Below are positions 1 to 64,000 of a stretch of 64,000 nucleotides of DNA, piece after piece. The stretch is taken from IMG/VR virus record IMGVR_UViG_3300030102_006934, positions 214,713 to 278,712 of that record. One strand, written 5' to 3'. The translations under genes and the position numbers were made by a program. Source of the DNA: a virus. The notes below the pieces were generated by a model. That model was not told where the DNA came from. It ran no database searches and worked only from the letters and a program-made list of their open reading frames with translations. Position 1 is the first letter of the stretch, and the number at the start of each line of letters is the position of its first letter.

Positions 1-2
1 AA

Positions 3-293
3 GAAGGAGATGTGGATGAAAATTTTGTTTTAGCCGCTGACGAAGCTAAAGACAAGGGAGATGATGAATTTGAATATCCTAAAGGTAGTGGTAAGATGCA
101 TCCCGTAACAATTAAAGCCGATATAAAAAATGAAGAAAAAGAAGTAACTGAAATTACTGTGGGTGAAAAAAAATATAAAGTTGTGGAAGAGTCAGTAAAT
201 AAATTAACTGAAGCTTTATCTAACACAACTAATAAAGAAATTATAAAAGAAGATATGGATTTCTTTAATAAAATGGTAAATTATAAAAAATAA
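3..293 (+). CDS. Partial hypothetical protein (3' end only)
   Basis: The reading frame is open to the left edge of the window, so this is the C-terminal part of a longer protein. A GTG at 12 is in frame, but nothing marks it as the true start. About 96 residues are visible. They are rich in Lys and Glu, with an amphipathic C-terminal half and no Cys or membrane segment. The stop lies 7 bp before the next start, so the two genes are probably co-transcribed. No family is recognised. A leader like those of the following genes could lie upstream but is not visible. Confidence 0.6.
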   Translation, partial: EGDVDENFVLAADEAKDKGDDEFEYPKGSGKMHPVTIKADIKNEEKEVTEITVGEKKYKVVEESVNKLTEALSNTTNKEIIKEDMDFFNKMVNYKK

Positions 294-300
294 TATTAAA

Positions 301-885
301 ATGAAAAGAAGGTATAAAGTAACAAAAGAACAATTAGAGATGGTAGTTGAGTCTCTAGTATCTGACAATTCTTTAGTGGAAAACAAAGAAGGTGTTTTGG
401 AAGAAGGTATTTTTGACAGACTTAGAATGAAATTTAAAGCTAAAGTAGAAGCATTTTTAGATAAATTAAGTCAATCTGACGACCCAGAAGTACAAGATGC
501 TTTAGCTACTGTTAAAGCAACAGCTTCTAAAGTAGATGCAGAAGATGTACCTACTGAAGAAATAGAGGCCAATAATGAAGTTATGGAAGCCATTTTAAGT
601 ATGGGTAACTTAATTAACGAATCTGTAAAAGGTAAAATGAGTAAGGTGGATAGAGCTATCAATAGAGTTAAAGAGATTGGTGGATGGGGTACTGCTGGTG
701 CAGCCTTTGTAACTGCGGTAGGTGTTTTACTTAAAGCGGCTATAGGAGCAGGTATGTATACACTTGGTTTACCAGTTGGTTTAGTGGTTATGATAATGTT
801 AGCTATATTAGTACCTGGGGCTGTTATAGGTGGTTCAGCTACTAATAAAAGAACAAGAGATAAAACTGGTGATATTAGGTATTAA
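301..885 (+). CDS. Putative internal/ejection protein with leader motif and C-terminal membrane hairpin
   Basis: The 194-aa protein begins with a short basic leader (MKRRYKVTKEQLEMVVES) resembling those of the next genes. A VLEEG sequence at about residues 32-36 fits the (I/L)xE cleavage rule of T4 prohead protease, and a second candidate (LINES) lies at about 104-108. The middle is charged and helical. Residues 129-152 and 156-178 are two hydrophobic, Gly/Ala-rich segments that could insert in a membrane. Inference: a capsid-packaged protein delivered with the DNA. A holin-like role is an alternative, but the long soluble N-terminus argues against it. A bidirectional hairpin terminator follows the stop. 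Confidence 0.65.
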   Translation: MKRRYKVTKEQLEMVVESLVSDNSLVENKEGVLEEGIFDRLRMKFKAKVEAFLDKLSQSDDPEVQDALATVKATASKVDAEDVPTEEIEANNEVMEAILSMGNLINESVKGKMSKVDRAINRVKEIGGWGTAGAAFVTAVGVLLKAAIGAGMYTLGLPVGLVVMIMLAILVPGAVIGGSATNKRTRDKTGDIRY

Positions 886-906
886 TAAAAACCTTAAATA
901 TTAATT

Positions 907-936
907 AAACCCTCACAGTAATGTGGGGGTTTTTAT
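907..936. terminator. Bidirectional intrinsic terminator
   Basis: A 10-bp stem pairs 907-916 with 923-932 (AAACCCTCAC with GTGGGGGTTT, one T-G pair) around a 6-nt loop. A T-run follows on the plus strand. It lies between convergent genes ending at 885 and 933. Confidence 0.8.
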
Positions 937-1199
937 TTTTTAATCTCTTCTGATAATGATTTTATCATTAGTGTAATTTCACTATTTTCTTCTTTCATTT
1001 CATTTTTATTGATGAACTTATCACTAATAAAAATCCATATTAAGTAGTGCCCTACTAATTGAAATATCGGTGGGTTGTCTACTAAGTAACCAAAAAACAA
1101 AGTTAAACTTAGGGTTAAAATAAAGAAAAATATTTCAGTATTAAAAAATCTGATTAGTTTTAGAAATAATATTTTTTTTATGATTTGGGTTTTTTTCAT
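933..1199 (-). CDS. Small membrane protein, unknown
   Basis: The 88-aa minus-strand product has a basic N-terminus and two hydrophobic stretches at about residues 20-41 and 44-60, then a charged tail ending in SLSEEIKK. It is convergent with the plus-strand cargo genes and shares the terminator at 907-932. A TATATTTG box (1229-1222, minus strand) lies 23 bp upstream of its ATG and fits the Bacteroidota -7 element, but I see no -33 partner. No family is recognised. Small membrane proteins on the opposite strand in phages are sometimes superinfection-exclusion or moron genes; here that is only a guess. Confidence 0.5.
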   Translation of the reverse strand: MKKTQIIKKILFLKLIRFFNTEIFFFILTLSLTLFFGYLVDNPPIFQLVGHYLIWIFISDKFINKNEMKEENSEITLMIKSLSEEIKK

Positions 1200-1221
1200 T
1201 TTTTTCTTTAGTGTTTAATTA

Positions 1222-1229
1222 CAAATATA
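1222..1229 (-). promoter_or_regulatory. Possible Bacteroidota -7 box (TATATTTG)
   Basis: CAAATATA on the plus strand reads TATATTTG on the minus strand, upstream of the 88-aa gene. It matches TAnnTTTG, but no TTG is found at the expected -33 distance. Confidence 0.3.
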
Positions 1230-1239
1230 ATAATTATTT

Positions 1240-1608
1240 TTAATCATACAGTGGATCTATTACAAAATTTTCTATTTTATGTAAATTATCCTTGTTTAAG
1301 ACACCTTGTTCCTTGTATTTTAGAACTGAAAACCAATAATTAGATATTCCCTCCCTTCTTTTGTTAGCGTGATACCCAGAAGAAAGGAAAGAGAAAAAAG
1401 AAGCTACACCAAATAATAATGGTATTAAATAGTATAAACCAAAAAAGAAAGTGATTAAAGTACCTAAAATTTGTAGTTTAAAATGTGTTATGTTTTTTTT
1501 AACTTTCTTACTAGATAGGTTTATGTCTTCCACTAAATTAGATATATTTTTTATCATTTCTTCTTCAGTAAATCCTCTATCTTCTACTATGTATCTTAAA
1601 TCTGACAT
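1240..1608 (-). CDS. Small membrane protein, unknown
   Basis: The 122-aa protein has a soluble N-terminal helix-rich part (residues 1-43), a hydrophobic hairpin at about 44-79 and a polar C-terminal region of about 40 residues. It lies 40 bp upstream of the other minus-strand membrane gene, so the two may form one unit. A TATATTTG box at 1627-1620 precedes the ATG. I do not recognise a family. The topology suggests both ends face the same side of the inner membrane. Confidence 0.55.
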   Translation of the reverse strand: MSDLRYIVEDRGFTEEEMIKNISNLVEDINLSSKKVKKNITHFKLQILGTLITFFFGLYYLIPLLFGVASFFSFLSSGYHANKRREGISNYWFSVLKYKEQGVLNKDNLHKIENFVIDPLYD

Positions 1609-1619
1609 AATGTTTTTTA

Positions 1620-1627
1620 CAAATATA
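1620..1627 (-). promoter_or_regulatory. Possible Bacteroidota -7 box (TATATTTG)
   Basis: TATATTTG on the minus strand lies 11 bp upstream of the start at 1608. The upstream -33 TTG is not at the consensus distance, so the call is weak. Confidence 0.3.
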
Positions 1628-1681
1628 AAAAATTATCACAAAAAAACCTAATAATAGTGATTTTTTTTTATTAAAAGCGGT

Positions 1682-1697
1682 GATATTTATATAATAA
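1682..1697 (+). promoter_or_regulatory. ATATTTATA-type element (candidate phage promoter)
   Basis: GATATTTATATAATAA ends 15 bp before the ATG at 1713. It is one of about ten similar elements in this window that sit just upstream of genes or gene blocks. Confidence 0.5.
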
Positions 1698-1712
1698 ATA
1701 TAAATATTTTAC

Positions 1713-2573
1713 ATGAAAAAGTACATTATCACTGAACCTCAACTAAATTTAATTAAAACTAAGTTAAATGAGAGTAATCTTAGATCATACGTATTTGATT
1801 GGGATGATAATATACTTTACATGCCTACCACCATTAAAATGGATGTTAAAACCTCTGGTGGTTGGGAACCTATTGATGTATCTACGGAGGATTACTCTAA
1901 GGTTAGAACTGATTCTAATTATAGACTTAGGGATAACGACCCTAATATAGCTTTCAAGGATTTTAGAGATTCTAAATCATTTATCAGAGATATTAAAAAA
2001 GCTTTAAAAAATAAAATGTTCGCTCCTAGTTATGATAAATTTAAAGAAGCTCTTATTTTCGCTAATCCTTTCGGTATAAATACGGCTAGGTCACACAAAC
2101 CACAAACTTTAAGGAACGGTGTTAAGTTTTTCATAGATGAAGTTTTTACTGAAGAAGAAAAAGAAGAAATGGTTAGTAATATAAATAAAAGTATGAGAAG
2201 TACTAAAAATTTAAATAGAGAACAAACTATTGATTTTTATTTAGATGAAATGGGTGAATACTATCCAGTATCATCTAAAGAATTTGGTAAAAGATTCGGT
2301 ATTGATACGTCTCTCACAGCTTCTAATCCAGAACACGCTAAAAAAATAGCTATTGAACATTTCATAAAAAAGGTATTTGATAATGTAAAAACTTTGGTTA
2401 ATAGTGATTATAAAAAAATGTCTTTGGGGTTTTCTGATGATGATGTTAGAAATGTTAGGTCTATGGAACTATTTATTGAAGAAGAACTTAATAAAATGTA
2501 TCCAGAATTTCATTTTGTGGTTTACGATACCTCTGAGAAGGGTAAGAGAAAAATGGTAATAGAAAAAGAATGA
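1713..2573 (+). CDS. HAD-like phosphatase domain protein with N-terminal leader
   Basis: The 286-aa protein starts with a leader (MKKYIITEPQLNLI) containing IxE and LNES sites. Directly after it comes a HAD motif I of the DxDxN type (D29, D31, N33). T124-A125-R126 fits motif II, and the acidic cluster D242-D244 in a GFSDDD context fits motif IV. The HAD superfamily includes nucleotide and polynucleotide phosphatases; the substrate here cannot be read from sequence. The stop overlaps the next ATG by 4 bp (ATGA), so the two genes are translationally coupled. The leader suggests packaging into the head (inference). The HAD call is fairly secure; the function is open. Confidence 0.7.
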   Translation: MKKYIITEPQLNLIKTKLNESNLRSYVFDWDDNILYMPTTIKMDVKTSGGWEPIDVSTEDYSKVRTDSNYRLRDNDPNIAFKDFRDSKSFIRDIKKALKNKMFAPSYDKFKEALIFANPFGINTARSHKPQTLRNGVKFFIDEVFTEEEKEEMVSNINKSMRSTKNLNREQTIDFYLDEMGEYYPVSSKEFGKRFGIDTSLTASNPEHAKKIAIEHFIKKVFDNVKTLVNSDYKKMSLGFSDDDVRNVRSMELFIEEELNKMYPEFHFVVYDTSEKGKRKMVIEKE

Positions 2574-3091
2574 AAAATTTAATACGTAAAATATTGAAAG
2601 AAGAAACAGAAGATTTTGATTGGGTTAGTGAGGTGGACACTGAACAAGATTTTGAAGATTACTTTTATGGTAAAGGTGAATACTATCATAATAGAAGAAA
2701 TGCACCAGGTATATACATCGCGAGAGATATAAAATGGTGGAAAAATTGGATTATGAATGTGTATGGAGCTCATGCGGTAATTGAAGAAGATGTTGAGGAG
2801 TTTGCGGAGATGGTAAAAGAATTGGTTAATCCAATAGATGGGGGTAAGAAAGAATATACAATATTAGCTAATGATGTTTATGACTATGTTAGATCTCATA
2901 AAGGTAAAACTACTTTTCAAGAAAGTACTGGTGATATAAAGGATGCTTATGATTCTTTTGGTCTTTACGCTAATAATAATAATTTAAACATCTTACAGGT
3001 AATGGATGTATTTGATAGGTGGTTAAATAAAAGAAAAAAAGAGGGGAGACCACTACATGTTGAAGATGGTCAAAGTTTTAATATAGATTAG
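2570..3091 (+). CDS. Hypothetical protein with LKE leader
   Basis: The 173-aa acidic protein opens with MKNLIRKILKEE followed by DFDW. This is nearly the same leader as the protein starting at 4896, although the rest of the two sequences differ. LKE is a candidate (I/L)xE prohead-protease site. The body is rich in Trp, Tyr and acidic residues, with no Cys motif or membrane segment. It is coupled to the upstream HAD gene by a 4-bp overlap. No family is recognised. Confidence 0.65.
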   Translation: MKNLIRKILKEETEDFDWVSEVDTEQDFEDYFYGKGEYYHNRRNAPGIYIARDIKWWKNWIMNVYGAHAVIEEDVEEFAEMVKELVNPIDGGKKEYTILANDVYDYVRSHKGKTTFQESTGDIKDAYDSFGLYANNNNLNILQVMDVFDRWLNKRKKEGRPLHVEDGQSFNID

Positions 3092-3102
3092 AGAACGGAC
3101 TA

Positions 3103-4896
3103 ATGGGTAAAATAAATTACATATTAAAGGATTTGATACTTGAATCACGTAGAAAAGATTTAATGAATAAGTATCGTGAATTGTATGAAAAGGATTTTGA
3201 TACAGTTGGTGGTATAGAGATTCGTGATGGTGATTATGATGATTTCGATTCTTTCATAAACGTACTTGAAGAGGAAATACCACACCCAAAGTATTTAGAG
3301 TTTGCTTTGAAAAATATGTGTTGTGGTGTAAAATGGGACATACCTAACTCAATACTTAATATGTTGGTTGATTTCCATGAATTATCGGAAAAAGGTTTTA
3401 TTAAAAATAAAGACATATACTCTAAGGAATATAGGAATGATACTGATTTTAAATTTTTAATATCAGTAATAGAAGGAGCTAAAGAACTAGAAAGAAAAAA
3501 AGAGTTAAAAACAAAGTTAACTAGTGAGAGAGATGTTATATATGACGGTGATAGATGGGTCGTGATAGTACCTAAATCACATTTAGCCTCTTGTAAGTAT
3601 GGTGCTGGAACTAAGTGGTGTACCGCCAGTAAAAACAACCCAGAACATTTCGGTGATTACACAGATGATGCATTATTGTTTTATATTTTAGATAAAAATG
3701 AAATACCAACTACACAATCTATGGGTGAGGTGGATGATAATCTCATGTATAAAATAGCTATTAATTGGAGGTATGATTTCGATAGTGATAAAAACAAATA
3801 CTTAGGTTATTCTATTTTAGATAGGAAGGAGGTAGAAATGTATGATGTTAAAGATAATAGAATAAAAATATCACATGTAATACCCTTACTACCGAAAGAT
3901 ATGGTTGATTCGATGGAGGATTATTATAAACAAACCATCCAATCTAAAAACAAAGAACATTTAAAAAAGGAGTTAAGTCTTAAACTTATATTGAATGATT
4001 TTCAACAAAAATTAGTTGACAGTGGATTAGTTAGTAAGTTTATGAGTAAATTAGAAAGGGATTTACCTAAAGAACAAGTGGTTAAACTTAATGGTGGTAT
4101 TGATGATATGGAAACAGATGTTTCAACACACACATTTTACTTTACGTTAAATGATAACACTTCAATGGAAGATTCGATGGACTTGAATAGTAAACCCATA
4201 TATAGTGGTTTTGTTTTAGGTACTCAGGAATTTACTGGTAAGGAACAATTTTTAGAGTTAATGTTAATGGATGAAGAGGGTGTTACTGTAGATAGTGAAG
4301 AGTTGGTGATGGATATAACAGGGTTTAGAAATATATTTGGATATAAATTCGTAAAACCTTCAGCTTTAGATGATTCTGTTAAATGGGAAAATTGGTTAAG
4401 GTTTTTAAATTTGAAAAAAGATACATTTTTTAATACTAAACCAGAGATAATAATCAACAAGTTATATAAAAAAGTTATAGACTTTATTAGAGATAATTCT
4501 TGGATGAGACAGTGGCAAGGTGAAAATTCTAAAAAAACTTATCATACAACATCTAATGGTGAAGTTTATTGGGTGCCATCTAATTGTTCTTCAACATACG
4601 TATTTAAATATCCACTAAAAGAGGGTACAATAAGTTCTAATTTTATAGAATATATTAAAGAAAATCCAGGTTCCACATCTAAACAATTTTATTGGGACGT
4701 TTATCAAAAAGATTATTTCCCAGGTTTAAATAGTGCATTAACACCTAGTTTAAAGGCTGCTGGTATTATTAAAACTAAAAAAGGAAGATACGGTGAATTA
4801 AAATATTATTTAGGTCCTAATTATATAAAATGGACTCAGGGTAGAGTACATAGATATAGATTACAGTGTATACCCATGAAATGGAAAAGAAGATAA
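3103..4896 (+). CDS. Large protein with GTKWCT-motif domain and possible C-terminal winged helix
   Basis: The 597-aa protein begins with a leader-like helix ending in LILES, again an (I/L)xE pattern. Around residues 150-200 lies a conserved-looking block: a Trp-rich strand, a VPKS turn, then GAGTKWCTA at 167-175 followed by a tyrosine/phenylalanine-rich stretch. I have the impression that this GxGTKWCT pattern recurs in uncharacterised phage proteins, but I cannot assign an activity. Residues about 508-575 (NPGSTSKQF..., SALTPSLKAAGIIKTKKGRYGEL) look like a winged-helix DNA-binding domain. The stop overlaps the next ATG by one base (TAATG). Confidence 0.65.
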   Translation: MGKINYILKDLILESRRKDLMNKYRELYEKDFDTVGGIEIRDGDYDDFDSFINVLEEEIPHPKYLEFALKNMCCGVKWDIPNSILNMLVDFHELSEKGFIKNKDIYSKEYRNDTDFKFLISVIEGAKELERKKELKTKLTSERDVIYDGDRWVVIVPKSHLASCKYGAGTKWCTASKNNPEHFGDYTDDALLFYILDKNEIPTTQSMGEVDDNLMYKIAINWRYDFDSDKNKYLGYSILDRKEVEMYDVKDNRIKISHVIPLLPKDMVDSMEDYYKQTIQSKNKEHLKKELSLKLILNDFQQKLVDSGLVSKFMSKLERDLPKEQVVKLNGGIDDMETDVSTHTFYFTLNDNTSMEDSMDLNSKPIYSGFVLGTQEFTGKEQFLELMLMDEEGVTVDSEELVMDITGFRNIFGYKFVKPSALDDSVKWENWLRFLNLKKDTFFNTKPEIIINKLYKKVIDFIRDNSWMRQWQGENSKKTYHTTSNGEVYWVPSNCSSTYVFKYPLKEGTISSNFIEYIKENPGSTSKQFYWDVYQKDYFPGLNSALTPSLKAAGIIKTKKGRYGELKYYLGPNYIKWTQGRVHRYRLQCIPMKWKRR

Positions 4897-5432
4897 TGAA
4901 AAATGTAATATTAAAAATATTAAAAGAGTCTGGTGATTTTGATTGGGCTGGTGATATACCTAGTTTCTTGGAGGTTTTACAACCAGTAAGTAATAGAAAT
5001 CCGAAAGATGTGTGGAGGTTACACTTTAATTTAGGTTATGGTGAAAGTTCTCATAGATGGTCTTCGGATTGGGCTCAATTTAATAATGATGAAAAATCTA
5101 CAAAAAATTTACAATGGTTAATTAATTTAATTGAGTTTCAAGAAGATGATAAAGGTACTTTTGATTCGAGTGCTTTAGCTTCAGCATTTTTGAGCGGTCA
5201 GGAATGGATTATGGGTCCATACTTGAAAGATTGGAAAGCTAAGGATTATGATAAATTGGATTCAGTTGAACAAAAAGATACAGCCGAAGAATGGATAGAG
5301 GAAATATTACAAGATTACGGTTTATGGGATTTAGATGATTATTCGGGTAGACCAGCACCAATTGAGGATTGGAAAGTAACCTATTTCGATAAAAATGGTG
5401 TGGAACATATTGTTAAGGTAAATAATATTTAA
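4896..5432 (+). CDS. Hypothetical protein with LKES leader
   Basis: I prefer the ATG at 4896 (178 aa) over the GTG at 4866. It overlaps the upstream stop by one base and gives the leader MKNVILKILKESGDFDW, which closely parallels the gene at 2570. After the leader the protein is acidic and Trp-rich, with no recognised family. LKE|S fits a T4-type prohead-protease site. The gene ends the leader-bearing cluster and is followed immediately by a strong hairpin terminator. Confidence 0.65.
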   Translation: MKNVILKILKESGDFDWAGDIPSFLEVLQPVSNRNPKDVWRLHFNLGYGESSHRWSSDWAQFNNDEKSTKNLQWLINLIEFQEDDKGTFDSSALASAFLSGQEWIMGPYLKDWKAKDYDKLDSVEQKDTAEEWIEEILQDYGLWDLDDYSGRPAPIEDWKVTYFDKNGVEHIVKVNNI

Positions 5433-5464
5433 AAAAAAGGGACTAAAAAGTCCCTTTTTTTTTA
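5431..5464. terminator. Bidirectional intrinsic terminator
   Basis: A 6-bp stem GGGACT/AGTCCC (5439-5444 with 5449-5454) has a 4-nt loop, flanked by A8 on the left and T10 on the right. It therefore works for both the plus-strand cluster and the convergent clpP. Confidence 0.85.
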
Positions 5465-6136
5465 TCCAATAACCTCATCTATAATACCATAGTCTAAAGC
5501 TTCTTTTGAACCTAACCACAAATCTCTTTGTGCGTCTTTTTCAACTCTTTTAGCTGTTTTACCACAGTACTTACCTAATAACTCAAATAAAGTTTTATTA
5601 ACCTTTTCCCACTCATCAAACTGTATTCTAGCGTCTTGTATGTTACCACCCGCTCCACCACTAGATTGATGTAACATAGTTCTTGAGTGTGGTAAAGAAG
5701 CTCTCATACCTTTTGTACCAGCACCTAATAATACTGAGCCCATTGAAGCGGCCATACCAGTATTAATTGTTTGTATTTTTGTTGGAATATAATTCATAAC
5801 ATCTACCATAGATAGACCAGCTTTCACACTACCACCAGGACTATCTATATGCATTGTTATAGTTTTCTTTGGATCTTGTTGTGATAAATAAAGTAATTGT
5901 GCTTGTACTGTTATAGCCATTCTATCATCTACTGGACCAGCACACCAGATAATTCTATCCATCATTAGTCTATCAAATACAGACATTACAGCCATATTTA
6001 ATTGTCTCTCTTCTATAATAGTTGGGGTAACTGAAGCTGAAACGTTTGGTGCTACAGATTGTAACTCTTGATATGAGTTAATCATTTTTTCGTTTAAACC
6101 TAGGTGTTTTTTTGCGTACTTATTAAATTCTGACAT
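5462..6136 (-). CDS. clpP: ClpP-like serine protease (S14 family)
   Basis: The 224-aa protein has the full ClpP catalytic signature. Ser131 lies in GMAASMGS, His156 in MLHQSSGG and Asp205 in QRDLWL, with the oxyanion-loop IDSPGGSV at about 97-104. Length and motifs resemble bacterial ClpP more than the shorter phage-head S14 proteases. ClpP forms a tetradecameric chamber that degrades proteins fed by Clp ATPases; no Clp ATPase is visible here, so a host partner is likely. A prohead-maturation role is an alternative, and (I/L)xE sites in neighbouring proteins make it worth considering. The gene is a single minus-strand unit that ends in a shared terminator. Confidence 0.9.
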   Translation of the reverse strand: MSEFNKYAKKHLGLNEKMINSYQELQSVAPNVSASVTPTIIEERQLNMAVMSVFDRLMMDRIIWCAGPVDDRMAITVQAQLLYLSQQDPKKTITMHIDSPGGSVKAGLSMVDVMNYIPTKIQTINTGMAASMGSVLLGAGTKGMRASLPHSRTMLHQSSGGAGGNIQDARIQFDEWEKVNKTLFELLGKYCGKTAKRVEKDAQRDLWLGSKEALDYGIIDEVIG

Positions 6137-6163
6137 GTCTTTTGAAATTTATTGTTTTTTATA

Positions 6164-6192
6164 ACTATAGTTTAATTATTATAATAAGTCAA
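6164..6192 (-). promoter_or_regulatory. Possible promoter of clpP (TTGACT-N17-TATAGT)
   Basis: On the minus strand TTGACT (6192-6187) and TATAGT (6169-6164) are spaced by 17 bp, 28 bp upstream of the clpP ATG. This resembles a general sigma70 promoter rather than the Bacteroidota type. In such AT-rich DNA it may be chance. Confidence 0.35.
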
Positions 6193-6214
6193 ATTAATTT
6201 TTTATAAAAAACCT

Positions 6215-6231
6215 AATATTTATATAAAAAA
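6215..6231 (+). promoter_or_regulatory. ATATTTATA-type element (candidate phage promoter)
   Basis: AATATTTATATAAAAAA ends 5 bp before the ATG at 6237. It is a member of the recurrent element family. Confidence 0.5.
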
Positions 6232-6236
6232 GATTT

Positions 6237-8609
6237 ATGTCACTAAACAGGGATAACAACGCTTTATTAGATTTACTAGATAATAAGATTGATTTAATAA
6301 AAATAGATTTAATAGAAACCATTGATGAACTAGATGGTTTGGAAAATAAGTTAATACCAGAAAGTCATTTATTATTAGAGAAGGTATCTTTATGGAGTAA
6401 GGTTAAGTACGGACTATCAAAATTAGGTAGGTATAAAGCTGGGGGTAAGATTTTAGGTAAAAGAAAAATAGACCAAGAGACCGCGGCTAAAATAGTTAGA
6501 ATACTAGATAAAAAGGGTAATGAGTCTTTAAAAGAATTAGATTCTTTAATAAAACAACAAAGTTCTAAGGGTAAGGGTGATTTCCCAAATAACCAAGACC
6601 CAGAGATATTTCTAAATATAATAGAGTCAATAGCGGCTGTTTACGATTCGATAGTGGAAGCTACTAAAAAGAATTCTGAAGAAAAAGGATTTTTACCAAT
6701 AGATGCTGCTAATTCAATTATACTAGATTTAAGAGAATATGTTAAGAAATTTTTAGATGTTGATTTATCAGCTGCCTATTCTGTTATGGATTCTGAAGAA
6801 GAAAAAGAAAGTGAATTAATAGTTGATAATACCATTGAAGAAGATAGGTCTAAGGATGTTAGGAAAAAATTACAGGCTAAAGTAGGTAAGGACGCCGAAA
6901 AAATAGATTCTCAAAGAATGAAGACTTTGAAGTCTTGGAAATTACCGTTAGCTTTATTAGGTACAGGAGCTTCTTTTGGGGCTTTAAGTTGGTTAATTCA
7001 TTATCTTTTTGACCCTCAAGAAATTACTCAAATGTCACCTGAAGAAATAAGGTCGGCTAGTGAGGGTACTTTGGGGAATATTCAACCAGGTGAAGGATTT
7101 ACTCAAATAATGAACAGAACAATGGATATGGATTTAGGACCAGGTTCAGACCCTAATGATGTTGTTGCTGGTTTATCTAAATTAGGTGATGGTGATCCAA
7201 ACGTGGGTATAGATATAATCACACAAAAAGGTGGTATATTTCAAGACCCAGTTGCGGCTAAAGCAACATTAAGTGAGATAGTTAGTAACCCAAATGGTCA
7301 TGGTGATAATTTAGGAGAAGTATTTAAAGGTGATTGGGCTGGTACTGGAAAAAATGCTGGTGATACTTTAGTTACTGTACCAGGTGGTACTTTGAAGGGT
7401 ATGATTGTTAAAAGTATTATTAGGTGGACAACCAAAAAAACTATTGTTGGTGGTAGTAAAATGTTAATAGCTGCACCAATACTTAAGATATTAGGTATTG
7501 CTTTATTTGGTGGGGGTGTTGCTGTTAAATTAATGAGGGAAAAAGGTAAGAGACAATCTAGATCTAAAACCTTAGATGATTTATTACAATCACTACAATT
7601 GGTTAAACCTACAAAAGAGAACCCACCTATCATAGATATTAAACCAGAAGATGAAGAAGACCCAGATGAAATTATAGATGACCCTAAAGGAGGTGAAGGA
7701 GATGACCCTAAAGGAGATGACCCTAAAGGAGATGACCCTAAAGGAGGCGAAGGAGATGACCCTAAAGGAGGCGAAGGAGATGACCCTAAAGGAGGTTCTG
7801 GTGGTGGAACAACAGGTGGGGGTACTGATGATCCTAGTATACCTAAAGATTTCCTAGATGGTAATAGAAACATGCAGTTAGCTTATTTATCTAAAAACTT
7901 TTTACCTGGTGGTAAAAGTTTGTGGGATAGACTTGGATTAAAAGAGGGTACTGTTTTACCTTCTGGACTTTTTGACGCAGCTTTAGGACAAGGTAAAGTA
8001 GACCAAGAAAAGTATTTAAAAGCCTTTTTCAATAAACTAAAAAAAGATGGTGACTTACTTAAGGACACTAGTTTTGATAAATGGAAGAAGGGTTTATTTA
8101 AGAAAGATAATTTAGCTTTAGTAGCGTGGATTAGGAATACTAGAAAAGGTATTGGTTCTTTCTTTAAAAAACTTAAGGACGCTTTCCCAGAGTTTGAAAT
8201 TAGTACTAGAGCTAAAGCAGGTATCTCAAAACCTGGTCAAAGAGGTAAGGGAGCTGGAACAGCGGGTAGTATAAACAATTCAACAGATATTAGATATGAT
8301 TTAATAATAGAAGCAGGTTTAGGTAGTACGGCTAATCAAGCTGGTTTTGACGAGTCTACTTTTATGAAAAATTTACCACAATTTATGAAAATGTTAGCTT
8401 CAATGTACTTTGGAGCTAAAGGTAGTAAGTTATACTATAATGAAAAGGCTGTATTAGATAAGTGTAAGAAATATGGTTGTAAAGCAACATCTTCAAAAGA
8501 GTTCGATAAAAGTGTTTCCGATGATTACTATTTAATAGATGATCAAAAAATGAAACAAGAAAAGACTTTAAACGAAGAAATAATGAGAATAAGACAATTA
8601 ATGAAATAA
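6237..8609 (+). CDS. Large two-TM structural/ejection protein with DPKG repeat linker
   Basis: The 790-aa protein has an N-terminal helical region (1-230), a hydrophobic segment at about 235-256 and a second at about 408-430. A low-complexity acidic Gly/Pro linker follows at about 481-520, built from six DDPKG units. The C-terminal domain is basic and ends in LNEEIMRIRQLMK. IPES near residue 41 fits an (I/L)xE site. It lies just upstream of the tail tube gene on the same strand. Two separated membrane segments in a large non-enzymatic phage protein suggest an ejected or pore-type protein, but that is inference and no family is recognised. Confidence 0.6.
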   Translation: MSLNRDNNALLDLLDNKIDLIKIDLIETIDELDGLENKLIPESHLLLEKVSLWSKVKYGLSKLGRYKAGGKILGKRKIDQETAAKIVRILDKKGNESLKELDSLIKQQSSKGKGDFPNNQDPEIFLNIIESIAAVYDSIVEATKKNSEEKGFLPIDAANSIILDLREYVKKFLDVDLSAAYSVMDSEEEKESELIVDNTIEEDRSKDVRKKLQAKVGKDAEKIDSQRMKTLKSWKLPLALLGTGASFGALSWLIHYLFDPQEITQMSPEEIRSASEGTLGNIQPGEGFTQIMNRTMDMDLGPGSDPNDVVAGLSKLGDGDPNVGIDIITQKGGIFQDPVAAKATLSEIVSNPNGHGDNLGEVFKGDWAGTGKNAGDTLVTVPGGTLKGMIVKSIIRWTTKKTIVGGSKMLIAAPILKILGIALFGGGVAVKLMREKGKRQSRSKTLDDLLQSLQLVKPTKENPPIIDIKPEDEEDPDEIIDDPKGGEGDDPKGDDPKGDDPKGGEGDDPKGGEGDDPKGGSGGGTTGGGTDDPSIPKDFLDGNRNMQLAYLSKNFLPGGKSLWDRLGLKEGTVLPSGLFDAALGQGKVDQEKYLKAFFNKLKKDGDLLKDTSFDKWKKGLFKKDNLALVAWIRNTRKGIGSFFKKLKDAFPEFEISTRAKAGISKPGQRGKGAGTAGSINNSTDIRYDLIIEAGLGSTANQAGFDESTFMKNLPQFMKMLASMYFGAKGSKLYYNEKAVLDKCKKYGCKATSSKEFDKSVSDDYYLIDDQKMKQEKTLNEEIMRIRQLMK
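7677..7795 (+). repeat. In-frame tandem repeat (GATGACCCTAAAGGA units)
   Basis: Six copies of the 15-bp unit GATGACCCTAAAGGA start at 7677, 7701, 7716, 7731, 7755 and 7779. Three of the intervals carry an extra 9-bp GGYGAAGGA. All spacings are multiples of three, so copy-number changes keep the frame. Confidence 0.9.
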
Positions 8610-8623
8610 AACAAAATTGTCGC

Positions 8624-8640
8624 ATATTTATAATAAAAGA
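8624..8640 (+). promoter_or_regulatory. ATATTTATA-type element upstream of tail tube gene
   Basis: ATATTTATAATAAAAGA lies 25 bp before the tail-tube ATG. This copy has the central consensus ATATTTATAATAAAA. Confidence 0.55.
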
Positions 8641-8665
8641 TAATAAAAAAGTAAAAACATAAACA

Positions 8666-9154
8666 ATGGCAGATTTATTGATGAGAATGCCTGTTCCTTA
8701 CGAACCAAAGAAAAAGAACAGGTTTATATTTAGATTCCCTACACCTCTTGGAATTCAAGAGTGGTTTGTAGCTTCTGGTTCTAGACCAGCAATTACTATA
8801 GAAGAGGTGCCTATTCAATTCTTAAACACCGAAACATACGTAGCGGGTAGATTTAATTGGGAGAGTATTGATGTAACATTTCGTGACCCTATTGGTCCTT
8901 CAGCGGCTCAGGCTCTTATGGAATGGGTTCGTTTACACGCGGAATCGGTAACAGGTCGTATGGGTTATGCAGCGGGTTATAAGAAAGATATTGAGTTAGA
9001 ATTATTAGACCCTACAGGTGTTGTCATTGAAAAATGGATACTACAAGGAACTATGTTAACAAACGTTAACTTTAACGATTTAGATTATGGTTCATCTGAT
9101 ATTGCTGACATCAACGCTACTTTAAGATTTGATAGAGCTATACACGTATTCTAA
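8666..9154 (+). CDS. T4 gp19-like tail tube protein
   Basis: The 162-aa protein matches the gp19 tail-tube family in size and layout. A short N-terminal arm (MADLLMRMPVPYEPKKKNRF) leads into strands around FPTPLGIQEWFV and SGSRPAITIEEVPIQFLN. An ExxDVTFRDPIGPSAAQALMEW helix region follows, and it ends in DINATLRFDRAIHVF. Members stack as hexameric rings to form the inner tube through which DNA passes. It stands as its own unit, with the ATATTTATA element upstream and a terminator downstream, as expected for a highly expressed structural gene. No sheath gene is in the window. Confidence 0.9.
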   Translation: MADLLMRMPVPYEPKKKNRFIFRFPTPLGIQEWFVASGSRPAITIEEVPIQFLNTETYVAGRFNWESIDVTFRDPIGPSAAQALMEWVRLHAESVTGRMGYAAGYKKDIELELLDPTGVVIEKWILQGTMLTNVNFNDLDYGSSDIADINATLRFDRAIHVF

Positions 9155-9173
9155 TAAAAAAATTAATTATAAA

Positions 9174-9199
9174 AACCCTCTTTACTGGAGGGTTTTTTT
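9174..9199. terminator. Bidirectional intrinsic terminator
   Basis: AACCCTC (9174-9180) pairs with GAGGGTT (9188-9194) around a 7-nt loop, with a T-run to 9199 and an A-run on the left. The stop codon of the convergent glycosylase gene lies in the loop. Confidence 0.85.
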
Positions 9200-9964
9200 A
9201 TGCTTTGAATCGAACCAAAAAGTTCTACCATTTCTATCTTTAATTTTTTCCTTTTTAGTATAACACCTCATCCATTCTCTAAATGTTAATTTATCATCAA
9301 AGTATGGATTCATCCATTGTGATAGTTGTCCACCTCCTAGTTGGTAAGCTTCTTCAACCACAGTATCACACAAAGATAACATTTTTTTATTTTTAATAGC
9401 TTCTCTAGAGGATACAAATGGGTCTTGGTCAGCTCTATCTAAAATCTCAGCTCTAAGGTAGTTACCCATTCCGTTGAAGTATTTTTGATCTAACATTAAT
9501 TCGTAAATTGGTTTGTCGAATATTTTTTTATGAGAATTATTATGTAAGTTGTCTACAAAATCATCCCATTCAGTTAACATACAAGGACCTCTATTATCAG
9601 ACCATCCATTACTTTCCTTCCATCTAGAAAATCTTCTAACATCATACATACATAATTTACCACCACTTAATGATTCAAAAATTATATGTGAGTGTTTAGG
9701 TACATTACCCTTCTCAATAAAAACCCAATTACCAGACATACCCATACCCATTAAAAACCTTTTCTCTTTTTTAGTTTTTACATCTTCAATGACCAACATT
9801 AACTCTTTACCTCTACTAAAAGAATAAATTTTAAACTCTTTATAAGGTACACTTATATTTGGGTTTTTATTCTTTTCAGATTTTTTAACGTCAACATAAG
9901 TTTCGTCTTTACTAACATAATTAATGTATTCAGACATAATTTTGACTTCTGCTAATTCAGGCAT
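9182..9964 (-). CDS. Fpg/Nei-family DNA glycosylase, zincless type
   Basis: The 260-aa protein starts MPELAEV, giving the catalytic N-terminal Pro2 and Glu3 once Met is removed. RGKEL supplies the conserved Lys53, and the H2TH region (DQKYFNGMGNYLRAEIL, about 159-175) is well kept. Family members remove oxidised bases and cut the resulting abasic site. The C-terminal zinc finger is degenerate: only one Cys remains in residues 225-260, while the GRTFWF arginine (R247) is retained, much like the zincless finger of eukaryotic NEIL1. It is the last gene of a minus-strand operon, 2 bp after a 63-aa ORF. Confidence 0.9.
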   Translation of the reverse strand: MPELAEVKIMSEYINYVSKDETYVDVKKSEKNKNPNISVPYKEFKIYSFSRGKELMLVIEDVKTKKEKRFLMGMGMSGNWVFIEKGNVPKHSHIIFESLSGGKLCMYDVRRFSRWKESNGWSDNRGPCMLTEWDDFVDNLHNNSHKKIFDKPIYELMLDQKYFNGMGNYLRAEILDRADQDPFVSSREAIKNKKMLSLCDTVVEEAYQLGGGQLSQWMNPYFDDKLTFREWMRCYTKKEKIKDRNGRTFWFDSKHKKTLQ

Positions 9965-9966
9965 TA

Positions 9967-10158
9967 TTATCTATTTTTATTGATTATTTTTTCTATTTTT
10001 TCAACCGTAGAGTCATCCAACTTCATTCTACCACCAAATTCCATTTTTATGATTAGTAGCTCGTTACTTATTGATGATATATCCGAGGTGTTCTTCCTTA
10101 ATTTTGTTAACTCTCCTTTTAATTCTAATAAAAGGTCTAATCCTTTATTGATTGTCAT
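9967..10158 (-). CDS. Small hypothetical protein
   Basis: The 63-aa ORF fits tightly between the peptidase gene (9 bp upstream) and the glycosylase gene (2 bp downstream), all on the minus strand, which supports it being real. The product looks like a helical coiled-coil hairpin (LLLELKGELTKLRKNTSDIS, then VEKIEKIINKNR). No family is recognised. Confidence 0.6.
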   Translation of the reverse strand: MTINKGLDLLLELKGELTKLRKNTSDISSISNELLIIKMEFGGRMKLDDSTVEKIEKIINKNR

Positions 10159-10167
10159 CTTTTTGAT

Positions 10168-11007
10168 TTAATTTTCGTCACCACCCTCCTCTAAAATAGT
10201 AGAGTAGTTAGGTTTATTTGTTAATAATTCACTTTTGGAACCTTCATAAAAGTTTTCACCGAGAATACTATGAAGTTTAATACCTAGATTAAAAGCGTTT
10301 TGTACTTCTTCAACAACAACATATTCATCATCTGTATGATATCTATGGTAACCAGCCGCTAAATTAAGACAAGCGAAGTTGAATTTTTCCATTAAAGGCC
10401 AAATGTCCGTATATGGATGTCTTTCCCAACTAGTAACACCATGTTCTAATATTGGTTCGGAAACTTTTTCAGCGAAATCACTATTTTCAGAGAATAACCT
10501 TTTACCCATTAAAGTTAAACTCATTGAATTACCTTTGGGTGAATCATATTGAATAGCGTAACCCACATCTTTAAAAAAGTTAGGGTCTGCTTGATTTGAA
10601 CCTATACAACCTATTTCTTCGGAAACAAAAAAGGCGACTTTAACATTATCTAATTTGTCTAACATCTCCAAACAAAGGTAAACACCACATTTATCATCCC
10701 CACCAATTCCTGAAGGTCTCATTGTTGTAGAATCAATACCAGTTAATATGGTCTTACCTTCTTCTTCTAGTTGAATGACTTTAAGATTTTTATTCACTCT
10801 ATGAACTGTATCTGTGTGCGACACAAAACAAGGAAAATTATCAGTTTTACCTTTAGTAACATATATATTACCTATTTCATCTATATGATGTTTGTAATTC
10901 TTTTGTGTTAGAACTTCTTTCAGATAATCTATCATCAATCCTTCATCTCTAGAGAATGTAGGTACCGATAATACTTCTTTCAATCTGTTTAAATTAGGGT
11001 CTTTCAT
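10168..11007 (-). CDS. M20-family zinc metallopeptidase (PepT-like)
   Basis: The 279-aa protein carries the M20/M28-type metal-site pattern in order: HTDTVH (H64, D66), a GIGGDDKCG bridging aspartate region (D104/D105), SEEIGCIGS (E130/E131), QYDSP (D155) and YHRYHTDDEY (H221/H224). Family members are di-zinc aminopeptidases or carboxypeptidases. It is shorter than cellular PepT (about 400 aa), apparently lacking most of the dimerisation domain. It heads a minus-strand operon with a good Bacteroidota-type promoter. A role in peptide salvage or host-protein turnover beside the phage ClpP is an inference. Confidence 0.85.
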   Translation of the reverse strand: MKDPNLNRLKEVLSVPTFSRDEGLMIDYLKEVLTQKNYKHHIDEIGNIYVTKGKTDNFPCFVSHTDTVHRVNKNLKVIQLEEEGKTILTGIDSTTMRPSGIGGDDKCGVYLCLEMLDKLDNVKVAFFVSEEIGCIGSNQADPNFFKDVGYAIQYDSPKGNSMSLTLMGKRLFSENSDFAEKVSEPILEHGVTSWERHPYTDIWPLMEKFNFACLNLAAGYHRYHTDDEYVVVEEVQNAFNLGIKLHSILGENFYEGSKSELLTNKPNYSTILEEGGDEN

Positions 11008-11030
11008 TTTAAAATCTTTTAATATTTAGA

Positions 11031-11062
11031 CAAATATAAAGACTTTTTTCCTATTAAACAAA
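11031..11062 (-). promoter_or_regulatory. Bacteroidota-type promoter (TTTG-N20-TATATTTG)
   Basis: On the minus strand TTTG (11062-11059) and TATATTTG (11038-11031) are separated by 20 bp. This is an exact match to the Bacteroidota primary-sigma consensus TTTG-N19-21-TAnnTTTG. It lies 23 bp upstream of the peptidase ATG. Confidence 0.65.
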
Positions 11063-11229
11063 TTTTTTGTGATTTTTTTTGCTAGCGAAAGCTTTTCTTT
11101 GAGCTTATATGTATATTATATTAAGTAAAAGCATATTAATAATAATGATCTAAAAGCTGCTTAAAAAAATAAAAACAAAATATTTATGAATGTAAATAGT
11201 ATAATAAAAGTTTTATAAAAAAAATATTA
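11063..11229. other. Divergent intergenic region
   Basis: This is most of the longest gene-free stretch (222 bp, 11008-11229). Besides the minus-strand promoter it holds an ATATTTATG element (about 11180-11188), near-palindromic AAAGCTTTT and AAGCTGCTT blocks, and A-rich runs before the ATG at 11230. No small ORF is convincing. Confidence 0.4.
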
Positions 11230-12003
11230 ATGGACGTACAAAATCAAACAATAGAAAACAAAAGTGTACAAGTAGAAGTACCTTATGATATAATACCGTT
11301 ACCTTCAAAAGGTTTATTATATCCAGGTAGAAAACCTAATTTAGAGGTTGAATACTTAACCGCTATGGATGAAAACATTCTAACATCTCCTAATCTTTTA
11401 CAGTCAGGTAAATTTATAGAGGTTTTAATGAAAAGAAAAATAAGAAAAGGCCAAGTATCTCACGATGATTTGTTACTCGGTGACAGGAATTCTATCTTAA
11501 TATGGTTAAGAGCTACTGGTTATGGTGAAAAATATCCAGTAACAATACAAACACCAGAAGGACTAGAAATAGAAACAGAGGTAGATTTAACAAAATTGAA
11601 ACAAAAAGAATTAGGAGCAGAACCAGACGATAATGGATTATTCGATTTTACCTTACCCCAATCTAAGAAAAGAATTAAATTTAGGTTATTAACGGTAAAA
11701 GATGAAGATGAATTAACAAAAAGAGAAAAAGCTCAAGAAAAAAGAAAGGCTGAATTTTCAGACAGCTTAACACACAAGTTAGGTACACATATCATGAGTA
11801 TTGATGGTCGTAATGATAAAGAATGGATACATAATTTTGTTAGAGTTATGCCGGCTAGAGATTCATTAGCTTTAAGAAGATATATAAATGATATCGAACC
11901 AGGTGTCGATTTATCTATCACAGTGGAGGGTCCTGGAGGTGACCCTATAGACACATTTCTTGTCCTTGGACCAGACTTTCTTTGGCCTGAGTTCGGAGTA
12001 TAA
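11230..12003 (+). CDS. T4 gp26-like baseplate hub subunit
   Basis: The 257-aa protein has the layout of the T4 baseplate hub family: an N-terminal IPLPSKGLLYP motif (residues about 22-32), a VEYLTAMDENIL segment, LLLGDRNSILIWLRATGYG (about 80-99) and a C-terminal REYIND-type helix (RRYINDIEPGVD). Related genes sit next to the tape measure in T4-like phages, as here. The zinc-ribbon Cys residues seen in some homologues are absent. Its end overlaps the next ORF by 44 bp in a different frame. Confidence 0.75.
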   Translation: MDVQNQTIENKSVQVEVPYDIIPLPSKGLLYPGRKPNLEVEYLTAMDENILTSPNLLQSGKFIEVLMKRKIRKGQVSHDDLLLGDRNSILIWLRATGYGEKYPVTIQTPEGLEIETEVDLTKLKQKELGAEPDDNGLFDFTLPQSKKRIKFRLLTVKDEDELTKREKAQEKRKAEFSDSLTHKLGTHIMSIDGRNDKEWIHNFVRVMPARDSLALRRYINDIEPGVDLSITVEGPGGDPIDTFLVLGPDFLWPEFGV

Positions 12004-12208
12004 ACCTTATTTAACCAATGAAATATTTATATGTACCAAACATATAGGATTTACTAGAGCAGACATAATGTCAATGCCTATTTGGGAAAGAAGGAATTAT
12101 ATAACTCAACTTTTAGAAGAAAAAGAAGAAGAAAAAAAACAAATGGATAGAGTTAATAGTACATCATCTAGTAGTGGTGGAAAAAGAACTAGGAGAGTGA
12201 CTACTTAA
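11960..12208 (+). CDS. Small gp51-like baseplate hub assembly protein
   Basis: The 82-aa ORF overlaps the end of the gp26-like gene. The central block (FTRADIMSMPIWERRNYITQLLEEKEEE) looks like the short hub-assembly protein that follows gp26 in T4-like phages. It ends in a Ser-rich, basic tail (RTRRVTT). The only in-frame starts before this block are TTG at 11960 and 11966; the first ATG is at 12068. An ATATTTATA copy at 12023-12031 lies inside the gene. The stop codon sits in the loop of the terminator. Identification is by position and a short motif. Confidence 0.6.
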   Translation: MSLDQTFFGLSSEYKPYLTNEIFICTKHIGFTRADIMSMPIWERRNYITQLLEEKEEEKKQMDRVNSTSSSSGGKRTRRVTT

Positions 12209-12224
12209 GTCACTCTTTTTTTCT
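12195..12224 (+). terminator. Intrinsic terminator
   Basis: GAGTGACT (12195-12202) pairs with AGTCACTC (12208-12215) around a 5-nt loop and is followed by a T-run. It overlaps the stop codon of the gp51-like ORF. Confidence 0.85.
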
Positions 12225-12231
12225 TTCTCGT

Positions 12232-12247
12232 ATATTTATAATAAAAA
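12232..12247 (+). promoter_or_regulatory. ATATTTATA-type element (candidate phage promoter)
   Basis: ATATTTATAATAAAAA lies 6 bp before the ATG at 12254 and directly after a terminator, as expected of a true promoter. Confidence 0.6.
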
Positions 12248-12253
12248 GAAAGT

Positions 12254-13861
12254 ATGGACTTAAAATTAGGGAGTGTACTGAATTCAAGTGTTGATGATTT
12301 ATTAATAAAAGAATTCTTCACTATAGGTAAGGGTGAAATATTCAAAGACTATATACCGATACAATTTTTTAATGAACCAGTAAAGACAAGAATGGTCCTT
12401 GACGGTCTTGAGACAGAAGGAGAAATGACTTTAACTGATAGTGATTACAGTTCACACGAACAAGGTGAAGGTAAACCTTTAGAAACATATACTTTTAATT
12501 ACATACCAATCAGAACTTTAGACGGTAAAATAAAAAAGGGTGATAGGTTTATAATTAAAATTAAGGGTAGTGATATGTACAACCCAAAAATTAAAACTCC
12601 AGCACTTGAAATGGATAGAGGTTATACTACATTAACCGATAAGGTAGGTAATGGTAGTGATGGTACAACCGAAAAAGAACAAGAAGGAAGTGGTGATGAA
12701 CAAAATGTATCTACAGACGAAGAAACTTTTAAAGATTTAGACTCTAGTTTAAAAAATATAAAATCACAAACACCAAATCTAAAATCACTAGATATAAGTG
12801 GTAGGGGTGATAAAGACCCAAGTTTTAGAAGAAATGTGGTTTTAAATTTCGCTAATTCTAGTAAAACAAATATTAAAATACAAGGAAAGTCTTTATTCGA
12901 CATGTTAAAAAAACTTTCTGACGATAAAATAGTTGAGAAAGATGAGGTAAAATGGACAGACGAGGTATCAAAATTTTTCAATGATTTACTAAAACTATTT
13001 AGTGAACTACATAAATGTTGTAAAGAAAATAAATTATATATAAGAATAAAAAAATTCTTAAAAGAATTATATGACGCTTTAAAAAATGTCAGAGGTAAAT
13101 ACAAAGATGAAAAACAAAGAGACTTAGCTTATACTAAAATAATTATGTCAATGAGCGATATTATAAATTACATATCTAAAGCTAGTAATTTCAGTAATCA
13201 AGGACAAAAAACAGAAAATATAATAAAAGAAGAACCTAAAGTTACAAAAATAACTTTCAAAGACTTTAATGTGAATACACCAAAAACAGCTACTGATGCA
13301 AAGGAAAAAATTTTTGATGACGATAATTTAAGTCAAAGAGAAATGGAAAGATTAGCTTTTAAACTGTATGGTAAAGATGCTGGTAAGTTTTTCCCTAAAT
13401 TGTCTTTAAAATTTAAAGATATACCAAGTTTATTTGGTCTTGTTGGTTCTGGTGGTATAGAAACGAGACAGGACAAGTTAGCTGATAAATATGGTATATA
13501 TAACCTAGACCGTATGGTTGGTGATAGTAGCTCTAAGAGTATGGATAACACACCCCAATACAAATTACGATTCGATAAAGATGTAAAAATCGCAGACGCT
13601 AAAAGTGGGATTAAATTAGAAATTAAAAAGGACGAAGAAAAAATATTTAATTATGATCAATCTAATAAAGTTTTAATACACAAGACCAGTAGTAAAAGTC
13701 AAAATGTTAGTCAAATTTTTATAGAAATAGATGAAGAACCAAAAAAAGGTAAATCTTATGATGAAAAAATAACTAAAATAATACCTATAAGAGGTGGGGT
13801 ACTAGAGAATAACCCAAACTACAAAGTTAAATTTACGGTAGTAGACGGCCCAAATAAATAA
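12254..13861 (+). CDS. Hypothetical structural protein upstream of tape measure
   Basis: The 535-aa protein has a possible N-terminal beta domain (residues 1-120, strands such as FKDYIPIQFF and ETYTFNYIPIRTL). A charged, disordered-looking linker spans about 135-190 and a helical middle about 195-320. The C-terminal half is basic with a helical RDLAFKLYGKDA-like segment and ends in beta-rich sequence. It lies between the hub genes and the tape measure, which suggests a tail-hub or baseplate part. No family is recognised. It begins a new transcription unit after the terminator at 12195-12215. Confidence 0.6.
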   Translation: MDLKLGSVLNSSVDDLLIKEFFTIGKGEIFKDYIPIQFFNEPVKTRMVLDGLETEGEMTLTDSDYSSHEQGEGKPLETYTFNYIPIRTLDGKIKKGDRFIIKIKGSDMYNPKIKTPALEMDRGYTTLTDKVGNGSDGTTEKEQEGSGDEQNVSTDEETFKDLDSSLKNIKSQTPNLKSLDISGRGDKDPSFRRNVVLNFANSSKTNIKIQGKSLFDMLKKLSDDKIVEKDEVKWTDEVSKFFNDLLKLFSELHKCCKENKLYIRIKKFLKELYDALKNVRGKYKDEKQRDLAYTKIIMSMSDIINYISKASNFSNQGQKTENIIKEEPKVTKITFKDFNVNTPKTATDAKEKIFDDDNLSQREMERLAFKLYGKDAGKFFPKLSLKFKDIPSLFGLVGSGGIETRQDKLADKYGIYNLDRMVGDSSSKSMDNTPQYKLRFDKDVKIADAKSGIKLEIKKDEEKIFNYDQSNKVLIHKTSSKSQNVSQIFIEIDEEPKKGKSYDEKITKIIPIRGGVLENNPNYKVKFTVVDGPNK

Positions 13862-13881
13862 TAAACTAAAAAAGTAAAAAG

Positions 13882-16737
13882 TTGGCATTTAATCCTAAAG
13901 ATCTTAACGCTTATAAAGAGTTTCTAAACACACAACAGAAAATTTCGGAGACAATTAGTAAAGGAACTAAATCTTTTGCTGTTGGAGCTAAAGATGCCAT
14001 AAAAGCTTCTAGAGATTTAAATAAAATAAAAAAAGATTTAAATAGGTTAGAAAAAGAAGAGAAGGAACTTTTAGAAAGGAAAAAAGACCTTTCAGGAGAA
14101 GAATTAAGAATAGCTGAAGAAAAACTAAAAGTAATTCAGGCAGAAAAGAAAGCCACTGAAGATATACTCAAAAAACAAGAAGCCTTATCTAAAGCTCTAT
14201 CTAGTCAAGTAACTAGTGTTAAAAATTTAGCAGTAGCCTTAGGTAGAGATACATACAAAGCTTTAAGTAAAGTAACTGTAAAAGCTAAAGAACTAGGTAA
14301 AGAATTCTCAGAGTATGATGATGCTATGAGAAGAACCGCTGTCAACATCGGTGTTGTTGGTAAACAGTTTAATCAAATGCGTAAAGAAGCTTATAAAGCT
14401 TCCTTGATGACACAAAGAATAGGTGTTAGTGCAAAAGAACTCGTACAAAATTATGGTGAATATGTAGATGAGATAGGTAGATTAGTACCCTTATCTAGAA
14501 GTGCTGGTAAAGCATTAGCTTACATGGGACAAGGTACAGCTTTAGGAGCTCAAGGAGCTGCTCAAATGGCAGCTAGTTTAGATAACTTTGGTATGTCTAT
14601 TGAAACTAGTGCTAAATTCGTGGAAGACATAGTTAATATGTCTGAAAAGATGGGTGTTAATTCTGGTAAAACATTAAAAATGTTAAATCAGAATTTATCT
14701 AAAGCGGCTACTATGAACTTTAATGGTGGTGTGAACGCAATGGCTAAAATGGCAGCAACCGCCGTCAAGTTAAAAGGGGACATGGCTAGTACACTAAGTT
14801 TCGCAGAAAGAATGTACCAACCCGAAGAAGCTATTAAAACCGCTGCTAGTTTCCAAATGTTAGGTGGAGCTATTGCTGGTATTGGTGATGGTTTACAACT
14901 AATGTCTAAATCAATGTTTGACCCAGAAGGTCTTCAAAAAGATATAGCGAAAGCTGCTGCTTCTTTATTCAAAATGGAAGACGGACAAGCTAAAATATCT
15001 GGTGTAGTGGCATCGAATAAGTTAAGGGTAATGGCTGAACAACTTAACATGTCCAAAGAGGAACTAGCCGCTCAAGGTCAAATATATAAAAAACAAGAAC
15101 AAATAGGTAAATCACTTTCTCGTAGAATGGACCCTGAAACTAGAGAGTTTATTAAAACAATCGCGACTTATGATGAAAAATCTGGTGGGTTTGTAGTTAA
15201 AGCGGATGGTAAAACTATACAAGTTGCTAATCTACAACAGTCTACAGCTCAGATGTTAATGTCTGAGAACAAAACCTTAGAAAAAAGAGCAGAAGATGCA
15301 CAAGGGTTTATGACTAGGATTAAAAATCTAATGGAGTCTTTAAAGAACTTAGGTTTCGCTTTCTTTGCTGGTTTAGATAAAACTATAGGGCCTATGTTAG
15401 ACCGTTTAACGGGTAGAGGTGAAGGTACTTTAACTAGTTTCGCTGAGAAGTTCGAGAGTTGGGGTGAACAATTAGGTACTTGGCTTAGTACTGGATTGGT
15501 ACCATTAATGGAAACTGGAATACCTATGGTTCAAAAATCCGCTAAGTTTGTTGTTTCTACAATACAACAAGGAATTAATTTTATAAAATCAATTTATAAA
15601 TCAGCTGAAGAGTTAATGGTTAAACATGTAATTCCTTTCGTAAAGGATGTCGCTGAATATGTAAAACAATTTTGGGCAGATAATGGTTCCTCCATAAAAG
15701 AACTTGGTGCAGCGATGGCAAATGCTACTACAGCAATGTTACCAGTATTAGTTAAGGTGGCTAAATTTTTAGGACCTGGTGGTATATTTGCTATATTATT
15801 AATGAAAAAATTCCCAGGACTTATGGGTGGTTTATTCCGAGGGTTAGCTAATAGTACCAAAGGTGTATTTAACAGATTATTTGGAATGCCTGGATCTAGT
15901 CCCGCTAGACCTAGTTATGTAGTACCCATGGGTGGTGGAGCTATGGGCGGTGGAGCTATGGGTGGTAGAGGTGGACCAATGATGGGACCAATGGGAGCAA
16001 CGGGAGCTAGAGGAGCCGCCACAACAGGAAAATTCGCTTCGGGACCTAGAGCTGGACAAAGGTATTATCAAGTAGGTGGACAATTTGCTTCTGCGGCACA
16101 ATACAAAGCCGCTGGGGGGTTGTCGGCTGCGGGTAGACTTGGTAACATGATGGGTGCTGCTTCACCCTACATGATGTTAGGTGGTTTAGCTTTAGGAATT
16201 GGTAGACAATTCTTGGATAATACTAATTCTGCTGCTGGAAAAGCGATGGGAATGGGTGCTGGTATTCTAGGTGGTGCTGGTACTGGAGCAATGTTAGGTA
16301 GTATGATAGGACCAGTAGGTACCTTAGTTGGAGGTATTGTAGGTGGTTTAATTGGTGGTGTTAATTCTTATATGAATGAATACGTTACAAAAGAAGTACC
16401 TAAAATGTCTAACGACAAAGCCATTTCAAAACTAGATAATATGACCTTCGCGTCAAATAAAACTGGTTACATGGCAGATGGACAAATTGCTGGTGGTGGT
16501 TCTGTAATTTTTTCCCCTGCAGGTACTTATTTTACAGATAAAAAGGATTACGTCACCGCATCAACAAACAACCCTCTAAATGGAAATGGCGGAACCACTA
16601 ACGGTAATATCACAGTCAACGGTACAATAAAATTAGATACAGGAAACTCGTCAATGCAAGTTGACTTCGAGAAAATGAGTGCTTCTGAAAAACAACAATG
16701 GGTACAAATAGTTGTGGCGGGAATGAAAAATATGTAA
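13882..16737 (+). CDS. Tail tape measure protein (TTG start)
   Basis: The 951-aa protein has a long N-terminal coiled coil (about 40-120, KKDLNRLEKEEKELLERKK) and a mid-region rich in Ala/Met helices. Hydrophobic segments at about 605-660 and 755-840 (AGILGGAGTGAMLGSMIGPV) are typical of tape measures that cross the host membrane. It presumably sets tail length and is ejected with the DNA, like T4 gp29. The only plausible start is TTG at 13882 (giving MAFNP); an in-frame TAA at 13867 rules out an upstream ATG. Sister genes start ATGGCNTTT, so this may be a one-base change from ATG. Confidence 0.85.
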   Translation: MAFNPKDLNAYKEFLNTQQKISETISKGTKSFAVGAKDAIKASRDLNKIKKDLNRLEKEEKELLERKKDLSGEELRIAEEKLKVIQAEKKATEDILKKQEALSKALSSQVTSVKNLAVALGRDTYKALSKVTVKAKELGKEFSEYDDAMRRTAVNIGVVGKQFNQMRKEAYKASLMTQRIGVSAKELVQNYGEYVDEIGRLVPLSRSAGKALAYMGQGTALGAQGAAQMAASLDNFGMSIETSAKFVEDIVNMSEKMGVNSGKTLKMLNQNLSKAATMNFNGGVNAMAKMAATAVKLKGDMASTLSFAERMYQPEEAIKTAASFQMLGGAIAGIGDGLQLMSKSMFDPEGLQKDIAKAAASLFKMEDGQAKISGVVASNKLRVMAEQLNMSKEELAAQGQIYKKQEQIGKSLSRRMDPETREFIKTIATYDEKSGGFVVKADGKTIQVANLQQSTAQMLMSENKTLEKRAEDAQGFMTRIKNLMESLKNLGFAFFAGLDKTIGPMLDRLTGRGEGTLTSFAEKFESWGEQLGTWLSTGLVPLMETGIPMVQKSAKFVVSTIQQGINFIKSIYKSAEELMVKHVIPFVKDVAEYVKQFWADNGSSIKELGAAMANATTAMLPVLVKVAKFLGPGGIFAILLMKKFPGLMGGLFRGLANSTKGVFNRLFGMPGSSPARPSYVVPMGGGAMGGGAMGGRGGPMMGPMGATGARGAATTGKFASGPRAGQRYYQVGGQFASAAQYKAAGGLSAAGRLGNMMGAASPYMMLGGLALGIGRQFLDNTNSAAGKAMGMGAGILGGAGTGAMLGSMIGPVGTLVGGIVGGLIGGVNSYMNEYVTKEVPKMSNDKAISKLDNMTFASNKTGYMADGQIAGGGSVIFSPAGTYFTDKKDYVTASTNNPLNGNGGTTNGNITVNGTIKLDTGNSSMQVDFEKMSASEKQQWVQIVVAGMKNM

Positions 16738-16744
16738 CATAAAG

Positions 16745-16760
16745 AATATTTATTAAAAAA
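16745..16760 (+). promoter_or_regulatory. ATATTTATA-like element
   Basis: AATATTTATTAAAAAA lies 10 bp before the ATG at 16771 (last A of the core replaced by T). Confidence 0.45.
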
Positions 16761-16770
16761 GTTAGACAAT

Positions 16771-19700
16771 ATGCCTTCTATAAATCCCGAAAATTACAAC
16801 ATAAACAGTTTCAATAGTCAAACATTAGGACCAATTACAGTCCAAGACTTTAGGGATTATGTGTTAAAACACAACCTCCCTGGTTTAGACCCAGTTTTAG
16901 CTAGTAACGGAATAGATAATTACGGCTTAAATATTTACGCACCTTTATTATTTAACCCATCAGATACGGTGAACGATTTACCTAATTTATCTGAAGTAGC
17001 TTTTATACCTAGCCCAATAAACGATAATACCTCACCTAGACCAGACAATAAAAAAAGAAATTTATTCACCAACGAAGAACCTTTCATTGGTTCTGAAACA
17101 GAGGAAGAGATTTTTTCTGTAACAACAAGGTCTCTGGAAGATCCAGGTTCTATAGATTCTTGGGTAGAGGGAGCTGGTTTTTCAACAGATGTATTTTCGG
17201 TTAGAAATTTTAACAACTTAACTAACAATGAGTACGGACCAGAATACGTAGAAACTTATAATGACCCTGACCAACCATTAGAATCTACAGGTTATAAACA
17301 ATATCCATCAGACGCTGGTGGAGATGTAATAGGACCAGTAATAGCTAGAAGTTTAGGTTTTAGTCCTGAGAATTTTATTAATTTCCCATCACCACTACAA
17401 GATACAGCTAAGGAAAGAAGAATTGAAGAATTAACAAATAGAGTTAAATTAAACTTTGTTGATGATACTGTTGGTAGATTAAATTTAGACCCTTTAGGTT
17501 TATTAGCTGGACAAAGCATTTTTCTACCAGATTATACAATAACTAAAAGAAAAGGTATACTTGGTAAAGCGGCTCAATTCGCAGCTAGTTTAGGTGGTTT
17601 CAATTGGCCTAGAAGTCCACTAAAAGGTGGCAAAAATCCTGACTTAGGGAGTAACGCTTTCCAAGCAGACTTATTAGACTTCACTGGTAAAGCACAAAGG
17701 AAAATTTTATATAAAAATGTTTACTCTAGTAAGTACACACCAGAATTACTAACAAAAGGTTATGATTTAGAAAATGCGGGAGCCGATACTTTAAGTGCTG
17801 GTGGAGCCGAATCTTTAGGTGAGGGAAAGAAAACACCTAACAACTATTTAAAATTAAATAAAAAATTAAATAAAGACGAATCTACTAGAGAACGTAGAGT
17901 AGGTAATTGGTTAAGGGATTTAACAACTAAAGGAGATCAAACATTACAACCAGATAGTGATAGACTAACCACACCATCGGACCCATTTGTAACCATGGGT
18001 GTAACAGGACAATATCCATCAATAGATAATCTTGATCCCGAATCTACATTTGTTGAATTAGATTTTATAACACCACCATCTTATCAATATGGGGATGAAA
18101 ACTACTACCCAAACAAAACCACATTAAAACCATCACAAGAGGATAGTGATAGTGGTCTAAATAGTTTTACTCACACAACACCTGGTACAAAAAACTTATT
18201 CTATTGGCAGAATAGGGACAGAAGTGTCGCTAAAAGAGGTTTATTAGATTTTACTCAAAAAATGATTAATAATACAGACGCGAATGGATATAGAGGTGGA
18301 GCTAAATTTATTGGTCGTTTTGATAGTGATAGTAATCTAAAGGATGTACAAGTTGATGTGGGTGATGGAGATGTAAGAAACGTACCTAGGTCGAAAGATG
18401 TCTCCAAAGGTAACTTACTTCGAGGAGCAGATGGTGACCATTATTGTCGTTCATGGACAACTAGAAATCCATACCAAAACCATTATGATTTAATTAGAAG
18501 AAGTAGGTTATACAGAGCGGGTGGTGGTTCGGATACAGGACCATTCCCAGGGCCATACCAAAGTACATTAGAAGATAATGGACATGTTAAGATAGCACCT
18601 TATTCGTCAGATGACTTTGATATTGATGCCGATGTAACAAATGCTAGAGGAATATTTAACTCTGGTAATGATGTTAAAAGATATATGTTCTCCATAGAAA
18701 ATTTAGCTTGGGCTGATGCAACAGAAAAAATAGCATTAGAAACTTGTGAAATAGGCCCAAATGGTGGTAGAATAATGTGGTTCCCACCTTATGATATTAA
18801 CTTTACAGATAATACAACGGCTAATTGGGACTCAACCGTATTCTTGGGTAGAGCTGAACCAGTCTACACATATAATCATACAGAAAGAAAAGGTACTTTA
18901 AGTTGGTCTATAATTACAGATCACCCATCCGTTTTAAATAAACTAAAAAGTCCATTAGAGGGTAAAATATTAGAATTTTTTGCTGGATGTGGTGTAGATG
19001 TTACTAAATTTTATGAAGAAATAAAAGAAGAAATTTTAAGGATAGAAATACCAGTAATCGAAGATGAGGATGAAGATGATGATGAAGATGAAGTTATTAC
19101 ACCAACTCCAGTAATAAAAAAAGAACCACCCGTTAAAAAGTTAAGTTTTTATTTTAGGAATGCTGGACCAGGAGATGGTAGTGCTAAAGGTAGACCTGGT
19201 GTGGGTAGAACTATCGAGAAAGAAATTGCCGTAAATTATGATACGGGTAAATTTAGTAGTGATGGTGTTGGAAAGAATCAAATATCTAAAACTAAAACAG
19301 GTGATTATTTAATGTTGAATGAAAATCGTTGGTTTACAACGGAAGGTGATGAGAGTAAGGGTATAGATGCTTTAATAGACTTTTTAGCAACAGAAGACGG
19401 TCAAGAATGGTCTATTAAATTAGAGGGTTTCTGTAGTGCCGCTTCAACCGACACATATAATCAAATGTTATCCATAGATAGGGTACAACGTGTTTATGAG
19501 TATATGGCTAAAGCCGTAAAAGAAAGAGGTGAAACTGGTGGTTCTGGTTATACATATATACCTGAAAACTTTAAAAAGGCACATTTTGGTTATAAGTGTA
19601 CTGATGGTACCGATGATAAAAGAACTTCTTATCGAAAACAAAAAGATGCTGAACTAGGTATGGATTCTAGGAAATGTGCAGAATGTTTTTCGGTTGGTAG

Positions 19701-22077
19701 AAAATACGGTTACTACCCTTACGTGGGGTCAATCAAAGATATTGGTACGCCTAAATCTGAAAATATAACTGAGGAAGAACTATCTAAATTAGGGAGATGG
19801 ATTACAGTTGCTAAAAGTGAGGATTACGCGGCCCAAGTTGATGAAGATGGGTTGCCTTTGGAAAGTGAACAATTAGACGGTACAGTAATATCCGTGGGTA
19901 CTCTATCTAATAAAGCTAAAGAAGATAGAAAAGTAGTGGTAACTTTATTTAGAAACCATGAGTATGTTGCACAAAATACAAAAGTTGAAGATGACCCATC
20001 TTTATCTTCTGAATTAGAATTAACTAGATTACCAATTCAACCCTTACCAGAAAGAATAGGACCAGAACCACCAGGAACACCCAAAACCATCTTGATACCA
20101 GACGCGATAGATTTTCCTTCCGATTCCATCACCTTCTCACCAAACGGTGACTTGTTACAAGATGGATTACCAGTCATGGAATACCGTGAAGAACCTAAAA
20201 AAACTAGAAAACAAAGAAGGTTAGAAAAAAAGAAAAATAAAAACCAAGAGTACGAAAAAGAAGTTGTTACTTCGGCTGGTACAAAAACTATAATGACAAA
20301 ATACGGTGAAATAATAGAACTACCAACTACTGAAGCTTTATTGAAACAAAAAGCTGTAGAAGACCAGATTCGAACAACTGAAGAGATAGCTAGAAGAGCG
20401 GCAGATGGTGGTGTCTCTGAAAACGTAAACGATGATGAAATTAGTGAAAACCCTATTATCACTGAAAAAGTTGTTAAGAGAGTAGTTCAAAAATTATTTA
20501 GGGAGTGTGAATACTTTGAAAAAATAAAAGTATCAGATCCTTTTTTATATGAAACTATAGAAGAAAAAGTTAAATTTTTTCATCCAGCTTTTCATTCTAT
20601 CACACCAGAGGGGTTAAATAGTAGGTTAACTTTCTTACAACAATGTATGAGACAAGGGCCAAGTTTAAGAGACTCAAACAATATTACACAAAACATGGCT
20701 TTTGGTAAACCACCCGTTTTAGTACTAAGAATAGGTGATTTTTATTACACTAAAATAATACCAGATTCATTAAACATAAATTACGAACCACTACAATGGG
20801 ATATGAACCCTGAAGGTGTTGGTGTACAACCTATGATTGCCAAAGTAGATTTAAACTTTAGTATGGTGGGGGGCTCTAGTTTAGACGGACCAATAAATAG
20901 ATTACAAAACGCAGTATCTTTTAACTTTTTCGCCAATACTTCTGTTTATAACCCTAGAAGATATTATGATGGTAATATAGCTAATAGAAGTGCTTTCAGT
21001 ACGATGGAAGAAAAACTAGAGGAAGATGCTAATAAAATAGAGTTGAATAATCAAAATATAGGATTTGGGGCTTTCAAAACACAAGACCAAGCCTCCTTAG
21101 AATTCTATGGTAAAGATACGGGTGGTCAACAAAGTAATGTTAAAACAGACGATAAAGATAAAGGTGATAAAAATGAAGATGAAGAAATTAAAGCAACATT
21201 CTATTTTAATGATTTAGGGATATCACCTAAAGGAGCTTCAATACCAGAAGAACAAAAAATAAAAACTAATATTTTAATAGACCCTAATCAACCAAATAAA
21301 CCAATAGATGAAGCGTTATTAATGGGTACCACTGGTGAGGTTGAAGTTGAGGGTGTAGACCCAACAACTAGTGTTTTTTACGCTGGTGGATTTATGGGGA
21401 CTGAATCTGACCAAGAAGAAATATCTAATATGTATCCAGGTTCAACCACACCACTAATAGAGTTAAGGTCAGATTTGTTTTATAGAGTTCAGTACAAAGA
21501 AGTGGTGGAACTACCATTGGGTGAAGAAGTTTTAACAGGTAATATAAACCCACAAGTTAATATTAATGAATCCAATATAAAAGCAAAATACCCAGATGGG
21601 TCTGGTGGTATTTTATTAGATACAATAACATTCGGTATAACTAACGAGGGTAGAAAACAAGGTTGGTATGTATCCCCAAGAGTTGAGCTTAAAATGACTT
21701 ATCCAGATGGTGAAGTTAAAACTCTACAAGATAAGGCTTATATTGTATCCACCACATCATCAATCGAAAGTTTAGGTAAACCATATACTGATAATACGGT
21801 TATCACTACAGACGTAGCAATGGTATTAACTTTTGAAGTTCAAAGATACTACTTAGATTGGTTTGATTTAGATGGTTTTGAAAATGGTAATTACAAATTA
21901 GACATTACTTGGATATATGCTAGAGAAGTTACAGAAGAAACACAAGGAATAGACCCTACTAAAAACGTTGGTGACTTAGTGATTAAGGAGTATACAGAAA
22001 GTTTAGTATATGACTTGTATAGTGAAGATTATGTTGACACAACCCTAATAGGACCACAACCAAACCCAACACCTTAA
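16771..22077 (+). CDS. Giant baseplate/tail protein with OmpA-like domain
   Basis: The 1768-aa structural protein has an N-terminal Pro/Asn-rich region (1-600). A block at about 640-745 follows (FLGRAEPVYTYNHTERKGTL). An acidic hinge near 765-775 precedes a domain at about 790-1055 that resembles OmpA C-terminal domains. Its LEGFCSAAS...NQMLSIDRVQRVYEY (from residue 882) parallels the GHTDs..N..LS..RA..V core, and DRKVVVTLF parallels the closing strand. A large Cys-containing insertion splits the domain. Residues about 1310-1400 (VLRIGDFYYTKIIPDSL, FSMVGGSSLDGPINRLQNA) look like the LysM-adaptor part seen in tail hub proteins. It sits between the tape measure and gp53, supporting a baseplate role. 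Confidence 0.7.
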   Translation: MPSINPENYNINSFNSQTLGPITVQDFRDYVLKHNLPGLDPVLASNGIDNYGLNIYAPLLFNPSDTVNDLPNLSEVAFIPSPINDNTSPRPDNKKRNLFTNEEPFIGSETEEEIFSVTTRSLEDPGSIDSWVEGAGFSTDVFSVRNFNNLTNNEYGPEYVETYNDPDQPLESTGYKQYPSDAGGDVIGPVIARSLGFSPENFINFPSPLQDTAKERRIEELTNRVKLNFVDDTVGRLNLDPLGLLAGQSIFLPDYTITKRKGILGKAAQFAASLGGFNWPRSPLKGGKNPDLGSNAFQADLLDFTGKAQRKILYKNVYSSKYTPELLTKGYDLENAGADTLSAGGAESLGEGKKTPNNYLKLNKKLNKDESTRERRVGNWLRDLTTKGDQTLQPDSDRLTTPSDPFVTMGVTGQYPSIDNLDPESTFVELDFITPPSYQYGDENYYPNKTTLKPSQEDSDSGLNSFTHTTPGTKNLFYWQNRDRSVAKRGLLDFTQKMINNTDANGYRGGAKFIGRFDSDSNLKDVQVDVGDGDVRNVPRSKDVSKGNLLRGADGDHYCRSWTTRNPYQNHYDLIRRSRLYRAGGGSDTGPFPGPYQSTLEDNGHVKIAPYSSDDFDIDADVTNARGIFNSGNDVKRYMFSIENLAWADATEKIALETCEIGPNGGRIMWFPPYDINFTDNTTANWDSTVFLGRAEPVYTYNHTERKGTLSWSIITDHPSVLNKLKSPLEGKILEFFAGCGVDVTKFYEEIKEEILRIEIPVIEDEDEDDDEDEVITPTPVIKKEPPVKKLSFYFRNAGPGDGSAKGRPGVGRTIEKEIAVNYDTGKFSSDGVGKNQISKTKTGDYLMLNENRWFTTEGDESKGIDALIDFLATEDGQEWSIKLEGFCSAASTDTYNQMLSIDRVQRVYEYMAKAVKERGETGGSGYTYIPENFKKAHFGYKCTDGTDDKRTSYRKQKDAELGMDSRKCAECFSVGRKYGYYPYVGSIKDIGTPKSENITEEELSKLGRWITVAKSEDYAAQVDEDGLPLESEQLDGTVISVGTLSNKAKEDRKVVVTLFRNHEYVAQNTKVEDDPSLSSELELTRLPIQPLPERIGPEPPGTPKTILIPDAIDFPSDSITFSPNGDLLQDGLPVMEYREEPKKTRKQRRLEKKKNKNQEYEKEVVTSAGTKTIMTKYGEIIELPTTEALLKQKAVEDQIRTTEEIARRAADGGVSENVNDDEISENPIITEKVVKRVVQKLFRECEYFEKIKVSDPFLYETIEEKVKFFHPAFHSITPEGLNSRLTFLQQCMRQGPSLRDSNNITQNMAFGKPPVLVLRIGDFYYTKIIPDSLNINYEPLQWDMNPEGVGVQPMIAKVDLNFSMVGGSSLDGPINRLQNAVSFNFFANTSVYNPRRYYDGNIANRSAFSTMEEKLEEDANKIELNNQNIGFGAFKTQDQASLEFYGKDTGGQQSNVKTDDKDKGDKNEDEEIKATFYFNDLGISPKGASIPEEQKIKTNILIDPNQPNKPIDEALLMGTTGEVEVEGVDPTTSVFYAGGFMGTESDQEEISNMYPGSTTPLIELRSDLFYRVQYKEVVELPLGEEVLTGNINPQVNINESNIKAKYPDGSGGILLDTITFGITNEGRKQGWYVSPRVELKMTYPDGEVKTLQDKAYIVSTTSSIESLGKPYTDNTVITTDVAMVLTFEVQRYYLDWFDLDGFENGNYKLDITWIYAREVTEETQGIDPTKNVGDLVIKEYTESLVYDLYSEDYVDTTLIGPQPNPTP

Positions 22078-22105
22078 ATAGTTTGTAAAAAAAGTTTACA
22101 TTTGA

Positions 22106-22121
22106 GATATTTATCTAATAA
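22106..22121 (+). promoter_or_regulatory. ATATTTATA-like element
   Basis: GATATTTATCTAATAA lies 11 bp before the ATG at 22133. Confidence 0.45.
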
Positions 22122-22132
22122 TTAAGTAAGAT

Positions 22133-22456
22133 ATGGGAACTAGTTATTTTGATAGGTACGGTAATTTTAAAAATAAGGATAAATTTAGTTTTATACCCTT
22201 TATAAAGTTATCAAAAAAACCAACAGATTTAAATATAAAATGGAAAGAAACCAAAAGACTAGATAAAGTTTCAAATGACGTTTATGGGTCACCCTTTTAT
22301 GGGTGGTTAATATTACTAGCCAACCCAAAGTATGGTGGGTTGGAGTTTGATATTCCAGATGGTGTTTCACTAAGGATACCATTCCCATTAATGGAAAGTT
22401 TACAAGACTACCAAAAAAAAGTAGATAATTATATTTTACAAAATGGCAGAGAGTAG
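22133..22456 (+). CDS. gp53-like baseplate wedge protein with LysM-like fold
   Basis: The 107-aa protein shows the LysM-type tail-adaptor pattern RLDKVSNDVYGSPFYGWLILLANP (about 42-65), then LEFDIPDGVSLRIPFPL. This is the usual form in T4 gp53-like proteins and the related X proteins of other contractile tails. Such proteins help join baseplate wedges to the hub. It overlaps the giant hub gene by 14 bp, so the two are probably made together. The identification is good for the domain and moderate for exact equivalence to gp53. Confidence 0.75.
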   Translation: MGTSYFDRYGNFKNKDKFSFIPFIKLSKKPTDLNIKWKETKRLDKVSNDVYGSPFYGWLILLANPKYGGLEFDIPDGVSLRIPFPLMESLQDYQKKVDNYILQNGRE

Positions 22457-25400
22457 TACACAGTTTGGTTGTAATGACTTAGCTAAAAATGTTTCTGGTT
22501 GTGAGGAGAATGGTAACATAAGACTAATCAACCCAAACGCACAAATAGATGAGGAAGGTGTTAAAAATGAAGACCTAGTCATGTATGCGACATTAAGAGC
22601 TAGAGTAAAAAACAAAAGTTTATTATTAGACAAAGACGATGAGTTATGGAATGAATTGACTTTTATAAAAGCCAAGTCAAACGCTCCAGGCCAAGCCGCT
22701 GAAGGTTCTGCAAACGCTACACCAGAAAATACTAGTTTTTTAACCACTAATTGGACCGACATAGGTTCATCAGATATGTTATTTGAAAAAGATCATGAAA
22801 CTTTTGGTATAACTAATATAAATGTGGATATACAGGCAGACTTTATACCAAAAATAAGTATAGATTTCGTAGATTTAAGAGGAGCCACTTTATTTGAACA
22901 AGGATCTTGTTCACCTTATGCTAGTTTCTTTCACCAACCGTACCCAGTATTTGAGTTAGTACTTAAAGGTTATTATGGTAGTCCGATAAAATATCAGTTG
23001 ATGGTCCAAGACTTTAAAACATCTTTTGATGCTAGTACTGGTAATTACGTTTCTAAAGCTGAAATGATAGGTTTTAACTACGCCTTCTTAGGTGATATTA
23101 TGTTAGCTTACGTTTTAGCTGTACCCTATATAGAAGGGTCAGATGAGATACTAACATCAATATACCAAGACTATTTAAATTATTATAAAGAAAGAGGTTT
23201 TAATGAGGGTAGGAATAAATTCGAACCCTTAAGTGCTGATGATAACTCACCATTAACACTTTATAATTACGTAAGAAAATTACAAGAACTAGAAGGCCAA
23301 GGTAATTCAGACAAAGGACCTATTGCAGAAATACAAAGTTCATCTGAGTTATTTACCATAGAAAACCTAGATAAGTTCCAAGAGATATTAAATGATATTG
23401 ATGAATTTATAGATAAAGATTTTGATGAGTCTTGGAAAAAAAAGGGTGGTAAGAATGTAAATAATTTATATTACTATGGTGATGGTTCAGTTGGTGATAC
23501 TGGTGTAAACACTGATAATTTATTGGACGTTTATAGTAATTTTTTTGGTTCGGTTGGTAAGATAACCACCTCAATAGCTGTTTATAATGATTTAGTCGGT
23601 GATTCTGGTTCTTCATCTTTAACACCAATAATATCAAACCCAAAAGTAGAAAAAACATCTACTTACTTGTTAAGTTTAGATTTAGAAGGTCTAAAGAATG
23701 AAATGAATAATAAGTTGGATGAAATTTCTTTGGACTTAAAGACTAAAAGAAAAGAATTTATAGATTTAGCTAATGCTAAAATAAAGTCTTCCGTAGGTTT
23801 CGTACCCACTATAAGAAGTTTTTTTACTACTTTAATCGCTAACACAGAATTATTTTTAGAACTACTTAGGACCACGTCTTACGATGCAGAACAATATCAT
23901 CAAAAAAACAAAGATTCTGATAAAATAAGGTTTAAAAATGAGGAGGACGTTCCAGTATCGGATATTGTTTATGCTTGGCCTACATATACAGAAATAAGAC
24001 AAAGTGGGACTAGAGATGAAACGGAAGTAGAAGTTTACCCAGGAACTAACCCAAAGTTCCAAAATTGGCCTGAAGTAATATTCGTAGAAAACCTATTAAA
24101 AGCTCTCACTGAAATGAACAGAAAGTTACAAGAAGGTGATGGAGAGGAAGTTAATCCAGAAGTAGATCCATATGATGGTATACCAGGTAGAGATAACTAT
24201 TTCCCAGTCAATGCCATGGAAACACCTCTAGGTGCTAGAGACGCTAATAATAGTTATTATAACCTAAACTCAAAAGATGCTGTCATAAGGTCTTTGGGTG
24301 AAAGATTTATACTATACAGTAATGTTACAGGTGTTAACTCTAATTTTTTAAATACATCGGTGATAGCTTCAGCTAAAAATAGTTTTAACGAAACACTATT
24401 ATTAAGGGGTAAATATGCTATACAACCCGTAGAATTTAACTTAAATAAATCCTTTAATCCCTCTAAAAAATATCAGATATTTCCAGGTATAGAAAAATTA
24501 AATAACGGCGTTTTAACACCTTATTTTAGTGCTGGACATTATTTTAAACCTAAAAAGTTTGGTGGTGAAGATTTAAACATTAATACAAATCTAACTTATA
24601 GCCAAAACTATAAAAAAATAGGTGGTATCAAAGGTTACCCATATATAGATGATAGAAAATTCTTCGGAAACTACGTAAGTCCTATGGGTTTACCTTTATC
24701 TAGAGAAGCTAGTGAAACTGAAGATACTTATAACAATGATTGGAATAATATTGGTTATTTAATGGAAGGTGATGGTGAGGTTAAAAGTAGTAATAACCTA
24801 ACTTACGAAGAATTAACACCATCATCTGAATTACGTACACATGTAATTAGTTTCAAAATACCTAAAATAACCCAAACAGATTTTAGAACAAAATTTGAAA
24901 AAAGTTTTAAATATGAGGGTAATTTAGGTAATAAAAAAAGTTTTACTAACGATGAAAATGTGGTTGTTCTAGAACCACTTTATTACACTAAAAAAATGGT
25001 AATAATATTTGTTGATAAGAATACCACAAAACCAGGTTACAGTATTGAAAATCACATATCACAGGTACCAAAAAATGTTAGAGACAAAGCGTGGATTATA
25101 TTATGTACTAATTATGTTGGTTACGATTATAAGGGTAAAAATAAATCTGCTAGAGCAGAGTTTTTAAGTAATTATCTTGAGACTGACAATTATCTACAAC
25201 TAGTAAACATAGTTGTAGAAATACTTTATAAAGCAAAAGGAAACCCAACCCGAAAGCTGACTTCAGAAGAAATAGACTTATCATCAGGTATAGATTCATT
25301 TTTTGATATAACCTTATTAGGGTATGGATCTGGTTCTCTTGAAGCCTTTTTATATGGAGACACCCAAGAAACTTTAGACAATGTAGAAATAGTTGGTTTA

Positions 25401-28400
25401 GCTGACCCTAATCTATTTGGTGTTTCTGGGACAAGTTATGCTGATATAAGTGGAGACCTTACTATAATTAATGAATTTGGAGTTGCCAACCGTTTTGAAA
25501 AACAAACATTAGAAACAGTAAAACAACATTTAAATTTTCCACAAAAAGGGTTTAGAATGGTTTGGGGTAGTGATACCCAAGTAAATGTATTTGGGGGTGA
25601 TGAAACACCCAATCAGTACCAAAAATTAGAAAATTATATAAAAAATACTTCATCTACGGGTAAGTCTGGAAAATCTTCTAAAATAAGTGGATTAAATAAA
25701 AGTGAGGCGCTGAAATCTTGGTTTGAAAATTACGGTGAAGAAATAGTGGAAGATATACAAAAAACAGACACTTTACTGTTCCCTTCCGAAACCACTGTTT
25801 CAAAATCAAAACCTAGTTCAGAAAACAACTTTGAAGTTGGTAGAGAATTTATACCAGAAAAAGAATTTGCAATTTGGGCAGGCCTCGGTTTAACCGAAAG
25901 ACTATCAAAAAATTGGGAGTATCTAGGTAAATTAGAGGCACACAATATGTATAACTCTTTAAGTAATCAAAATTTAATTGGTAATTTACTCAGTTCTCTA
26001 GATAACGTTAAGGAATTACATAAACAAATAATAGAGAAATTAGGTATCACCACATCAGACATATATGACAACAATTACTACAATCAATTATATAGATATA
26101 ACAAACCAATTACGATAAATAGAGTTTCAAAAGAAAAGGGTGGTGCTATAAAAGTTCTACCTAATATTCATGACATGAAAGGATCTGACTTAGTTAGGCT
26201 AACTAGGTTTGACAACATAGCTGGTTCAGGTTGGGATTTCGGTAAGGAATCACCTGTCTATTTTTGGTATAAAAATGCATCTGGTAGAAGAGGTTTCGGT
26301 ATCGACCCAGAATCTACTTTTATCACGTCTAGTGTTTTCGAAGATTTAAATAAATATTATGGGTCAGAACCTAAAGGTGATAATAAGTTAGATGTTAGTA
26401 AAAATAGCACACAATACGTGGATGGTTTGTTAGCTAGAGATTTTAATATAAGAGAAGGTACACAAACATTAATGCATAGGTATTCTAAGGGTATGGCCAG
26501 AACAGGTTTATTCAATACAGAGGGCACCTTTTTAACAAACGGTTCTAGAGCTGGTATAGATGGTTCTGTTGACAATTTCGGTGAACCCATGATAAACACG
26601 TTTACACAAACAAATAATACTATTAGGGATAAATTATTAAGTTTGGACGTATGGCCTAATAATAACTTTTCTTATAGTAGTTTTGACAATATAGGTGGTA
26701 GATTTTTGAAAATAGGTGGTGAGTTTACTAGAAAATACATGAAAACACCGAGTGAATTCACACTTACTACTACTGGTGATAACCACAAACCCACAAATGT
26801 AAGAGCTAAAAAATCTGGGTTAAACCCTTTAGGAACCACCAATATAACTTGGAATACACTAAATTTAAATACACCAATATATGAAACATACACCTCAGAG
26901 TCGGCTAAATTAAGAGATAGTTTAGGTAAAGATGAGGATTCTAGTCCAAATTGGAGGAATTATAGAGCATCCGTATTATCTTACAGTAATTGGGCCAGCA
27001 GTGAAATAACTAAAGTGGAAGAAGCAAAAGAATCTGCTAATGCTGAAGGTAATAATGATAAATTAAAGGTATCTTCTGGTTTTGGTTTAAACGCTTCTCT
27101 TTCACCATTCTTTAATGCACCCATGAGTAGAAAACTAGAAAATTTAAATTTCTTTAATCAAGGTGCTACCATAACTGAGTCACCGTGGTGGAGACACAAT
27201 ATGCCATCTAATCAATCAGGTTCAAATTATTGGAGTGATAATAAAACTTATTACTCATTCTTTGGGGCTGGTGTATTCAATGAAGTAGAAGGTGATGATT
27301 TTGTTAATAACGCAAACGATGGTAGTACCTATAATAGACAACCTTCTGTAACCAATAAACTTAAAGGTGATGGTGATAGTGGTGGACAAGCAAAGTTTAT
27401 CAGTAAGGCACCTCTTTTTGTTGGTATTGGTAATGACTTAGATAGTTACAACACTACTTCTAAATTTTTTCCATCTGGTAATGGGTCTCAATTTAATTAT
27501 TTTGGTACATTGGGAACATCTGAAGATAAAATATATAAGGTAGAAAATGGTGATAATGGTTTTGTTGACCAAGGTACTTTAAGTCCAGTCGCTCAACAAA
27601 ATTACTATGGCAGTTCCGTTGACTGGTCAGTAAAACTAAATAGAAAAAATCAATATTTAGGTAGAAAATACCAATTAACAAATCATAACAAAGATGATTT
27701 TAGTATCACAAGAGATTCAAACTCTGGAACTTTTGGTGCAGATGGAGAAATAGATTTAGGTAATATAACGGTAGACCCAAACTTAACTAGTTATAATAAA
27801 ACTAAAGCTTGGAAAGGGTCTTTAGCTTATTTATTCCTATCCAACCAATTCCACAAACCATGGACAGGTTTATACACTAATACTAATAAAAATTTAGGAC
27901 CCCAAGGTTATTTTGGGATGGCATCTTTCAACGCTCAAATGCCTAGACATTCCGTATTAATGTTAGGAGCAGTATTATGGAGAATGAGAGAGTCAGGATT
28001 ATTAGAATCTGATGATAATAAATGGAATTTACCACCAGAAATAACAAATGGTTTAGACCCAGTTAATTACCCTATAACACCTAACAAGCTTGATTTAGCA
28101 TATAGTAATACCAGTATAGGTATAGACACTAAACAATTTTTATTGAGATCAATAAATAAGAACAGTTCCATAACCACAGAAGAATATGTGGATGCAATAA
28201 ACACAGAATTAAATCCATTAGATTCTGTTTGGCCAACAAATCATAATGTCAGACCACCACAGATATCTCTAGTATCCAATCCAAGTGGTGATAATAACGG
28301 AGGTTATTTATTTGGAAATAATAAATTCATGACCTTCCCTAGAGCTGATGAGTGGCCAGTACCTAATTTAGGTATGATTGGAGCCTATGATTTTTTCGCT

Positions 28401-31400
28401 GACAAAAAGGCTAAAAATCCATTTAAAAATCAATACAGAATATTTACTCCAATATTAGCTAATTCAGGCATGAACGCTTTAAGGTATAACACACAAGATT
28501 TTAGGTTTAGAAACACCCAAAAACAGGTAGACGCATTTAAACAACAAATCTTAGAAGTATTAAAAGCACAAGAATCAGAATTGAACGCTGTGGCAAATGA
28601 AGCTGCAGATAATACAGCACATAATGCTAGGGTAGCTGGTCAAACTGACGAAGCTGCAGAAGCCGCAGGACAATCACAGGTTAAAAAAGCTGAAGAATTA
28701 TTAAATGAGGTTAAAGAGAAAGCTGATAAGAAAGCTTTAGAAGCTGCTGTTGTGACAATGGATAGTATATTAAAAAAGATACCTAATTTAGCTGGAACTG
28801 AAGAAAGTTTTACTAGATTAACCTCTTTAGTTTTCGAGGGTAGAGAATTTATTAATGGTGCACTACTCAATACCGTAGATAATAGTATACTTGAACAAGA
28901 TATATACCTAAAAAATGATACTATTAAAAGAATTATAGATCCATCTTTTGGTGTTGAAATCGCTGATTTCAGTACTATGACTTATTTTAGGATGGATCAA
29001 GTGGATGATGGTAGAAGTTCATTATGGAAACAAACCGATGATGTGGCAGCTTACAACGAAAGTTCTTCAGCTTTTCCTACAATTCGTAATCTATATAAGT
29101 CTAATGAAGGAATCAACACACAGATTAATGGTGAAGAGGAGGCAATTGTCGCCAAATTAGCTGGTGCTGAAGTACCGAGTACACAAAATGTTATTAAAAC
29201 GGTTATAGATACACCAATGGAATTGTTAAATATTACAGAAAATGGTGTATTCATTAGGCAGGTTGAGGGTCAGTTAATAAAAGCTTCAGTAATTAATATA
29301 GAGGAGGTTATTGGTACTGAAAAAACCGTTATATATAGAACTTACGAAGGTAAGGCTACTTTTGATTTATACGCCAATAGAACGGGTGAACTACTAAAAA
29401 AAGGTGAAACAGATACACCCTACTTTCTAACCCAAGATTTACTAGATTCAGACGGAGATGTTTTGTATGAAGCTGGTACAGGGTATAAGGAATGGCCTAT
29501 AACAGAAGGTGAAGTAAATATAACACAAGATAGTGAAAACAAGTGGAAATTAGTAACCCCAAGAGTATTAGAAATACAAGGATATACCCCAGTTAGTGGT
29601 TCTAGAAAATTAACCAATGAATTTGATCAAAAAAGATACATTGGTAAAAGCTCAAATATAAAAATGCCAAATGGTGTATCAGTCCCTGGGGGTAATACTT
29701 ATATTGGTGATAGAAGTATAGAAGCACAATTGAATATATGGCGAGACAATTCTTGGGGTATTGATTGGATTGAAAGTGATGGCTCTCCAAATGGTAGTTC
29801 AGAGACGGTGAGGTCGGGTTACCATAAATATAGTGGATATTATAAAGTATTTACAGATGGATCTTATGTGGTTTACAAGTCGGGTAAAGTAAGAGCAGTT
29901 GGTTCCTCCGATTTTGATGGTGTAACTATTAAAGCCACTAAATCTAGAGCTTTAAAGTTAACATTAGAAGGTTTAACTTCGGGGGAAAAGACTTTATTAA
30001 ATTTAGAGACAGCTTATGCTTATGGTGATAATGACGATGCAGTAGATACAGTAGATTTAGTAAAAAGTGAGCTTACTTTATTAAATGACCCAGAAATAGA
30101 CCAAGATACTTATAAAGATTCTTTAACAAGAAGGATACAAAGAAGAAGTTCTTATAGGGGGTATCTAAGGGGTTACCTACCTATGGGACCAGAAATATGG
30201 TTTATGCCCACAGAAGTTAAAAAAATATTTATAAAAGAGTTTGAAGATTATGTGGGTGACATGAATAATTGGGTAGACCCAAACGAATCAACCGATAATT
30301 TTGATTACGCATTACAAACTATAGACCCATTAAACTTCCCAAGATACGAGAATAATAATAAATTCGGTGTTTTTAAAAATGAAATCATATACCCAACAGC
30401 TTTTGAGGAGATAGGGACAGTTGGAACTGACGCTCCATCAGTATTGAGGTTAAGTACAAATAAGATAAGAGAAGCTTATGGTGATGGTTTAGATTTAACC
30501 AAAGATAAAATGCCTTTAATCCCTCAACCACTATTAGATTTTTATAATTTATTCGAAATTAATAAGGCAACAATACCAATAAATCAATTACGAAAATACA
30601 GTAAATTCCAAACCCAAATAACAAGAGATTTTAATAAAGGAGATACTCCTGAAATATACCCTTTTATTGAACAAAGAACTAAATCATTTGATTCCAAAGG
30701 ATTACCAGCAAATTCAAAGTTAAATGATGTATATAACTCTTTGTTTGGATCTTATTATTTTGTAACATCTACCACCCCTAGAACTTTTAGTGGTGAGTTT
30801 CCACTACAGGAAATAGATGGCGAAATGGTAGAAACCACACATGATTATTTTACCTTTAATAAAAGAGAAATGTTTGCCTTCTTAAAGGGGTTCGTCAAAG
30901 AATTGTCGTCACCAGAAATAAAAGGAGCTTTCGAGCAGTCTTTAAAAGATGATTATATGAACGAAATACAAGGTGAAGTATTAGGTGCTGGACAAGATGA
31001 TGATATTAGACTATCTATTTATAGGTCACTTAAAACATTATATGATAAATATATTTCAGGTTCTGCCGCGGGACAATCAAGTGGAAAGGGTGAAGATAAA
31101 ACAAGAATGTTTTACAACCCAATAGGTAGGAATAGATTATTTATCGATCATTTTGTTTTTGTTAATAGAGTGAATGCTGACATTGGGGACGTAGCTTTAG
31201 TTAAATTAGAAACAGTGAACAACCTTTTCCAAAATACACAAAATAGTATTTTCGAAATTTCATCAGATGTTTTAAGTAGTAGTAATTTTATATTTTTACC
31301 TTTACCTGGTTACGTAGATTTAAGTGCTGGTTTAACTAAAACTAATGTCGATAGAAATACTGAATTTCCTAACTTTGTGGCTGAACAAGCTAACAACATG

Positions 31401-34400
31401 TTTAGACCTATATCAGACCAAGGAACATTTAGTGATATAGATAGTAAGTTAGGCTCACCAATGTGGTACTCTATGTATATAGGTGGTGTTTCTAGACAAC
31501 TAAAATTAAAAAATGATGATAACCAACCAGGGTGCTTAACAGAACTAAATATCAACGGTAAAAAAGATCAGTCAGATGATGGATTCTTAATGAGCCCATT
31601 TCCAAACTCAAAACCAGCTCCACCAGATTTTGTTAGTACTACTAATCCAGACAATACCCTAACTAATAGTAATTCCACCTCAAAAGGTATTACAGCTTTC
31701 AAAGTAAGGTTTGGAGCGGAAAATCAAAGTCACTTCACTGGGATAAATTTAGACCAGTTAGAATTTAAGGATACTAATGAAAGTATTGTAGCAACACAAG
31801 CAATAGCTGAAAGAGCTTCCAATGGTGGTGCTGGTGGTTTTATCGCTAAAGGACAAGACCTATATCAAATATTCTTAAATAGAAGTTATACCGCTAAAGT
31901 AGAGTCATTGGGTAATGCGATGATTCAACCATTCCAATATTTTCAATTAGAAAACGTACCGATGTTCTTTGGTAGTTATCTTATAACTAAAGTTTCTCAT
32001 AATATTAGACCTAATCACATGAAAACTAGTTTTGAGGGGGTAAGAATGAGTCACGCAACAGTACCAATAGTAGAAGACTTTATTTCTACATTTAACATTA
32101 AACCTTCTAAAGAGGGAGCTAAAAGAAAATCTTTAAAGGGTACTGGTAGTAATTCTAACAAAGCTAGTAATTATAGTTATAGTTCCTCATCAAGTTCAAC
32201 AACAGGTATGAAATCAGTTAGTGGTTTATATAGTCCAATAGAAATAGCGACAACCACTGTAACAGACGAGCAAGGTAACACAAAAAATATAACCAAGAAA
32301 ATAAGGGAAGGTTTAGTAGCTAGAGGTTTTAATTTGAATCAAGTACTCACAAAAGGTGATTCTAGAAAATATACAGATGCAAATGGAAATGTAATAGATG
32401 TTAAACAAATAAAAGATGGTTCTTTTTATAATGAAGTTACTAGAATAAATGGTAAGAACTGGATGGCTGGAGATTGGCCTAAATATTCAGGTAGTGAAGA
32501 AAGAGGGCCTAAAGGTATTCAAATACATTGGACCGCTGGTTGGACTTTAAAACAAACAACTACTGTCTTAGCTAATAGAGGTTTAGCCTATAGTATATTA
32601 ATAGGTGAGGATGGTAAGGCTTATCAAATCACCAATCTAGATAAAAAAGGTGCCCACGCTGGTTGTGTTAGTGACACAGTAGCTTGTCATAGAGGAATGA
32701 ACTCTAAATCTTTAGGTATTTCTTATGTAGGTGGTATTGAAGGAGGTACTGAAAGATCAATAAATAATGGTTATTTAAGAACTTGGGAAGATTGGCAGAC
32801 AGAAAGTAAAACAGTACCTTTTTGTCCGAAAGGTACTAAAAAGAACAAAGAGGGTATTGCTAGTTGTTCCGATACTGAAGCAACAGACCCATATGACGTA
32901 GTATCTTCTAGGGGTAGGGTATTCAAACCAAAAGGCCAATGGGAATCTTTAGTAGATTCTATATTAATGATGAAAGTTAAGTTCCCCAGAATGCAGTGGA
33001 TTACTGGACACAACTTTACCAACGCTGGTAAAGCAGACCCTGGTATAGGGTTTCCATGGGACAAATTAGTTAGAGACCTAAAAACAAGGGGATGGAACAA
33101 GGAAGACGCTGACGATGACCCAATTATCGTTACTGAATGGCCAATCACCAGAGGAAAAGGTAATAAGGCAGGTCAAACAATAGTGGACGGTGGACTTTAC
33201 CAACAAGATAGTATTGATGCTTTAGGGGAAGAATTAAAATCTGCTGGTGTAGAGTATGGTGCCGCACAAAATGAATATGACATAGATGATGTCTTAGTAG
33301 CTCAAGAAGAAAGGGAAGATGACGCTCAAGAAGGCCAAACAGTAGACCAAATAGCTTGTAGAATATTAAATGGACCATTTAAATATGGACCTAACGATAC
33401 TGGTAAAGGTTTAATAGAAGATTTAGGTTTAACAAAACAGCAAGCAGCAGGTGTTGTTGGTAATCTACAAGGTGAGTCAGGATTAATACCAGATAGAATA
33501 CAAGGAGCTGGTACTAAAACGGGCACTATTGACCAATCTGGAAAAGGTGGATATGGTTGGGCTCAATGGACCTTCCCTAAATTAAAAGAAGATTTTATTG
33601 CTAGTGCGAAAGCGGTAGGTGTTGACCTAAATAAAACACCAGCTGATATGGATATCAATTATAAGTATTTGGTTGAGTTCATACAATCAAGTGGTAAGTT
33701 AGCGATACAAAAAGATAAATACGGTAATATAGCTACAGAACTGGGCATAGATAAATGTGGTGGTTTGGAAGGGTTTAAAAAAACAAAAACAGTAAGAGAA
33801 GCTACAGTTTATTTTATGGGATGTTATGAAAGACCAGCAGTTCAAGACGAAAAAGAAATAGTAAAAAGAACAACCTTTGCTAATCAAGCCTACCAAACTT
33901 GTGAATCATCAAATACGGCGGTGACAAATGATGATACTGAAACCGTAACTGAAAATAGTATTATAGTACATTCTAATGTTAAAAACTTAAATGAGGCATT
34001 AGGTATAGAGGGTCCTTACACAGCTAACTACCCACCACCAGCTGGAGCAATACCACAAAGTACGATAGACAAATTAGTTCTATTGAATGTTGAATATAAA
34101 AATCATTTAGGACAAGAGTGTAGGGGACAATTAGTTACTTATAAAGTTGCGGAAGAGAAAATGAAAAATATATTTAAAAAACTCAAACAAATAGAGTACC
34201 CAATAGAAAAATGTGATCTACCAGTTAAATATAATTGGAATGACGAAGACTTAATGAATAAAAACATAACGAATAGTTTTAACTATAGAGCAATAACGGG
34301 TGGAAACGGTATAAGTCCACATGGTACAAAACCAGTTTTAGATTTAAACCCACTATTTAATCCATACTTTAAACCAGGGTATATCAACAACGATAAGTCC

Positions 34401-34739
34401 CAAGGGGTATCACCAGGACCATATAGTGAATTAACACCATCTAAAACACCTTATAAAACTGTTGAATCTTATTGGAAAAATACAATACCACCCACTTTTG
34501 GGTTATTTGGTAGTTCATACCCAGTAGCCTTTAACTCAGTTACCAAGACAATGAATGTGGTAGATAAAAAATGGATACCAAATGGTGAAGAAATAACTAC
34601 AACAGGACCCAACGCGGCAGGTAAAAAATCTAAAATAGTACAAATATTTAAAGAAAATGGTTTTAATAGATGGGGTGGAGCTTGGACAGACCAAATAGAT
34701 GGACAACATTTTGAGATTGCTAACACTGGTAATATATAA
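22443..34739 (+). CDS. 4098-aa baseplate hub protein with three peptidoglycan-hydrolase domains
   Basis: This is the largest gene in the window. The N-terminal about 230 residues hold a repeat-like hub motif (LRGATLFEQ...PYPVFELVLKGYYG). Residues about 2020-2110 form an Ala/Glu-rich coiled coil. A hub-type block at about 3140-3195 contains GNAMIQPFQYFQLENVP. Three lytic domains then follow. An amidase-2/PGRP domain (about 3340-3550) has H3362 in IHWTAG, H3523 in TGHNFT and D3532 in KADPG. A tail-lysozyme-type domain (about 3640-3810) has GVVGNLQGESGL with Glu3678, then GYGWAQW. An M15-type peptidase domain (about 3860-4098) has SPHG (H3960), LDLNP (D3967) and QHFE (H4089). Inference: it opens the host wall at DNA entry by cutting glycan, amide and peptide bonds. 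Confidence 0.85.
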   Translation: MAESSTQFGCNDLAKNVSGCEENGNIRLINPNAQIDEEGVKNEDLVMYATLRARVKNKSLLLDKDDELWNELTFIKAKSNAPGQAAEGSANATPENTSFLTTNWTDIGSSDMLFEKDHETFGITNINVDIQADFIPKISIDFVDLRGATLFEQGSCSPYASFFHQPYPVFELVLKGYYGSPIKYQLMVQDFKTSFDASTGNYVSKAEMIGFNYAFLGDIMLAYVLAVPYIEGSDEILTSIYQDYLNYYKERGFNEGRNKFEPLSADDNSPLTLYNYVRKLQELEGQGNSDKGPIAEIQSSSELFTIENLDKFQEILNDIDEFIDKDFDESWKKKGGKNVNNLYYYGDGSVGDTGVNTDNLLDVYSNFFGSVGKITTSIAVYNDLVGDSGSSSLTPIISNPKVEKTSTYLLSLDLEGLKNEMNNKLDEISLDLKTKRKEFIDLANAKIKSSVGFVPTIRSFFTTLIANTELFLELLRTTSYDAEQYHQKNKDSDKIRFKNEEDVPVSDIVYAWPTYTEIRQSGTRDETEVEVYPGTNPKFQNWPEVIFVENLLKALTEMNRKLQEGDGEEVNPEVDPYDGIPGRDNYFPVNAMETPLGARDANNSYYNLNSKDAVIRSLGERFILYSNVTGVNSNFLNTSVIASAKNSFNETLLLRGKYAIQPVEFNLNKSFNPSKKYQIFPGIEKLNNGVLTPYFSAGHYFKPKKFGGEDLNINTNLTYSQNYKKIGGIKGYPYIDDRKFFGNYVSPMGLPLSREASETEDTYNNDWNNIGYLMEGDGEVKSSNNLTYEELTPSSELRTHVISFKIPKITQTDFRTKFEKSFKYEGNLGNKKSFTNDENVVVLEPLYYTKKMVIIFVDKNTTKPGYSIENHISQVPKNVRDKAWIILCTNYVGYDYKGKNKSARAEFLSNYLETDNYLQLVNIVVEILYKAKGNPTRKLTSEEIDLSSGIDSFFDITLLGYGSGSLEAFLYGDTQETLDNVEIVGLADPNLFGVSGTSYADISGDLTIINEFGVANRFEKQTLETVKQHLNFPQKGFRMVWGSDTQVNVFGGDETPNQYQKLENYIKNTSSTGKSGKSSKISGLNKSEALKSWFENYGEEIVEDIQKTDTLLFPSETTVSKSKPSSENNFEVGREFIPEKEFAIWAGLGLTERLSKNWEYLGKLEAHNMYNSLSNQNLIGNLLSSLDNVKELHKQIIEKLGITTSDIYDNNYYNQLYRYNKPITINRVSKEKGGAIKVLPNIHDMKGSDLVRLTRFDNIAGSGWDFGKESPVYFWYKNASGRRGFGIDPESTFITSSVFEDLNKYYGSEPKGDNKLDVSKNSTQYVDGLLARDFNIREGTQTLMHRYSKGMARTGLFNTEGTFLTNGSRAGIDGSVDNFGEPMINTFTQTNNTIRDKLLSLDVWPNNNFSYSSFDNIGGRFLKIGGEFTRKYMKTPSEFTLTTTGDNHKPTNVRAKKSGLNPLGTTNITWNTLNLNTPIYETYTSESAKLRDSLGKDEDSSPNWRNYRASVLSYSNWASSEITKVEEAKESANAEGNNDKLKVSSGFGLNASLSPFFNAPMSRKLENLNFFNQGATITESPWWRHNMPSNQSGSNYWSDNKTYYSFFGAGVFNEVEGDDFVNNANDGSTYNRQPSVTNKLKGDGDSGGQAKFISKAPLFVGIGNDLDSYNTTSKFFPSGNGSQFNYFGTLGTSEDKIYKVENGDNGFVDQGTLSPVAQQNYYGSSVDWSVKLNRKNQYLGRKYQLTNHNKDDFSITRDSNSGTFGADGEIDLGNITVDPNLTSYNKTKAWKGSLAYLFLSNQFHKPWTGLYTNTNKNLGPQGYFGMASFNAQMPRHSVLMLGAVLWRMRESGLLESDDNKWNLPPEITNGLDPVNYPITPNKLDLAYSNTSIGIDTKQFLLRSINKNSSITTEEYVDAINTELNPLDSVWPTNHNVRPPQISLVSNPSGDNNGGYLFGNNKFMTFPRADEWPVPNLGMIGAYDFFADKKAKNPFKNQYRIFTPILANSGMNALRYNTQDFRFRNTQKQVDAFKQQILEVLKAQESELNAVANEAADNTAHNARVAGQTDEAAEAAGQSQVKKAEELLNEVKEKADKKALEAAVVTMDSILKKIPNLAGTEESFTRLTSLVFEGREFINGALLNTVDNSILEQDIYLKNDTIKRIIDPSFGVEIADFSTMTYFRMDQVDDGRSSLWKQTDDVAAYNESSSAFPTIRNLYKSNEGINTQINGEEEAIVAKLAGAEVPSTQNVIKTVIDTPMELLNITENGVFIRQVEGQLIKASVINIEEVIGTEKTVIYRTYEGKATFDLYANRTGELLKKGETDTPYFLTQDLLDSDGDVLYEAGTGYKEWPITEGEVNITQDSENKWKLVTPRVLEIQGYTPVSGSRKLTNEFDQKRYIGKSSNIKMPNGVSVPGGNTYIGDRSIEAQLNIWRDNSWGIDWIESDGSPNGSSETVRSGYHKYSGYYKVFTDGSYVVYKSGKVRAVGSSDFDGVTIKATKSRALKLTLEGLTSGEKTLLNLETAYAYGDNDDAVDTVDLVKSELTLLNDPEIDQDTYKDSLTRRIQRRSSYRGYLRGYLPMGPEIWFMPTEVKKIFIKEFEDYVGDMNNWVDPNESTDNFDYALQTIDPLNFPRYENNNKFGVFKNEIIYPTAFEEIGTVGTDAPSVLRLSTNKIREAYGDGLDLTKDKMPLIPQPLLDFYNLFEINKATIPINQLRKYSKFQTQITRDFNKGDTPEIYPFIEQRTKSFDSKGLPANSKLNDVYNSLFGSYYFVTSTTPRTFSGEFPLQEIDGEMVETTHDYFTFNKREMFAFLKGFVKELSSPEIKGAFEQSLKDDYMNEIQGEVLGAGQDDDIRLSIYRSLKTLYDKYISGSAAGQSSGKGEDKTRMFYNPIGRNRLFIDHFVFVNRVNADIGDVALVKLETVNNLFQNTQNSIFEISSDVLSSSNFIFLPLPGYVDLSAGLTKTNVDRNTEFPNFVAEQANNMFRPISDQGTFSDIDSKLGSPMWYSMYIGGVSRQLKLKNDDNQPGCLTELNINGKKDQSDDGFLMSPFPNSKPAPPDFVSTTNPDNTLTNSNSTSKGITAFKVRFGAENQSHFTGINLDQLEFKDTNESIVATQAIAERASNGGAGGFIAKGQDLYQIFLNRSYTAKVESLGNAMIQPFQYFQLENVPMFFGSYLITKVSHNIRPNHMKTSFEGVRMSHATVPIVEDFISTFNIKPSKEGAKRKSLKGTGSNSNKASNYSYSSSSSSTTGMKSVSGLYSPIEIATTTVTDEQGNTKNITKKIREGLVARGFNLNQVLTKGDSRKYTDANGNVIDVKQIKDGSFYNEVTRINGKNWMAGDWPKYSGSEERGPKGIQIHWTAGWTLKQTTTVLANRGLAYSILIGEDGKAYQITNLDKKGAHAGCVSDTVACHRGMNSKSLGISYVGGIEGGTERSINNGYLRTWEDWQTESKTVPFCPKGTKKNKEGIASCSDTEATDPYDVVSSRGRVFKPKGQWESLVDSILMMKVKFPRMQWITGHNFTNAGKADPGIGFPWDKLVRDLKTRGWNKEDADDDPIIVTEWPITRGKGNKAGQTIVDGGLYQQDSIDALGEELKSAGVEYGAAQNEYDIDDVLVAQEEREDDAQEGQTVDQIACRILNGPFKYGPNDTGKGLIEDLGLTKQQAAGVVGNLQGESGLIPDRIQGAGTKTGTIDQSGKGGYGWAQWTFPKLKEDFIASAKAVGVDLNKTPADMDINYKYLVEFIQSSGKLAIQKDKYGNIATELGIDKCGGLEGFKKTKTVREATVYFMGCYERPAVQDEKEIVKRTTFANQAYQTCESSNTAVTNDDTETVTENSIIVHSNVKNLNEALGIEGPYTANYPPPAGAIPQSTIDKLVLLNVEYKNHLGQECRGQLVTYKVAEEKMKNIFKKLKQIEYPIEKCDLPVKYNWNDEDLMNKNITNSFNYRAITGGNGISPHGTKPVLDLNPLFNPYFKPGYINNDKSQGVSPGPYSELTPSKTPYKTVESYWKNTIPPTFGLFGSSYPVAFNSVTKTMNVVDKKWIPNGEEITTTGPNAAGKKSKIVQIFKENGFNRWGGAWTDQIDGQHFEIANTGNI

Positions 34740-34749
34740 CCTACCAATA

Positions 34750-34780
34750 TTGAATTAATTAATTAATTTGTCTATCTTTG
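34750..34780 (+). promoter_or_regulatory. Bacteroidota-type promoter (TTG-N20-TATCTTTG)
   Basis: TTG (34750-34752) and TATCTTTG (34773-34780) are 20 bp apart, matching the Bacteroidota consensus. The ATG at 34786 would then lie at or within a few bases of the transcription start, giving a nearly leaderless mRNA. Confidence 0.55.
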
Positions 34781-34785
34781 TTGAT

Positions 34786-35340
34786 ATGATAAAAGTTATA
34801 ACAAATAATAGAGATGTTGTTGAAAAGTATCTAGATTCTAACTTTTCTTTTGAAAATGGGTTTATCACAGTTTACATAGGTTGGGATTTAGCTAAAGAAA
34901 ATGGGGCTTCAATTTTAAATCATAAAATAGATGAAAGAACTTATTGGACTTTTTTACCCACAGAAAAAAGAAAAGTTTTTCAAGAATCATTAGAAGAATT
35001 TAAAAGTATTGTTTTTAATAAGATTAAAAGTGAGATAAAATTCTATAATATAAACCCATTAGACCACAACACCAAAGAAGAAGTACTCTCTTTTATTTTA
35101 GACAAACTTATCGATTTTATTGGATATTTATATAAAGAAAAAATCTATTTTTATAAAAATAAAACAGTTTATCATTTAGATTTAGGTTTTTTAGATTTTA
35201 TGAACTGGAACATAATTGATGAAATTACGAGTAAAATAAGTATCAGACCTTTAGAAGTGACTGATAATAACTTGGAAATAAAATATATACCATATCTGAT
35301 AGATGCAGAAAAAAATAATATTATTAACAACGTTTGTTAA
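34786..35340 (+). CDS. Hypothetical protein
   Basis: I choose the ATG at 34786 (184 aa, MIKVITNN) over the TTG at 34768, which lies inside the apparent promoter. The protein is Lys/Ile/Phe-rich, with a segment at about 105-125 (LSFILDKLIDFIGYLYK) that is probably an amphipathic helix rather than a membrane span. No family is recognised. It is followed by an ORF overlapping by 38 bp. Its host-like promoter differs from the ATATTTATA elements of the structural genes, so it may be expressed early. Confidence 0.6.
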   Translation: MIKVITNNRDVVEKYLDSNFSFENGFITVYIGWDLAKENGASILNHKIDERTYWTFLPTEKRKVFQESLEEFKSIVFNKIKSEIKFYNINPLDHNTKEEVLSFILDKLIDFIGYLYKEKIYFYKNKTVYHLDLGFLDFMNWNIIDEITSKISIRPLEVTDNNLEIKYIPYLIDAEKNNIINNVC

Positions 35341-35707
35341 TCCTTCCTATCTAGAAAACTTTTTAAACATGTTAGAAAAAAGGCACTCCATAAAAAGAGA
35401 GAGTGTTTTTATTTTTGAAACATCGGGAGAAGATCTAATACTAACCTTCAAAATATATTTAAATATAGGTGAAAGAATAGATATTAGAAAAGAATTTAGA
35501 AGAACACTACAAATACATAAAAAAGGCAAAACCTTTTTCACTATCAACGCTTTAAATAGGTTGATAGAAATCGATTTTAATTTAACACCTGGTAACATAG
35601 ACTATAAAAGTCATGAGGTTGATTGGTCAAAATATTCTGATAAGATGATATTATTGAAAAATAACGAATTAGAGATTTTGGATATAAAAAGAAAGATTAT
35701 AGAATAA
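35303..35707 (+). CDS. Hypothetical protein
   Basis: The 134-aa protein alternates short strands and helices. A short stretch before the middle (ESVFIFETSGEDLILTFKIYL) is followed by KGKTFFTINALNRLIEID and a C-terminal LLKNNELEILDIKRKII. It overlaps the upstream gene by 38 bp, suggesting coupling. The FFTINALN stretch looks like a conserved motif, but I cannot name the family. Confidence 0.55.
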   Translation: MQKKIILLTTFVNPSYLENFLNMLEKRHSIKRESVFIFETSGEDLILTFKIYLNIGERIDIRKEFRRTLQIHKKGKTFFTINALNRLIEIDFNLTPGNIDYKSHEVDWSKYSDKMILLKNNELEILDIKRKIIE

Positions 35708-35711
35708 GGGC

Positions 35712-35726
35712 ATATTTATAAGAAAA
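35712..35726 (+). promoter_or_regulatory. ATATTTATA-type element (candidate phage promoter)
   Basis: ATATTTATAAGAAAA lies 7 bp before the ATG at 35734. Confidence 0.5.
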
Positions 35727-35733
35727 ACTAGTT

Positions 35734-35919
35734 ATGGAAAACACTAATAAAAATAAAGAAAAAGAACTTAATAATAATCTAAACAACTTTTTGGATAAAA
35801 ACACAAGTTGTGAAGGTGATGAGTGTTTAATAAAAGATAACGATGAGTTAGTTCAGAGAGAACATAAAAAAATCATCACCAATGATGGTAGACAACTATT
35901 AAGTGAATACACAAGATAA
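35734..35919 (+). CDS. Small hydrophilic protein
   Basis: The 61-aa protein is Asn/Lys/Glu-rich, with two Cys in TSCEGDECLI and a C-terminal KKIITNDGRQLLSEYTR. The LLSE near its end is again an (I/L)xE-like site. It has its own upstream ATATTTATA element and is followed after 1 bp by the acidic protein gene. No family is recognised. Confidence 0.55.
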   Translation: MENTNKNKEKELNNNLNNFLDKNTSCEGDECLIKDNDELVQREHKKIITNDGRQLLSEYTR

Positions 35920-35920
35920 A

Positions 35921-36673
35921 ATGAAAAAGAGCAATTTAAATGAAGATTTAGAAAGATTTAATAATCTTATAGACTACAACCCATTAAAGGGTAATGTATT
36001 ATCTGAAGCTAAAACTAGAAGAACTTATTTATCAGAAGAAGAACCAGAAGGTGAAGAAGCACCAGCTGAAGAAGAAGAAATAAATGATTCCGATTTTGAT
36101 TTCGGTGATGAAGGTTCACCAGAGGGAGAAGAAACATCATCTGAAGAAATGCCAGCTGAAGAAGAACCAGCTGAAGAAGAACCAGTAGAAGATGAATTCG
36201 GTACTGCAGATGAATTTACTGCTTCTGATGAGTTAGAAGACGAAGGTGAGGTTGAAGAGATTGATGTTACAGCGATAGTTGGTAAATCAGAAGAAGCTAA
36301 AGATTTAGCACAGAAAGCGGTAACAGTAGGTGAAAAAAATACTGAATTTTTACAATCATTAACAGATAAGTTAAATAACCTAGAATCTAGTTTATCTAAA
36401 ATGGATACAATAGCTACCAAAATAAATAAATTAGAACAAGAAGTTAAAACACCAGAAGAAAAATTAGAACTGAGGTCTTTAGATAGTTACCCCTTCAATA
36501 TGAAATTGACTGATTATTGGGAAGAAAAAGCTTCTAAAGATAAAAATTATAGAATATCTGGTGGTGAAGAAATATCTAACGGTGAAGAAAAAGAATATGT
36601 TATAAAGCCAGAAGATATAGAAAACTTCAATGATAACGACATTGAAAAATCTTTTAGTCCAGAAAGTAACTAA
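35921..36673 (+). CDS. Acidic protein with leader motif, possible scaffold or internal protein
   Basis: The ATG at 35921 (250 aa) is preferred over the GTG at 35903 because it directly follows the preceding stop. The leader SNLNEDLERFNNLIDYNPLKGNVLSEA ends in LSE|A, a textbook T4 prohead-protease site. Residues about 40-120 are extremely rich in Glu, Pro and Ala. Residues 130-190 form a coiled coil (LQSLTDKLNNLESSLSKM), and the C-terminus is charged. An acidic low-complexity stretch with a coiled coil fits scaffold-like or internal head proteins, but no family is recognised. A terminator follows at 36697-36725. Confidence 0.6.
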   Translation: MKKSNLNEDLERFNNLIDYNPLKGNVLSEAKTRRTYLSEEEPEGEEAPAEEEEINDSDFDFGDEGSPEGEETSSEEMPAEEEPAEEEPVEDEFGTADEFTASDELEDEGEVEEIDVTAIVGKSEEAKDLAQKAVTVGEKNTEFLQSLTDKLNNLESSLSKMDTIATKINKLEQEVKTPEEKLELRSLDSYPFNMKLTDYWEEKASKDKNYRISGGEEISNGEEKEYVIKPEDIENFNDNDIEKSFSPESN

Positions 36674-36696
36674 ATATAAAACATTATTACATATAT

Positions 36697-36731
36697 AAAT
36701 GGGGATAATTAATTTGTCCCCATTTTTTGTT
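36697..36731 (+). terminator. Intrinsic terminator
   Basis: AAATGGGGA (36697-36705) pairs with TCCCCATTT (36717-36725) around an 11-nt loop. T-rich sequence follows. Confidence 0.8.
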
Positions 36732-36739
36732 TTTATGGC

Positions 36740-36768
36740 TTTACATTAAACTTTATTTATCTTATAAT
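36740..36768 (+). promoter_or_regulatory. Possible promoter of SSB gene (TTTACA-N17-TATAAT)
   Basis: TTTACA at 36740-36745 and TATAAT at 36763-36768 are spaced by 17 bp, 41 bp before the SSB ATG and just after a terminator. The form is general sigma70-like. The overlapping TTATTTATC resembles the phage element weakly. Confidence 0.4.
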
Positions 36769-36809
36769 TAGAACAATTAAATAAATTATAAATAAAAAAA
36801 AAGAAAATT

Positions 36810-37700
36810 ATGAGTGTACTCGATGCGATTGCGAAACAGTATGAAAAGAATAAAACTGGTGGTAACTCCGGTGGTAGTTCATACGAACAAGATTGGAGCA
36901 AATATTTTGCTGTAAGATTAGAAGAAGGTGTTGATAATGGTGAATCTACCATTAGAATTATGCCACCCAAAAAATCTGTTCACCCAGTTATTAAAGAAGA
37001 GAATACACCTTTTGATGAAGGTCACTGGCATTCAGTAAAGGTAAATGGTAAATGGAGAAAAATTTATTGTAGAAAATACAATGATGGTGAACACTGTCCT
37101 TTGTGTGAAGTTGCTGATGAGTTATTTAAGTCTTGGAAAGAGACTGGTAACAAAGCAGATAAAGAATTAGCCACTCAATATTCAGCTAAAAAATACTACA
37201 TAGCTAGAGTTATTGATAGGGATAAGGAAGATGATGGTGTTAAATTTTGGAGATTTCCTCACAATTATAAAGGAGAGGGAGCTTTAGACAAAATAATTCC
37301 TTTATTTACAAAAAGAGGTGACATTACCGACCCTAGAGAAGGTAGAGACCTTACTTTAATTTTAGGTAGAGATAATAAAGGTTATTCTAAAATAACTTCT
37401 ATTATGGCTGAAGATGTTGATGTTTTAACTGATCCTAAATCTGAAAAGGCTAAAACTTGGATGACTGACGAGACTACTTGGAAAGATGTCTACAAAGCAC
37501 AACCATTAGATTATGTACAACTTATTGCGGATGGTGAAACACCACAGTGGGACAAGTCTTTAAACAAGTTTGTCGCTAAGGGTGATGATGGAGAGTCTGA
37601 AACATCTATGAGAAGTTCTACTACAAACACGAACACGAATACAAACACAGAAGAAGAGATGTTTAGTACATCATCTAATGATGACGAACAACCATTCTAA
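36810..37700 (+). CDS. gp32-like single-stranded DNA-binding protein
   Basis: The 296-aa protein matches T4 gp32 (301 aa) in length and plan. It has a basic N-terminal arm and a core with the zinc site (His72 or His74, Cys87, Cys96 and Cys99 in NDGEHCPLCE). Aromatic-rich DNA-binding strands (YYIARVIDRD, VKFWRFPHNYKG) follow, then a Ser/Thr/Asn-rich linker and an acidic tail ending DDEQPF. gp32 coats single-stranded DNA and recruits replication and recombination proteins through its acidic tail. It heads the DNA module and has its own promoter region. Confidence 0.9.
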   Translation: MSVLDAIAKQYEKNKTGGNSGGSSYEQDWSKYFAVRLEEGVDNGESTIRIMPPKKSVHPVIKEENTPFDEGHWHSVKVNGKWRKIYCRKYNDGEHCPLCEVADELFKSWKETGNKADKELATQYSAKKYYIARVIDRDKEDDGVKFWRFPHNYKGEGALDKIIPLFTKRGDITDPREGRDLTLILGRDNKGYSKITSIMAEDVDVLTDPKSEKAKTWMTDETTWKDVYKAQPLDYVQLIADGETPQWDKSLNKFVAKGDDGESETSMRSSTTNTNTNTNTEEEMFSTSSNDDEQPF

Positions 37701-37712
37701 AAATTATATTAA

Positions 37713-38741
37713 ATGGCTAAAAAAGCAGCAATTAAGAAAAAAACTTTCGATATTGAAGCCTTATCTGATAAATTCAGTAGTAAGACAAAATATAAGAAAG
37801 ATAGATTTATTGACTTAGGCGAGGTATTCCAAAAAGCTACTGGAGTACCTGGTCCAGCCATAGGTCATTTGAATGTCTTTTTAGGGCATTCAGACACAGG
37901 TAAAACCACAGCTCTTATTAAAGCAGCTATGTGGTGTCAAAAAAATGATATTTTACCTGTTTTTATTATAACAGAAAAAAAATGGAGTTTCTCTCACGCT
38001 AAGTTAATGGGCTTTGAGTGTGAAGAAGTTTCACCAGGTGATTGGAAAGGATTCTTTTTATTTAAAGATGATTTTGATTACATAGAACAAATCACTGATT
38101 ATATCAATGAGGTGTTAGACGCACAAGAGAAAGAAATCCAAAAAGATATTTGTTTTCTTTGGGATTCTGTTGGGTCAATTCCTTGTAAAATGACTTTCGA
38201 TGGAAAAGGTGGTAAGATGCATAACGCATCAGTACTAGCTGATAAAATTGGTATGGGTCTAAATGGTAGAATCACAGGTTCTAGAAAAGAAACATCACCT
38301 TACACCAACACAATTGTGTTTGTTAATCAACCATGGGTTGAGTTACCAGATAACCCTTTTGGACAACCTAAAATTAAGATGAAAGGTGGAGAAGCTATTT
38401 TCTTAAATAGTACACTTATTTTCTTATTTGGAAACCAAAAGAACGCTGGTACTAATAAATTAAACGCAGTTAAAGGTGGTAGAAAAATCAATTACGCTAC
38501 AAGGTCAAAGATATCTATCTTAAAAAACCATGTTAATGGTATAGGATATCAAGATGGTAAAGTAATTGTAACGCCACATGATTTCATTGAGGATAATAAA
38601 GCGGCTGAAACTTCTTACAAAGAAGAGTACGCTGATTATTGGATGGATATGTTTATCAAAAGTGGTTTAGAAGAATTGGATGAGAACGATACCTCATTCG
38701 AAACAGAATTAGTGAAAGATAATATTCAAGGTTTAGCTTAA
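37713..38741 (+). CDS. uvsX: UvsX-like RecA-family recombinase
   Basis: The 342-aa protein has Walker A GHSDTGKTT (G58-T66) and a Walker B-like FLWDSVGSIP (about 147-156). A glutamate follows the first strand (ITEKKW), and VFVNQPW is the L2-proximal strand. The KGGEAIFLNSTL and KISILKNHVNG segments are typical of UvsX and RecA. It forms filaments on single-stranded DNA for homologous pairing, which in T4 primes recombination-dependent replication. It lies 12 bp after the gp32-like gene, so the two are surely co-transcribed. Confidence 0.9.
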   Translation: MAKKAAIKKKTFDIEALSDKFSSKTKYKKDRFIDLGEVFQKATGVPGPAIGHLNVFLGHSDTGKTTALIKAAMWCQKNDILPVFIITEKKWSFSHAKLMGFECEEVSPGDWKGFFLFKDDFDYIEQITDYINEVLDAQEKEIQKDICFLWDSVGSIPCKMTFDGKGGKMHNASVLADKIGMGLNGRITGSRKETSPYTNTIVFVNQPWVELPDNPFGQPKIKMKGGEAIFLNSTLIFLFGNQKNAGTNKLNAVKGGRKINYATRSKISILKNHVNGIGYQDGKVIVTPHDFIEDNKAAETSYKEEYADYWMDMFIKSGLEELDENDTSFETELVKDNIQGLA

Positions 38742-38749
38742 TATACACA

Positions 38750-39001
38750 ATGAGAATAGATTATAATAGATTGTTAGAATTAAATAAAAACGCTTTGGTT
38801 GATGACGGCAGGACACAGATGAATGCTTACTATGTGATTCAAATGACAACGGAAAGATTTATCAATGGGGAACACATAACCGAAGAGGCTAAAAATTTAT
38901 TAATTGAATTGGGTGTGTTACAGTTAACTGAAGAGGATATTGCGAGAGAACAGATTGTTGGACCTTTTAATTTTAGCCAACATGGGTCTCAAGAAGCCTA
39001 A
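38750..39001 (+). CDS. Small hypothetical protein in DNA module
   Basis: The 83-aa acidic, mostly helical protein starts 8 bp after uvsX and overlaps the exonuclease gene by 20 bp, using the ATG of the latter at 38982. The tight packing supports it being real. No family is recognised. Confidence 0.6.
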   Translation: MRIDYNRLLELNKNALVDDGRTQMNAYYVIQMTTERFINGEHITEEAKNLLIELGVLQLTEEDIAREQIVGPFNFSQHGSQEA

Positions 39002-40019
39002 AGGTAAACCTAAGAGTACAAAAACACTTATTGTCGATGGTAACGTTCTTATGAAACGTTCATACAACGGAGCTAAGAACGTTTACCATAAAGACAAACA
39101 CATAGGAGGCATATCAGCTTTTTATAGTATCCTACGAAAAATAGTTATAGAACATAAGATAGATAAGTTAGTTATCACATGGGATGGAGAAAGAGGTGGT
39201 ACATTAAGACTTGACCACTACCCAGAGTATAAAGAAAATAGACCTAGATTCTTTGATAAAGAATATGAGTTACAGAAGTTAAGGGTTAAACAATACGCAG
39301 AAGATCTTTTTATCAGACAATACGAACATCCAGATGTAGAATCTGATGATTTAATAGCTTATTATTGTTTAAACAGACTTAAAAGAGAGGATGTGATGAT
39401 TTATACTAGTGATAGAGACATGTGTCAACTCATAAACGAAAATGTGACAATATATTTAGCTGATAAAAAAACAGAGGTAGGTATAGGTAACTATAATTGG
39501 TATTTTCAACACCACTACCAAAATGCTGGATTAATAAAAATAATAGAAGGTTGTTCAACAGATAATATAAAAGGCATTGATGGGGTAACAGAGAATACTC
39601 TTTTAACTCATTTTCCAGAATTAAAAAAACGTAAACTTACTTTAGAGGAAATATTTGAACAAAGTAAGGTTATACAAGAATCTAGAGGTAATAAACCATT
39701 GAAAGTAATAGATAACATTTTAAATGGAAAAACCAAGGGGAGTCAAAAAGACTCATTTTATGACATCAATAAAAAAATAGTTGATCTAAATGAACCTTTA
39801 TTACCAAAAGAAGCTAGACAATCAGTTAAAAATTTAATAGACTTACCGTTAGACCCTAGTGGTAGAGAATATAAAAATGTTCTTAAAATGATGATAGAGG
39901 ATGGTGTTATAAATGTCTTACCTGGTGGTGAGAATGGTTATTTAAATTTTATGGAACCATTTATAAGATTATCCAAAAAAGAAAAAACAAAATTTAAAAA
40001 AAAAATAATTAAAAAATAA
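38982..40019 (+). CDS. 5'-3' exonuclease / T4 RNase H-like flap nuclease
   Basis: The ATG at 38982 gives 345 aa; the TTG at 38940 is less likely. The FEN/5'-exonuclease acidic motifs appear in order: TLIVDGN (D19), ITWDGERGG, HPDVESDDLIAYY and MIYTSDRDMCQLI. An H3TH-type helix-hairpin (CSTDNIKGIDGV) follows. These enzymes remove RNA primers and flaps at the lagging strand. The C-terminus is very basic (KKEKTKFKKKIIKK), useful for DNA contact. It overlaps the upstream small ORF by 20 bp. Confidence 0.85.
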   Translation: MGLKKPKGKPKSTKTLIVDGNVLMKRSYNGAKNVYHKDKHIGGISAFYSILRKIVIEHKIDKLVITWDGERGGTLRLDHYPEYKENRPRFFDKEYELQKLRVKQYAEDLFIRQYEHPDVESDDLIAYYCLNRLKREDVMIYTSDRDMCQLINENVTIYLADKKTEVGIGNYNWYFQHHYQNAGLIKIIEGCSTDNIKGIDGVTENTLLTHFPELKKRKLTLEEIFEQSKVIQESRGNKPLKVIDNILNGKTKGSQKDSFYDINKKIVDLNEPLLPKEARQSVKNLIDLPLDPSGREYKNVLKMMIEDGVINVLPGGENGYLNFMEPFIRLSKKEKTKFKKKIIKK

Positions 40020-40024
40020 GAAAA

Positions 40025-40465
40025 ATGAAGAAGTGTGAATTTATTTTATATATCAATAAAAACATTATATGCCAAAGGTATTTCAATGTAAAAAGATTTA
40101 ATAAAAAATCTATTAATTCTATAGATATGTGTTATTGTGTGACAGACGTTGTAGATTTGATTAATAGTGACTTAAAGAAAAAGTCTAGAGACTATCTTTG
40201 GAGGTCTTATAACCCCTACAAAAAACAAACTGAGGAAGAAATAGTTAGGGAAGACATTTTTGAGAATGAGGATATTTTCGATTTGGAAATAAAGGTCGAT
40301 GATAGAGTGGTTGCTACTAGACAATTTACTGGAAATCTGTATCAACAAAGAATAAGATATTCAGTAGATATTAGAAAAATGATACCAAAGATCATATCTA
40401 TAATCACTGAAACACTATCTAACGAAAATATAAATGTGGAATATAGTTCAATCAATTTAAATTGA
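40025..40465 (+). CDS. Hypothetical protein in DNA module
   Basis: The 146-aa protein starts 5 bp after the exonuclease gene and precedes the helicase gene by 26 bp. It is mixed alpha/beta with a cluster of basic residues (DLKKKSRDYLWRSYNPYKK), then alternating strands (FDLEIKVDDRVVATRQF). The position suggests a replication accessory role, but no motif proves it. Confidence 0.6.
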   Translation: MKKCEFILYINKNIICQRYFNVKRFNKKSINSIDMCYCVTDVVDLINSDLKKKSRDYLWRSYNPYKKQTEEEIVREDIFENEDIFDLEIKVDDRVVATRQFTGNLYQQRIRYSVDIRKMIPKIISIITETLSNENINVEYSSINLN

Positions 40466-40480
40466 TTATTTATTATTAAA
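40466..40480 (+). promoter_or_regulatory. Weak ATATTTATA-like element
   Basis: TTATTTATTATTAAA lies 11 bp before the helicase ATG at 40492. It departs from the core at two positions. Confidence 0.3.
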
Positions 40481-40491
40481 TAGTTTACATA

Positions 40492-41904
40492 ATGAGTGAT
40501 AAAAAAGTTACATTAAAGTACCTAGGTTATAAATTTCAAACGGAACTCATAAATCAAGTACTACACCCAGCAAATAAAAAATTCGCTGATAGAATAATTG
40601 ATATTTTAGATACCAGTTATTTCGACAATGAATATTTTAGACTTGTAATGGCTACGGTAAAAGATTATTTTGAGAGATTTGAAAAAATACCCACATGGGA
40701 TACTTTAGAGACAATTTTAAAGGTTGAAATTAAAGATAAAATAACACAAGACTATGTCTTTGAGATAACCAAAGAAATTAGAAAGTTGGAAGTAGAAGAT
40801 TGGGAGTACGTTCAAATAGAGTCCCTAAACTTTTGTAGACAACAAGAACTAAAGAAAGCTAATGATAAAATATCTACTATAATTGACAATGGTGAGTTTG
40901 GTAGATATGAGGAGTGTGCTGAAATCATGAAAGAGGCTCTATCGGTGGGAGCGGAAAAAGATGATGGTACCTCTATTAGTGAAGGATGGGATACAGTTTT
41001 AGAAGAAGACTTTAGACACCCAATTCCCACGGGAATAAGTGGTATTGATGAATTAACCGATGGTGGTTTGTCTAGAGGAGAACTTGGTGTTGTATTAGCT
41101 CCATATGGGGTTGGTAAGACAACGATACTTACTAAAATTGCTAATTCAGCTTATAATGTAGGTTACAATGTTTTACAAATTGTTTTTGAGGACATGCCAG
41201 ATGTAATCAAAAGAAAACATGCCTCATGTTGGAGTGGCATTGAATTAAATAATTTATCTGATGAACAAGAAACTGTGATAAGTGTGATTCAAGAAAAAAC
41301 TGATGGGGTTGAAAACGATTTGATTATAAAAAAGTTTACTTCAGAAGGTGTTACTGTTAATCATATTAAATCATATATCAGACATCTAATATCTACTGGT
41401 TTTAAACCAGACATGGTAGTATTGGATTATATCGATTGTGTTGAATCTACTAGGAGATATAATGATGAATGGTCAGGTGAAGGTAATGTTATGAGAGCTT
41501 TTGAATCTATGTTAGTTGAGTACAACTTAGTGGGTTGGACAGCGGTACAAGGAAATAGAAGTTCAGTTTCAGCAGATGTGGTTACTGGTGACCAAATGGG
41601 TGGCTCCATAAAAAAGGCTCAAATAGGACATTTTATAATGTCAATCGCTAGGACACTCTCACAGAAAGAGGGTAATAGAGCAACTATAGCGGTTTTAAAA
41701 TCTAGATTTGGTAAAGATGGTGTTATCTTTGAAGATTGTACATTTGATAACGGTAGGGTTTATATAGACACTGAAAGTTCAGATACTTTTTTAGGGTATG
41801 AAAGAAAAGTGGTTGAAAGAAAAGAAGAAAACACTAGGGAAAGGTTAAGAATGGCAAAAAAAAGAAGAGAAAATAAAGATATCGAGTCTGATCAAAATCA
41901 ATAA
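40492..41904 (+). CDS. Replicative DNA helicase, DnaB/gp41-like
   Basis: The 470-aa protein has an N-terminal helical domain (1-165) and a RecA-like ATPase domain. Walker A is APYGVGKTT (A203-T211) and Walker B is MVVLDYID with D312. An FEDMP motif carries the catalytic Glu, and TAVQGNRSS and VLKSRFGKDG give the H3-like and arginine-finger regions. The size matches T4 gp41 (475 aa), a hexameric 5'-3' helicase at the fork. No primase or polymerase is visible in the window. The C-terminus is highly charged. Confidence 0.9.
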   Translation: MSDKKVTLKYLGYKFQTELINQVLHPANKKFADRIIDILDTSYFDNEYFRLVMATVKDYFERFEKIPTWDTLETILKVEIKDKITQDYVFEITKEIRKLEVEDWEYVQIESLNFCRQQELKKANDKISTIIDNGEFGRYEECAEIMKEALSVGAEKDDGTSISEGWDTVLEEDFRHPIPTGISGIDELTDGGLSRGELGVVLAPYGVGKTTILTKIANSAYNVGYNVLQIVFEDMPDVIKRKHASCWSGIELNNLSDEQETVISVIQEKTDGVENDLIIKKFTSEGVTVNHIKSYIRHLISTGFKPDMVVLDYIDCVESTRRYNDEWSGEGNVMRAFESMLVEYNLVGWTAVQGNRSSVSADVVTGDQMGGSIKKAQIGHFIMSIARTLSQKEGNRATIAVLKSRFGKDGVIFEDCTFDNGRVYIDTESSDTFLGYERKVVERKEENTRERLRMAKKRRENKDIESDQNQ

Positions 41905-41929
41905 CTAAAATTAAAAATTAATTAAAAAA

Positions 41930-43831
41930 ATGGAATTATCTAAACAAATTCTATCAGACATAACTGTCTACATGAAATACGCTAAATTTCTACCAAAAAA
42001 ACAAAGAAGGGAGACTTGGGAAGAGTTAGTAACTAGAAATAAAAAAATGCATCAAAAGAAATACCCTAAATTAAAAAAAGAAATCGAAGAGGTTTACAAA
42101 TACGTTTATGATAAAAAAGTATTACCCTCCATGAGGTCTTTACAGTTCGGAGGCAAACCTATTGAAATATCACCAAATAGGGTCTATAACTGTGCTTACC
42201 TACCAATTGACCACATAGATTCATTCTCTGAGACAATGTTTTTATTGTTGGGTGGAACTGGAGTAGGTTATTCTGTACAGAAACATCACGTTGAAAAGTT
42301 ACCAGAAATAAGAAAACCAAACCCAAATAGAACTAGGAGATACTTAATCAGTGATTCTATAGAAGGTTGGGCTGACGCTATTAAAGTATTAATGAAATCT
42401 TACTTTGGAGTTACTTCATCCACACCAATATTTGATTTTTCTGACATTAGAGCTAAAGGAGCTCTGTTAGTAACATCTGGTGGTAAAGCACCAGGACCAC
42501 AACCATTAAAAGATTGTATTCACCATATTACAAAGGTACTAGACTCCAAAAGTGATAGGGACAGAATGACTACATTAGAAGTTCATGATATTGTTTGTCA
42601 CATCGCAGACGCTGTCCTAGCGGGAGGTATTAGAAGAGCGGCTTTAATATCCTTATTCTCAGCTGACGACAATGAAATGATTTCTTGTAAGTCAGGAGCA
42701 TGGTGGGAACTAAATCCACAAAGAGGTAGAGCTAATAACTCAGCCGTACTATTAAGAAATAGAATTACAAAACAATTTTTCCTAGATTTATGGAAAAGAG
42801 TTGAGTTGTCTGGAGCTGGTGAACCTGGAATTTACTTTTCATACGATAAAGATTGGGGTACAAACCCATGTTGTGAAATTGCTCTAAGACCTTTCCAATT
42901 TTGTAACCTATGTGAGGTTAACGCATCCGACATAGAGTCACAGGAAGACTTCAATAATAGAGTTAAAGCAGCTTCTTTTATTGGAACATTACAAGCTGGT
43001 TACACAGATTTTCATTACTTAAGAGACGTGTGGAAAAGAACTACAGAAAAAGACGCTCTTATTGGTGTGTCTATGACTGGTATAGGTTCAGGTGTTGTCT
43101 TGGGTTATGACATGAGTTTAGCAGCAAATATTGTAAAAGAAGAAAACACTAGGGTAGCTAACTTAATTGGTATTAATGAGTCGGCTAGAACAACCACTGT
43201 GAAACCAGCGGGCACAACATCTCTTACTTTGGGTACGGCTTCAGGTATTCACGCTTGGCATAACGATTATTATATCAGAAGAGTTAGAGTTGGTAAGAAT
43301 GAGGCTATATACACATATCTTTCAGTCTACCACCCAGAACTAGTAGAAGATGAAATTTTCAGACCACACGATACGGCAGTAATTTCAGTTCCACAAAAAG
43401 CACCAGAAGGTTCTATTCTTAGACATGAATCTCCTTTTGAATTGTTAGAGAGAGTAAAAAGAGTTTCACAGGAATGGATTAAACCAGGACATAGAACAGG
43501 GCAAAACTCACACAATGTATCTGCAACTGTTTCTTTAAAGGAGGAAGATTGGGAATTAGCTGGAGATTGGATGTGGGAAAACCGTGAACATTATAATGGA
43601 CTATCTGTCCTACCTTATAATGGAGGTACTTATCAACAAGCACCATTTGAAGATTGTGACGAAGAAACTTACACAAAGATGATGAAATCACTTAACGATA
43701 TAGATTTAAGTAAAGTTGTCGAACTTGTAGATAACACTGATTTATCTGGTGAAATAGCTTGTGCTGGTGGAGCTTGTGAGGTTGATGTTGATATCACAAA
43801 AATACAACCTAACGGAGTTGAAGATGTGTAA
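41930..43831 (+). CDS. nrdJ: Adenosylcobalamin-dependent (class II) ribonucleotide reductase
   Basis: The 633-aa protein has the class II pattern, with PSMRSLQFGG near the N-terminus and active-site Cys88 in NCAYLP. It also has the finger-loop motif NPCCEIAL (N312-C315-E316) followed by QFCNLCEVN, and KPAGTTSLTLGTASG. A C-terminal redox pair lies in ACAGGACE (C611, C616). Length and motifs suit the compact monomeric RTPR form rather than NrdA, and no NrdB lies next to it. It makes dNTPs without oxygen or an iron subunit but needs B12 from the host. It lies 25 bp after the helicase gene in the DNA module. Confidence 0.85.
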   Translation: MELSKQILSDITVYMKYAKFLPKKQRRETWEELVTRNKKMHQKKYPKLKKEIEEVYKYVYDKKVLPSMRSLQFGGKPIEISPNRVYNCAYLPIDHIDSFSETMFLLLGGTGVGYSVQKHHVEKLPEIRKPNPNRTRRYLISDSIEGWADAIKVLMKSYFGVTSSTPIFDFSDIRAKGALLVTSGGKAPGPQPLKDCIHHITKVLDSKSDRDRMTTLEVHDIVCHIADAVLAGGIRRAALISLFSADDNEMISCKSGAWWELNPQRGRANNSAVLLRNRITKQFFLDLWKRVELSGAGEPGIYFSYDKDWGTNPCCEIALRPFQFCNLCEVNASDIESQEDFNNRVKAASFIGTLQAGYTDFHYLRDVWKRTTEKDALIGVSMTGIGSGVVLGYDMSLAANIVKEENTRVANLIGINESARTTTVKPAGTTSLTLGTASGIHAWHNDYYIRRVRVGKNEAIYTYLSVYHPELVEDEIFRPHDTAVISVPQKAPEGSILRHESPFELLERVKRVSQEWIKPGHRTGQNSHNVSATVSLKEEDWELAGDWMWENREHYNGLSVLPYNGGTYQQAPFEDCDEETYTKMMKSLNDIDLSKVVELVDNTDLSGEIACAGGACEVDVDITKIQPNGVEDV

Positions 43832-43913
43832 AAAAGTGAGTTGGGGTAATGATAAAACATTAACACAACAAGTTTTAGAAGCCCTTTATCAAATCAGAAA
43901 AGACAAAGGATAA
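43824..43913 (+). CDS. Possible 29-aa small protein overlapping nrdJ end
   Basis: The ATG at 43824 lies inside the last codons of nrdJ (8-bp overlap). The frame runs to TAA at 43911-43913, just before the terminator. The peptide (MCKKVSWGNDKTL...) is basic, with a plausible helix. Position and filling of the gap are the only support. Confidence 0.4.
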   Translation: MCKKVSWGNDKTLTQQVLEALYQIRKDKG

Positions 43914-43917
43914 AATT

Positions 43918-43942
43918 AACCCCCTTAGTAGGGGGTTTTTTA
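43918..43942 (+). terminator. Intrinsic terminator
   Basis: AACCCCC (43918-43924) pairs with GGGGGTT (43931-43937) around TTAGTA, followed by T-rich sequence. It ends the DNA module. Confidence 0.9.
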
Positions 43943-43989
43943 TGCTTAAAATTTACATTTGTCAATTATTGTATAAATTAATTTATTAG

Positions 43990-44007
43990 ATATTTATAAT
44001 AAAAAAA
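43990..44007 (+). promoter_or_regulatory. ATATTTATA-type element heading the baseplate wedge operon
   Basis: ATATTTATAATAAAAAAA ends 2 bp before the ATG at 44010 and follows a terminator. It is the clearest consensus copy and the only promoter candidate seen for the following structural series until 59.87 kb. Confidence 0.6.
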
Positions 44008-44009
44008 CT

Positions 44010-44393
44010 ATGGCTGAATCATTCATTAATATTAGATTTCCTTTTTACGATTCCCAAAAAGGTTACTTCATAGATATGAATAAACAAAATAAGAGAGCTG
44101 TAAAGTCTAACTTAATGCATCTTTTATTAACCAATAAAGGAGAAAGATTATATTCACCGGACTTTGGTACTGATTTGAAAAAATATCTTTTTGAACCCAA
44201 TATCGTAACAGTACAAAATGATATTAGAGATGAGATACAAAAAGCTATAGATAGATATATACCTAATTTAAAAGTAGATAGGTTAGAGGTTTTACCAATA
44301 GAGGGTAATGACCACTCAGTTATAGTTAAATTAGAATATACAATAACTAACGGTACGTTTACTGAAACAGATTTTGTTACGATAGAACTTTAA
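44010..44393 (+). CDS. gp25-like baseplate wedge protein
   Basis: The 127-aa protein matches the gp25/GPW lysozyme-like wedge family. It has an N-terminal IRFPF strand, a KRAVKSNLMHLLLTNKGER helix with the typical LLLTxxGER and SPDFGTDLKKYLFEP, then paired strands LKVDRLEVLP and SVIVKLEYTI. It joins wedge to hub and contacts the sheath initiation site in contractile tails. It lies 1 bp before the gp6-like gene, an order conserved in T4-like phages. Confidence 0.9.
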   Translation: MAESFINIRFPFYDSQKGYFIDMNKQNKRAVKSNLMHLLLTNKGERLYSPDFGTDLKKYLFEPNIVTVQNDIRDEIQKAIDRYIPNLKVDRLEVLPIEGNDHSVIVKLEYTITNGTFTETDFVTIEL

Positions 44394-44394
44394 T

Positions 44395-46215
44395 ATGGCA
44401 CAGAAAAAAATTAATTACTTAGCTAGAAATTTCGCTGACGTTAGGTCAGAGTTATTTACATTCATTAAAAAATATTATCCTGAAATATTTTCGGATTTTA
44501 GTGATTCCTCAGTTGGTACAATGATGATAGAGTTAAATGCGGCAGTTGCCGACATGTTATCTTACCATACCGATAGAATGTATAACGAAACTCAAATAGA
44601 GTACGCTCAAGAAAGAAAGTCACTATTGAGTATGGCTAGGACAATGGGTATTAAAATACCTGGACAAAGACCAGCCGTAACATTAGTAGACTTTCAGGTA
44701 ACAGTACCAGTTTTCGGTGATAGTTACGACACTAGATATACACCAGTATTAAGGAGTAATGCACAAGTACTGGGTGGGGGGCAGGTTTTCGAAAATTTAG
44801 AAGATATAGACTTCAATTCACCATTTACTGCTGGAGGTATACCCAACCGTACAATAGTACCCAATTTTAATGGTAATGGTGATTTGGTCAACTACACTTT
44901 AACTAAAAGAGAGTTAGTAGTAAACGGTAAGACAACTTATTTCAGTAAGTCTATTAGTCCGTCAGATGTTAAACCATTTTTACAATTAGTGTTACCACAA
45001 ACAAATGTCTTATCGGTTGATAGTATTATAACATTAGAAAACCCAACCGATGGTATTCCAAATTTAGATGTGTTTAATAATCCTCAATTTAGGTGGTATC
45101 AAGTAGACTCTTTAGCAGAGGATAAAGTTTTTGTTGATGATAATTCTAGGACTAGTGATAATAAATCCATCACACCAGCCAAATGGAAAAACGTAACCCA
45201 AAGATTTATAACTGAATACACAGACACTGGATATTGTAAAATTACTTTTGGTAGTGGTACTGGTAATGAAACATCACCTATTATAGACATTGCTAATAAC
45301 TACGGTAATTTAATAAACACCACTGCTTTAGGTGAGATACCTAAAGAAGGTAACACTATGTATGTTAAGTATAGAGTCGGTGGTGGTACAGGTTCTAATA
45401 TAGGTCCTGGTGCAATAACTAGTTTAGGTAACTTTAGTTTGGAGGTAGATGGACCAAACTCTACAATTAGTTCAAGAGTTAGTAAGACATTAAGAGTTTC
45501 AAACCCAATACCCGCCGTAGGGGGATCTAATTCACCCTCATTAGAAGAAATTAGAAATTTAGTTAAATATAATTTCGCTTCACAAAATAGAGCTACAACT
45601 ACTAAAGATTATGTGGCACAAGTATTGAGAATGCCAGGTAAATATGGACTACCTTTTAGGTGGAGTGTAGAAGAAATTTCTAACAAAATAGTTATAACAA
45701 CTATAGGTTTAAATGCCGAAAACAAATTAACCAACGTATCTTCAAGTACATTAAAACAAAATCTATCAACTTGGTTGGCAGATTATAGAATGATAAATGA
45801 TTATGTAGAAATAACAGATGGTAAAGTAATAAACTTAGGTTTAGATCTAGACATATTTGTGGATAAGAGTTTTAATCAATCTGAGGTTGTTAATAATGTA
45901 ATTAGAAGTGTTATAGAATATTTTGACGTTAAAAAATGGTCCATGGGACAAGACATATTTGTTTCAAATTTAGTTGAGACAATAAACAATGTTGGTGGGG
46001 TATTAAACTTAGTTAATTTTAAAGTGAATAACTTAGTTGGGGGTAACTATTCCAACAACAGAACCAATCAGACAACATTAAGTTTTGATGATCAATCTAT
46101 ACCGGCTGTCTATGGTTTAGATATGAGTGATTACACTATATTCGGACAAAATAACGGAATGTTCGAAATTAAAAACCCAAATAGAGATATTACTGTTAGA
46201 GTAAAAACAAACTAA
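44395..46215 (+). CDS. gp6-like baseplate wedge protein
   Basis: The 606-aa protein starts with the typical gp6/BppJ-type helical region: INYLARNFADVRSELFTFIK, then FSDSSVGTMMIELNAAVADML and TQIEYAQERKSLLSMARTMG. The C-terminal half has the characteristic QNRATTTKDYVAQVLRMPGKYG segment. gp6 forms the iris ring of the T4 baseplate (660 aa there). It overlaps the next gene by one base. The identification is strong from motif order and from the gp25 neighbour. Confidence 0.85.
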   Translation: MAQKKINYLARNFADVRSELFTFIKKYYPEIFSDFSDSSVGTMMIELNAAVADMLSYHTDRMYNETQIEYAQERKSLLSMARTMGIKIPGQRPAVTLVDFQVTVPVFGDSYDTRYTPVLRSNAQVLGGGQVFENLEDIDFNSPFTAGGIPNRTIVPNFNGNGDLVNYTLTKRELVVNGKTTYFSKSISPSDVKPFLQLVLPQTNVLSVDSIITLENPTDGIPNLDVFNNPQFRWYQVDSLAEDKVFVDDNSRTSDNKSITPAKWKNVTQRFITEYTDTGYCKITFGSGTGNETSPIIDIANNYGNLINTTALGEIPKEGNTMYVKYRVGGGTGSNIGPGAITSLGNFSLEVDGPNSTISSRVSKTLRVSNPIPAVGGSNSPSLEEIRNLVKYNFASQNRATTTKDYVAQVLRMPGKYGLPFRWSVEEISNKIVITTIGLNAENKLTNVSSSTLKQNLSTWLADYRMINDYVEITDGKVINLGLDLDIFVDKSFNQSEVVNNVIRSVIEYFDVKKWSMGQDIFVSNLVETINNVGGVLNLVNFKVNNLVGGNYSNNRTNQTTLSFDDQSIPAVYGLDMSDYTIFGQNNGMFEIKNPNRDITVRVKTN

Positions 46216-47042
46216 TGATTAAACATAAAATAGTTAATAATTTTGTTTTAGGTGAAGATAACAAGAATTTATACACCATACCTAGTGGTGCTTTGAGTGG
46301 TAACGATGTTTTAATAAAATCAATTCCTATTACCCTAAATTCACAGAATAGAGATACAGGATATGAGGATGTTGTAAATAACTTATTTAAAGAAAACGAA
46401 AAAAAAGTTATAAACCCCTTTGTGGACACAGAAAAAATAAAATTTAATTCAGCAAAAAGAATAGTAGAAGGTGGTTTTTACGTTTATAGTGATTTAAAAC
46501 TAAAATTTTATTTTTCATCACACGATAACCCAAATATAGTTAGTACACCAGCAACCAATTGGGAATCAGCTGGTTTTACCCCTGATGAAATAAATAATTC
46601 ACTAAACAGTTTAAGGTTTAGTTTTTTTAGAGTTGATTTTTATGATTCTGAAAACACTAGAGAACAGAATTTTTTATTCTCCGAGTTTTTAACAGTGGGA
46701 TTCAATCAAACAACCCAATTTAGTTTTAATAGGTTGTATTGGTTTAAAGAAGATCAAAATTTTAAAAACGACACTTATGTGGATTTATATTTCGATGTTA
46801 CTTTTTTCAATGCTAAAAACGGTAGTAGTGTTAGGTTTATAAATAAAACAAACCCAGAAGTAGATGCCACAGTGGAAAGTTACAACCAAAACCCAGATTG
46901 GAGATTTACAAAGATAAGGTTGTTAAATCCATATTTTAACCTTTTAGGTGTCGGTAGTACTAATAAAGTTTTTTATGTTGATCCTAGAAATGATAATCAA
47001 GATGATTTGATAAATTTTACTGAGTTACATTTTATTGACTAA
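46215..47042 (+). CDS. Hypothetical baseplate-region protein
   Basis: The 275-aa protein shares a TAATG overlap on both sides, so it is coupled to gp6 and to the next ORF. It is beta-rich and aromatic (FYVYSDLKLKFYFSSHD, VDLYFDVTFFNA), without Cys. No family is recognised. The position suggests a wedge or fibre-attachment component. Confidence 0.6.
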   Translation: MIKHKIVNNFVLGEDNKNLYTIPSGALSGNDVLIKSIPITLNSQNRDTGYEDVVNNLFKENEKKVINPFVDTEKIKFNSAKRIVEGGFYVYSDLKLKFYFSSHDNPNIVSTPATNWESAGFTPDEINNSLNSLRFSFFRVDFYDSENTREQNFLFSEFLTVGFNQTTQFSFNRLYWFKEDQNFKNDTYVDLYFDVTFFNAKNGSSVRFINKTNPEVDATVESYNQNPDWRFTKIRLLNPYFNLLGVGSTNKVFYVDPRNDNQDDLINFTELHFID

Positions 47043-47293
47043 TGGAAATATATAAAAAAAAGATTGTAATAGACAGTAGACTCTATAAAATTAATTTTAG
47101 TGGTGACACTGAATCTAACTATGATTTGGGTATGGTGAGAATTAAAAATGGTGAAACACCAGAGTCGATTGAGGGTCCAGACTTAAATATAAATTTTTTT
47201 ATTAAACAAAAGGTAAAAGATTTAGGTATATATGAAACATACCAGTATGAAGAACCAACGATACTTAATAATACACAAGTATACGGTAATTAA
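47042..47293 (+). CDS. Small hypothetical tail protein
   Basis: The 83-aa product is beta-rich, opening with IYKKKIVIDSRLYKINFSG. It is coupled upstream by a one-base overlap and is 8 bp before the next gene. No family is recognised. The dense packing in the structural operon supports it as real. Confidence 0.55.
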   Translation: MEIYKKKIVIDSRLYKINFSGDTESNYDLGMVRIKNGETPESIEGPDLNINFFIKQKVKDLGIYETYQYEEPTILNNTQVYGN

Positions 47294-47301
47294 AAACAAA
47301 A

Positions 47302-47940
47302 ATGAGTATAACAGGGGTAACAAGCAGTAAATTATTTAAAGTAAAAACAACTGATTTATCAGACCCATATAAAGTCGGAGTTAATGGTGTATTATCTATT
47401 TTTAGTGAGGGAATAGATGGCACTGATAGTATAGAAAAAGAAATTACTTATCTTATAGATGATATTATATATAAAACTACAATAGATGTAGAACAAGTAG
47501 GTGGTTATAGTTTTCAGTCTTTAATAAAAAACTCACCCACAAACACTAGTGTACTTAGTAAAAAAAGAGCTAGTATTAATGAGGCTACAATAATAGAACA
47601 ACCTAAAAACGGATCTAAAATGGTTAACTTTTTTAAGTTAGACAGGACCAAAGGGGTTGAGAACATTAACGAAAAAACCCAACCACTAAGTATCAATATA
47701 AATCCTAATACAACATTTATAACTAATCAATACTCCTATAATCATTTTATTAGTGAGGATGTTTATAAGGAAAGTGACTATGTTGGTTTAATTGGTGAGC
47801 CAATAATAGAATCTGAAATATTTATTGAAAGGGATACTGGTAGTATTTTTGAGAGACATCAAAGGTTATCAGAAATTAATAGTATAAATGAATTAGAAAC
47901 CTATAGAAACGGTTATTACGAAAATGTAAATACAATATAA
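47302..47940 (+). CDS. Hypothetical tail/baseplate protein
   Basis: The 212-aa protein has an N-terminal beta region (TSSKLFKVKTTDLSD, GVNGVLSIFSEGIDG), a Ser/Thr-rich middle and an acidic C-terminal region. The next start follows after 1 bp. It is likely structural by position; no family is recognised. Confidence 0.55.
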   Translation: MSITGVTSSKLFKVKTTDLSDPYKVGVNGVLSIFSEGIDGTDSIEKEITYLIDDIIYKTTIDVEQVGGYSFQSLIKNSPTNTSVLSKKRASINEATIIEQPKNGSKMVNFFKLDRTKGVENINEKTQPLSININPNTTFITNQYSYNHFISEDVYKESDYVGLIGEPIIESEIFIERDTGSIFERHQRLSEINSINELETYRNGYYENVNTI

Positions 47941-47941
47941 A

Positions 47942-48817
47942 ATGGCAACAGGAAATTATGGTATAGTTAGACCAGCAGATGTAAATAATGAGGATATACA
48001 AATATTCTATAATTACACACCATCAAGACAAACAATATCTGGTACTATGACAGAATTAGATAGTGCTTCTTTAATCACAGATGTAAACGGTGGTATAAAC
48101 TCAGTAATAAGTGGAATTAAAAATTTAAATCTACCAGCGGATATTTTTGGTTCTACTGGTATATATAATATTTTAATTAGACCTAGAGAAACTAACATAA
48201 ATATTATAGACTGTGGTGTTTTATCTGTATCACCAGACGTTAAAGGTATTTTATTCAATGTTAGTGATTTACCAACAGAACTAGCTTCTGATAATTCTTT
48301 AATCGGTTTTAGGGTAGAGTATTTTAATTTAGAGACTGGTATAAAAGAACAAAATTTATTTAGAATAATAACATCTAGTGGTAGAGTAGAACCAGTGAAT
48401 CAAAATTTAAATAATACAAACCAAAAGGCAATACGTTATAGGTATAACGATGCTGGTAGTTTAGTTTTTTGTACACTAACACCAACCTCTACAGCTATAA
48501 CACTACCTAATCAACTACCTTTTATAGGCCAACCTAATCAACAAGTAACTTTAACAAATACTTATTTCGATCCAATACACATAGAGTTAGAAATGGTAGA
48601 ACACAATTCTGAAACACTTGCTTACGCTCTATACGGTAATCAATCTAAGTCTATTCAAGATGGTATATATACTATTTACGATAATGAAAATAACATTTAT
48701 AAACAATATAACTTATTTGAAGTACAAGATGATGCGGGTAACCCATTATTTGAGGCTAGAGAAATTAGGTTAAATATCGATGACTCTAAATCCTTTAGTA
48801 ATATATTTTCAGTTTAA
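47942..48817 (+). CDS. Hypothetical tail/baseplate protein
   Basis: The 291-aa beta-rich protein has repeated Asn/Thr-rich strands, such as YNYTPSRQTISGTMTELD, YNILIRPRETNINIIDCG and ELEMVEHNSETLAYALYG. No recognised domain or membrane segment is present. It lies 1 bp after the previous gene and 13 bp before the gpI-like gene, so it is probably co-expressed with the wedge genes. Confidence 0.55.
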   Translation: MATGNYGIVRPADVNNEDIQIFYNYTPSRQTISGTMTELDSASLITDVNGGINSVISGIKNLNLPADIFGSTGIYNILIRPRETNINIIDCGVLSVSPDVKGILFNVSDLPTELASDNSLIGFRVEYFNLETGIKEQNLFRIITSSGRVEPVNQNLNNTNQKAIRYRYNDAGSLVFCTLTPTSTAITLPNQLPFIGQPNQQVTLTNTYFDPIHIELEMVEHNSETLAYALYGNQSKSIQDGIYTIYDNENNIYKQYNLFEVQDDAGNPLFEAREIRLNIDDSKSFSNIFSV

Positions 48818-48830
48818 AAATTAAATAAAA

Positions 48831-51341
48831 ATGGCAAAAAGAGTAGTACCAGGTTCGTTAACTAAAGTATATCAAAATGAGGATAGAGACTTTTCACCTA
48901 ACTTAGTGGGCCAACAATTTACTGATCCAAACTCTTTTTTTACCCTAGGTAACTTTTCTTTAACCACAAATAACTCTAACATAACTGGTGAGTTCTTCAA
49001 TACAGGAGAATTTTCTAAAAAATTAACTTTAGATAATTTAGAAATAACTACCGAAGAATCTGTAAAAATAAATCAAAAAACTAGTAATAGATTAGATGTT
49101 AGATTAAAGAGTAGTAAAAATGATTTATTATCTTATGTTTATTTTAGTGATGCGAGTAAGTTTGTAGAATCTGAGATAATTGGTGTTATAGAAAAATGGA
49201 AAGGTAGCTTATTTGTTAGGTTTTCATACATAAACGATACTGTAACAGATTTTAATTACGATGAAGATAAAAATATTAGTTATTTTACTGTTTCTAAAAA
49301 TGTTATAACAAACTTCTTTGAGTTAGTAACAAATGAAGAGGCTGAATTTGAAGTTAATAACCAAAATGATATTGCTTATTTACCAAACAACTTTAGTAAG
49401 TACGAAGTGTCAAACGATTTCGGTAAGTTTTCAATAATAGGTTATACTGGTGATACCTTCACTGATGATTACATAAAAATAAAAACAAAAGGTTTAACTT
49501 GGCCTACATTATTAGATAATGGTAGTAGTGCTGGGTCTTTTAGGTATCACATTAAACCCAATGATGATGTTTTAGAAGATGTTTTCTATAGTGAGTTAAC
49601 ACCCTTTCAGTCACAGTTAATGAATCGAGACACTATCCCTATATATACTATTAATTTAAAAAACAATAGTGAAGCCAAATTGGGTTTTAGAACGGAGTCT
49701 TTTAATACCTTTACTTGGCCATTAGAAGATGGTTATAATATATCTATACAAGGTAGGGATTATGCAGATTATTTATTGGGTATGATAAGTTTTGCTGAGG
49801 CTTTTGATTCTAAGAGAACTAATATCATGAGTAGGAAATTAGTTGCAGGTGCTATATTTGAATTTGATACAGCTGGGGATGGTAACGACCCTACTAGTGG
49901 GCGTAAAATAAATAAATTAATTAAAATATGGGGTAGAGAGTATGATAAGGTAAAAACTTATATTGACGCAATTTCTTTCGCTAATGTAGTTAGTTATGAT
50001 GATAATGAAAATACACCAGATGAACTAATTAAAATGATGGCCACAACGTTAGGTTTTGATACTCTACAATCTTATAGTAGTGAAAAGTTGTTAGAATTTT
50101 TTAGATTAACAAACCAAAGTGACTTTCCTTCTAATACTAAAGGTACCTCATTTAAAGAAATGGATATTGAGTTATGGAGAAGATTAATTATTAACGCTTG
50201 GTGGTTATTTAAATCTAAAGGTACCAGAAAAGTTATTGAATTCTTTTTAAATTTATTTAGGATAGATGAATGTTTAGTTGATTTAGATGAGATAGTATAT
50301 GTTGTGGACCAAAAATTAGACTACCAAGAAATTATTACTGAGTTAACATCTTACTATGGGTTTCAACCAGATGAATCACAATTAAGGGTTGATACCGATG
50401 GTTACCCCAAAATACTACCTAATACACCAGATTACTATTTTCAGTTAAATGGTTTTTGGTATGATGGTGGTGTACCAGAAAATACTAAACCAGATGTGAA
50501 AGGTAATAACCCACACTATGGTCCTTACGATTATGGTAGAGCTTATTTCGATAAGTATAGATGTTTATTGGAAAACTTTGTCCCACAAGATATAATCACT
50601 CAGTTGAATTTATTAACCTTTAATTATTTTACTGATTATAGTTTAGGTACTATTGAGGGTGTCGGCCAAACAACCATAGACATTAGTAATCAGGAAGCTG
50701 AACAAATAAACGATGGTAATACACTAATAGAATATAATAACACAACCAACAACTCTTTCTACGCTAATATAATGAATGATGTTGATAATATTAGAGTATT
50801 AAATGCACAAGTAATTAATGCTGGTAGAGATGATGAAACTAGTAGTAACGGTGAAAGTTCTTTTCATATTAATATCTTTACTGGTGGTGAAGATTTTTGT
50901 GAGAATGAATTTTGTCCACAAAATATTTATCCACACCCAGACGGCTCTGGTATTTTTGTTTACTCAACTGAACAACCAAGTCCAGTACCACAATTTTTAC
51001 CACTAGAAAATGAATTTTGTTGTGGACAAATAGGTGGTATTAATTATGTAGATGTTTCTAATGGTACAACACCTTGTTATCTTTGCCCACCTATTGAATA
51101 TGAAATTTTGGATACGAACTCAGAGGGTGAAGAAATAGTTGTAGGTTTTACGAAACCAGATGGGACTGTTAAGCAGATAGACCAAACATGTTGTAATTTA
51201 AGATATGGGGTGAATAACTGGATTACACCACCAGGTGAGATAGTAGTAGTGGAAGGAACTGTAATAGAATTAGCTGGTGTACCTTACTGTCTTAAACCAC
51301 AAACAGTAATTGATTCAGAAGAAAATAACGAATCCTTTTAA
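48831..51341 (+). CDS. Baseplate wedge protein with gpI-like segment and Cys-rich C-terminus
   Basis: The 836-aa protein's central region (about 370-480) holds a tail-protein-I-like stretch: ELWRRLIINAWWLFKSKGTRKVIEFFLNLF. In P2 gpI relatives this LxxSxxxLxxxKGTxxAI helix pattern lies at the wedge core. The N-terminal half is beta-rich. The last about 150 residues have many Cys (ENEFCP, EFCCGQ, PCYLCPP, QTCCNLRYG), some in CC pairs like those of the next protein, suggesting metal binding or disulfides after assembly. A gp7- or gpI-type wedge role is likely but not proven. Confidence 0.65.
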   Translation: MAKRVVPGSLTKVYQNEDRDFSPNLVGQQFTDPNSFFTLGNFSLTTNNSNITGEFFNTGEFSKKLTLDNLEITTEESVKINQKTSNRLDVRLKSSKNDLLSYVYFSDASKFVESEIIGVIEKWKGSLFVRFSYINDTVTDFNYDEDKNISYFTVSKNVITNFFELVTNEEAEFEVNNQNDIAYLPNNFSKYEVSNDFGKFSIIGYTGDTFTDDYIKIKTKGLTWPTLLDNGSSAGSFRYHIKPNDDVLEDVFYSELTPFQSQLMNRDTIPIYTINLKNNSEAKLGFRTESFNTFTWPLEDGYNISIQGRDYADYLLGMISFAEAFDSKRTNIMSRKLVAGAIFEFDTAGDGNDPTSGRKINKLIKIWGREYDKVKTYIDAISFANVVSYDDNENTPDELIKMMATTLGFDTLQSYSSEKLLEFFRLTNQSDFPSNTKGTSFKEMDIELWRRLIINAWWLFKSKGTRKVIEFFLNLFRIDECLVDLDEIVYVVDQKLDYQEIITELTSYYGFQPDESQLRVDTDGYPKILPNTPDYYFQLNGFWYDGGVPENTKPDVKGNNPHYGPYDYGRAYFDKYRCLLENFVPQDIITQLNLLTFNYFTDYSLGTIEGVGQTTIDISNQEAEQINDGNTLIEYNNTTNNSFYANIMNDVDNIRVLNAQVINAGRDDETSSNGESSFHINIFTGGEDFCENEFCPQNIYPHPDGSGIFVYSTEQPSPVPQFLPLENEFCCGQIGGINYVDVSNGTTPCYLCPPIEYEILDTNSEGEEIVVGFTKPDGTVKQIDQTCCNLRYGVNNWITPPGEIVVVEGTVIELAGVPYCLKPQTVIDSEENNESF

Positions 51342-51374
51342 ATAGTGATAAAAAATTTATAAATAAAATAAAAA

Positions 51375-54110
51375 ATGGCTTGTATTACAGAAGATTTAAA
51401 TCCCTCAGTACCTATACTAGGTTGTACGGACCCAACAGCTACTAATTATAATGCTGATGCTAATACAGATGATGGTAGTTGTATATTTAATGAACCACAA
51501 ATCTCTGGTTGTACAGACCCTACTGCCTCTAATTATAATCCAGAAGCTACTATACAACCAGACAATTGTGAATGTACGTATATTATTGATGACTGTCCTA
51601 CTGAGTTGGTTATAATCAACAACGTAATAAAAACCCCAGTTACCATAGATCCAGACGATGATTCAGCAGATGACGAATCTGACGTTGAGGCATTCAGTGT
51701 TCCAAATGAAAACACCTTCCAACCCCTAAGTATAACAACAAATCAACCAATACCAGAAGAATGTTGTACAAATACAAATCCAATACTAAATGAACTAGTA
51801 AATGGGCAAGAAGTTTTTTACAACCAAGAAACAGAAGAATGTGAATTAGTAACACCATTGGGTTGTCCAGAGAATATAACTGTTATAGATGGGGTTCTTT
51901 ATGGTGGTTCGGGTGATAATGTAAATCCAGTTAATGAAGATTGTTGTTCTAACGCAGAGGGCTTCACATACCAAAACAATTTCTTAAATCCAAACGGCAG
52001 TTTAGGTGCTTGTGTAGAAGAAGTTAATTTTACAGAGGAAGATTGTAGTTTAACACTAGCCGATGTTTCTTATGTAAACAATACTGTGGTTTTTGATACT
52101 AGTCAACCATCAGAACCATTAGATCCTAATGAACCAGCTGGGTTTAATAATGAACCACAATTACTAAATATAAATCAAAACTCATCCCAAAACTGTTTCG
52201 CAATCGACTCATGGTATTTTAGAGATGTAACTAATTCTGACGAATTAACCAACCCACTTAATCCAAACGAAAATTTTTCTGGGGGTACAAAATTATTAAC
52301 TTTTTCAATTTCAGAATTGCCTAATATACAAATAGGGGGGCAAATAAGCAGTTTCGGTTTAACTACAAACCCAAACAGCTGTTTTTCAAATTCACAAAAC
52401 GGAGAAAATATTAGTAACTTTTTAAATGGTACGTCCATTATTGTTGATATTAACCCAATTGTTGGAGAACTTGGTTTTATAATAACTACCAATGTAGAGA
52501 TAGGTAATTTCTTAAATGTTACAAATACAAGTGGATGTGAACCACAAACACAACAAAGTGCACAAGCTTGTTCAGTTGTTATAGATGTGAATACCCTTGA
52601 CGCAGAGTCACCAAATCAATTACCAGAATTTGAAATAGATCCAGAAGTAGAATTACCTTCAGACCCATGTAACGTTGAGATACAACCATCAACACCAGCA
52701 CCAGGTAACCCATATCAAAATTTAAGTGAGGCTTGTTGTTCAGTTTTAGGTTCAGATTTAGGTTGGGAGTATTTAGATGGTGTATGTTATTGGAACCCAC
52801 CTACACCCACACCTACAGTTCAAATAGGTTTAAGTGAAACAGATATACAAGTTTTAGACCCAGATTGTACAAGTCTAACGGTTACGGCGTCTTTTTATTT
52901 AGAGAGACCAGATAGTAGTGATTGTGAGGCAAACGATGGGCAAGATATATCAGCATCTTTAGCAATTTATAGTGGTAACAACGTTAATAACGCTTCAACA
53001 ATGGTGGCAACACCACAACAAAGTTATTCACTTTCAAATAATGGTTATTGTCAGTGGACAACTATAACTAGTAATATAAACGTCAACGACAACACACCAT
53101 TTAAAGTTAAAGTAATTGTAGAAGGACTTAAAGAATGTTGTAATTATGATATATTTGTTGATGATATAGCCGTTAATTGTCAAAAACAAGACGTTATTGT
53201 TACGGAAGATTATACAACATGTCCTGGTTTTAATTTAACAAAAGTAATTGATAATAAAAAATCATGGGTTAGAAATACTGAGACACCGATAAATAGAAAA
53301 TTCGCACCAAGTCCTGATGCTGAATTACCTTGGAGGTATACCGATTACTTCCAACAATCTGGTGTTTATGAAAATGATAGTAGGTTGGTTTTAAACAGTA
53401 AAGAACTTTTTTTAAACTTTAACATGAAAAAAGTCCAACCTAAATGTCCTAGTGGATATACCCTTTTTAATAATCAATGTATTAAGCAAACAAGTTCATG
53501 TCCTAGTGGTTACACAGTTAGTGGTAGTACATGTGTTAGTGGTACAACTACAGTAGAACCGATAATTAAAAATAATTTTAAACCGATAAACTTAAACGGA
53601 TGCCAAGAAGAACTCAGTATTTATGAGTTAATAAATTATAAAAAGAACTTTCAAAATTTTTGGGTTAAGTTTATAGAACAATTTGTTCCAGCCACCACAA
53701 TATTTGTTTCTGGTGAAAAGTGGTCTAATAGAGAAGATGAAATATGTGAAGTATTAGAACCTTGTGATTATATAAATAATTTTAGTGAGTCAGGTTTAGG
53801 TTTAAACAGTACTAGTGGAATACCATCAGTACAAAGTACAAATAAAAATATAAACAAAAAGGCTAATGTGGTTTCTTCAAATGATAAGGTAACCTCAACA
53901 AAAAATGGTGATTATTCTGATAATAAAACAGACAAACCAATTTTATTCGACAATTTTAAAGCTTCTTTTTTAAAGAAAGATGATTCTATTTTAACCTCTA
54001 GAAGATTGACTTTAAGAAGTGGTGAATTAGAATTACTTAAAAAGGGTCAGAAAAGTTACCAAAATAAGTTTAAAGAAAAAGTTTACATATTAGAGACTAA
54101 TGAAAGTTAA
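51375..54110 (+). CDS. Cys-rich tail surface protein with GCTDP repeats
   Basis: The 911-aa protein opens with two copies of the GCTDPTAxNYN...DxxxC repeat at residues about 16-36 and 45-65. This repeat type is common in secreted Bacteroidota proteins. Several ECC or DCC modules follow (EECCTN, EDCCSN, EACCSV), each with a later Trp or Tyr and Cys. A Pro/Thr-rich hinge (TPTPTV) leads to a beta domain, and at about 690-720 there are two CPSGYT...C units. The C-terminal helical part (QNFWVKFIEQFVPATTIFV) probably anchors it to the baseplate. No signal peptide is present, so it acts as a virion part. It overlaps the next gene by 11 bp. Confidence 0.65.
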   Translation: MACITEDLNPSVPILGCTDPTATNYNADANTDDGSCIFNEPQISGCTDPTASNYNPEATIQPDNCECTYIIDDCPTELVIINNVIKTPVTIDPDDDSADDESDVEAFSVPNENTFQPLSITTNQPIPEECCTNTNPILNELVNGQEVFYNQETEECELVTPLGCPENITVIDGVLYGGSGDNVNPVNEDCCSNAEGFTYQNNFLNPNGSLGACVEEVNFTEEDCSLTLADVSYVNNTVVFDTSQPSEPLDPNEPAGFNNEPQLLNINQNSSQNCFAIDSWYFRDVTNSDELTNPLNPNENFSGGTKLLTFSISELPNIQIGGQISSFGLTTNPNSCFSNSQNGENISNFLNGTSIIVDINPIVGELGFIITTNVEIGNFLNVTNTSGCEPQTQQSAQACSVVIDVNTLDAESPNQLPEFEIDPEVELPSDPCNVEIQPSTPAPGNPYQNLSEACCSVLGSDLGWEYLDGVCYWNPPTPTPTVQIGLSETDIQVLDPDCTSLTVTASFYLERPDSSDCEANDGQDISASLAIYSGNNVNNASTMVATPQQSYSLSNNGYCQWTTITSNINVNDNTPFKVKVIVEGLKECCNYDIFVDDIAVNCQKQDVIVTEDYTTCPGFNLTKVIDNKKSWVRNTETPINRKFAPSPDAELPWRYTDYFQQSGVYENDSRLVLNSKELFLNFNMKKVQPKCPSGYTLFNNQCIKQTSSCPSGYTVSGSTCVSGTTTVEPIIKNNFKPINLNGCQEELSIYELINYKKNFQNFWVKFIEQFVPATTIFVSGEKWSNREDEICEVLEPCDYINNFSESGLGLNSTSGIPSVQSTNKNINKKANVVSSNDKVTSTKNGDYSDNKTDKPILFDNFKASFLKKDDSILTSRRLTLRSGELELLKKGQKSYQNKFKEKVYILETNES
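51420..51571 (+). repeat. Two GCTDP-type coding repeats
   Basis: Two coding units at 51420-51482 and 51507-51571 specify GCTDPTATNYN and GCTDPTASNYN followed by a spaced Cys. The first unit carries the DDGSC ending; the second ends in NCEC. Confidence 0.75.
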
Positions 54111-56202
54111 TAAAAGTATTAGATTAAGAACAGAACCTGGTTTAAGTAAAAATATAAGTTTCAAAATAGAACAAGAGTTCGACACTTTGGACTTTTTAAG
54201 TTTACAGATAACCCAACAAGAGGCTTATCGTGACTTTTGTTCAGATTATGGTGTTGTTGCTGGTAGAGTAATAGCAAACGATGGTTTTGGTGTTGCTAAC
54301 GCTAAAGTCTGTATTTTTATACCTGTTACGGATGAGGACCTAGAAGACCCAATAATTAGTGAAATATACCCATATACCACACCAACCGACACGGACAGTG
54401 ACGGTGTTAGATATAATTTATTACCAAAAGTAGGTAGAAGATTTTTTATTAGGGTTAAGATAAATAATATAGGTGGACTACCCCAAACTCCAACAGAATT
54501 TAGTGATGCCTATGCAATTACATCTTTAGGTACTTTCGTACCAGGTAGTTCTTGGGAAATTATCCCATCATTAAGTACCACTGGTTTTGCTGGGTATTCT
54601 ATATACGAAAGAGAAGTTATAGCTAATACTGGACCACAAACCCCAGTAGGTACCTTTCCCAGTAAGTTTGAGACTTTGGATGATGATGTACTTTTAGAGG
54701 TGTATGAAAAATATTATAAATTAAGTACTAGAACAAATGAATCTGGTGATTATATGATATTTGGAGTACCTATTGGTACTAAAACAGTTCATATGGATGT
54801 AGACTTGAGTGATACAGGTTCAGTTAGTTTATCACCAGCCGATTTTATATCACAAGGATTTTCAGCGGATTTATTTACAGCTGATTTTGGTTTCCCTAGT
54901 AGTACTAATTTAGATTCTTTACCACAAATAGAATCACAAAATCTAGGGGTGGATGTTGTACCTTTTTGGGGTGACCTAGAACAATGTGAAATTGGTATTA
55001 CTAGATTAGATTTTAATTTAAATAAAAAAATAGTCCCATCATCCCTATTAGTATTTCAGGCATTCACACAAAAAGATAGTGCAGGATTTATGAAAGTAGA
55101 TACTAACGGTATTGGTGATAGTAATGTTAATAATTATACTGATATATCTAATATGGAACCTTTAGACGTGACCGTTGCCTGTACCAGAGGTGCTATTGAT
55201 TCTGATATAAAACAGCAAGTACAATTTGAGGATGGTAATGTTATTTTACCATTACCTATGTACTCAGACTTCAAAGTCACTAATGAGTTTGGTGAACTAG
55301 TAGACGGAGCAGATGGTAAGGGAGTACCAACTGGTGGTTTATACTCTACATTTGTATGGGGTACTCAAACTAGACATGTTGGTAGTCAAAAAGATAGAGG
55401 TACAGCCTTACACAACATTTACTATGTAAAATATAGGTATGATTTATTAAATAGAAAAAGATTAATTTATACCCCTGGTATCTGTATTTTAAGTAAAGAC
55501 GAAGCGACAAAAATAAAAGGTTTAACCTCACTACCTAGGTTATCTTACCCTACAAATAACTCAACTAGTGGTGGTAATGTCTTTGGTACAATATCAGAGA
55601 CTAATGAAATAGGTCCAGAGGGGTTACCAATCAGTTTTAATTTCTACGATTCACCAGTTTTTGGATCTTTATATTTCCCAAAACACAGACAAAAGAGTAA
55701 CGGAAGTGTAAATGGAAACGTATCATTCCAAAATGAAAGTTACGGTCAGTTTGGTGGTTCTGCTACAGTACACGTTTATGGTCGAACACCATACGCGGTG
55801 GGTGTTTTGGATATAACAGATATTTTAGATACATTCGCCCCTTTCGGAAATATTGCACCTACCAGTGCAAATAACGGATTATATGGAGACCCACCTGCCC
55901 CAACAAGTCCAGATACATTCATTCCTCAAGGTAACCAAACCCTTCTGTTTAGAGGTGATAACGAATCAAATAATGGGGGGATAGAGTTTCCGAATAGACT
56001 AAATACTTTACAAACACAAAATATAACTGATAATGGATTTGCGATTATAAACCCAAATAACGGAGATGGTAACGCAACTAGATTACACATGAATGAAGGA
56101 TCTAGTGGACAATTTAGTAAAAGAGGTAGGTATTATTTCTATTTTGGTTTAAAAGAAAACAATAATATTTTAAAAAGTTTAAAAACATATCTAGGTGAGT
56201 AA
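54100..56202 (+). CDS. Tail protein with carboxypeptidase-regulatory-like domain
   Basis: The 700-aa protein shows the start of a carboxypeptidase-regulatory-like beta-sandwich at about 50-75 (GVVAGRVIANDGFGVANAKVCIFIPV). The closing half (TRTNESGDYMIFGVPIGTKTVHM) lies at about 212-235, so a 140-residue insertion interrupts the domain. In Bacteroidota this fold is typical of SusC-like outer membrane proteins; in phages it occurs on exposed tail parts. The remainder is beta-rich and Gly/Asn-rich. It overlaps the upstream gene by 11 bp and the downstream GTG-start gene by 8 bp. Confidence 0.65.
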   Translation: MKVNKSIRLRTEPGLSKNISFKIEQEFDTLDFLSLQITQQEAYRDFCSDYGVVAGRVIANDGFGVANAKVCIFIPVTDEDLEDPIISEIYPYTTPTDTDSDGVRYNLLPKVGRRFFIRVKINNIGGLPQTPTEFSDAYAITSLGTFVPGSSWEIIPSLSTTGFAGYSIYEREVIANTGPQTPVGTFPSKFETLDDDVLLEVYEKYYKLSTRTNESGDYMIFGVPIGTKTVHMDVDLSDTGSVSLSPADFISQGFSADLFTADFGFPSSTNLDSLPQIESQNLGVDVVPFWGDLEQCEIGITRLDFNLNKKIVPSSLLVFQAFTQKDSAGFMKVDTNGIGDSNVNNYTDISNMEPLDVTVACTRGAIDSDIKQQVQFEDGNVILPLPMYSDFKVTNEFGELVDGADGKGVPTGGLYSTFVWGTQTRHVGSQKDRGTALHNIYYVKYRYDLLNRKRLIYTPGICILSKDEATKIKGLTSLPRLSYPTNNSTSGGNVFGTISETNEIGPEGLPISFNFYDSPVFGSLYFPKHRQKSNGSVNGNVSFQNESYGQFGGSATVHVYGRTPYAVGVLDITDILDTFAPFGNIAPTSANNGLYGDPPAPTSPDTFIPQGNQTLLFRGDNESNNGGIEFPNRLNTLQTQNITDNGFAIINPNNGDGNATRLHMNEGSSGQFSKRGRYYFYFGLKENNNILKSLKTYLGE

Positions 56203-58180
56203 TGTAGATTATAATATAAAAATTTTAACACCTTCTTTAAAGAATGCTTTAGCTCTGCCTGAACAAAACTTTATTCCTTTAGAAATAAAATCTAAGAGAG
56301 CTCTATTAGAACCAGATAAAATTATAAAAGTTATAGACGCTTTCGAACAAACAAATATAGAAAGAAATGAGGTTAAAAAATATAGGATAAATGGTAAGTT
56401 AAATATATTAACTGATAATAACATTATACCTGGTAATAGTTTAAGTGGTATTTTACCACAAGAAGCTTGGGACCCCACTAAATTAGATAATACCTTTTTA
56501 TATAGTAATTGGGCTTTTCAAATAACGTACCCCAGAAGTAAAGATAATACTAGATTATTAAATACGGCGGGGTACCCACAAGTATATTTTCAAAACCCAG
56601 TAGCTTCTAGTAAAGCTTATCAGGGTTTCCATATTACACAACTAATACCATACAGTACTACCCTTGGACCAATTGAAGGACTACCACAGGTGGGTGTAAA
56701 ATATAAAGTTTTGGTTAGAACATCACAAAAACACGGTGTTGAAAATATAGGTGATTTTATTTACCTAAGTCCCCAAGTAGGGTTGACAGCAATAAATAGT
56801 TATCAATATTTAGGTTATCACAGAGTTCTTGATTTTGAAGTTGGTAACGAAGATTATGGTTTGGTTTTAGATTTAGAGTATATAATTGAAGGTTTCGGTG
56901 GTATCCCAACACAACCCTCCCCTTTCTTCGCTCTTGGTAAAACAGTATTTCAACCCTCCGCTGATGATATTGTTTTTTTGGGTAGTAAAAATATAACAAC
57001 AATAAGGAGATCTAATAGGGTTGGTGATAACACAACAACCCCTCTAGAATATATAAAAATATATAGTGAAAAACACGGCCTAAAGGTAAACGATTTTATT
57101 GAACTTAGAAACAGTGAGAATGATCCAATAAACAATCTATATAAAATAGTCTCCACCCCAAACATAAACGAGTTTGTTATTCAATACGAATATGATGATA
57201 CAACTCTTGATTTTATAGATGTAGATTTAAATTATAGATTCTGTGATGGTACTCCATCAGAATATTATTATTTAGATTTAGAAGTAATAACCGAATTAAC
57301 AGATTTTGAGATATATAACGCTGGGTTTTCAATTAATGTATTTGATGACCCTTATTCTGAAAAAAATTATCTATATCACTTTAATGGTGAAATAGATTTA
57401 GAAAATTTAAGGGACAATTTAAATAGACCTATAAGTGAACTTTATTTAACAATAACTAAAAGAGCTGGTGTTTTAACTGGTGGTACTTTCAACGGAACAA
57501 GTGCTTGGTCAGATGTATACAGTATTTTGGATTCTAATAAAAGCATTCAAAACAATAACAACCCATATGATATAAATAACGAATCACCCGAAAAATTACA
57601 ATTCCTATCTTTTTGGAACAATGGTAATCCCGCAAATGGTAACAACCCCAACACGGCGGGGTCTATCACAAAATCTAATGTGGGTGATAGATATATCGGA
57701 GACTTTGTTACTTACAATAGGTCTACTTTAACAGAAAAGACATTATCTAATGTACTGGGTAGAGCCGGTATTGTACAAGCAATAAAGGTATATGATGGTT
57801 CAGGTAATCAGATAGACGAAGACTATAAAGATTATGATGGTTATACCTATCAGTTACACAATAAGTTTAAAATAAGAGATTTCTCAGACGCTATAGAAAC
57901 AGTACCTAACAAAGACAATGAGATATATCCAGATTATGCTCAAATAAATAATGATGGTACATTATCTTGGAAAGATTTATTAACTGTTGGTTTCTTGGAA
58001 TCGTCTAATAATAAAACATTGGGGGTTGATTATCCCTTTGTTAATGGAAAGCATTATTTATATGTGGACACGCCTATTTATATGAGAAGACAATTACCAA
58101 CACAAATAGGTGAAGAAAGTTTAAATAGAACTAGATACGTTAAATTTGATACAGATAAAACACCTAATGATGAATGTTAA
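56195..58180 (+). CDS. Hypothetical tail protein (GTG start)
   Basis: The 661-aa protein starts with GTG at 56195, 8 bp inside the preceding gene; the ATG at 56202 is out of frame and closed by a stop. It is beta-rich with many Asn/Tyr, including three similar patches around VLVRTSQKHGVENIGDFIYLS and IYSEKHGLKVNDFIELRNS. The latter pair share an H-G-[LV]-x-x-G/N-DFI motif and may be an internal duplication. It is probably a fibre or baseplate-rim protein; no family is recognised. Confidence 0.6.
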   Translation: MSNVDYNIKILTPSLKNALALPEQNFIPLEIKSKRALLEPDKIIKVIDAFEQTNIERNEVKKYRINGKLNILTDNNIIPGNSLSGILPQEAWDPTKLDNTFLYSNWAFQITYPRSKDNTRLLNTAGYPQVYFQNPVASSKAYQGFHITQLIPYSTTLGPIEGLPQVGVKYKVLVRTSQKHGVENIGDFIYLSPQVGLTAINSYQYLGYHRVLDFEVGNEDYGLVLDLEYIIEGFGGIPTQPSPFFALGKTVFQPSADDIVFLGSKNITTIRRSNRVGDNTTTPLEYIKIYSEKHGLKVNDFIELRNSENDPINNLYKIVSTPNINEFVIQYEYDDTTLDFIDVDLNYRFCDGTPSEYYYLDLEVITELTDFEIYNAGFSINVFDDPYSEKNYLYHFNGEIDLENLRDNLNRPISELYLTITKRAGVLTGGTFNGTSAWSDVYSILDSNKSIQNNNNPYDINNESPEKLQFLSFWNNGNPANGNNPNTAGSITKSNVGDRYIGDFVTYNRSTLTEKTLSNVLGRAGIVQAIKVYDGSGNQIDEDYKDYDGYTYQLHNKFKIRDFSDAIETVPNKDNEIYPDYAQINNDGTLSWKDLLTVGFLESSNNKTLGVDYPFVNGKHYLYVDTPIYMRRQLPTQIGEESLNRTRYVKFDTDKTPNDEC

Positions 58181-58192
58181 AATTAAAGTTCT

Positions 58193-59869
58193 ATGAGTTT
58201 ATGTAAACAAAATACAATACCTTCAATACCTTTGGACGAATTAGTAGTTCAGGAGATAAAAAAAGATTATGGACTATTCCCAATAAACAACATCAATAGT
58301 GGTGTTAATATATGTACCGAAATTTTTAATGGACCTTTATATACCTCTAATTTAACTAAAATAATGACAGGGTTAACAGAAACATCAAAAGGTGTTTTCA
58401 ACGTTAGTAACTCTAGTATGAGTTTCGATTATATTTTTACTGGTAACGTAGAAACCTTAAGTGCTTACACTGGTGATTTCCAATTTCAAATATACCCTAG
58501 AGTAACACAAGGAGAGGAGATACAATCAGCTCCGCTAGCACCAAATACAAATGCCATACTAGAGGAACCTAAAGTATTTAATAGTATACCAACCTTTACA
58601 GGTTCAACAGAATTTAGTGCCATAACAGCTAATAGTTATTCTGGTTCTACCCTACTAATAGACCAAAAAAATGGGGTGACACTCAGACTACCACTAAAAG
58701 ACGAAGAATATCTTTTAAATAGTAATTTTAGTTTTATTCAAAAGAATTGTTTTTATCGTGATAGATATACTGAAGATAATTTAGGTAATACTTATTCTTC
58801 TGGTAGTAGTTTATATTTTGTAACTTTATTAAATCCAGAAGAACCTATTTTAGGACCATTTAAAACTGATGAACCTAATTTAACCCCACAAAGTTTACTA
58901 GTTACTAGGAGTAATTTTAGTGATGAAAACCTTTCCGAAGGTGAAAATCCAGTTTATAGATTTGCTATACCCACTAAAGAAGATTTAGATACTACTTGTA
59001 GACTTGTAAATGAAACCTTAACCATATCACCTATAGATGGTTCAGTATTTAGCATTAATACCAAACCATCGTCTAACACATTACTAATATCTGTTAATGG
59101 TATTACTCTAAGTAAATCTGATTATTCTATAAGTGCTGACACTATAATACAATTAACACAAACTCTAGATCCTAACAAAGATATTATTAGTGCTAGTTAT
59201 TTAGATTGTCAAGAAGACTTAGATAGTATATATTCTGAACAATATAAAGTATTATCTGCCGTAACTAGTGGTGTTACTTCGGCAGTTACTACAACTGATA
59301 AAGTTTATTTTAACACAGAACAAAGTAGGTATGAATATTATTTAGATTATGTACCCAATAATCCAGATAGTGAGATGACATTATTCTTAAACGGTGTTAA
59401 ATTAACTTTTGGCATTGATTATTATATGAGTGTTTCAGTGGAAAATAGGGTTATTTTTAATAGTTTACCTTTAGTCGTTAATGACATAATTTACATCGTT
59501 TATTCGTTAGATGGTAAAATAGAGGGTGATTACGAAGTCGTAATAAAAGAAAGTACTTTAGAGTGGAAAGTACCCAATGAACCAATTGTTGATGAAAGGT
59601 CAGACGGTAAGTTCATTGTAGACATAACGGAAAGTAATGATCCAAAATTTACTTCGACTGGTGTGACTACAGGTATTACAGTTAACTACAGAGTTAATAT
59701 TAAAGATTATAGCATACCAATACCACAAGATTTAGAAGCTAATAAAGATTATATATGGAGAGTTACCAGTAAAAAGGTTTATTCTGGCATATTAGACAAT
59801 ATATTTACAACAAGTAATGTTAGTAGAGTTGGTAAGTTCTCAACAAATAATAAGATAAATTCTTACTAA
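58193..59869 (+). CDS. Tail fibre-like protein with tandem NGxxL/GxDY repeats
   Basis: The 558-aa protein has two related modules in its C-terminal half, at about 300-345 (ISVNGITLSKSDYSISADTI) and 398-445 (LFLNGVKLTFGIDYYMSVSV). Each has the form xxxNGxxLxxxxDYxxxxxxI...V-x-Y, common in phage fibres and appendages. The last 100 residues contain an FN3-like edge (KDYIWRVTSKKVYSG). No enzymatic motif is seen. An exposed fibre or host-contact role is likely from content and position. Confidence 0.6.
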   Translation: MSLCKQNTIPSIPLDELVVQEIKKDYGLFPINNINSGVNICTEIFNGPLYTSNLTKIMTGLTETSKGVFNVSNSSMSFDYIFTGNVETLSAYTGDFQFQIYPRVTQGEEIQSAPLAPNTNAILEEPKVFNSIPTFTGSTEFSAITANSYSGSTLLIDQKNGVTLRLPLKDEEYLLNSNFSFIQKNCFYRDRYTEDNLGNTYSSGSSLYFVTLLNPEEPILGPFKTDEPNLTPQSLLVTRSNFSDENLSEGENPVYRFAIPTKEDLDTTCRLVNETLTISPIDGSVFSINTKPSSNTLLISVNGITLSKSDYSISADTIIQLTQTLDPNKDIISASYLDCQEDLDSIYSEQYKVLSAVTSGVTSAVTTTDKVYFNTEQSRYEYYLDYVPNNPDSEMTLFLNGVKLTFGIDYYMSVSVENRVIFNSLPLVVNDIIYIVYSLDGKIEGDYEVVIKESTLEWKVPNEPIVDERSDGKFIVDITESNDPKFTSTGVTTGITVNYRVNIKDYSIPIPQDLEANKDYIWRVTSKKVYSGILDNIFTTSNVSRVGKFSTNNKINSY

Positions 59870-59873
59870 GACT

Positions 59874-59885
59874 ATATTTATAAGA
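59874..59885 (+). promoter_or_regulatory. ATATTTATA-type element upstream of fibre gene
   Basis: ATATTTATAAGA lies 1 bp before the ATG at 59887. It begins after the stop of the previous gene, inside the long structural series. Confidence 0.45.
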
Positions 59886-59886
59886 G

Positions 59887-61956
59887 ATGAGTTATATAAG
59901 TAAAAATACGGGAGCGTTTGTTAACGCTAGATTAACAGATAAAGGTAGAGAACTTTTATCTATTGGACAACTAAATTTCACAACATATAGGTTGGGTGAT
60001 TCGGAAGTTGATTATAGTACTTTAGGTGCGAATTATGATTTGGCTTTAGAAAATATATTAAAACCAAAATCTAACCAACCTAATATAAAAACAGCTATAC
60101 TACCAACTAGTAACGCGATAACACCAAACGTATCTATTTCATCACTACAACCAATAGAATTAACTAATGTTATTAACTCACCCGAAAAAGGATTTTTTGA
60201 GTATTTTAGTGGAGCGACACCAATAGAGTTTACAGCTTACACAAACTCTAACTATGTTGTACAGGCAGATACTTTCATTTCAATACCCAACATGGATGGT
60301 TCCAATATTGTTAATATATCACAGGGGCCTAGTTACCAATCGGGTAGTACTGAACCCTCTGTTGGTGATTATATGTTGGTTAAAATGAGTAACCCAGACT
60401 TACTAAGTACACAAACTAAAGGTGTCGTTGAGGTTGACTCACCAGTACCTTATCTTTGGTATAAAGTACAATCATTGAGTGGTACTGTTTCTGCTGATAC
60501 ACTTCAGGTAACTGTAGATAGAAACTTACCTAATTTTAGTAGTTCACCATCAACTAACAGAGCATTAACTTTATTTTATCCAGGTCCAGCAAGTGGTTAC
60601 ACTTTTGACACTGGTATATATTCTGGTGGTACTGTGTGGAACATGAATAATGTTTGGTCTGATAATATTATAGGTGTTGATACTTCGGTTTATGAAAGTT
60701 TTGCTAATTATGGTTCAGAATCTTTCGTAGGTTCTAAAGAGTATTATGGTTATACATCAGAATTACAATTAGACGATGATGCAGATGGTTTTTCTAATAA
60801 CATAAATTCAATATCTATACTACACTACTCTAACTCTGAAAGTTGTGAAAATCAACCAGAGAAAATATATGGACAAAAATTTTATGTAGACACAACCATT
60901 AATCAGACACCAGTGGTTAAAATGCCTACTTTGATGTGGCACAGAAGAGAATTTTCTGGTTCTGGGACTGCTGACTTAATTGGTTATAATTTTATAACTA
61001 CAGGTAGTACAGAAGCGGTAACCTTAAATGGAAGTGTTACCGACATAAAATATTACAACTTAGTAGACCCAAACACACCAACTATTTCTGTAGGTAGATT
61101 GTTCCCAGACTTACAAACTATAACTTTAGATAATCAAGAATTAGTCGCAGCTTTATCCTATAAATCTAATAGGAATTGGACTTTACCAACATTAGAGTAT
61201 GGTTTAACAACTAATACAAATGGTTTCTTTAGTCAAACACAAGATGTTTATATCACCTACTTATTGTCTAATGGTGGGACTGGTTACACAACAGGACTAC
61301 ATTGTCAAAACGTAACACCAGTTGTTTTTGGTGGTGTTAATAATGATCCTTGTACCCCAGACGCTTCTAGAAAAGACATAGATGTAATATTCCCAACAGG
61401 ACAACTACCATATATGATGGCTTCAGGTGGTACTGGTTGGTACGCTGACACTTTCGAATTACTAGTACAAAGGGTAACGTCAGGTACAGCACCTAACCCA
61501 GCCAATTGGACTAAAATAGATTATACATCTACAATAAATGGTCATACACTAGGTAATAAAATAGATGCAAATAGTTTAGAAAGTACTACCTATACTATAA
61601 CAGAAGACCTGTTCACCAATAGTGGTTCAACATTTAATTTAGATGATTACATTAATATACCAGAAATAGGTGAAACAGAAATATTACAATTTGGTGATGA
61701 GTATTTCTTTTATGGTAACATGGAAGCTTCTGGTATTGAAACTAAATATAGAACCCTATTTAATTTTACCATACCACCCACACAATTTAATAATTCAACA
61801 AACCCTACTTTCGTTAATAGTGGTAAAAATGTACATATTTCTGAATTGGGTGTGTATGATAACGTTGGTAATTTGGTGGCTATAGGTAAGTTTATAACAC
61901 CTATTGAAAAAACAAATGTAACAACGATAATATTAGAAGTAGCTTTAGATTTTTAA
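59887..61956 (+). CDS. Tail fibre/adaptor protein with LTDKGRELL N-terminal module
   Basis: The 689-aa protein's first 45 residues (AFVNARLTDKGRELLSIGQL, then FTTYRLGDSEVDY) match the N-terminal attachment module of many phage fibre and collar proteins. The C-terminal end (VHISELGVYDNVGNLVAIGKF) is also fibre-like, resembling the ISELGLFDxxGxLV pattern of tail-fibre N-domains. The middle is a long beta-rich Ser/Thr/Gly stretch. It shares a one-base overlap with the next gene, which carries a similar module. Confidence 0.65.
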   Translation: MSYISKNTGAFVNARLTDKGRELLSIGQLNFTTYRLGDSEVDYSTLGANYDLALENILKPKSNQPNIKTAILPTSNAITPNVSISSLQPIELTNVINSPEKGFFEYFSGATPIEFTAYTNSNYVVQADTFISIPNMDGSNIVNISQGPSYQSGSTEPSVGDYMLVKMSNPDLLSTQTKGVVEVDSPVPYLWYKVQSLSGTVSADTLQVTVDRNLPNFSSSPSTNRALTLFYPGPASGYTFDTGIYSGGTVWNMNNVWSDNIIGVDTSVYESFANYGSESFVGSKEYYGYTSELQLDDDADGFSNNINSISILHYSNSESCENQPEKIYGQKFYVDTTINQTPVVKMPTLMWHRREFSGSGTADLIGYNFITTGSTEAVTLNGSVTDIKYYNLVDPNTPTISVGRLFPDLQTITLDNQELVAALSYKSNRNWTLPTLEYGLTTNTNGFFSQTQDVYITYLLSNGGTGYTTGLHCQNVTPVVFGGVNNDPCTPDASRKDIDVIFPTGQLPYMMASGGTGWYADTFELLVQRVTSGTAPNPANWTKIDYTSTINGHTLGNKIDANSLESTTYTITEDLFTNSGSTFNLDDYINIPEIGETEILQFGDEYFFYGNMEASGIETKYRTLFNFTIPPTQFNNSTNPTFVNSGKNVHISELGVYDNVGNLVAIGKFITPIEKTNVTTIILEVALDF

Positions 61957-62180
61957 TGGCGTTTGTTAACATAAATAAAAAAGTTAGGTTAATCTTAACC
62001 GAGTATGGTAAAGAAAAACTAATAAATAGTGGAGATATAGGATTCAAGTATTTTAGTTTTTCAGACGATGGTGTTAGGTATGACATAATAAATGAACCAA
62101 GTATAGTGATAGAAACACAGGGTAATTCTGACACTACACTATACAATGGTAATAAAAGTCCTATAATATATAAAAATTAA
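61956..62180 (+). CDS. Short LTxxGKEKL-module protein
   Basis: The 74-aa protein is almost only the adaptor module: VRLILTEYGKEKLINSGDIG, FKYFSFSDDGVRY, and the ending TLYNGNKS. It aligns with the first about 75 residues of the next gene (KYFSLTDEGINY, TLYNGGE), so it looks like a short paralogue or a module-only version. It could be a truncated duplicate, but the intact start, stop and one-base overlap favour a functional gene. Confidence 0.65.
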   Translation: MAFVNINKKVRLILTEYGKEKLINSGDIGFKYFSFSDDGVRYDIINEPSIVIETQGNSDTTLYNGNKSPIIYKN

Positions 62181-62183
62181 AAA

Positions 62184-63299
62184 ATGGCTTTTGAAGAAGT
62201 AAGTACAGCAGGATTTAAAACTTATCTAACTAGATATGGCATTTCTAGGTTACTAGATCCTAAAGGTAATTTTGATATAAAATATTTTAGTTTAACCGAT
62301 GAAGGTATAAATTATGAACAGACAGTAGATTCATCTGTCTTAGTTTCATCAGTAAATGGTGAAGATTTAAAAACATTATACAATGGTGGTGAGATTTTAG
62401 ATTTTATCGGTAATGAAAAAGACGAAGAAACTAGTGAAATGACGATAAGTAAGTCAGAAATTGTTTTTGTTAATGATTGTGACAATTTGGAGTATAAGAA
62501 TCTAGATGTAACAGTTTATTTAGGTAATTATTTACAAAATTTAAGAGATACTAACTCTAATATAGAAAATGTATCTAGAGGTTATGAACCTTTCATTAGG
62601 TTATACGATTTTGTCAATGTTTATGAATATACTGAGAATGCTTTTGGTGAGTATAAACTTTGGGATACTAAAAATTATAATTTAAATTACGTTTTTGAAA
62701 ATGACAGTGATTATAATAACTACAAGACTTTCGTAAATACGTTTGTCTCAAAAGTAGGCACAAACGCTAAAGTTAATTACGACACCAATAGATTTAAATC
62801 ACCCTTTCAATTAACAATAGGTAGTCATAAATCTAATACAACTAATACGGTAACACAAAATGGTGGACTAACCATTCAATTATACCCAGTAAACAACATT
62901 GTCTATAGAACTGATACAAGTGATGTTCAAATACAAAATTTAAATGAGAATTCGTATGAAACCAATAAAAATATCATACCTTCAGTTAATTTTAATGGGG
63001 TGAACCATAATATTAAAATGGATAGAAACGTTGTTTACAGAGATAATGTTAATCTACCTATTTTTAGGTTTGATAATCTATTAGAATCTGGTATTACTGC
63101 TGCTAAGAATATGTTTGAGTTTTATGGTGTTGACTCCGCTTCAGATTCCAATGTTAAAGTCATTACAATAAACATGGAGGTTATGGTTAATGACGATACT
63201 TTTAAACCAAGACCCGCTAAATTAAAGTTAAATTTAACATTAGATTTAAATGAATCAAATTGGGTGGGTACTAACGATTTTACAAAAATAAACCAATAA
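62184..63299 (+). CDS. Tail protein with LTRYG adaptor module
   Basis: In the 371-aa protein, residues 1-75 repeat the module of the previous gene (TYLTRYGISRLL, KYFSLTDEGINY, DLKTLYNGGE). The rest, about 300 residues, has alternating strands with Tyr/Asn, then a final FKPRPAKLKLNLTLDLNESNW segment. No family is recognised beyond the module. It is likely a baseplate or fibre-linker protein. Confidence 0.65.
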   Translation: MAFEEVSTAGFKTYLTRYGISRLLDPKGNFDIKYFSLTDEGINYEQTVDSSVLVSSVNGEDLKTLYNGGEILDFIGNEKDEETSEMTISKSEIVFVNDCDNLEYKNLDVTVYLGNYLQNLRDTNSNIENVSRGYEPFIRLYDFVNVYEYTENAFGEYKLWDTKNYNLNYVFENDSDYNNYKTFVNTFVSKVGTNAKVNYDTNRFKSPFQLTIGSHKSNTTNTVTQNGGLTIQLYPVNNIVYRTDTSDVQIQNLNENSYETNKNIIPSVNFNGVNHNIKMDRNVVYRDNVNLPIFRFDNLLESGITAAKNMFEFYGVDSASDSNVKVITINMEVMVNDDTFKPRPAKLKLNLTLDLNESNWVGTNDFTKINQ

Positions 63300-63303
63300 T
63301 AAA

Positions 63304-63612
63304 ATGCAACAAACATATACATTATTTAGTCAAAATTGTACTTCTTGTACACAGTTCGCCAAAGGTGATGAATTAGGGTTAGACCAAGGAAAAATATACG
63401 GTAAAAATATTTTCAATATACCAGATAACTTTACACCTAATTCTGGTTCTGTAAGAGCTACTAACTTTTATGGGTTATCAATTTCAGAGTTCGGTAGATT
63501 TATTTATAAATCAAATAATGAACAGTTTGAGTTACAAAAAATGGCATTCCCAAATGTGGATAGTGTTTACGCCACACGTAAAAATAATAAATGGGTGTTA
63601 GGTATATCTTAA
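63304..63612 (+). CDS. Small hypothetical tail protein
   Basis: The 102-aa protein has two Cys in a QNCTSCTQF motif near the N-terminus and a beta-rich remainder (TNFYGLSISEFGRFIYK). The CxxC pair could be redox or metal binding, but no thioredoxin-like context is present. It lies 4 bp after the previous gene. Confidence 0.55.
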   Translation: MQQTYTLFSQNCTSCTQFAKGDELGLDQGKIYGKNIFNIPDNFTPNSGSVRATNFYGLSISEFGRFIYKSNNEQFELQKMAFPNVDSVYATRKNNKWVLGIS

Positions 63613-63632
63613 CAGATAAAAATGAATAAAAA

Positions 63633-64000
63633 ATGAAAAAATTAATAAAACCAATTGATAGTATTAGTTACACTGAGGAAGTGGTTAAAGATAATTTAAA
63701 GACAGTTTCTGGTAGTGACTTAGAGTTTATACTAAGTCCTAAGTCTGGTACCACATATTCACACTTGTGGTTAGGACCCTTATTTAGTTTACCTGTTAAT
63801 GATAGGATGCAAAAAGAATTTATAACACCTTATGTAGACGGTGGACTTTCTGGTACATCTTTAGAGTATCTAGTTAAAGAGGTTGGTGACAATGTAATTA
63901 TAGCCAGCATAAGTAAAAATTCTTTTGAATCTGGTATTGATGGTTTGAACTTTAGGTTAAACATTCCACTAGATCCTTCATACAGTGGTACTAGTTTCTC
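63633..64000 (+). CDS. Partial tail protein (5' part only)
   Basis: The ATG at 63633 starts a frame open to the right edge (122 complete codons). The visible part is hydrophilic and beta-rich, with strands such as GSDLEFILSPKSGT and SHLWLGPLFSLP. It continues the structural operon. No family is recognisable from this portion. Confidence 0.6.
   Translation, partial: MKKLIKPIDSISYTEEVVKDNLKTVSGSDLEFILSPKSGTTYSHLWLGPLFSLPVNDRMQKEFITPYVDGGLSGTSLEYLVKEVGDNVIIASISKNSFESGIDGLNFRLNIPLDPSYSGTSF

Follow-up and report, generated by a model that had tools for sequence, protein, structure and literature searches.

Sequence, conservation and selection support the presence of a tail-hub-type protein of 4098 aa to which three different hydrolase domains are fused. 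It is encoded in a 64,000-nucleotide stretch (the window), positions 214,713 to 278,712 of IMG/VR virus record IMGVR_UViG_3300030102_006934, a record of 380,343 bp referred to here as G000. The protein is likely, in our view, to serve as the baseplate hub of an uncultivated jumbo phage that is T4-like, has a contractile tail and probably infects Bacteroidota, and at the same time as a virion-associated lysin with three hydrolases per chain. The ORF runs uninterrupted from its ATG to its stop; a check for a frameshift, or for several ORFs read as one, returned a single open frame of 4098 codons. Full-length comparison revealed two conserved blocks (approximately residues 90 to 650 and 2850 to 3210), separated by a variable middle of exceptional length in the window protein relative to its homologues. 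The layout in window coordinates is as follows.

22443..34739, + strand: hub protein with three C-terminal hydrolases (single 4098-aa ORF)
22500..24392, + strand: N-terminal conserved hub region, approximately residues 20 to 650, common to the hub family and to the split N-part ORFs of a sister clade
24393..30962, + strand: variable middle, approximately residues 651 to 2840, weakly conserved, without annotated domain and far longer than in relatives
30966..32081, + strand: C-terminal hub domain, residues 2842 to 3213, the family hallmark, with an AF2 model closest to contractile-tail hubs
32082..32474, + strand: Ser/Lys-rich linker, which evolves fast
32475..33122, + strand: Amidase_2 domain, residues ~3345 to 3560 (H3362, Y3383, H3523, K3530, D3532)
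33378..33917, + strand: Phage_lysozyme2 domain, residues ~3646 to 3825 (catalytic Glu E3678)
34047..34736, + strand: Peptidase_M15_4 domain, residues ~3869 to 4098 (H3960, D3967, D4086, H4089; ~70-aa insertion)

Three Pfam families, and no others, scored above their curated cut-offs in the protein, each within the last 750 residues: Amidase_2 (residues 3355 to 3447; 33.9 bits, cut-off 26), Phage_lysozyme2 (3657 to 3818; 74.1 bits, cut-off 28.2) and Peptidase_M15_4 (4054 to 4092; 39.3 bits, cut-off 25). With the amidase segment as the sole query, the Amidase_2 match reached 42.1 bits and spanned the domain. The original prediction of three catalytic signatures in one frame was borne out by these matches, and every residue it named (H3362, H3523 and D3532; E3678; H3960, D3967 and H4089) was located as stated. 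Further inspection added Y3383 and K3530 in the amidase, which thus has all of its Zn ligands together with the catalytic Tyr and Lys, and D4086 in the M15 domain. The lysozyme glutamate, E3678, lies in a GNxxxES motif and is invariant in an alignment of Phage_lysozyme2 family members. The Pfam match to M15_4 covers only the C-terminal half of that domain, which holds the second motif. The half containing H3960 and D3967 was established by alignment to four independent full-length M15_4 homologues, in which H3960, D3967, D4086 and H4089 (SxHx6D ... DxxH) are invariant and against which the ~70-aa insertion is seen to separate the motif halves.

A search of PDB sequences identified phi29 gp13 (3csq/3csr; E 6.5e-5) as the relative of known structure nearest to the lysozyme domain. 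The M15 domain gave a weak match to Ply500 (2vo9; E 0.19) and nothing better; 2vo9 is an L-Ala-D-Glu peptidase, and the M15 domain may have either L-Ala-D-Glu or D,D specificity. The amidase domain was without a match in the same search. An AF2 model of the hydrolase region (pLDDT 45) folded in its lysozyme part only, the input alignment for the amidase and M15 domains being two sequences deep, and Foldseek returned no match to this model. Each of the three domains was recognized by Pfam; the AF2 model resolved the lysozyme but not the amidase or M15 domain.

The fusion is conserved in an independent contig, IMG/VR 3300027861_000443 (L007, identical to L017), which encodes the C-terminal 1800 residues of the window protein in one ORF and is 76% identical to it over the last 1198 residues. 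The three hydrolases occur there in identical order, each above its cut-off, and their catalytic residues, including all those originally named, are complete. Comparison of the window with this contig (NG86) gave dN/dS values of 0.09 for the hub domain, 0.17 for the amidase, 0.16 for the lysozyme and 0.22 for the M15 domain (dS exceeds 1 for the amidase and M15 domains, making their ratios rough), compared with 0.48, 0.63 and 0.61 for the linkers. All three enzymes are being retained, since the ratio of each is well under those of the linkers, and this comparison indicates that purifying selection is acting on each enzyme domain. These data bear on the notion that only one or two of the domains are active at entry, the others being peptidoglycan anchors or decaying passengers. 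Such a view could draw on the insertion in the M15 domain, on another of ~55 aa in the amidase relative to a separate amidase homologue, and on the failure of both domains to fold in AF2. We regard it as unlikely, because the metal-binding and catalytic residues are complete in both lineages and selection on each domain is so much stronger than on the linkers.

The ~370 aa that precede the enzymes (residues 2842 to 3213) are the hallmark of a large family, for which at least 584 loci were confirmed in IMG/VR. No relatives were found by tblastn of this domain against 50,697 GenBank phage records or by tblastn of the N-terminal 2900 aa against GenBank phages, and the family appears not to have been described before. 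An AF2 model of the domain, built from 63 sequences, was modest (pLDDT 58). Its top PDB matches in Foldseek were the pyocin R2 hub, the P1 baseplate, contractile-injection spikes, VgrG and T4 gp27, and the best matches were almost without exception components of contractile systems (hubs, baseplates or spikes). These matches are partial (55 to 180 columns; E 4.6e-3 at best), and a profile search of PDB sequences found no hub. Searches of the record for Gp5_OB, Phage_base_V and PAAR spikes were negative, as were those of the protein itself for Gp5_OB and Phage_base_V; the control for the Gp5_OB search was silent. By these searches, the OB domain and beta-helix that mark the T4 gp5 tail lysozyme were not found. 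The following tail genes lie in the window.

11230..12003, + strand: baseplate hub-family protein (PHROG 150)
13882..16737, + strand: tape measure protein (PHROG 167), upstream in the same module
22133..22456, + strand: baseplate wedge subunit (PHROG 7145), overlapping the hub start
44395..46215, + strand: baseplate wedge subunit (PHROG 219)

A tail sheath gene lies directly upstream of the window (E 8e-7, under the Pfam cut-off). The baseplate context of the hub gene is supported by its overlap with a wedge-subunit gene. The hydrolases share an ORF with a conserved hub-type domain inside a baseplate module and are, as the gene is predicted, part of a tail structural protein. The original identification of this protein as a hub is supported by the fold matches and the baseplate neighbors, albeit less firmly than the hydrolase domains are, the matches being partial with E values of at least 4.6e-3. 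Another kind of tail protein, for example a tape-measure-linked protein or a central fiber, would be in keeping with the weak and partial matches, the negative PDB profile search and the size of a chain whose middle is mostly unannotated. We nevertheless think this quite improbable, as the leading Foldseek matches come from unrelated systems and are nearly all tail hub, baseplate or spike proteins, a tape measure gene already adjoins, and the hub gene overlaps a wedge gene.

It is also conceivable that the C-terminal block is cleaved off the hub and acts in lysis from within or as a free enzyme at entry. The linkers are long and fast evolving, and T4 gp5, which undergoes processing, would provide a precedent. 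This seems to us very unlikely given the location of the gene inside the baseplate module, the recurrence of hub-linked hydrolases throughout the family, and the resemblance of the other Amidase_2 genes in the record to lysis enzymes. As a baseplate hub, the reading we favor, the protein would occupy the tail tip and, like the known contractile hubs, probably form a trimer. By analogy with T4-like biology, sheath contraction would bring the tip into the periplasm, where the flexibly linked amidase, lysozyme and M15 peptidase would attack the MurNAc-L-Ala bond, the glycan strand and the stem peptide, respectively, and perforate the murein locally, allowing the tube to reach the inner membrane. 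Three enzymes per protomer would amount to nine if the hub is a trimer. The original suggestion that a single tip protein might dismantle murein completely is, on this evidence, a hypothesis.

Just before the hub gene lies a gene for a 1768-aa baseplate-module protein (window 16771-22077), a stretch of which weakly resembles OmpA (16.9 bits) and may bind peptidoglycan. A 1483-aa baseplate-module protein encoded just before a second hub of the record (G000:5007-9458) has a similarly weak stretch (21 bits); both scores are below the Pfam cut-off of 27.2.

In order to survey the hub family, ~310 loci were fetched and reduced to 195 distinct hubs whose 3' end is closed; the sample consists of the best hits to four queries and is nonrandom. 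A C-terminal tail of at least 100 aa follows the hub domain in 165 of the 195. Pfam analysis of 46 tails revealed VanY (18), Phage_lysozyme2 (9), Glyco_hydro_25 (8), M23 (4), Hydrolase_2 (3) and DUF2272 (2), plus others, and the window's relative was the only one of these 46 with Amidase_2. Eight local profiles, applied to all tails, detected a recognizable hydrolase in 76, and 19 of these 76 carry a peptidase followed by a glycosidase. By the same profiles, three enzymes were found only in the window and L017 among the 195 homologous hubs plus the window, a count that rarer triples could escape, as 89 tails match none of the eight. The longest other hub surveyed has 2488 aa, compared with 4098 aa for the window protein. 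Judged by these predicted domains, the C terminus of the hub family is shown to be a slot for exchangeable hydrolases. The earlier claim that the arrangement is unusual holds for the triple, which this survey found only in the window and L017, and for the outlying length; on the other hand, hydrolase tails are normal for this family, pairs occur often, and hubs with two lytic domains are reported or present in further phages of Gram-negative hosts (CBB and Cr30).

We also noted that three hub tails (L071:3768-5081, L020:13505-14125 and L027:3600-4229) end in an SGNH/GDSL-like hydrolase, possibly an envelope esterase; the call comes from Pfam for L071 and from motifs for L020 and L027.

The remaining 30 of the 195 hubs have no tail, and in 8 of these 30 a separate Amidase_2 gene (238 to 267 aa) abuts or overlaps the hub stop, at -33 to +14 nt. 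This arrangement suggests how the fusion came about: the amidase part probably derives from a hub gene that fused with the separate amidase gene following it, the hub stop having been lost. A tree placed the window amidase with the separate abutting amidases (few sequences; moderate evidence). The second hub of the record (1869 aa) is without a fused enzyme and is directly followed by a separate Amidase_2 gene, apparently the prefusion arrangement (L008, G000:9783-16107). The lysozyme of the window is nearest to that of L027, where it directly follows the hub (41 to 45% identity), and homologues of the M15_4 domain include free-standing ones (LR756504 and MT837710) as well as domains that terminate rumen-type hub tails. 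The lysozyme and M15 domains would be further additions to a hub-amidase fusion.

The closest relatives of the hub (L018, L020, which is the same as L021 and L022, L024 and L027; support 0.91) form a sister clade with a split hub, in which an N-part ORF is followed by paralogous C-part ORFs in tandem. In L020 there are three C-parts, with hub domains 67 to 73% identical to one another, and its arrangement is present in four IMG/VR contigs of one genotype. In L342, an independent contig that is 71% identical, the C-part tails are VanY, a divergent lysozyme and a lysozyme. The loci and their parts are as follows.

L020:2376-14125, L342:3829-14348, L018:1553-10330 and L027:1-4229: split-hub loci, N-part then two or three C-parts
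L020 C-parts: 645 aa with VanY; 667 aa with a tail of no recognized family; 847 aa with Phage_lysozyme2 and an SGNH-like IGTND motif
L020:7116-7580 and L342:8479-8937 (approximate): Hint/intein-like domain, at the very C terminus of the N-part

A PDB search with the SGNH-like region of the 847-aa C-part, whose motif was read by eye, was negative. The N-parts of L020 and L342 each have a complete Hint/intein-like domain at their end (AXH, 36.9 bits, above the cut-off; DnaB intein 1mi8, E 7e-4), whereas the N-part of L018 does not. Both Hint-bearing ORFs end in HN or YN, with no more than two residues beyond the terminal Asn, and the C-parts start with Met-Ser in all three that accompany a Hint N-part, compared with Met-Ala in the Hint-less L018. 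A split intein was rejected, since the N-part already ends in a complete Hint domain and no intein piece is present in the C-parts. The Hint end of the N-part and the Met-Ser starts could in principle allow one N-part to be joined to any of the three C-parts. Because one N-part accompanies three enzyme-bearing C-parts, a heterotrimeric hub is suggested. We raise as a tentative and rather doubtful idea that this clade needs several murein activities at the tip, supplied either by a triple fusion or by a heterotrimeric hub of triplicated C-parts with different enzyme tails. To our knowledge, the hubs known so far are homotrimeric, and a heterotrimer, if real, would be a departure from them. The sister-clade arrangement offers an alternative that can be tested, namely diversification of the hub trimer itself.

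Like T4 gp27-gp5, the window protein would place a hub-linked murein hydrolase at the center of the baseplate of a contractile tail, and the model of its C-terminal hub domain matches T4 gp27 (1wth) with a Foldseek probability of 0.99 and an rmsd of 1.9 over 56 columns. T4, however, has one lysozyme, carried on gp5 with an OB domain and beta-helix, whereas the window protein has three unrelated hydrolases C-terminal on the hub chain itself, no detected Gp5_OB (control silent) and a length of 4098 aa. phi29 gp13 (Morphogenesis protein 1), which has a two-enzyme architecture, is likewise a tail-tip cell-wall enzyme, but it is a podovirus tail-knob protein for a Gram-positive host, has no hub fusion and carries two enzymes rather than three. 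The baseplate hub subunit and tail lysozyme of Caulobacter phage Cr30 (AGS81101.1) belongs to a phage of a Gram-negative host and has a Phage_lysozyme2 domain 34% identical to that of the window. Its C terminus contains an M15-like H..G.A.D / WIHIS motif, read by eye and unsupported by Pfam and PDB searches. Unlike the window protein, it is of the gp5 type with an OB domain, has 701 aa, is without an amidase and has its enzymes placed otherwise.

The gp5-like hub/tail lysozyme of Enterobacteria phage CBB, a Gram-negative jumbo phage, has a possible central M23 peptidase and a C-terminal lysozyme, and further CBB baseplate proteins have lysozyme domains (PMC5259590); compared with the window protein, it has two enzymes, 894 aa and the gp5 OB type. 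Multicatalytic lysins of gut phages contain three or more different catalytic domains per protein, for example CHAP-Phage_lysozyme2-Amidase_2 with binding repeats (PMC13284279), but these are reported as endolysins with cell-wall-binding domains and not as hub fusions. The open-licence papers searched did not describe any hub that carries three hydrolases. A 2018 review (PMC6116005) gives one catalytic domain as typical of virion-associated lysins from phages of Gram-negative hosts and treats endopeptidase domains as nearly exclusive to Gram-positive systems. If the hosts are diderm Bacteroidota, the hub family would be a broad exception to this rule, peptidase-plus-glycosidase hubs being frequent in it and the window protein having three enzymes. 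The window protein is most likely an extreme new variant of the virion-associated lysin. The family as a whole points to an exchangeable enzyme slot on the tail hub and to a gene-fusion route to multi-enzyme tips, and its domains may be a natural source of murein hydrolases suited to acting in concert.

Bacteroidota genes have A-rich upstream regions that lack the Shine-Dalgarno core. The core was found upstream of 0 of 32 ATG ORFs in the window, and the upstream regions are strongly A rich. The record encodes a bS21 ribosomal protein (G000:336334-336486; 40.4 bits), as do jumbo myoviruses that infect Bacteroidetes (PMC9723584). Genome hits to the hub domain were mixed, coming from Bacteroidota (three MAG contigs), Prochlorococcus (one SAG), and Wolfebacteria and Mycoplasmatota (one MAG each), and scans for Bacteroidota -33/-7 promoters and T4 late promoters revealed no enrichment. 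From these indirect indications, a Bacteroidota host is probable.

G000 contains two divergent, syntenic gene sets, offset by ~226 to 233 kb and 30 to 60% identical at the amino acid level, the second hub included; capsid, terminase and sheath are each present in a single copy. A 10-N gap (G000:90703-90712) lies in repeat-rich DNA that is near-identical to parts of the record end. The gap, together with the single capsid, terminase and sheath, suggests that G000 is a chimeric scaffold, in which the first ~91 kb are probably a fragment of a related phage joined to a ~290-kb genome. The scaffold junction leaves the window unaffected. Two related gene sets and a gap could raise the suspicion that the triple fusion is itself an assembly artifact, but the gap is distant from the window, the window contains no N, and L007 has the identical fusion at 76% identity; we consider an artifact extremely improbable.

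Six Amidase_2 domains are encoded in G000, in three syntenic pairs (15493, 61779, 69284, 247217, 293137 and 300821). Two of the pairs resemble lysis enzymes. One, L003/L004, has what appear to be peptidoglycan-binding repeats, and the other, L005/L006, is located next to small membrane/coiled-coil genes. That the two amidase sets are paralogues of one virus is less likely, given the gap and the single-copy capsid, terminase and sheath. L073 (IMG/VR 3300020377_000035) is 99.995% identical to G000:4466-25269. A multicopy family of related ORFs also is found across G000, at 125380, 157685, 217815 (window 3103-4896), 325102, 343991 and 369117.

Follow-up and report, generated by a model that had tools for sequence, protein, structure and literature searches.

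Genes and features of the locus

The window analysed here (the whole stretch of 64,000 nucleotides) covers bases 214713-278712 of a 380,343-base IMG/VR record, G000, from a T4-like phage. The features considered below are the following, in window coordinates unless G000 is given.

243..290, plus strand: tentative C-terminal tag IKEDMDFFNKMVNYKK of a 260-aa ORF that starts upstream of the window
6237..8609, plus strand: 790-aa protein with two hydrophobic stretches, DDPKG repeats and a C-terminal tag
8568..8606, plus strand: C-terminal tag LNEEIMRIRQLMK of the 790-aa protein, second-best of 136 ORFs against the scaffold-tail matrix
35921..36673, plus strand: acidic 250-aa protein with an N-terminal leader helix, a disordered acidic linker, a long helix and a conserved C-terminal part
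35936..35977, plus strand: leader helix LNEDLERFNNLIDY, similar to PELEKMKKLWDY, the scaffold tail of this phage
35999..36010, plus strand: L-S-E/A (bond after E), proposed prohead-protease site that would free the leader
G000 151810-152367: gp21-type prohead protease (Peptidase_S77 E 4.5e-29; PHROG head maturation protease)
G000, between the protease and capsid genes: presumed scaffold, an acidic 412-aa ORF with the C-terminal end VNPELEKMKKLWDYQYKH
G000 155604-157403: gp23-type capsid gene

The ORF program starts the acidic protein at GTG 35903; ATG 35921 comes right after the upstream stop, and from this ATG the protein reads MKKSNLNEDLERFNNLIDYNPLKGNVLSEAKTRRTY, with MKKSNLNEDLERFNNLIDYNPLKGNVLSEAKTRR as its opening stretch. 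The leader motif and the LSE/A site that the preliminary description had seen on this protein are borne out at 35936-35977 and 35999-36010, as is the similarity it had noted between the C-terminus of the 790-aa protein (TLNEEIMRIRQLMK) and the first half of the motif (8568-8606). Judged from their sequences, both motifs appear to be forms of a single type of element. Two close homologues of the 790-aa protein have the C-terminal end LKEEITRIRQLMK, and five more distant homologues, 40-54% identical where they align, are among the C-tag matches listed in the position-blind scans described below. Neither the acidic nor the 790-aa protein had matches in Pfam and PHROG scans or in tblastn searches of named phages. 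The 790-aa gene is adjoined by a ClpP-type protease gene on the minus strand (window 5462-6136, Pfam E 2.9e-60), the product of which has the N-terminus MSEFNKYAKKHLGLNEK.

Relatives of the acidic protein were found at 49 IMG/VR loci. The motif regex matched 32 of 34 distinct complete N-termini, counted over the window and 41 of the 49 loci, with eight loci excluded for their cut N-termini. All 32 motif-bearing N-termini contain [LIVM]xE after the motif, 6-8 residues downstream in 31 of them, compared with frequencies of 0.34 and 0.02 in random 25-residue stretches taken from the acidic middle and the C-terminal half of the acidic proteins, respectively. The P1' residue among these relatives is often K, R or V and in this differs from the bonds cut by T4 gp21, which are E-A and E-G. 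The acidic middle varies across relatives, and the C-terminal part is strongly conserved (SLDSYPFNMKLTDYW). An AlphaFold model built from eight sequences (mean pLDDT 61) contains an isolated helix at residues 3-16 and a long helix at 116-175, with pLDDT below 50 at 27-59 and 61-90; a fold search with this model gave no match at E 0.001 or better. Proteins adjoining acidic-protein relatives (L161, L162) share an N-terminal leader of their own, M[KR]I[YF]...GSK.RLF[ED]M.

The acidic protein is encoded in a five-gene cassette (190-aa, 134-aa, 61-aa, acidic and 296-aa proteins) at window 34768-37700. We take the 296-aa protein to be gp32-type, and the genes directly downstream of the acidic protein gene are presumably gp32-type and RecA-type, as judged from phage gene content and gene order. 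A second, diverged copy of the cassette (G000:C1, 25-41% protein identity) lies at about 16-20 kb of G000, and its acidic protein, at about 17 kb, bears a similar leader. This duplicate is either a true duplication or else the mark of a chimeric record.

The scaffold tail and its matches

G000 also encodes a gp20-type portal. In T4, gene 22 lies between genes 21 and 23, and the 412-aa ORF was named scaffold from the equivalent position and from its acidic, helical make-up; in PHROGs it has no matches, and the scaffold of immuto, a cultured phage that grows on Flavobacterium sp. LMO8, has only weak, unnamed ones. The scaffold model, built from 15 sequences (mean pLDDT 55), places a terminal helix at 397-411 behind a segment with pLDDT below 50, that is, a conserved C-terminal helix on a flexible tether (helix confidence about 60-70, with the scaffold identified by position). 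Of 80 loci with related capsid genes, 71 allowed the ORF just 5' of that gene to be read, and exclusion of one repeat left 70 tails that were registered or tried. The pattern [RK][MFIWV]xx[LI][AMWI] occurs near the end of 57 of these 70 tails and a looser form in 69; examples are RFKKLAGIK, NEHVNRIKKLMDYGIKKK, ENPQFLRMKDLMSKLR and, in G016, PEIEKMKKLWGYSYKK.

A scaffold-tail matrix was compiled from 66 sequences, comprising 60 distinct tails registered by regex, four by eye, and the scaffolds of G000 and Mel-JY01. Among 136 ORFs of G000 (the window plus 78 kb) it ranked the scaffold itself first and the C-terminus of the 790-aa protein second. The acidic leader scored 7.1 bits (rank 18 of 136, or rank 4 with termini alone scored), and those leaders of relatives that were scored alongside it gave 3.4-9.5 bits, apart from one at 18.3 bits. 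The tentative tag of the 260-aa ORF ranked 7-8 of 136 with termini alone scored. In immuto (228 ORFs) the top match was its own scaffold tail (VSEQVSRWQKLAGIIK), which is absent from the matrix, followed at ranks 2 and 3 by two hypothetical proteins, each matched at its N-terminus (LSEQFRRMQKLAGIITES and LSEQFKRMQFLAGIITES). In Mel-JY01 (212 ORFs, 150 of 190 kb) the scaffold alone stands out, and the next eight matches are all non-terminal. Over 2555 ORFs, scores of at least 15 bits were reached by 67 C-terminal stretches (63 of them training tails), by five N-terminal ones (none in the training set) and by no internal one, with one match each in shuffled and reversed control sequences; at 13 bits there are eight internal matches too.

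Across all of G000 a looser pattern gave eight matches, two of them the acidic-protein and 790-aa termini and another, at G000 340648, the N-terminus MKTINEEINRIKQIMGLLNEEG of a protein with P-loop kinase/AAA-like Pfam matches; the remainder are four internal matches (one of them 43 residues from the C-terminus) and one in a 19-codon frame. A further pattern run over 12 records matched four real ORFs, every one at a terminus: both acidic proteins of G000 and the C-termini KVLLEEISRIKKLMK (G016) and ELREEIKRIKELL (G015). It also matched two short frames of 38 and 24 codons.

Several observations on the two named phages lie beside these counts. The immuto scaffold (L167 45582-46820) is annotated as DNA polymerase phi-like and has an internal duplication of about 60 residues. 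Four immuto proteins (L168 1803; L167 23762, 37587 and 38588) share the N-terminal leader MENFDLKKFLVENKLTxNSxLL, by its sequence a second family of leaders, here in a phage that has been cultured. In Mel-JY01, a 428-aa protein encoded two genes 5' of the RecA-type gene (L025 2405-3688) has the C-terminus ITREQLKEKIRIIVKRVLNEAMK, which resembles the leader type found at 0-5 kb of the window, yet is C-terminal.

Position-blind scans

The first regex counts were written after the sequences had been seen and are not taken as proof. A stricter regex, applied to 1311 ORFs around capsid genes, matched one N-terminal, one C-terminal and five internal stretches, none of them tag-like, since the scaffold tails do not fit this stricter form. 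IMG/VR was scanned with DNA patterns for EEIxRIKx(L/F)M and RMQxLAGI that have no position built in, and each returned at least 120 stretches. Among the matches listed with GC below 50%, the EEIxRIKxLM pattern is C-terminal in 45, N-terminal in 37 and internal in 2 (82/84 terminal), and the RMQxLAGI pattern is C-terminal in 81, N-terminal in 37 and internal in 4 (118/122 terminal). Three of the six internal low-GC matches may themselves be N-terminal tags, namely L285, with no ATG 5' of the match, and L442 and L445, with a nearer upstream Met.

The reversed peptide, at the same degeneracy, has 3 matches in the whole of IMG/VR versus at least 120 stretches for the forward one, and one of the three is N-terminal under the same rule. 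In a cellular collection of 84,980 species the forward pattern has 44 matches, of which those in frames of at least 80 aa are C-terminal in no case, N-terminal in 4 and internal in 19 (L516, scored as internal, may start at a non-ATG codon and would then be N-terminal). The difference between the distinct low-GC viral frames listed (46/48 terminal) and the cellular ones is significant (Fisher p = 2e-11), the uniform expectation being 14% terminal. The GC cut, which was chosen after the table had been seen, excluded matches with GC of 50% or more, amounting to 39 of the 123 EEI-type matches listed (36 from one family, which we take to be actinophages) and 1 of the 123 LAGI-type ones. With no GC cut, the 57 distinct EEI-type frames of at least 80 aa listed include 26 C-terminal, 25 N-terminal and 6 internal matches, five of the 25 N-terminal ones being GC-rich and placed by the first-ATG rule. 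A third pattern, EExLxRFxxLLGY, had 23 matches, of which 16 are N-terminal and low in GC (the acidic family), 5 are internal and belong to one 297-aa family, and 2 lie in short frames with GC of 50% or more. A lack of enrichment, named in the preliminary description as the outcome that would speak against the motif, was not what these scans returned: the motif is commoner and far more often terminal than in the reversed and cellular controls.

Tagged proteins and protease-type sites

Among the 200 terminal low-GC matches listed, 162 have closed frame ends, and clustering of these proteins with the tags removed (blastp E 1e-4) yielded 51 clusters, 42 N-tagged and 9 C-tagged. The largest cluster is scaffold-like (57/162 listed); the other 50 comprise 42 N-tagged and 8 C-tagged ones. 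Residues beyond the LAGI pattern recur across clusters, with MK.Q[LI]NE upstream and I[TNK]E downstream. Six of 20 tagged proteins scanned have Pfam matches above the curated cut-off, to unrelated domains, namely a GNAT acetyltransferase, PAP2, PQ-loop, a peptidoglycan-binding domain, an aldolase of the DeoC/LacD type and a cell-wall hydrolase. The hydrolase, C-tagged and from its domains a candidate packaged lytic enzyme, is

L200 8655-10655: M23 + VanY two-domain cell-wall hydrolase with a C-terminal tag

The triplet [LIVMFA]xE lies within 10 residues after the N-terminal tag in 34 of the 36 LAGI-type cases listed (background 0.16) and in 13 of the 20 EEI-type cases listed (background 0.25). 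All 26 distinct EEI-type C-terminal tags listed have the triplet within the 13 residues up to and including the first E of the tag, a residue that the pattern itself fixes. Upstream of the scaffold LAGI tails it is present in 59/70 versus a background of 0.64, an excess that is small because scaffolds are glutamate-rich. According to the portion of PMC9026906 that deals with T4 gp21, cleavage by this protease follows L/I-x-E.

Tag type and scaffold type

Among 18 genomes drawn from the EEIxRIKxLM matches listed, 17 combine LM-type tags with a scaffold of the LM type. The 18 genomes are those, out of 31 records selected solely by that pattern among the matches listed, in which the scaffold was identified; 16 of their scaffold ends are of the R[MI]K..L[MI] type, one is AIKDLM and one is of the LW.Y type (LWSY). 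As the 16 matching tails are near-identical (YENPQFxRMKDLM etc.), the match in type may stem from a single lineage and not from many separate events.

In 19 records selected as mostly LAGI-type, the LAGI pattern occurs at 18 places, 15 of which are scaffold tails (11) or N-termini (4, with two in immuto and one each in G032 and G004); the other three are internal or antisense, and the match in Mel-JY01 other than its scaffold is antisense. Three of the 19 records lack a match to the pattern, two having LANI tails and one RWQKLAGI, all outside its reach. In 15 other records the pattern matched once, in a 39-codon frame.

Comparison of leaders with the scaffolds of their own genomes (12 leaders, nine genomes) gave an overall permutation p of 0.001, which is carried by the type split and is partly built in, since the LAGI search supplied the G004 leader and the mixed scaffold matrix another three. 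Within types the similarity is not significant (81/720 permutations for non-LAGI, 2/6 for LAGI). The LAGI count in the 15 other records and the scaffolds selected by EEIxRIKxLM were chosen independently of this comparison, the latter being largely one lineage.

Spread among T4-like phages

The LAGI pattern has no matches in T4, P-SSM4, Syn9 and S-PM2, one match in P-SSM2, in a 62-codon frame, and one in HTVC008M, inside the tape-measure protein. With matches few or absent in T4 and the cyanophages, the tag type looks confined to part of the T4-like phages. By capsid protein, the named records nearest to immuto are Mel-JY01, LR756508 and RM378, and the ORF adjoining the capsid gene of RM378 ends in DLERIKRLAGL. 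A literature search for virion proteomics of immuto, Mel-JY01, LR756508 and RM378 found none; the available portion of PMC7077304 contains no mass spectrometry and no mention of immuto. Titles and opening lines of abstracts in the open-licence literature yielded no scaffold-tail tag of this kind.

Proposed mechanism and alternative readings

The preliminary description had proposed a second leader family placed at either end of proteins. Its relatedness of the motifs and their occurrence at either terminus hold, but the element is more than a leader family and resembles the C-terminal tail of the scaffold. In our view the motif is quite probably a docking helix that different proteins can carry, that imitates the scaffold's C-terminal tail and that acts as a capsid-targeting signal usable at either end. 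Since the scaffold tail is a short, flexibly tethered helix at the extreme C-terminus, it most likely holds on to some component of the prohead under assembly. We infer here the identity of the scaffold (from position and make-up), the docking partner, packaging, cleavage and injection. The scaffold tail would dock on a partner, probably the inner face of the capsid protein; tagged proteins, such as the N-tagged acidic protein and the C-tagged 790-aa protein, would dock at the same site and be trapped inside on closure of the shell. Cleavage by the gp21-type protease at the adjacent hydrophobic-x-E would next free the protein into the head interior, and the cut tag peptide would exit the head. 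Removal of the tag by the prohead protease is probable.

On balance, and with somewhat less confidence, we favour extending this reading to widespread uncultured T4-like phages. Scaffold-tail mimicry would there be a general packing code, by which any protein with an acquired tail at its N- or C-terminus is packed into the head, released by the protease and perhaps passed on to the host, and the code would differ by lineage (LAGI, LM, LxY), with scaffold and cargo tags matched.

The cargo idea of the preliminary description fits the tagged enzymes, whereas the acidic protein may be part of the prohead core. That it is a minor core component like T4 gp67, with the leader as an anchor, and not injected cargo, has an appreciable probability, though we think the opposite the better guess. 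It is acidic and has a long helix, its neighbouring genes are kept in four further copies read, and T4 gp67 is by its sequence likewise acidic, with several hydrophobic-x-E sites, and is cleaved (PMC9026906, in the passages available). The strongly conserved C-terminal part of the acidic protein (SLDSYPFNMKLTDYW), however, is absent from gp67, and the gene lies far from the head cluster. Such a role is compatible with the tag mechanism and changes only the fate of the acidic protein.

Other readings concern the tag itself. It is unlikely to be a generic amphipathic prohead-assembly or membrane-docking helix that gathers proteins at the inner membrane with no specific protein partner: the tag does look amphipathic, hydrophobic or PQ-loop stretches occur in some of the tagged proteins, and T4 proheads begin at the membrane via the portal and YidC (PMC9026906, in the passages available), but a generic membrane helix does not need a tag type that tracks the scaffold type, and the residues outside the LAGI pattern recur in different clusters. 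Slightly less likely still is binding to a non-capsid partner of phage or host (e.g., a clamp, polymerase or chaperone) that the scaffold tail shares incidentally. The commonest LAGI bearer is scaffold-like (57/162 listed) and protease-type sites follow most N-terminal tags, both of which count against such a partner; the position of the acidic gene directly 5' of genes that we presume, from gene order, to be gp32-type and RecA-type, in a neighbourhood repeated in the record, counts for it. Chance likeness among short amphipathic helices is very improbable, for although the motif is short and the first regexes postdate sight of the sequences, this reading is contradicted by the position-blind scans and by the reversed and cellular controls.

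If the docking-helix reading is right, the head contents of many uncultured large phages become predictable from sequence, and dozens of unnamed small proteins become candidate packaged proteins, as do the acetyltransferase, the aldolase-like protein, the cell-wall hydrolase and the P-loop protein. Acquisition of a scaffold-tail copy would then be a suggested route by which T4-like phages take on new internal proteins, and a very short tag could load proteins into T4-like heads of this sort.

Comparison with known systems

Inner head proteins of SPN3US and phiKZ carry propeptides that are cut at a short motif ending in E and are thought to be prohead-targeting, and the paralogues gp53 and gp54 have an identical 15-residue N-terminus (PMC5694885, in the portion available). 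These propeptides are mostly much longer than the tag described here (several exceed 100 residues), and the gp22 counterpart is unconfirmed according to the same portion, which reports no scaffold-tail likeness for them (PMC5694885). In P22, cargo fused to a truncated scaffold that includes the C-terminal part gets packaged, as described in the accessible text of PMC9962691. This is a functional precedent, though an engineered one; the tag here is apparently natural, about 12-16 residues long, placed at either end and next to protease-type sites.

The closest parallel is the capsid-targeting sequence (CTS) of T4, borne by IPI-IPIII and Alt and cut by gp21. Like the T4 signal, the tag is short and terminal, has hydrophobic-x-E after it in most cases and belongs to a phage that encodes a gp21-type protease. 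In T4, Alt undergoes processing at its two ends (PMC9026906, in the part available), which is a precedent for C-terminal tags. The T4 sequences compared were gp67, gp68, gp21, gp22 and the opening residues of gp23 and gp24; gp22 ends differently, and T4 has no match to the LAGI pattern. Unlike the T4 CTS, the tag described here resembles the tail of the scaffold, occurs on many different proteins and varies in type together with the scaffold.
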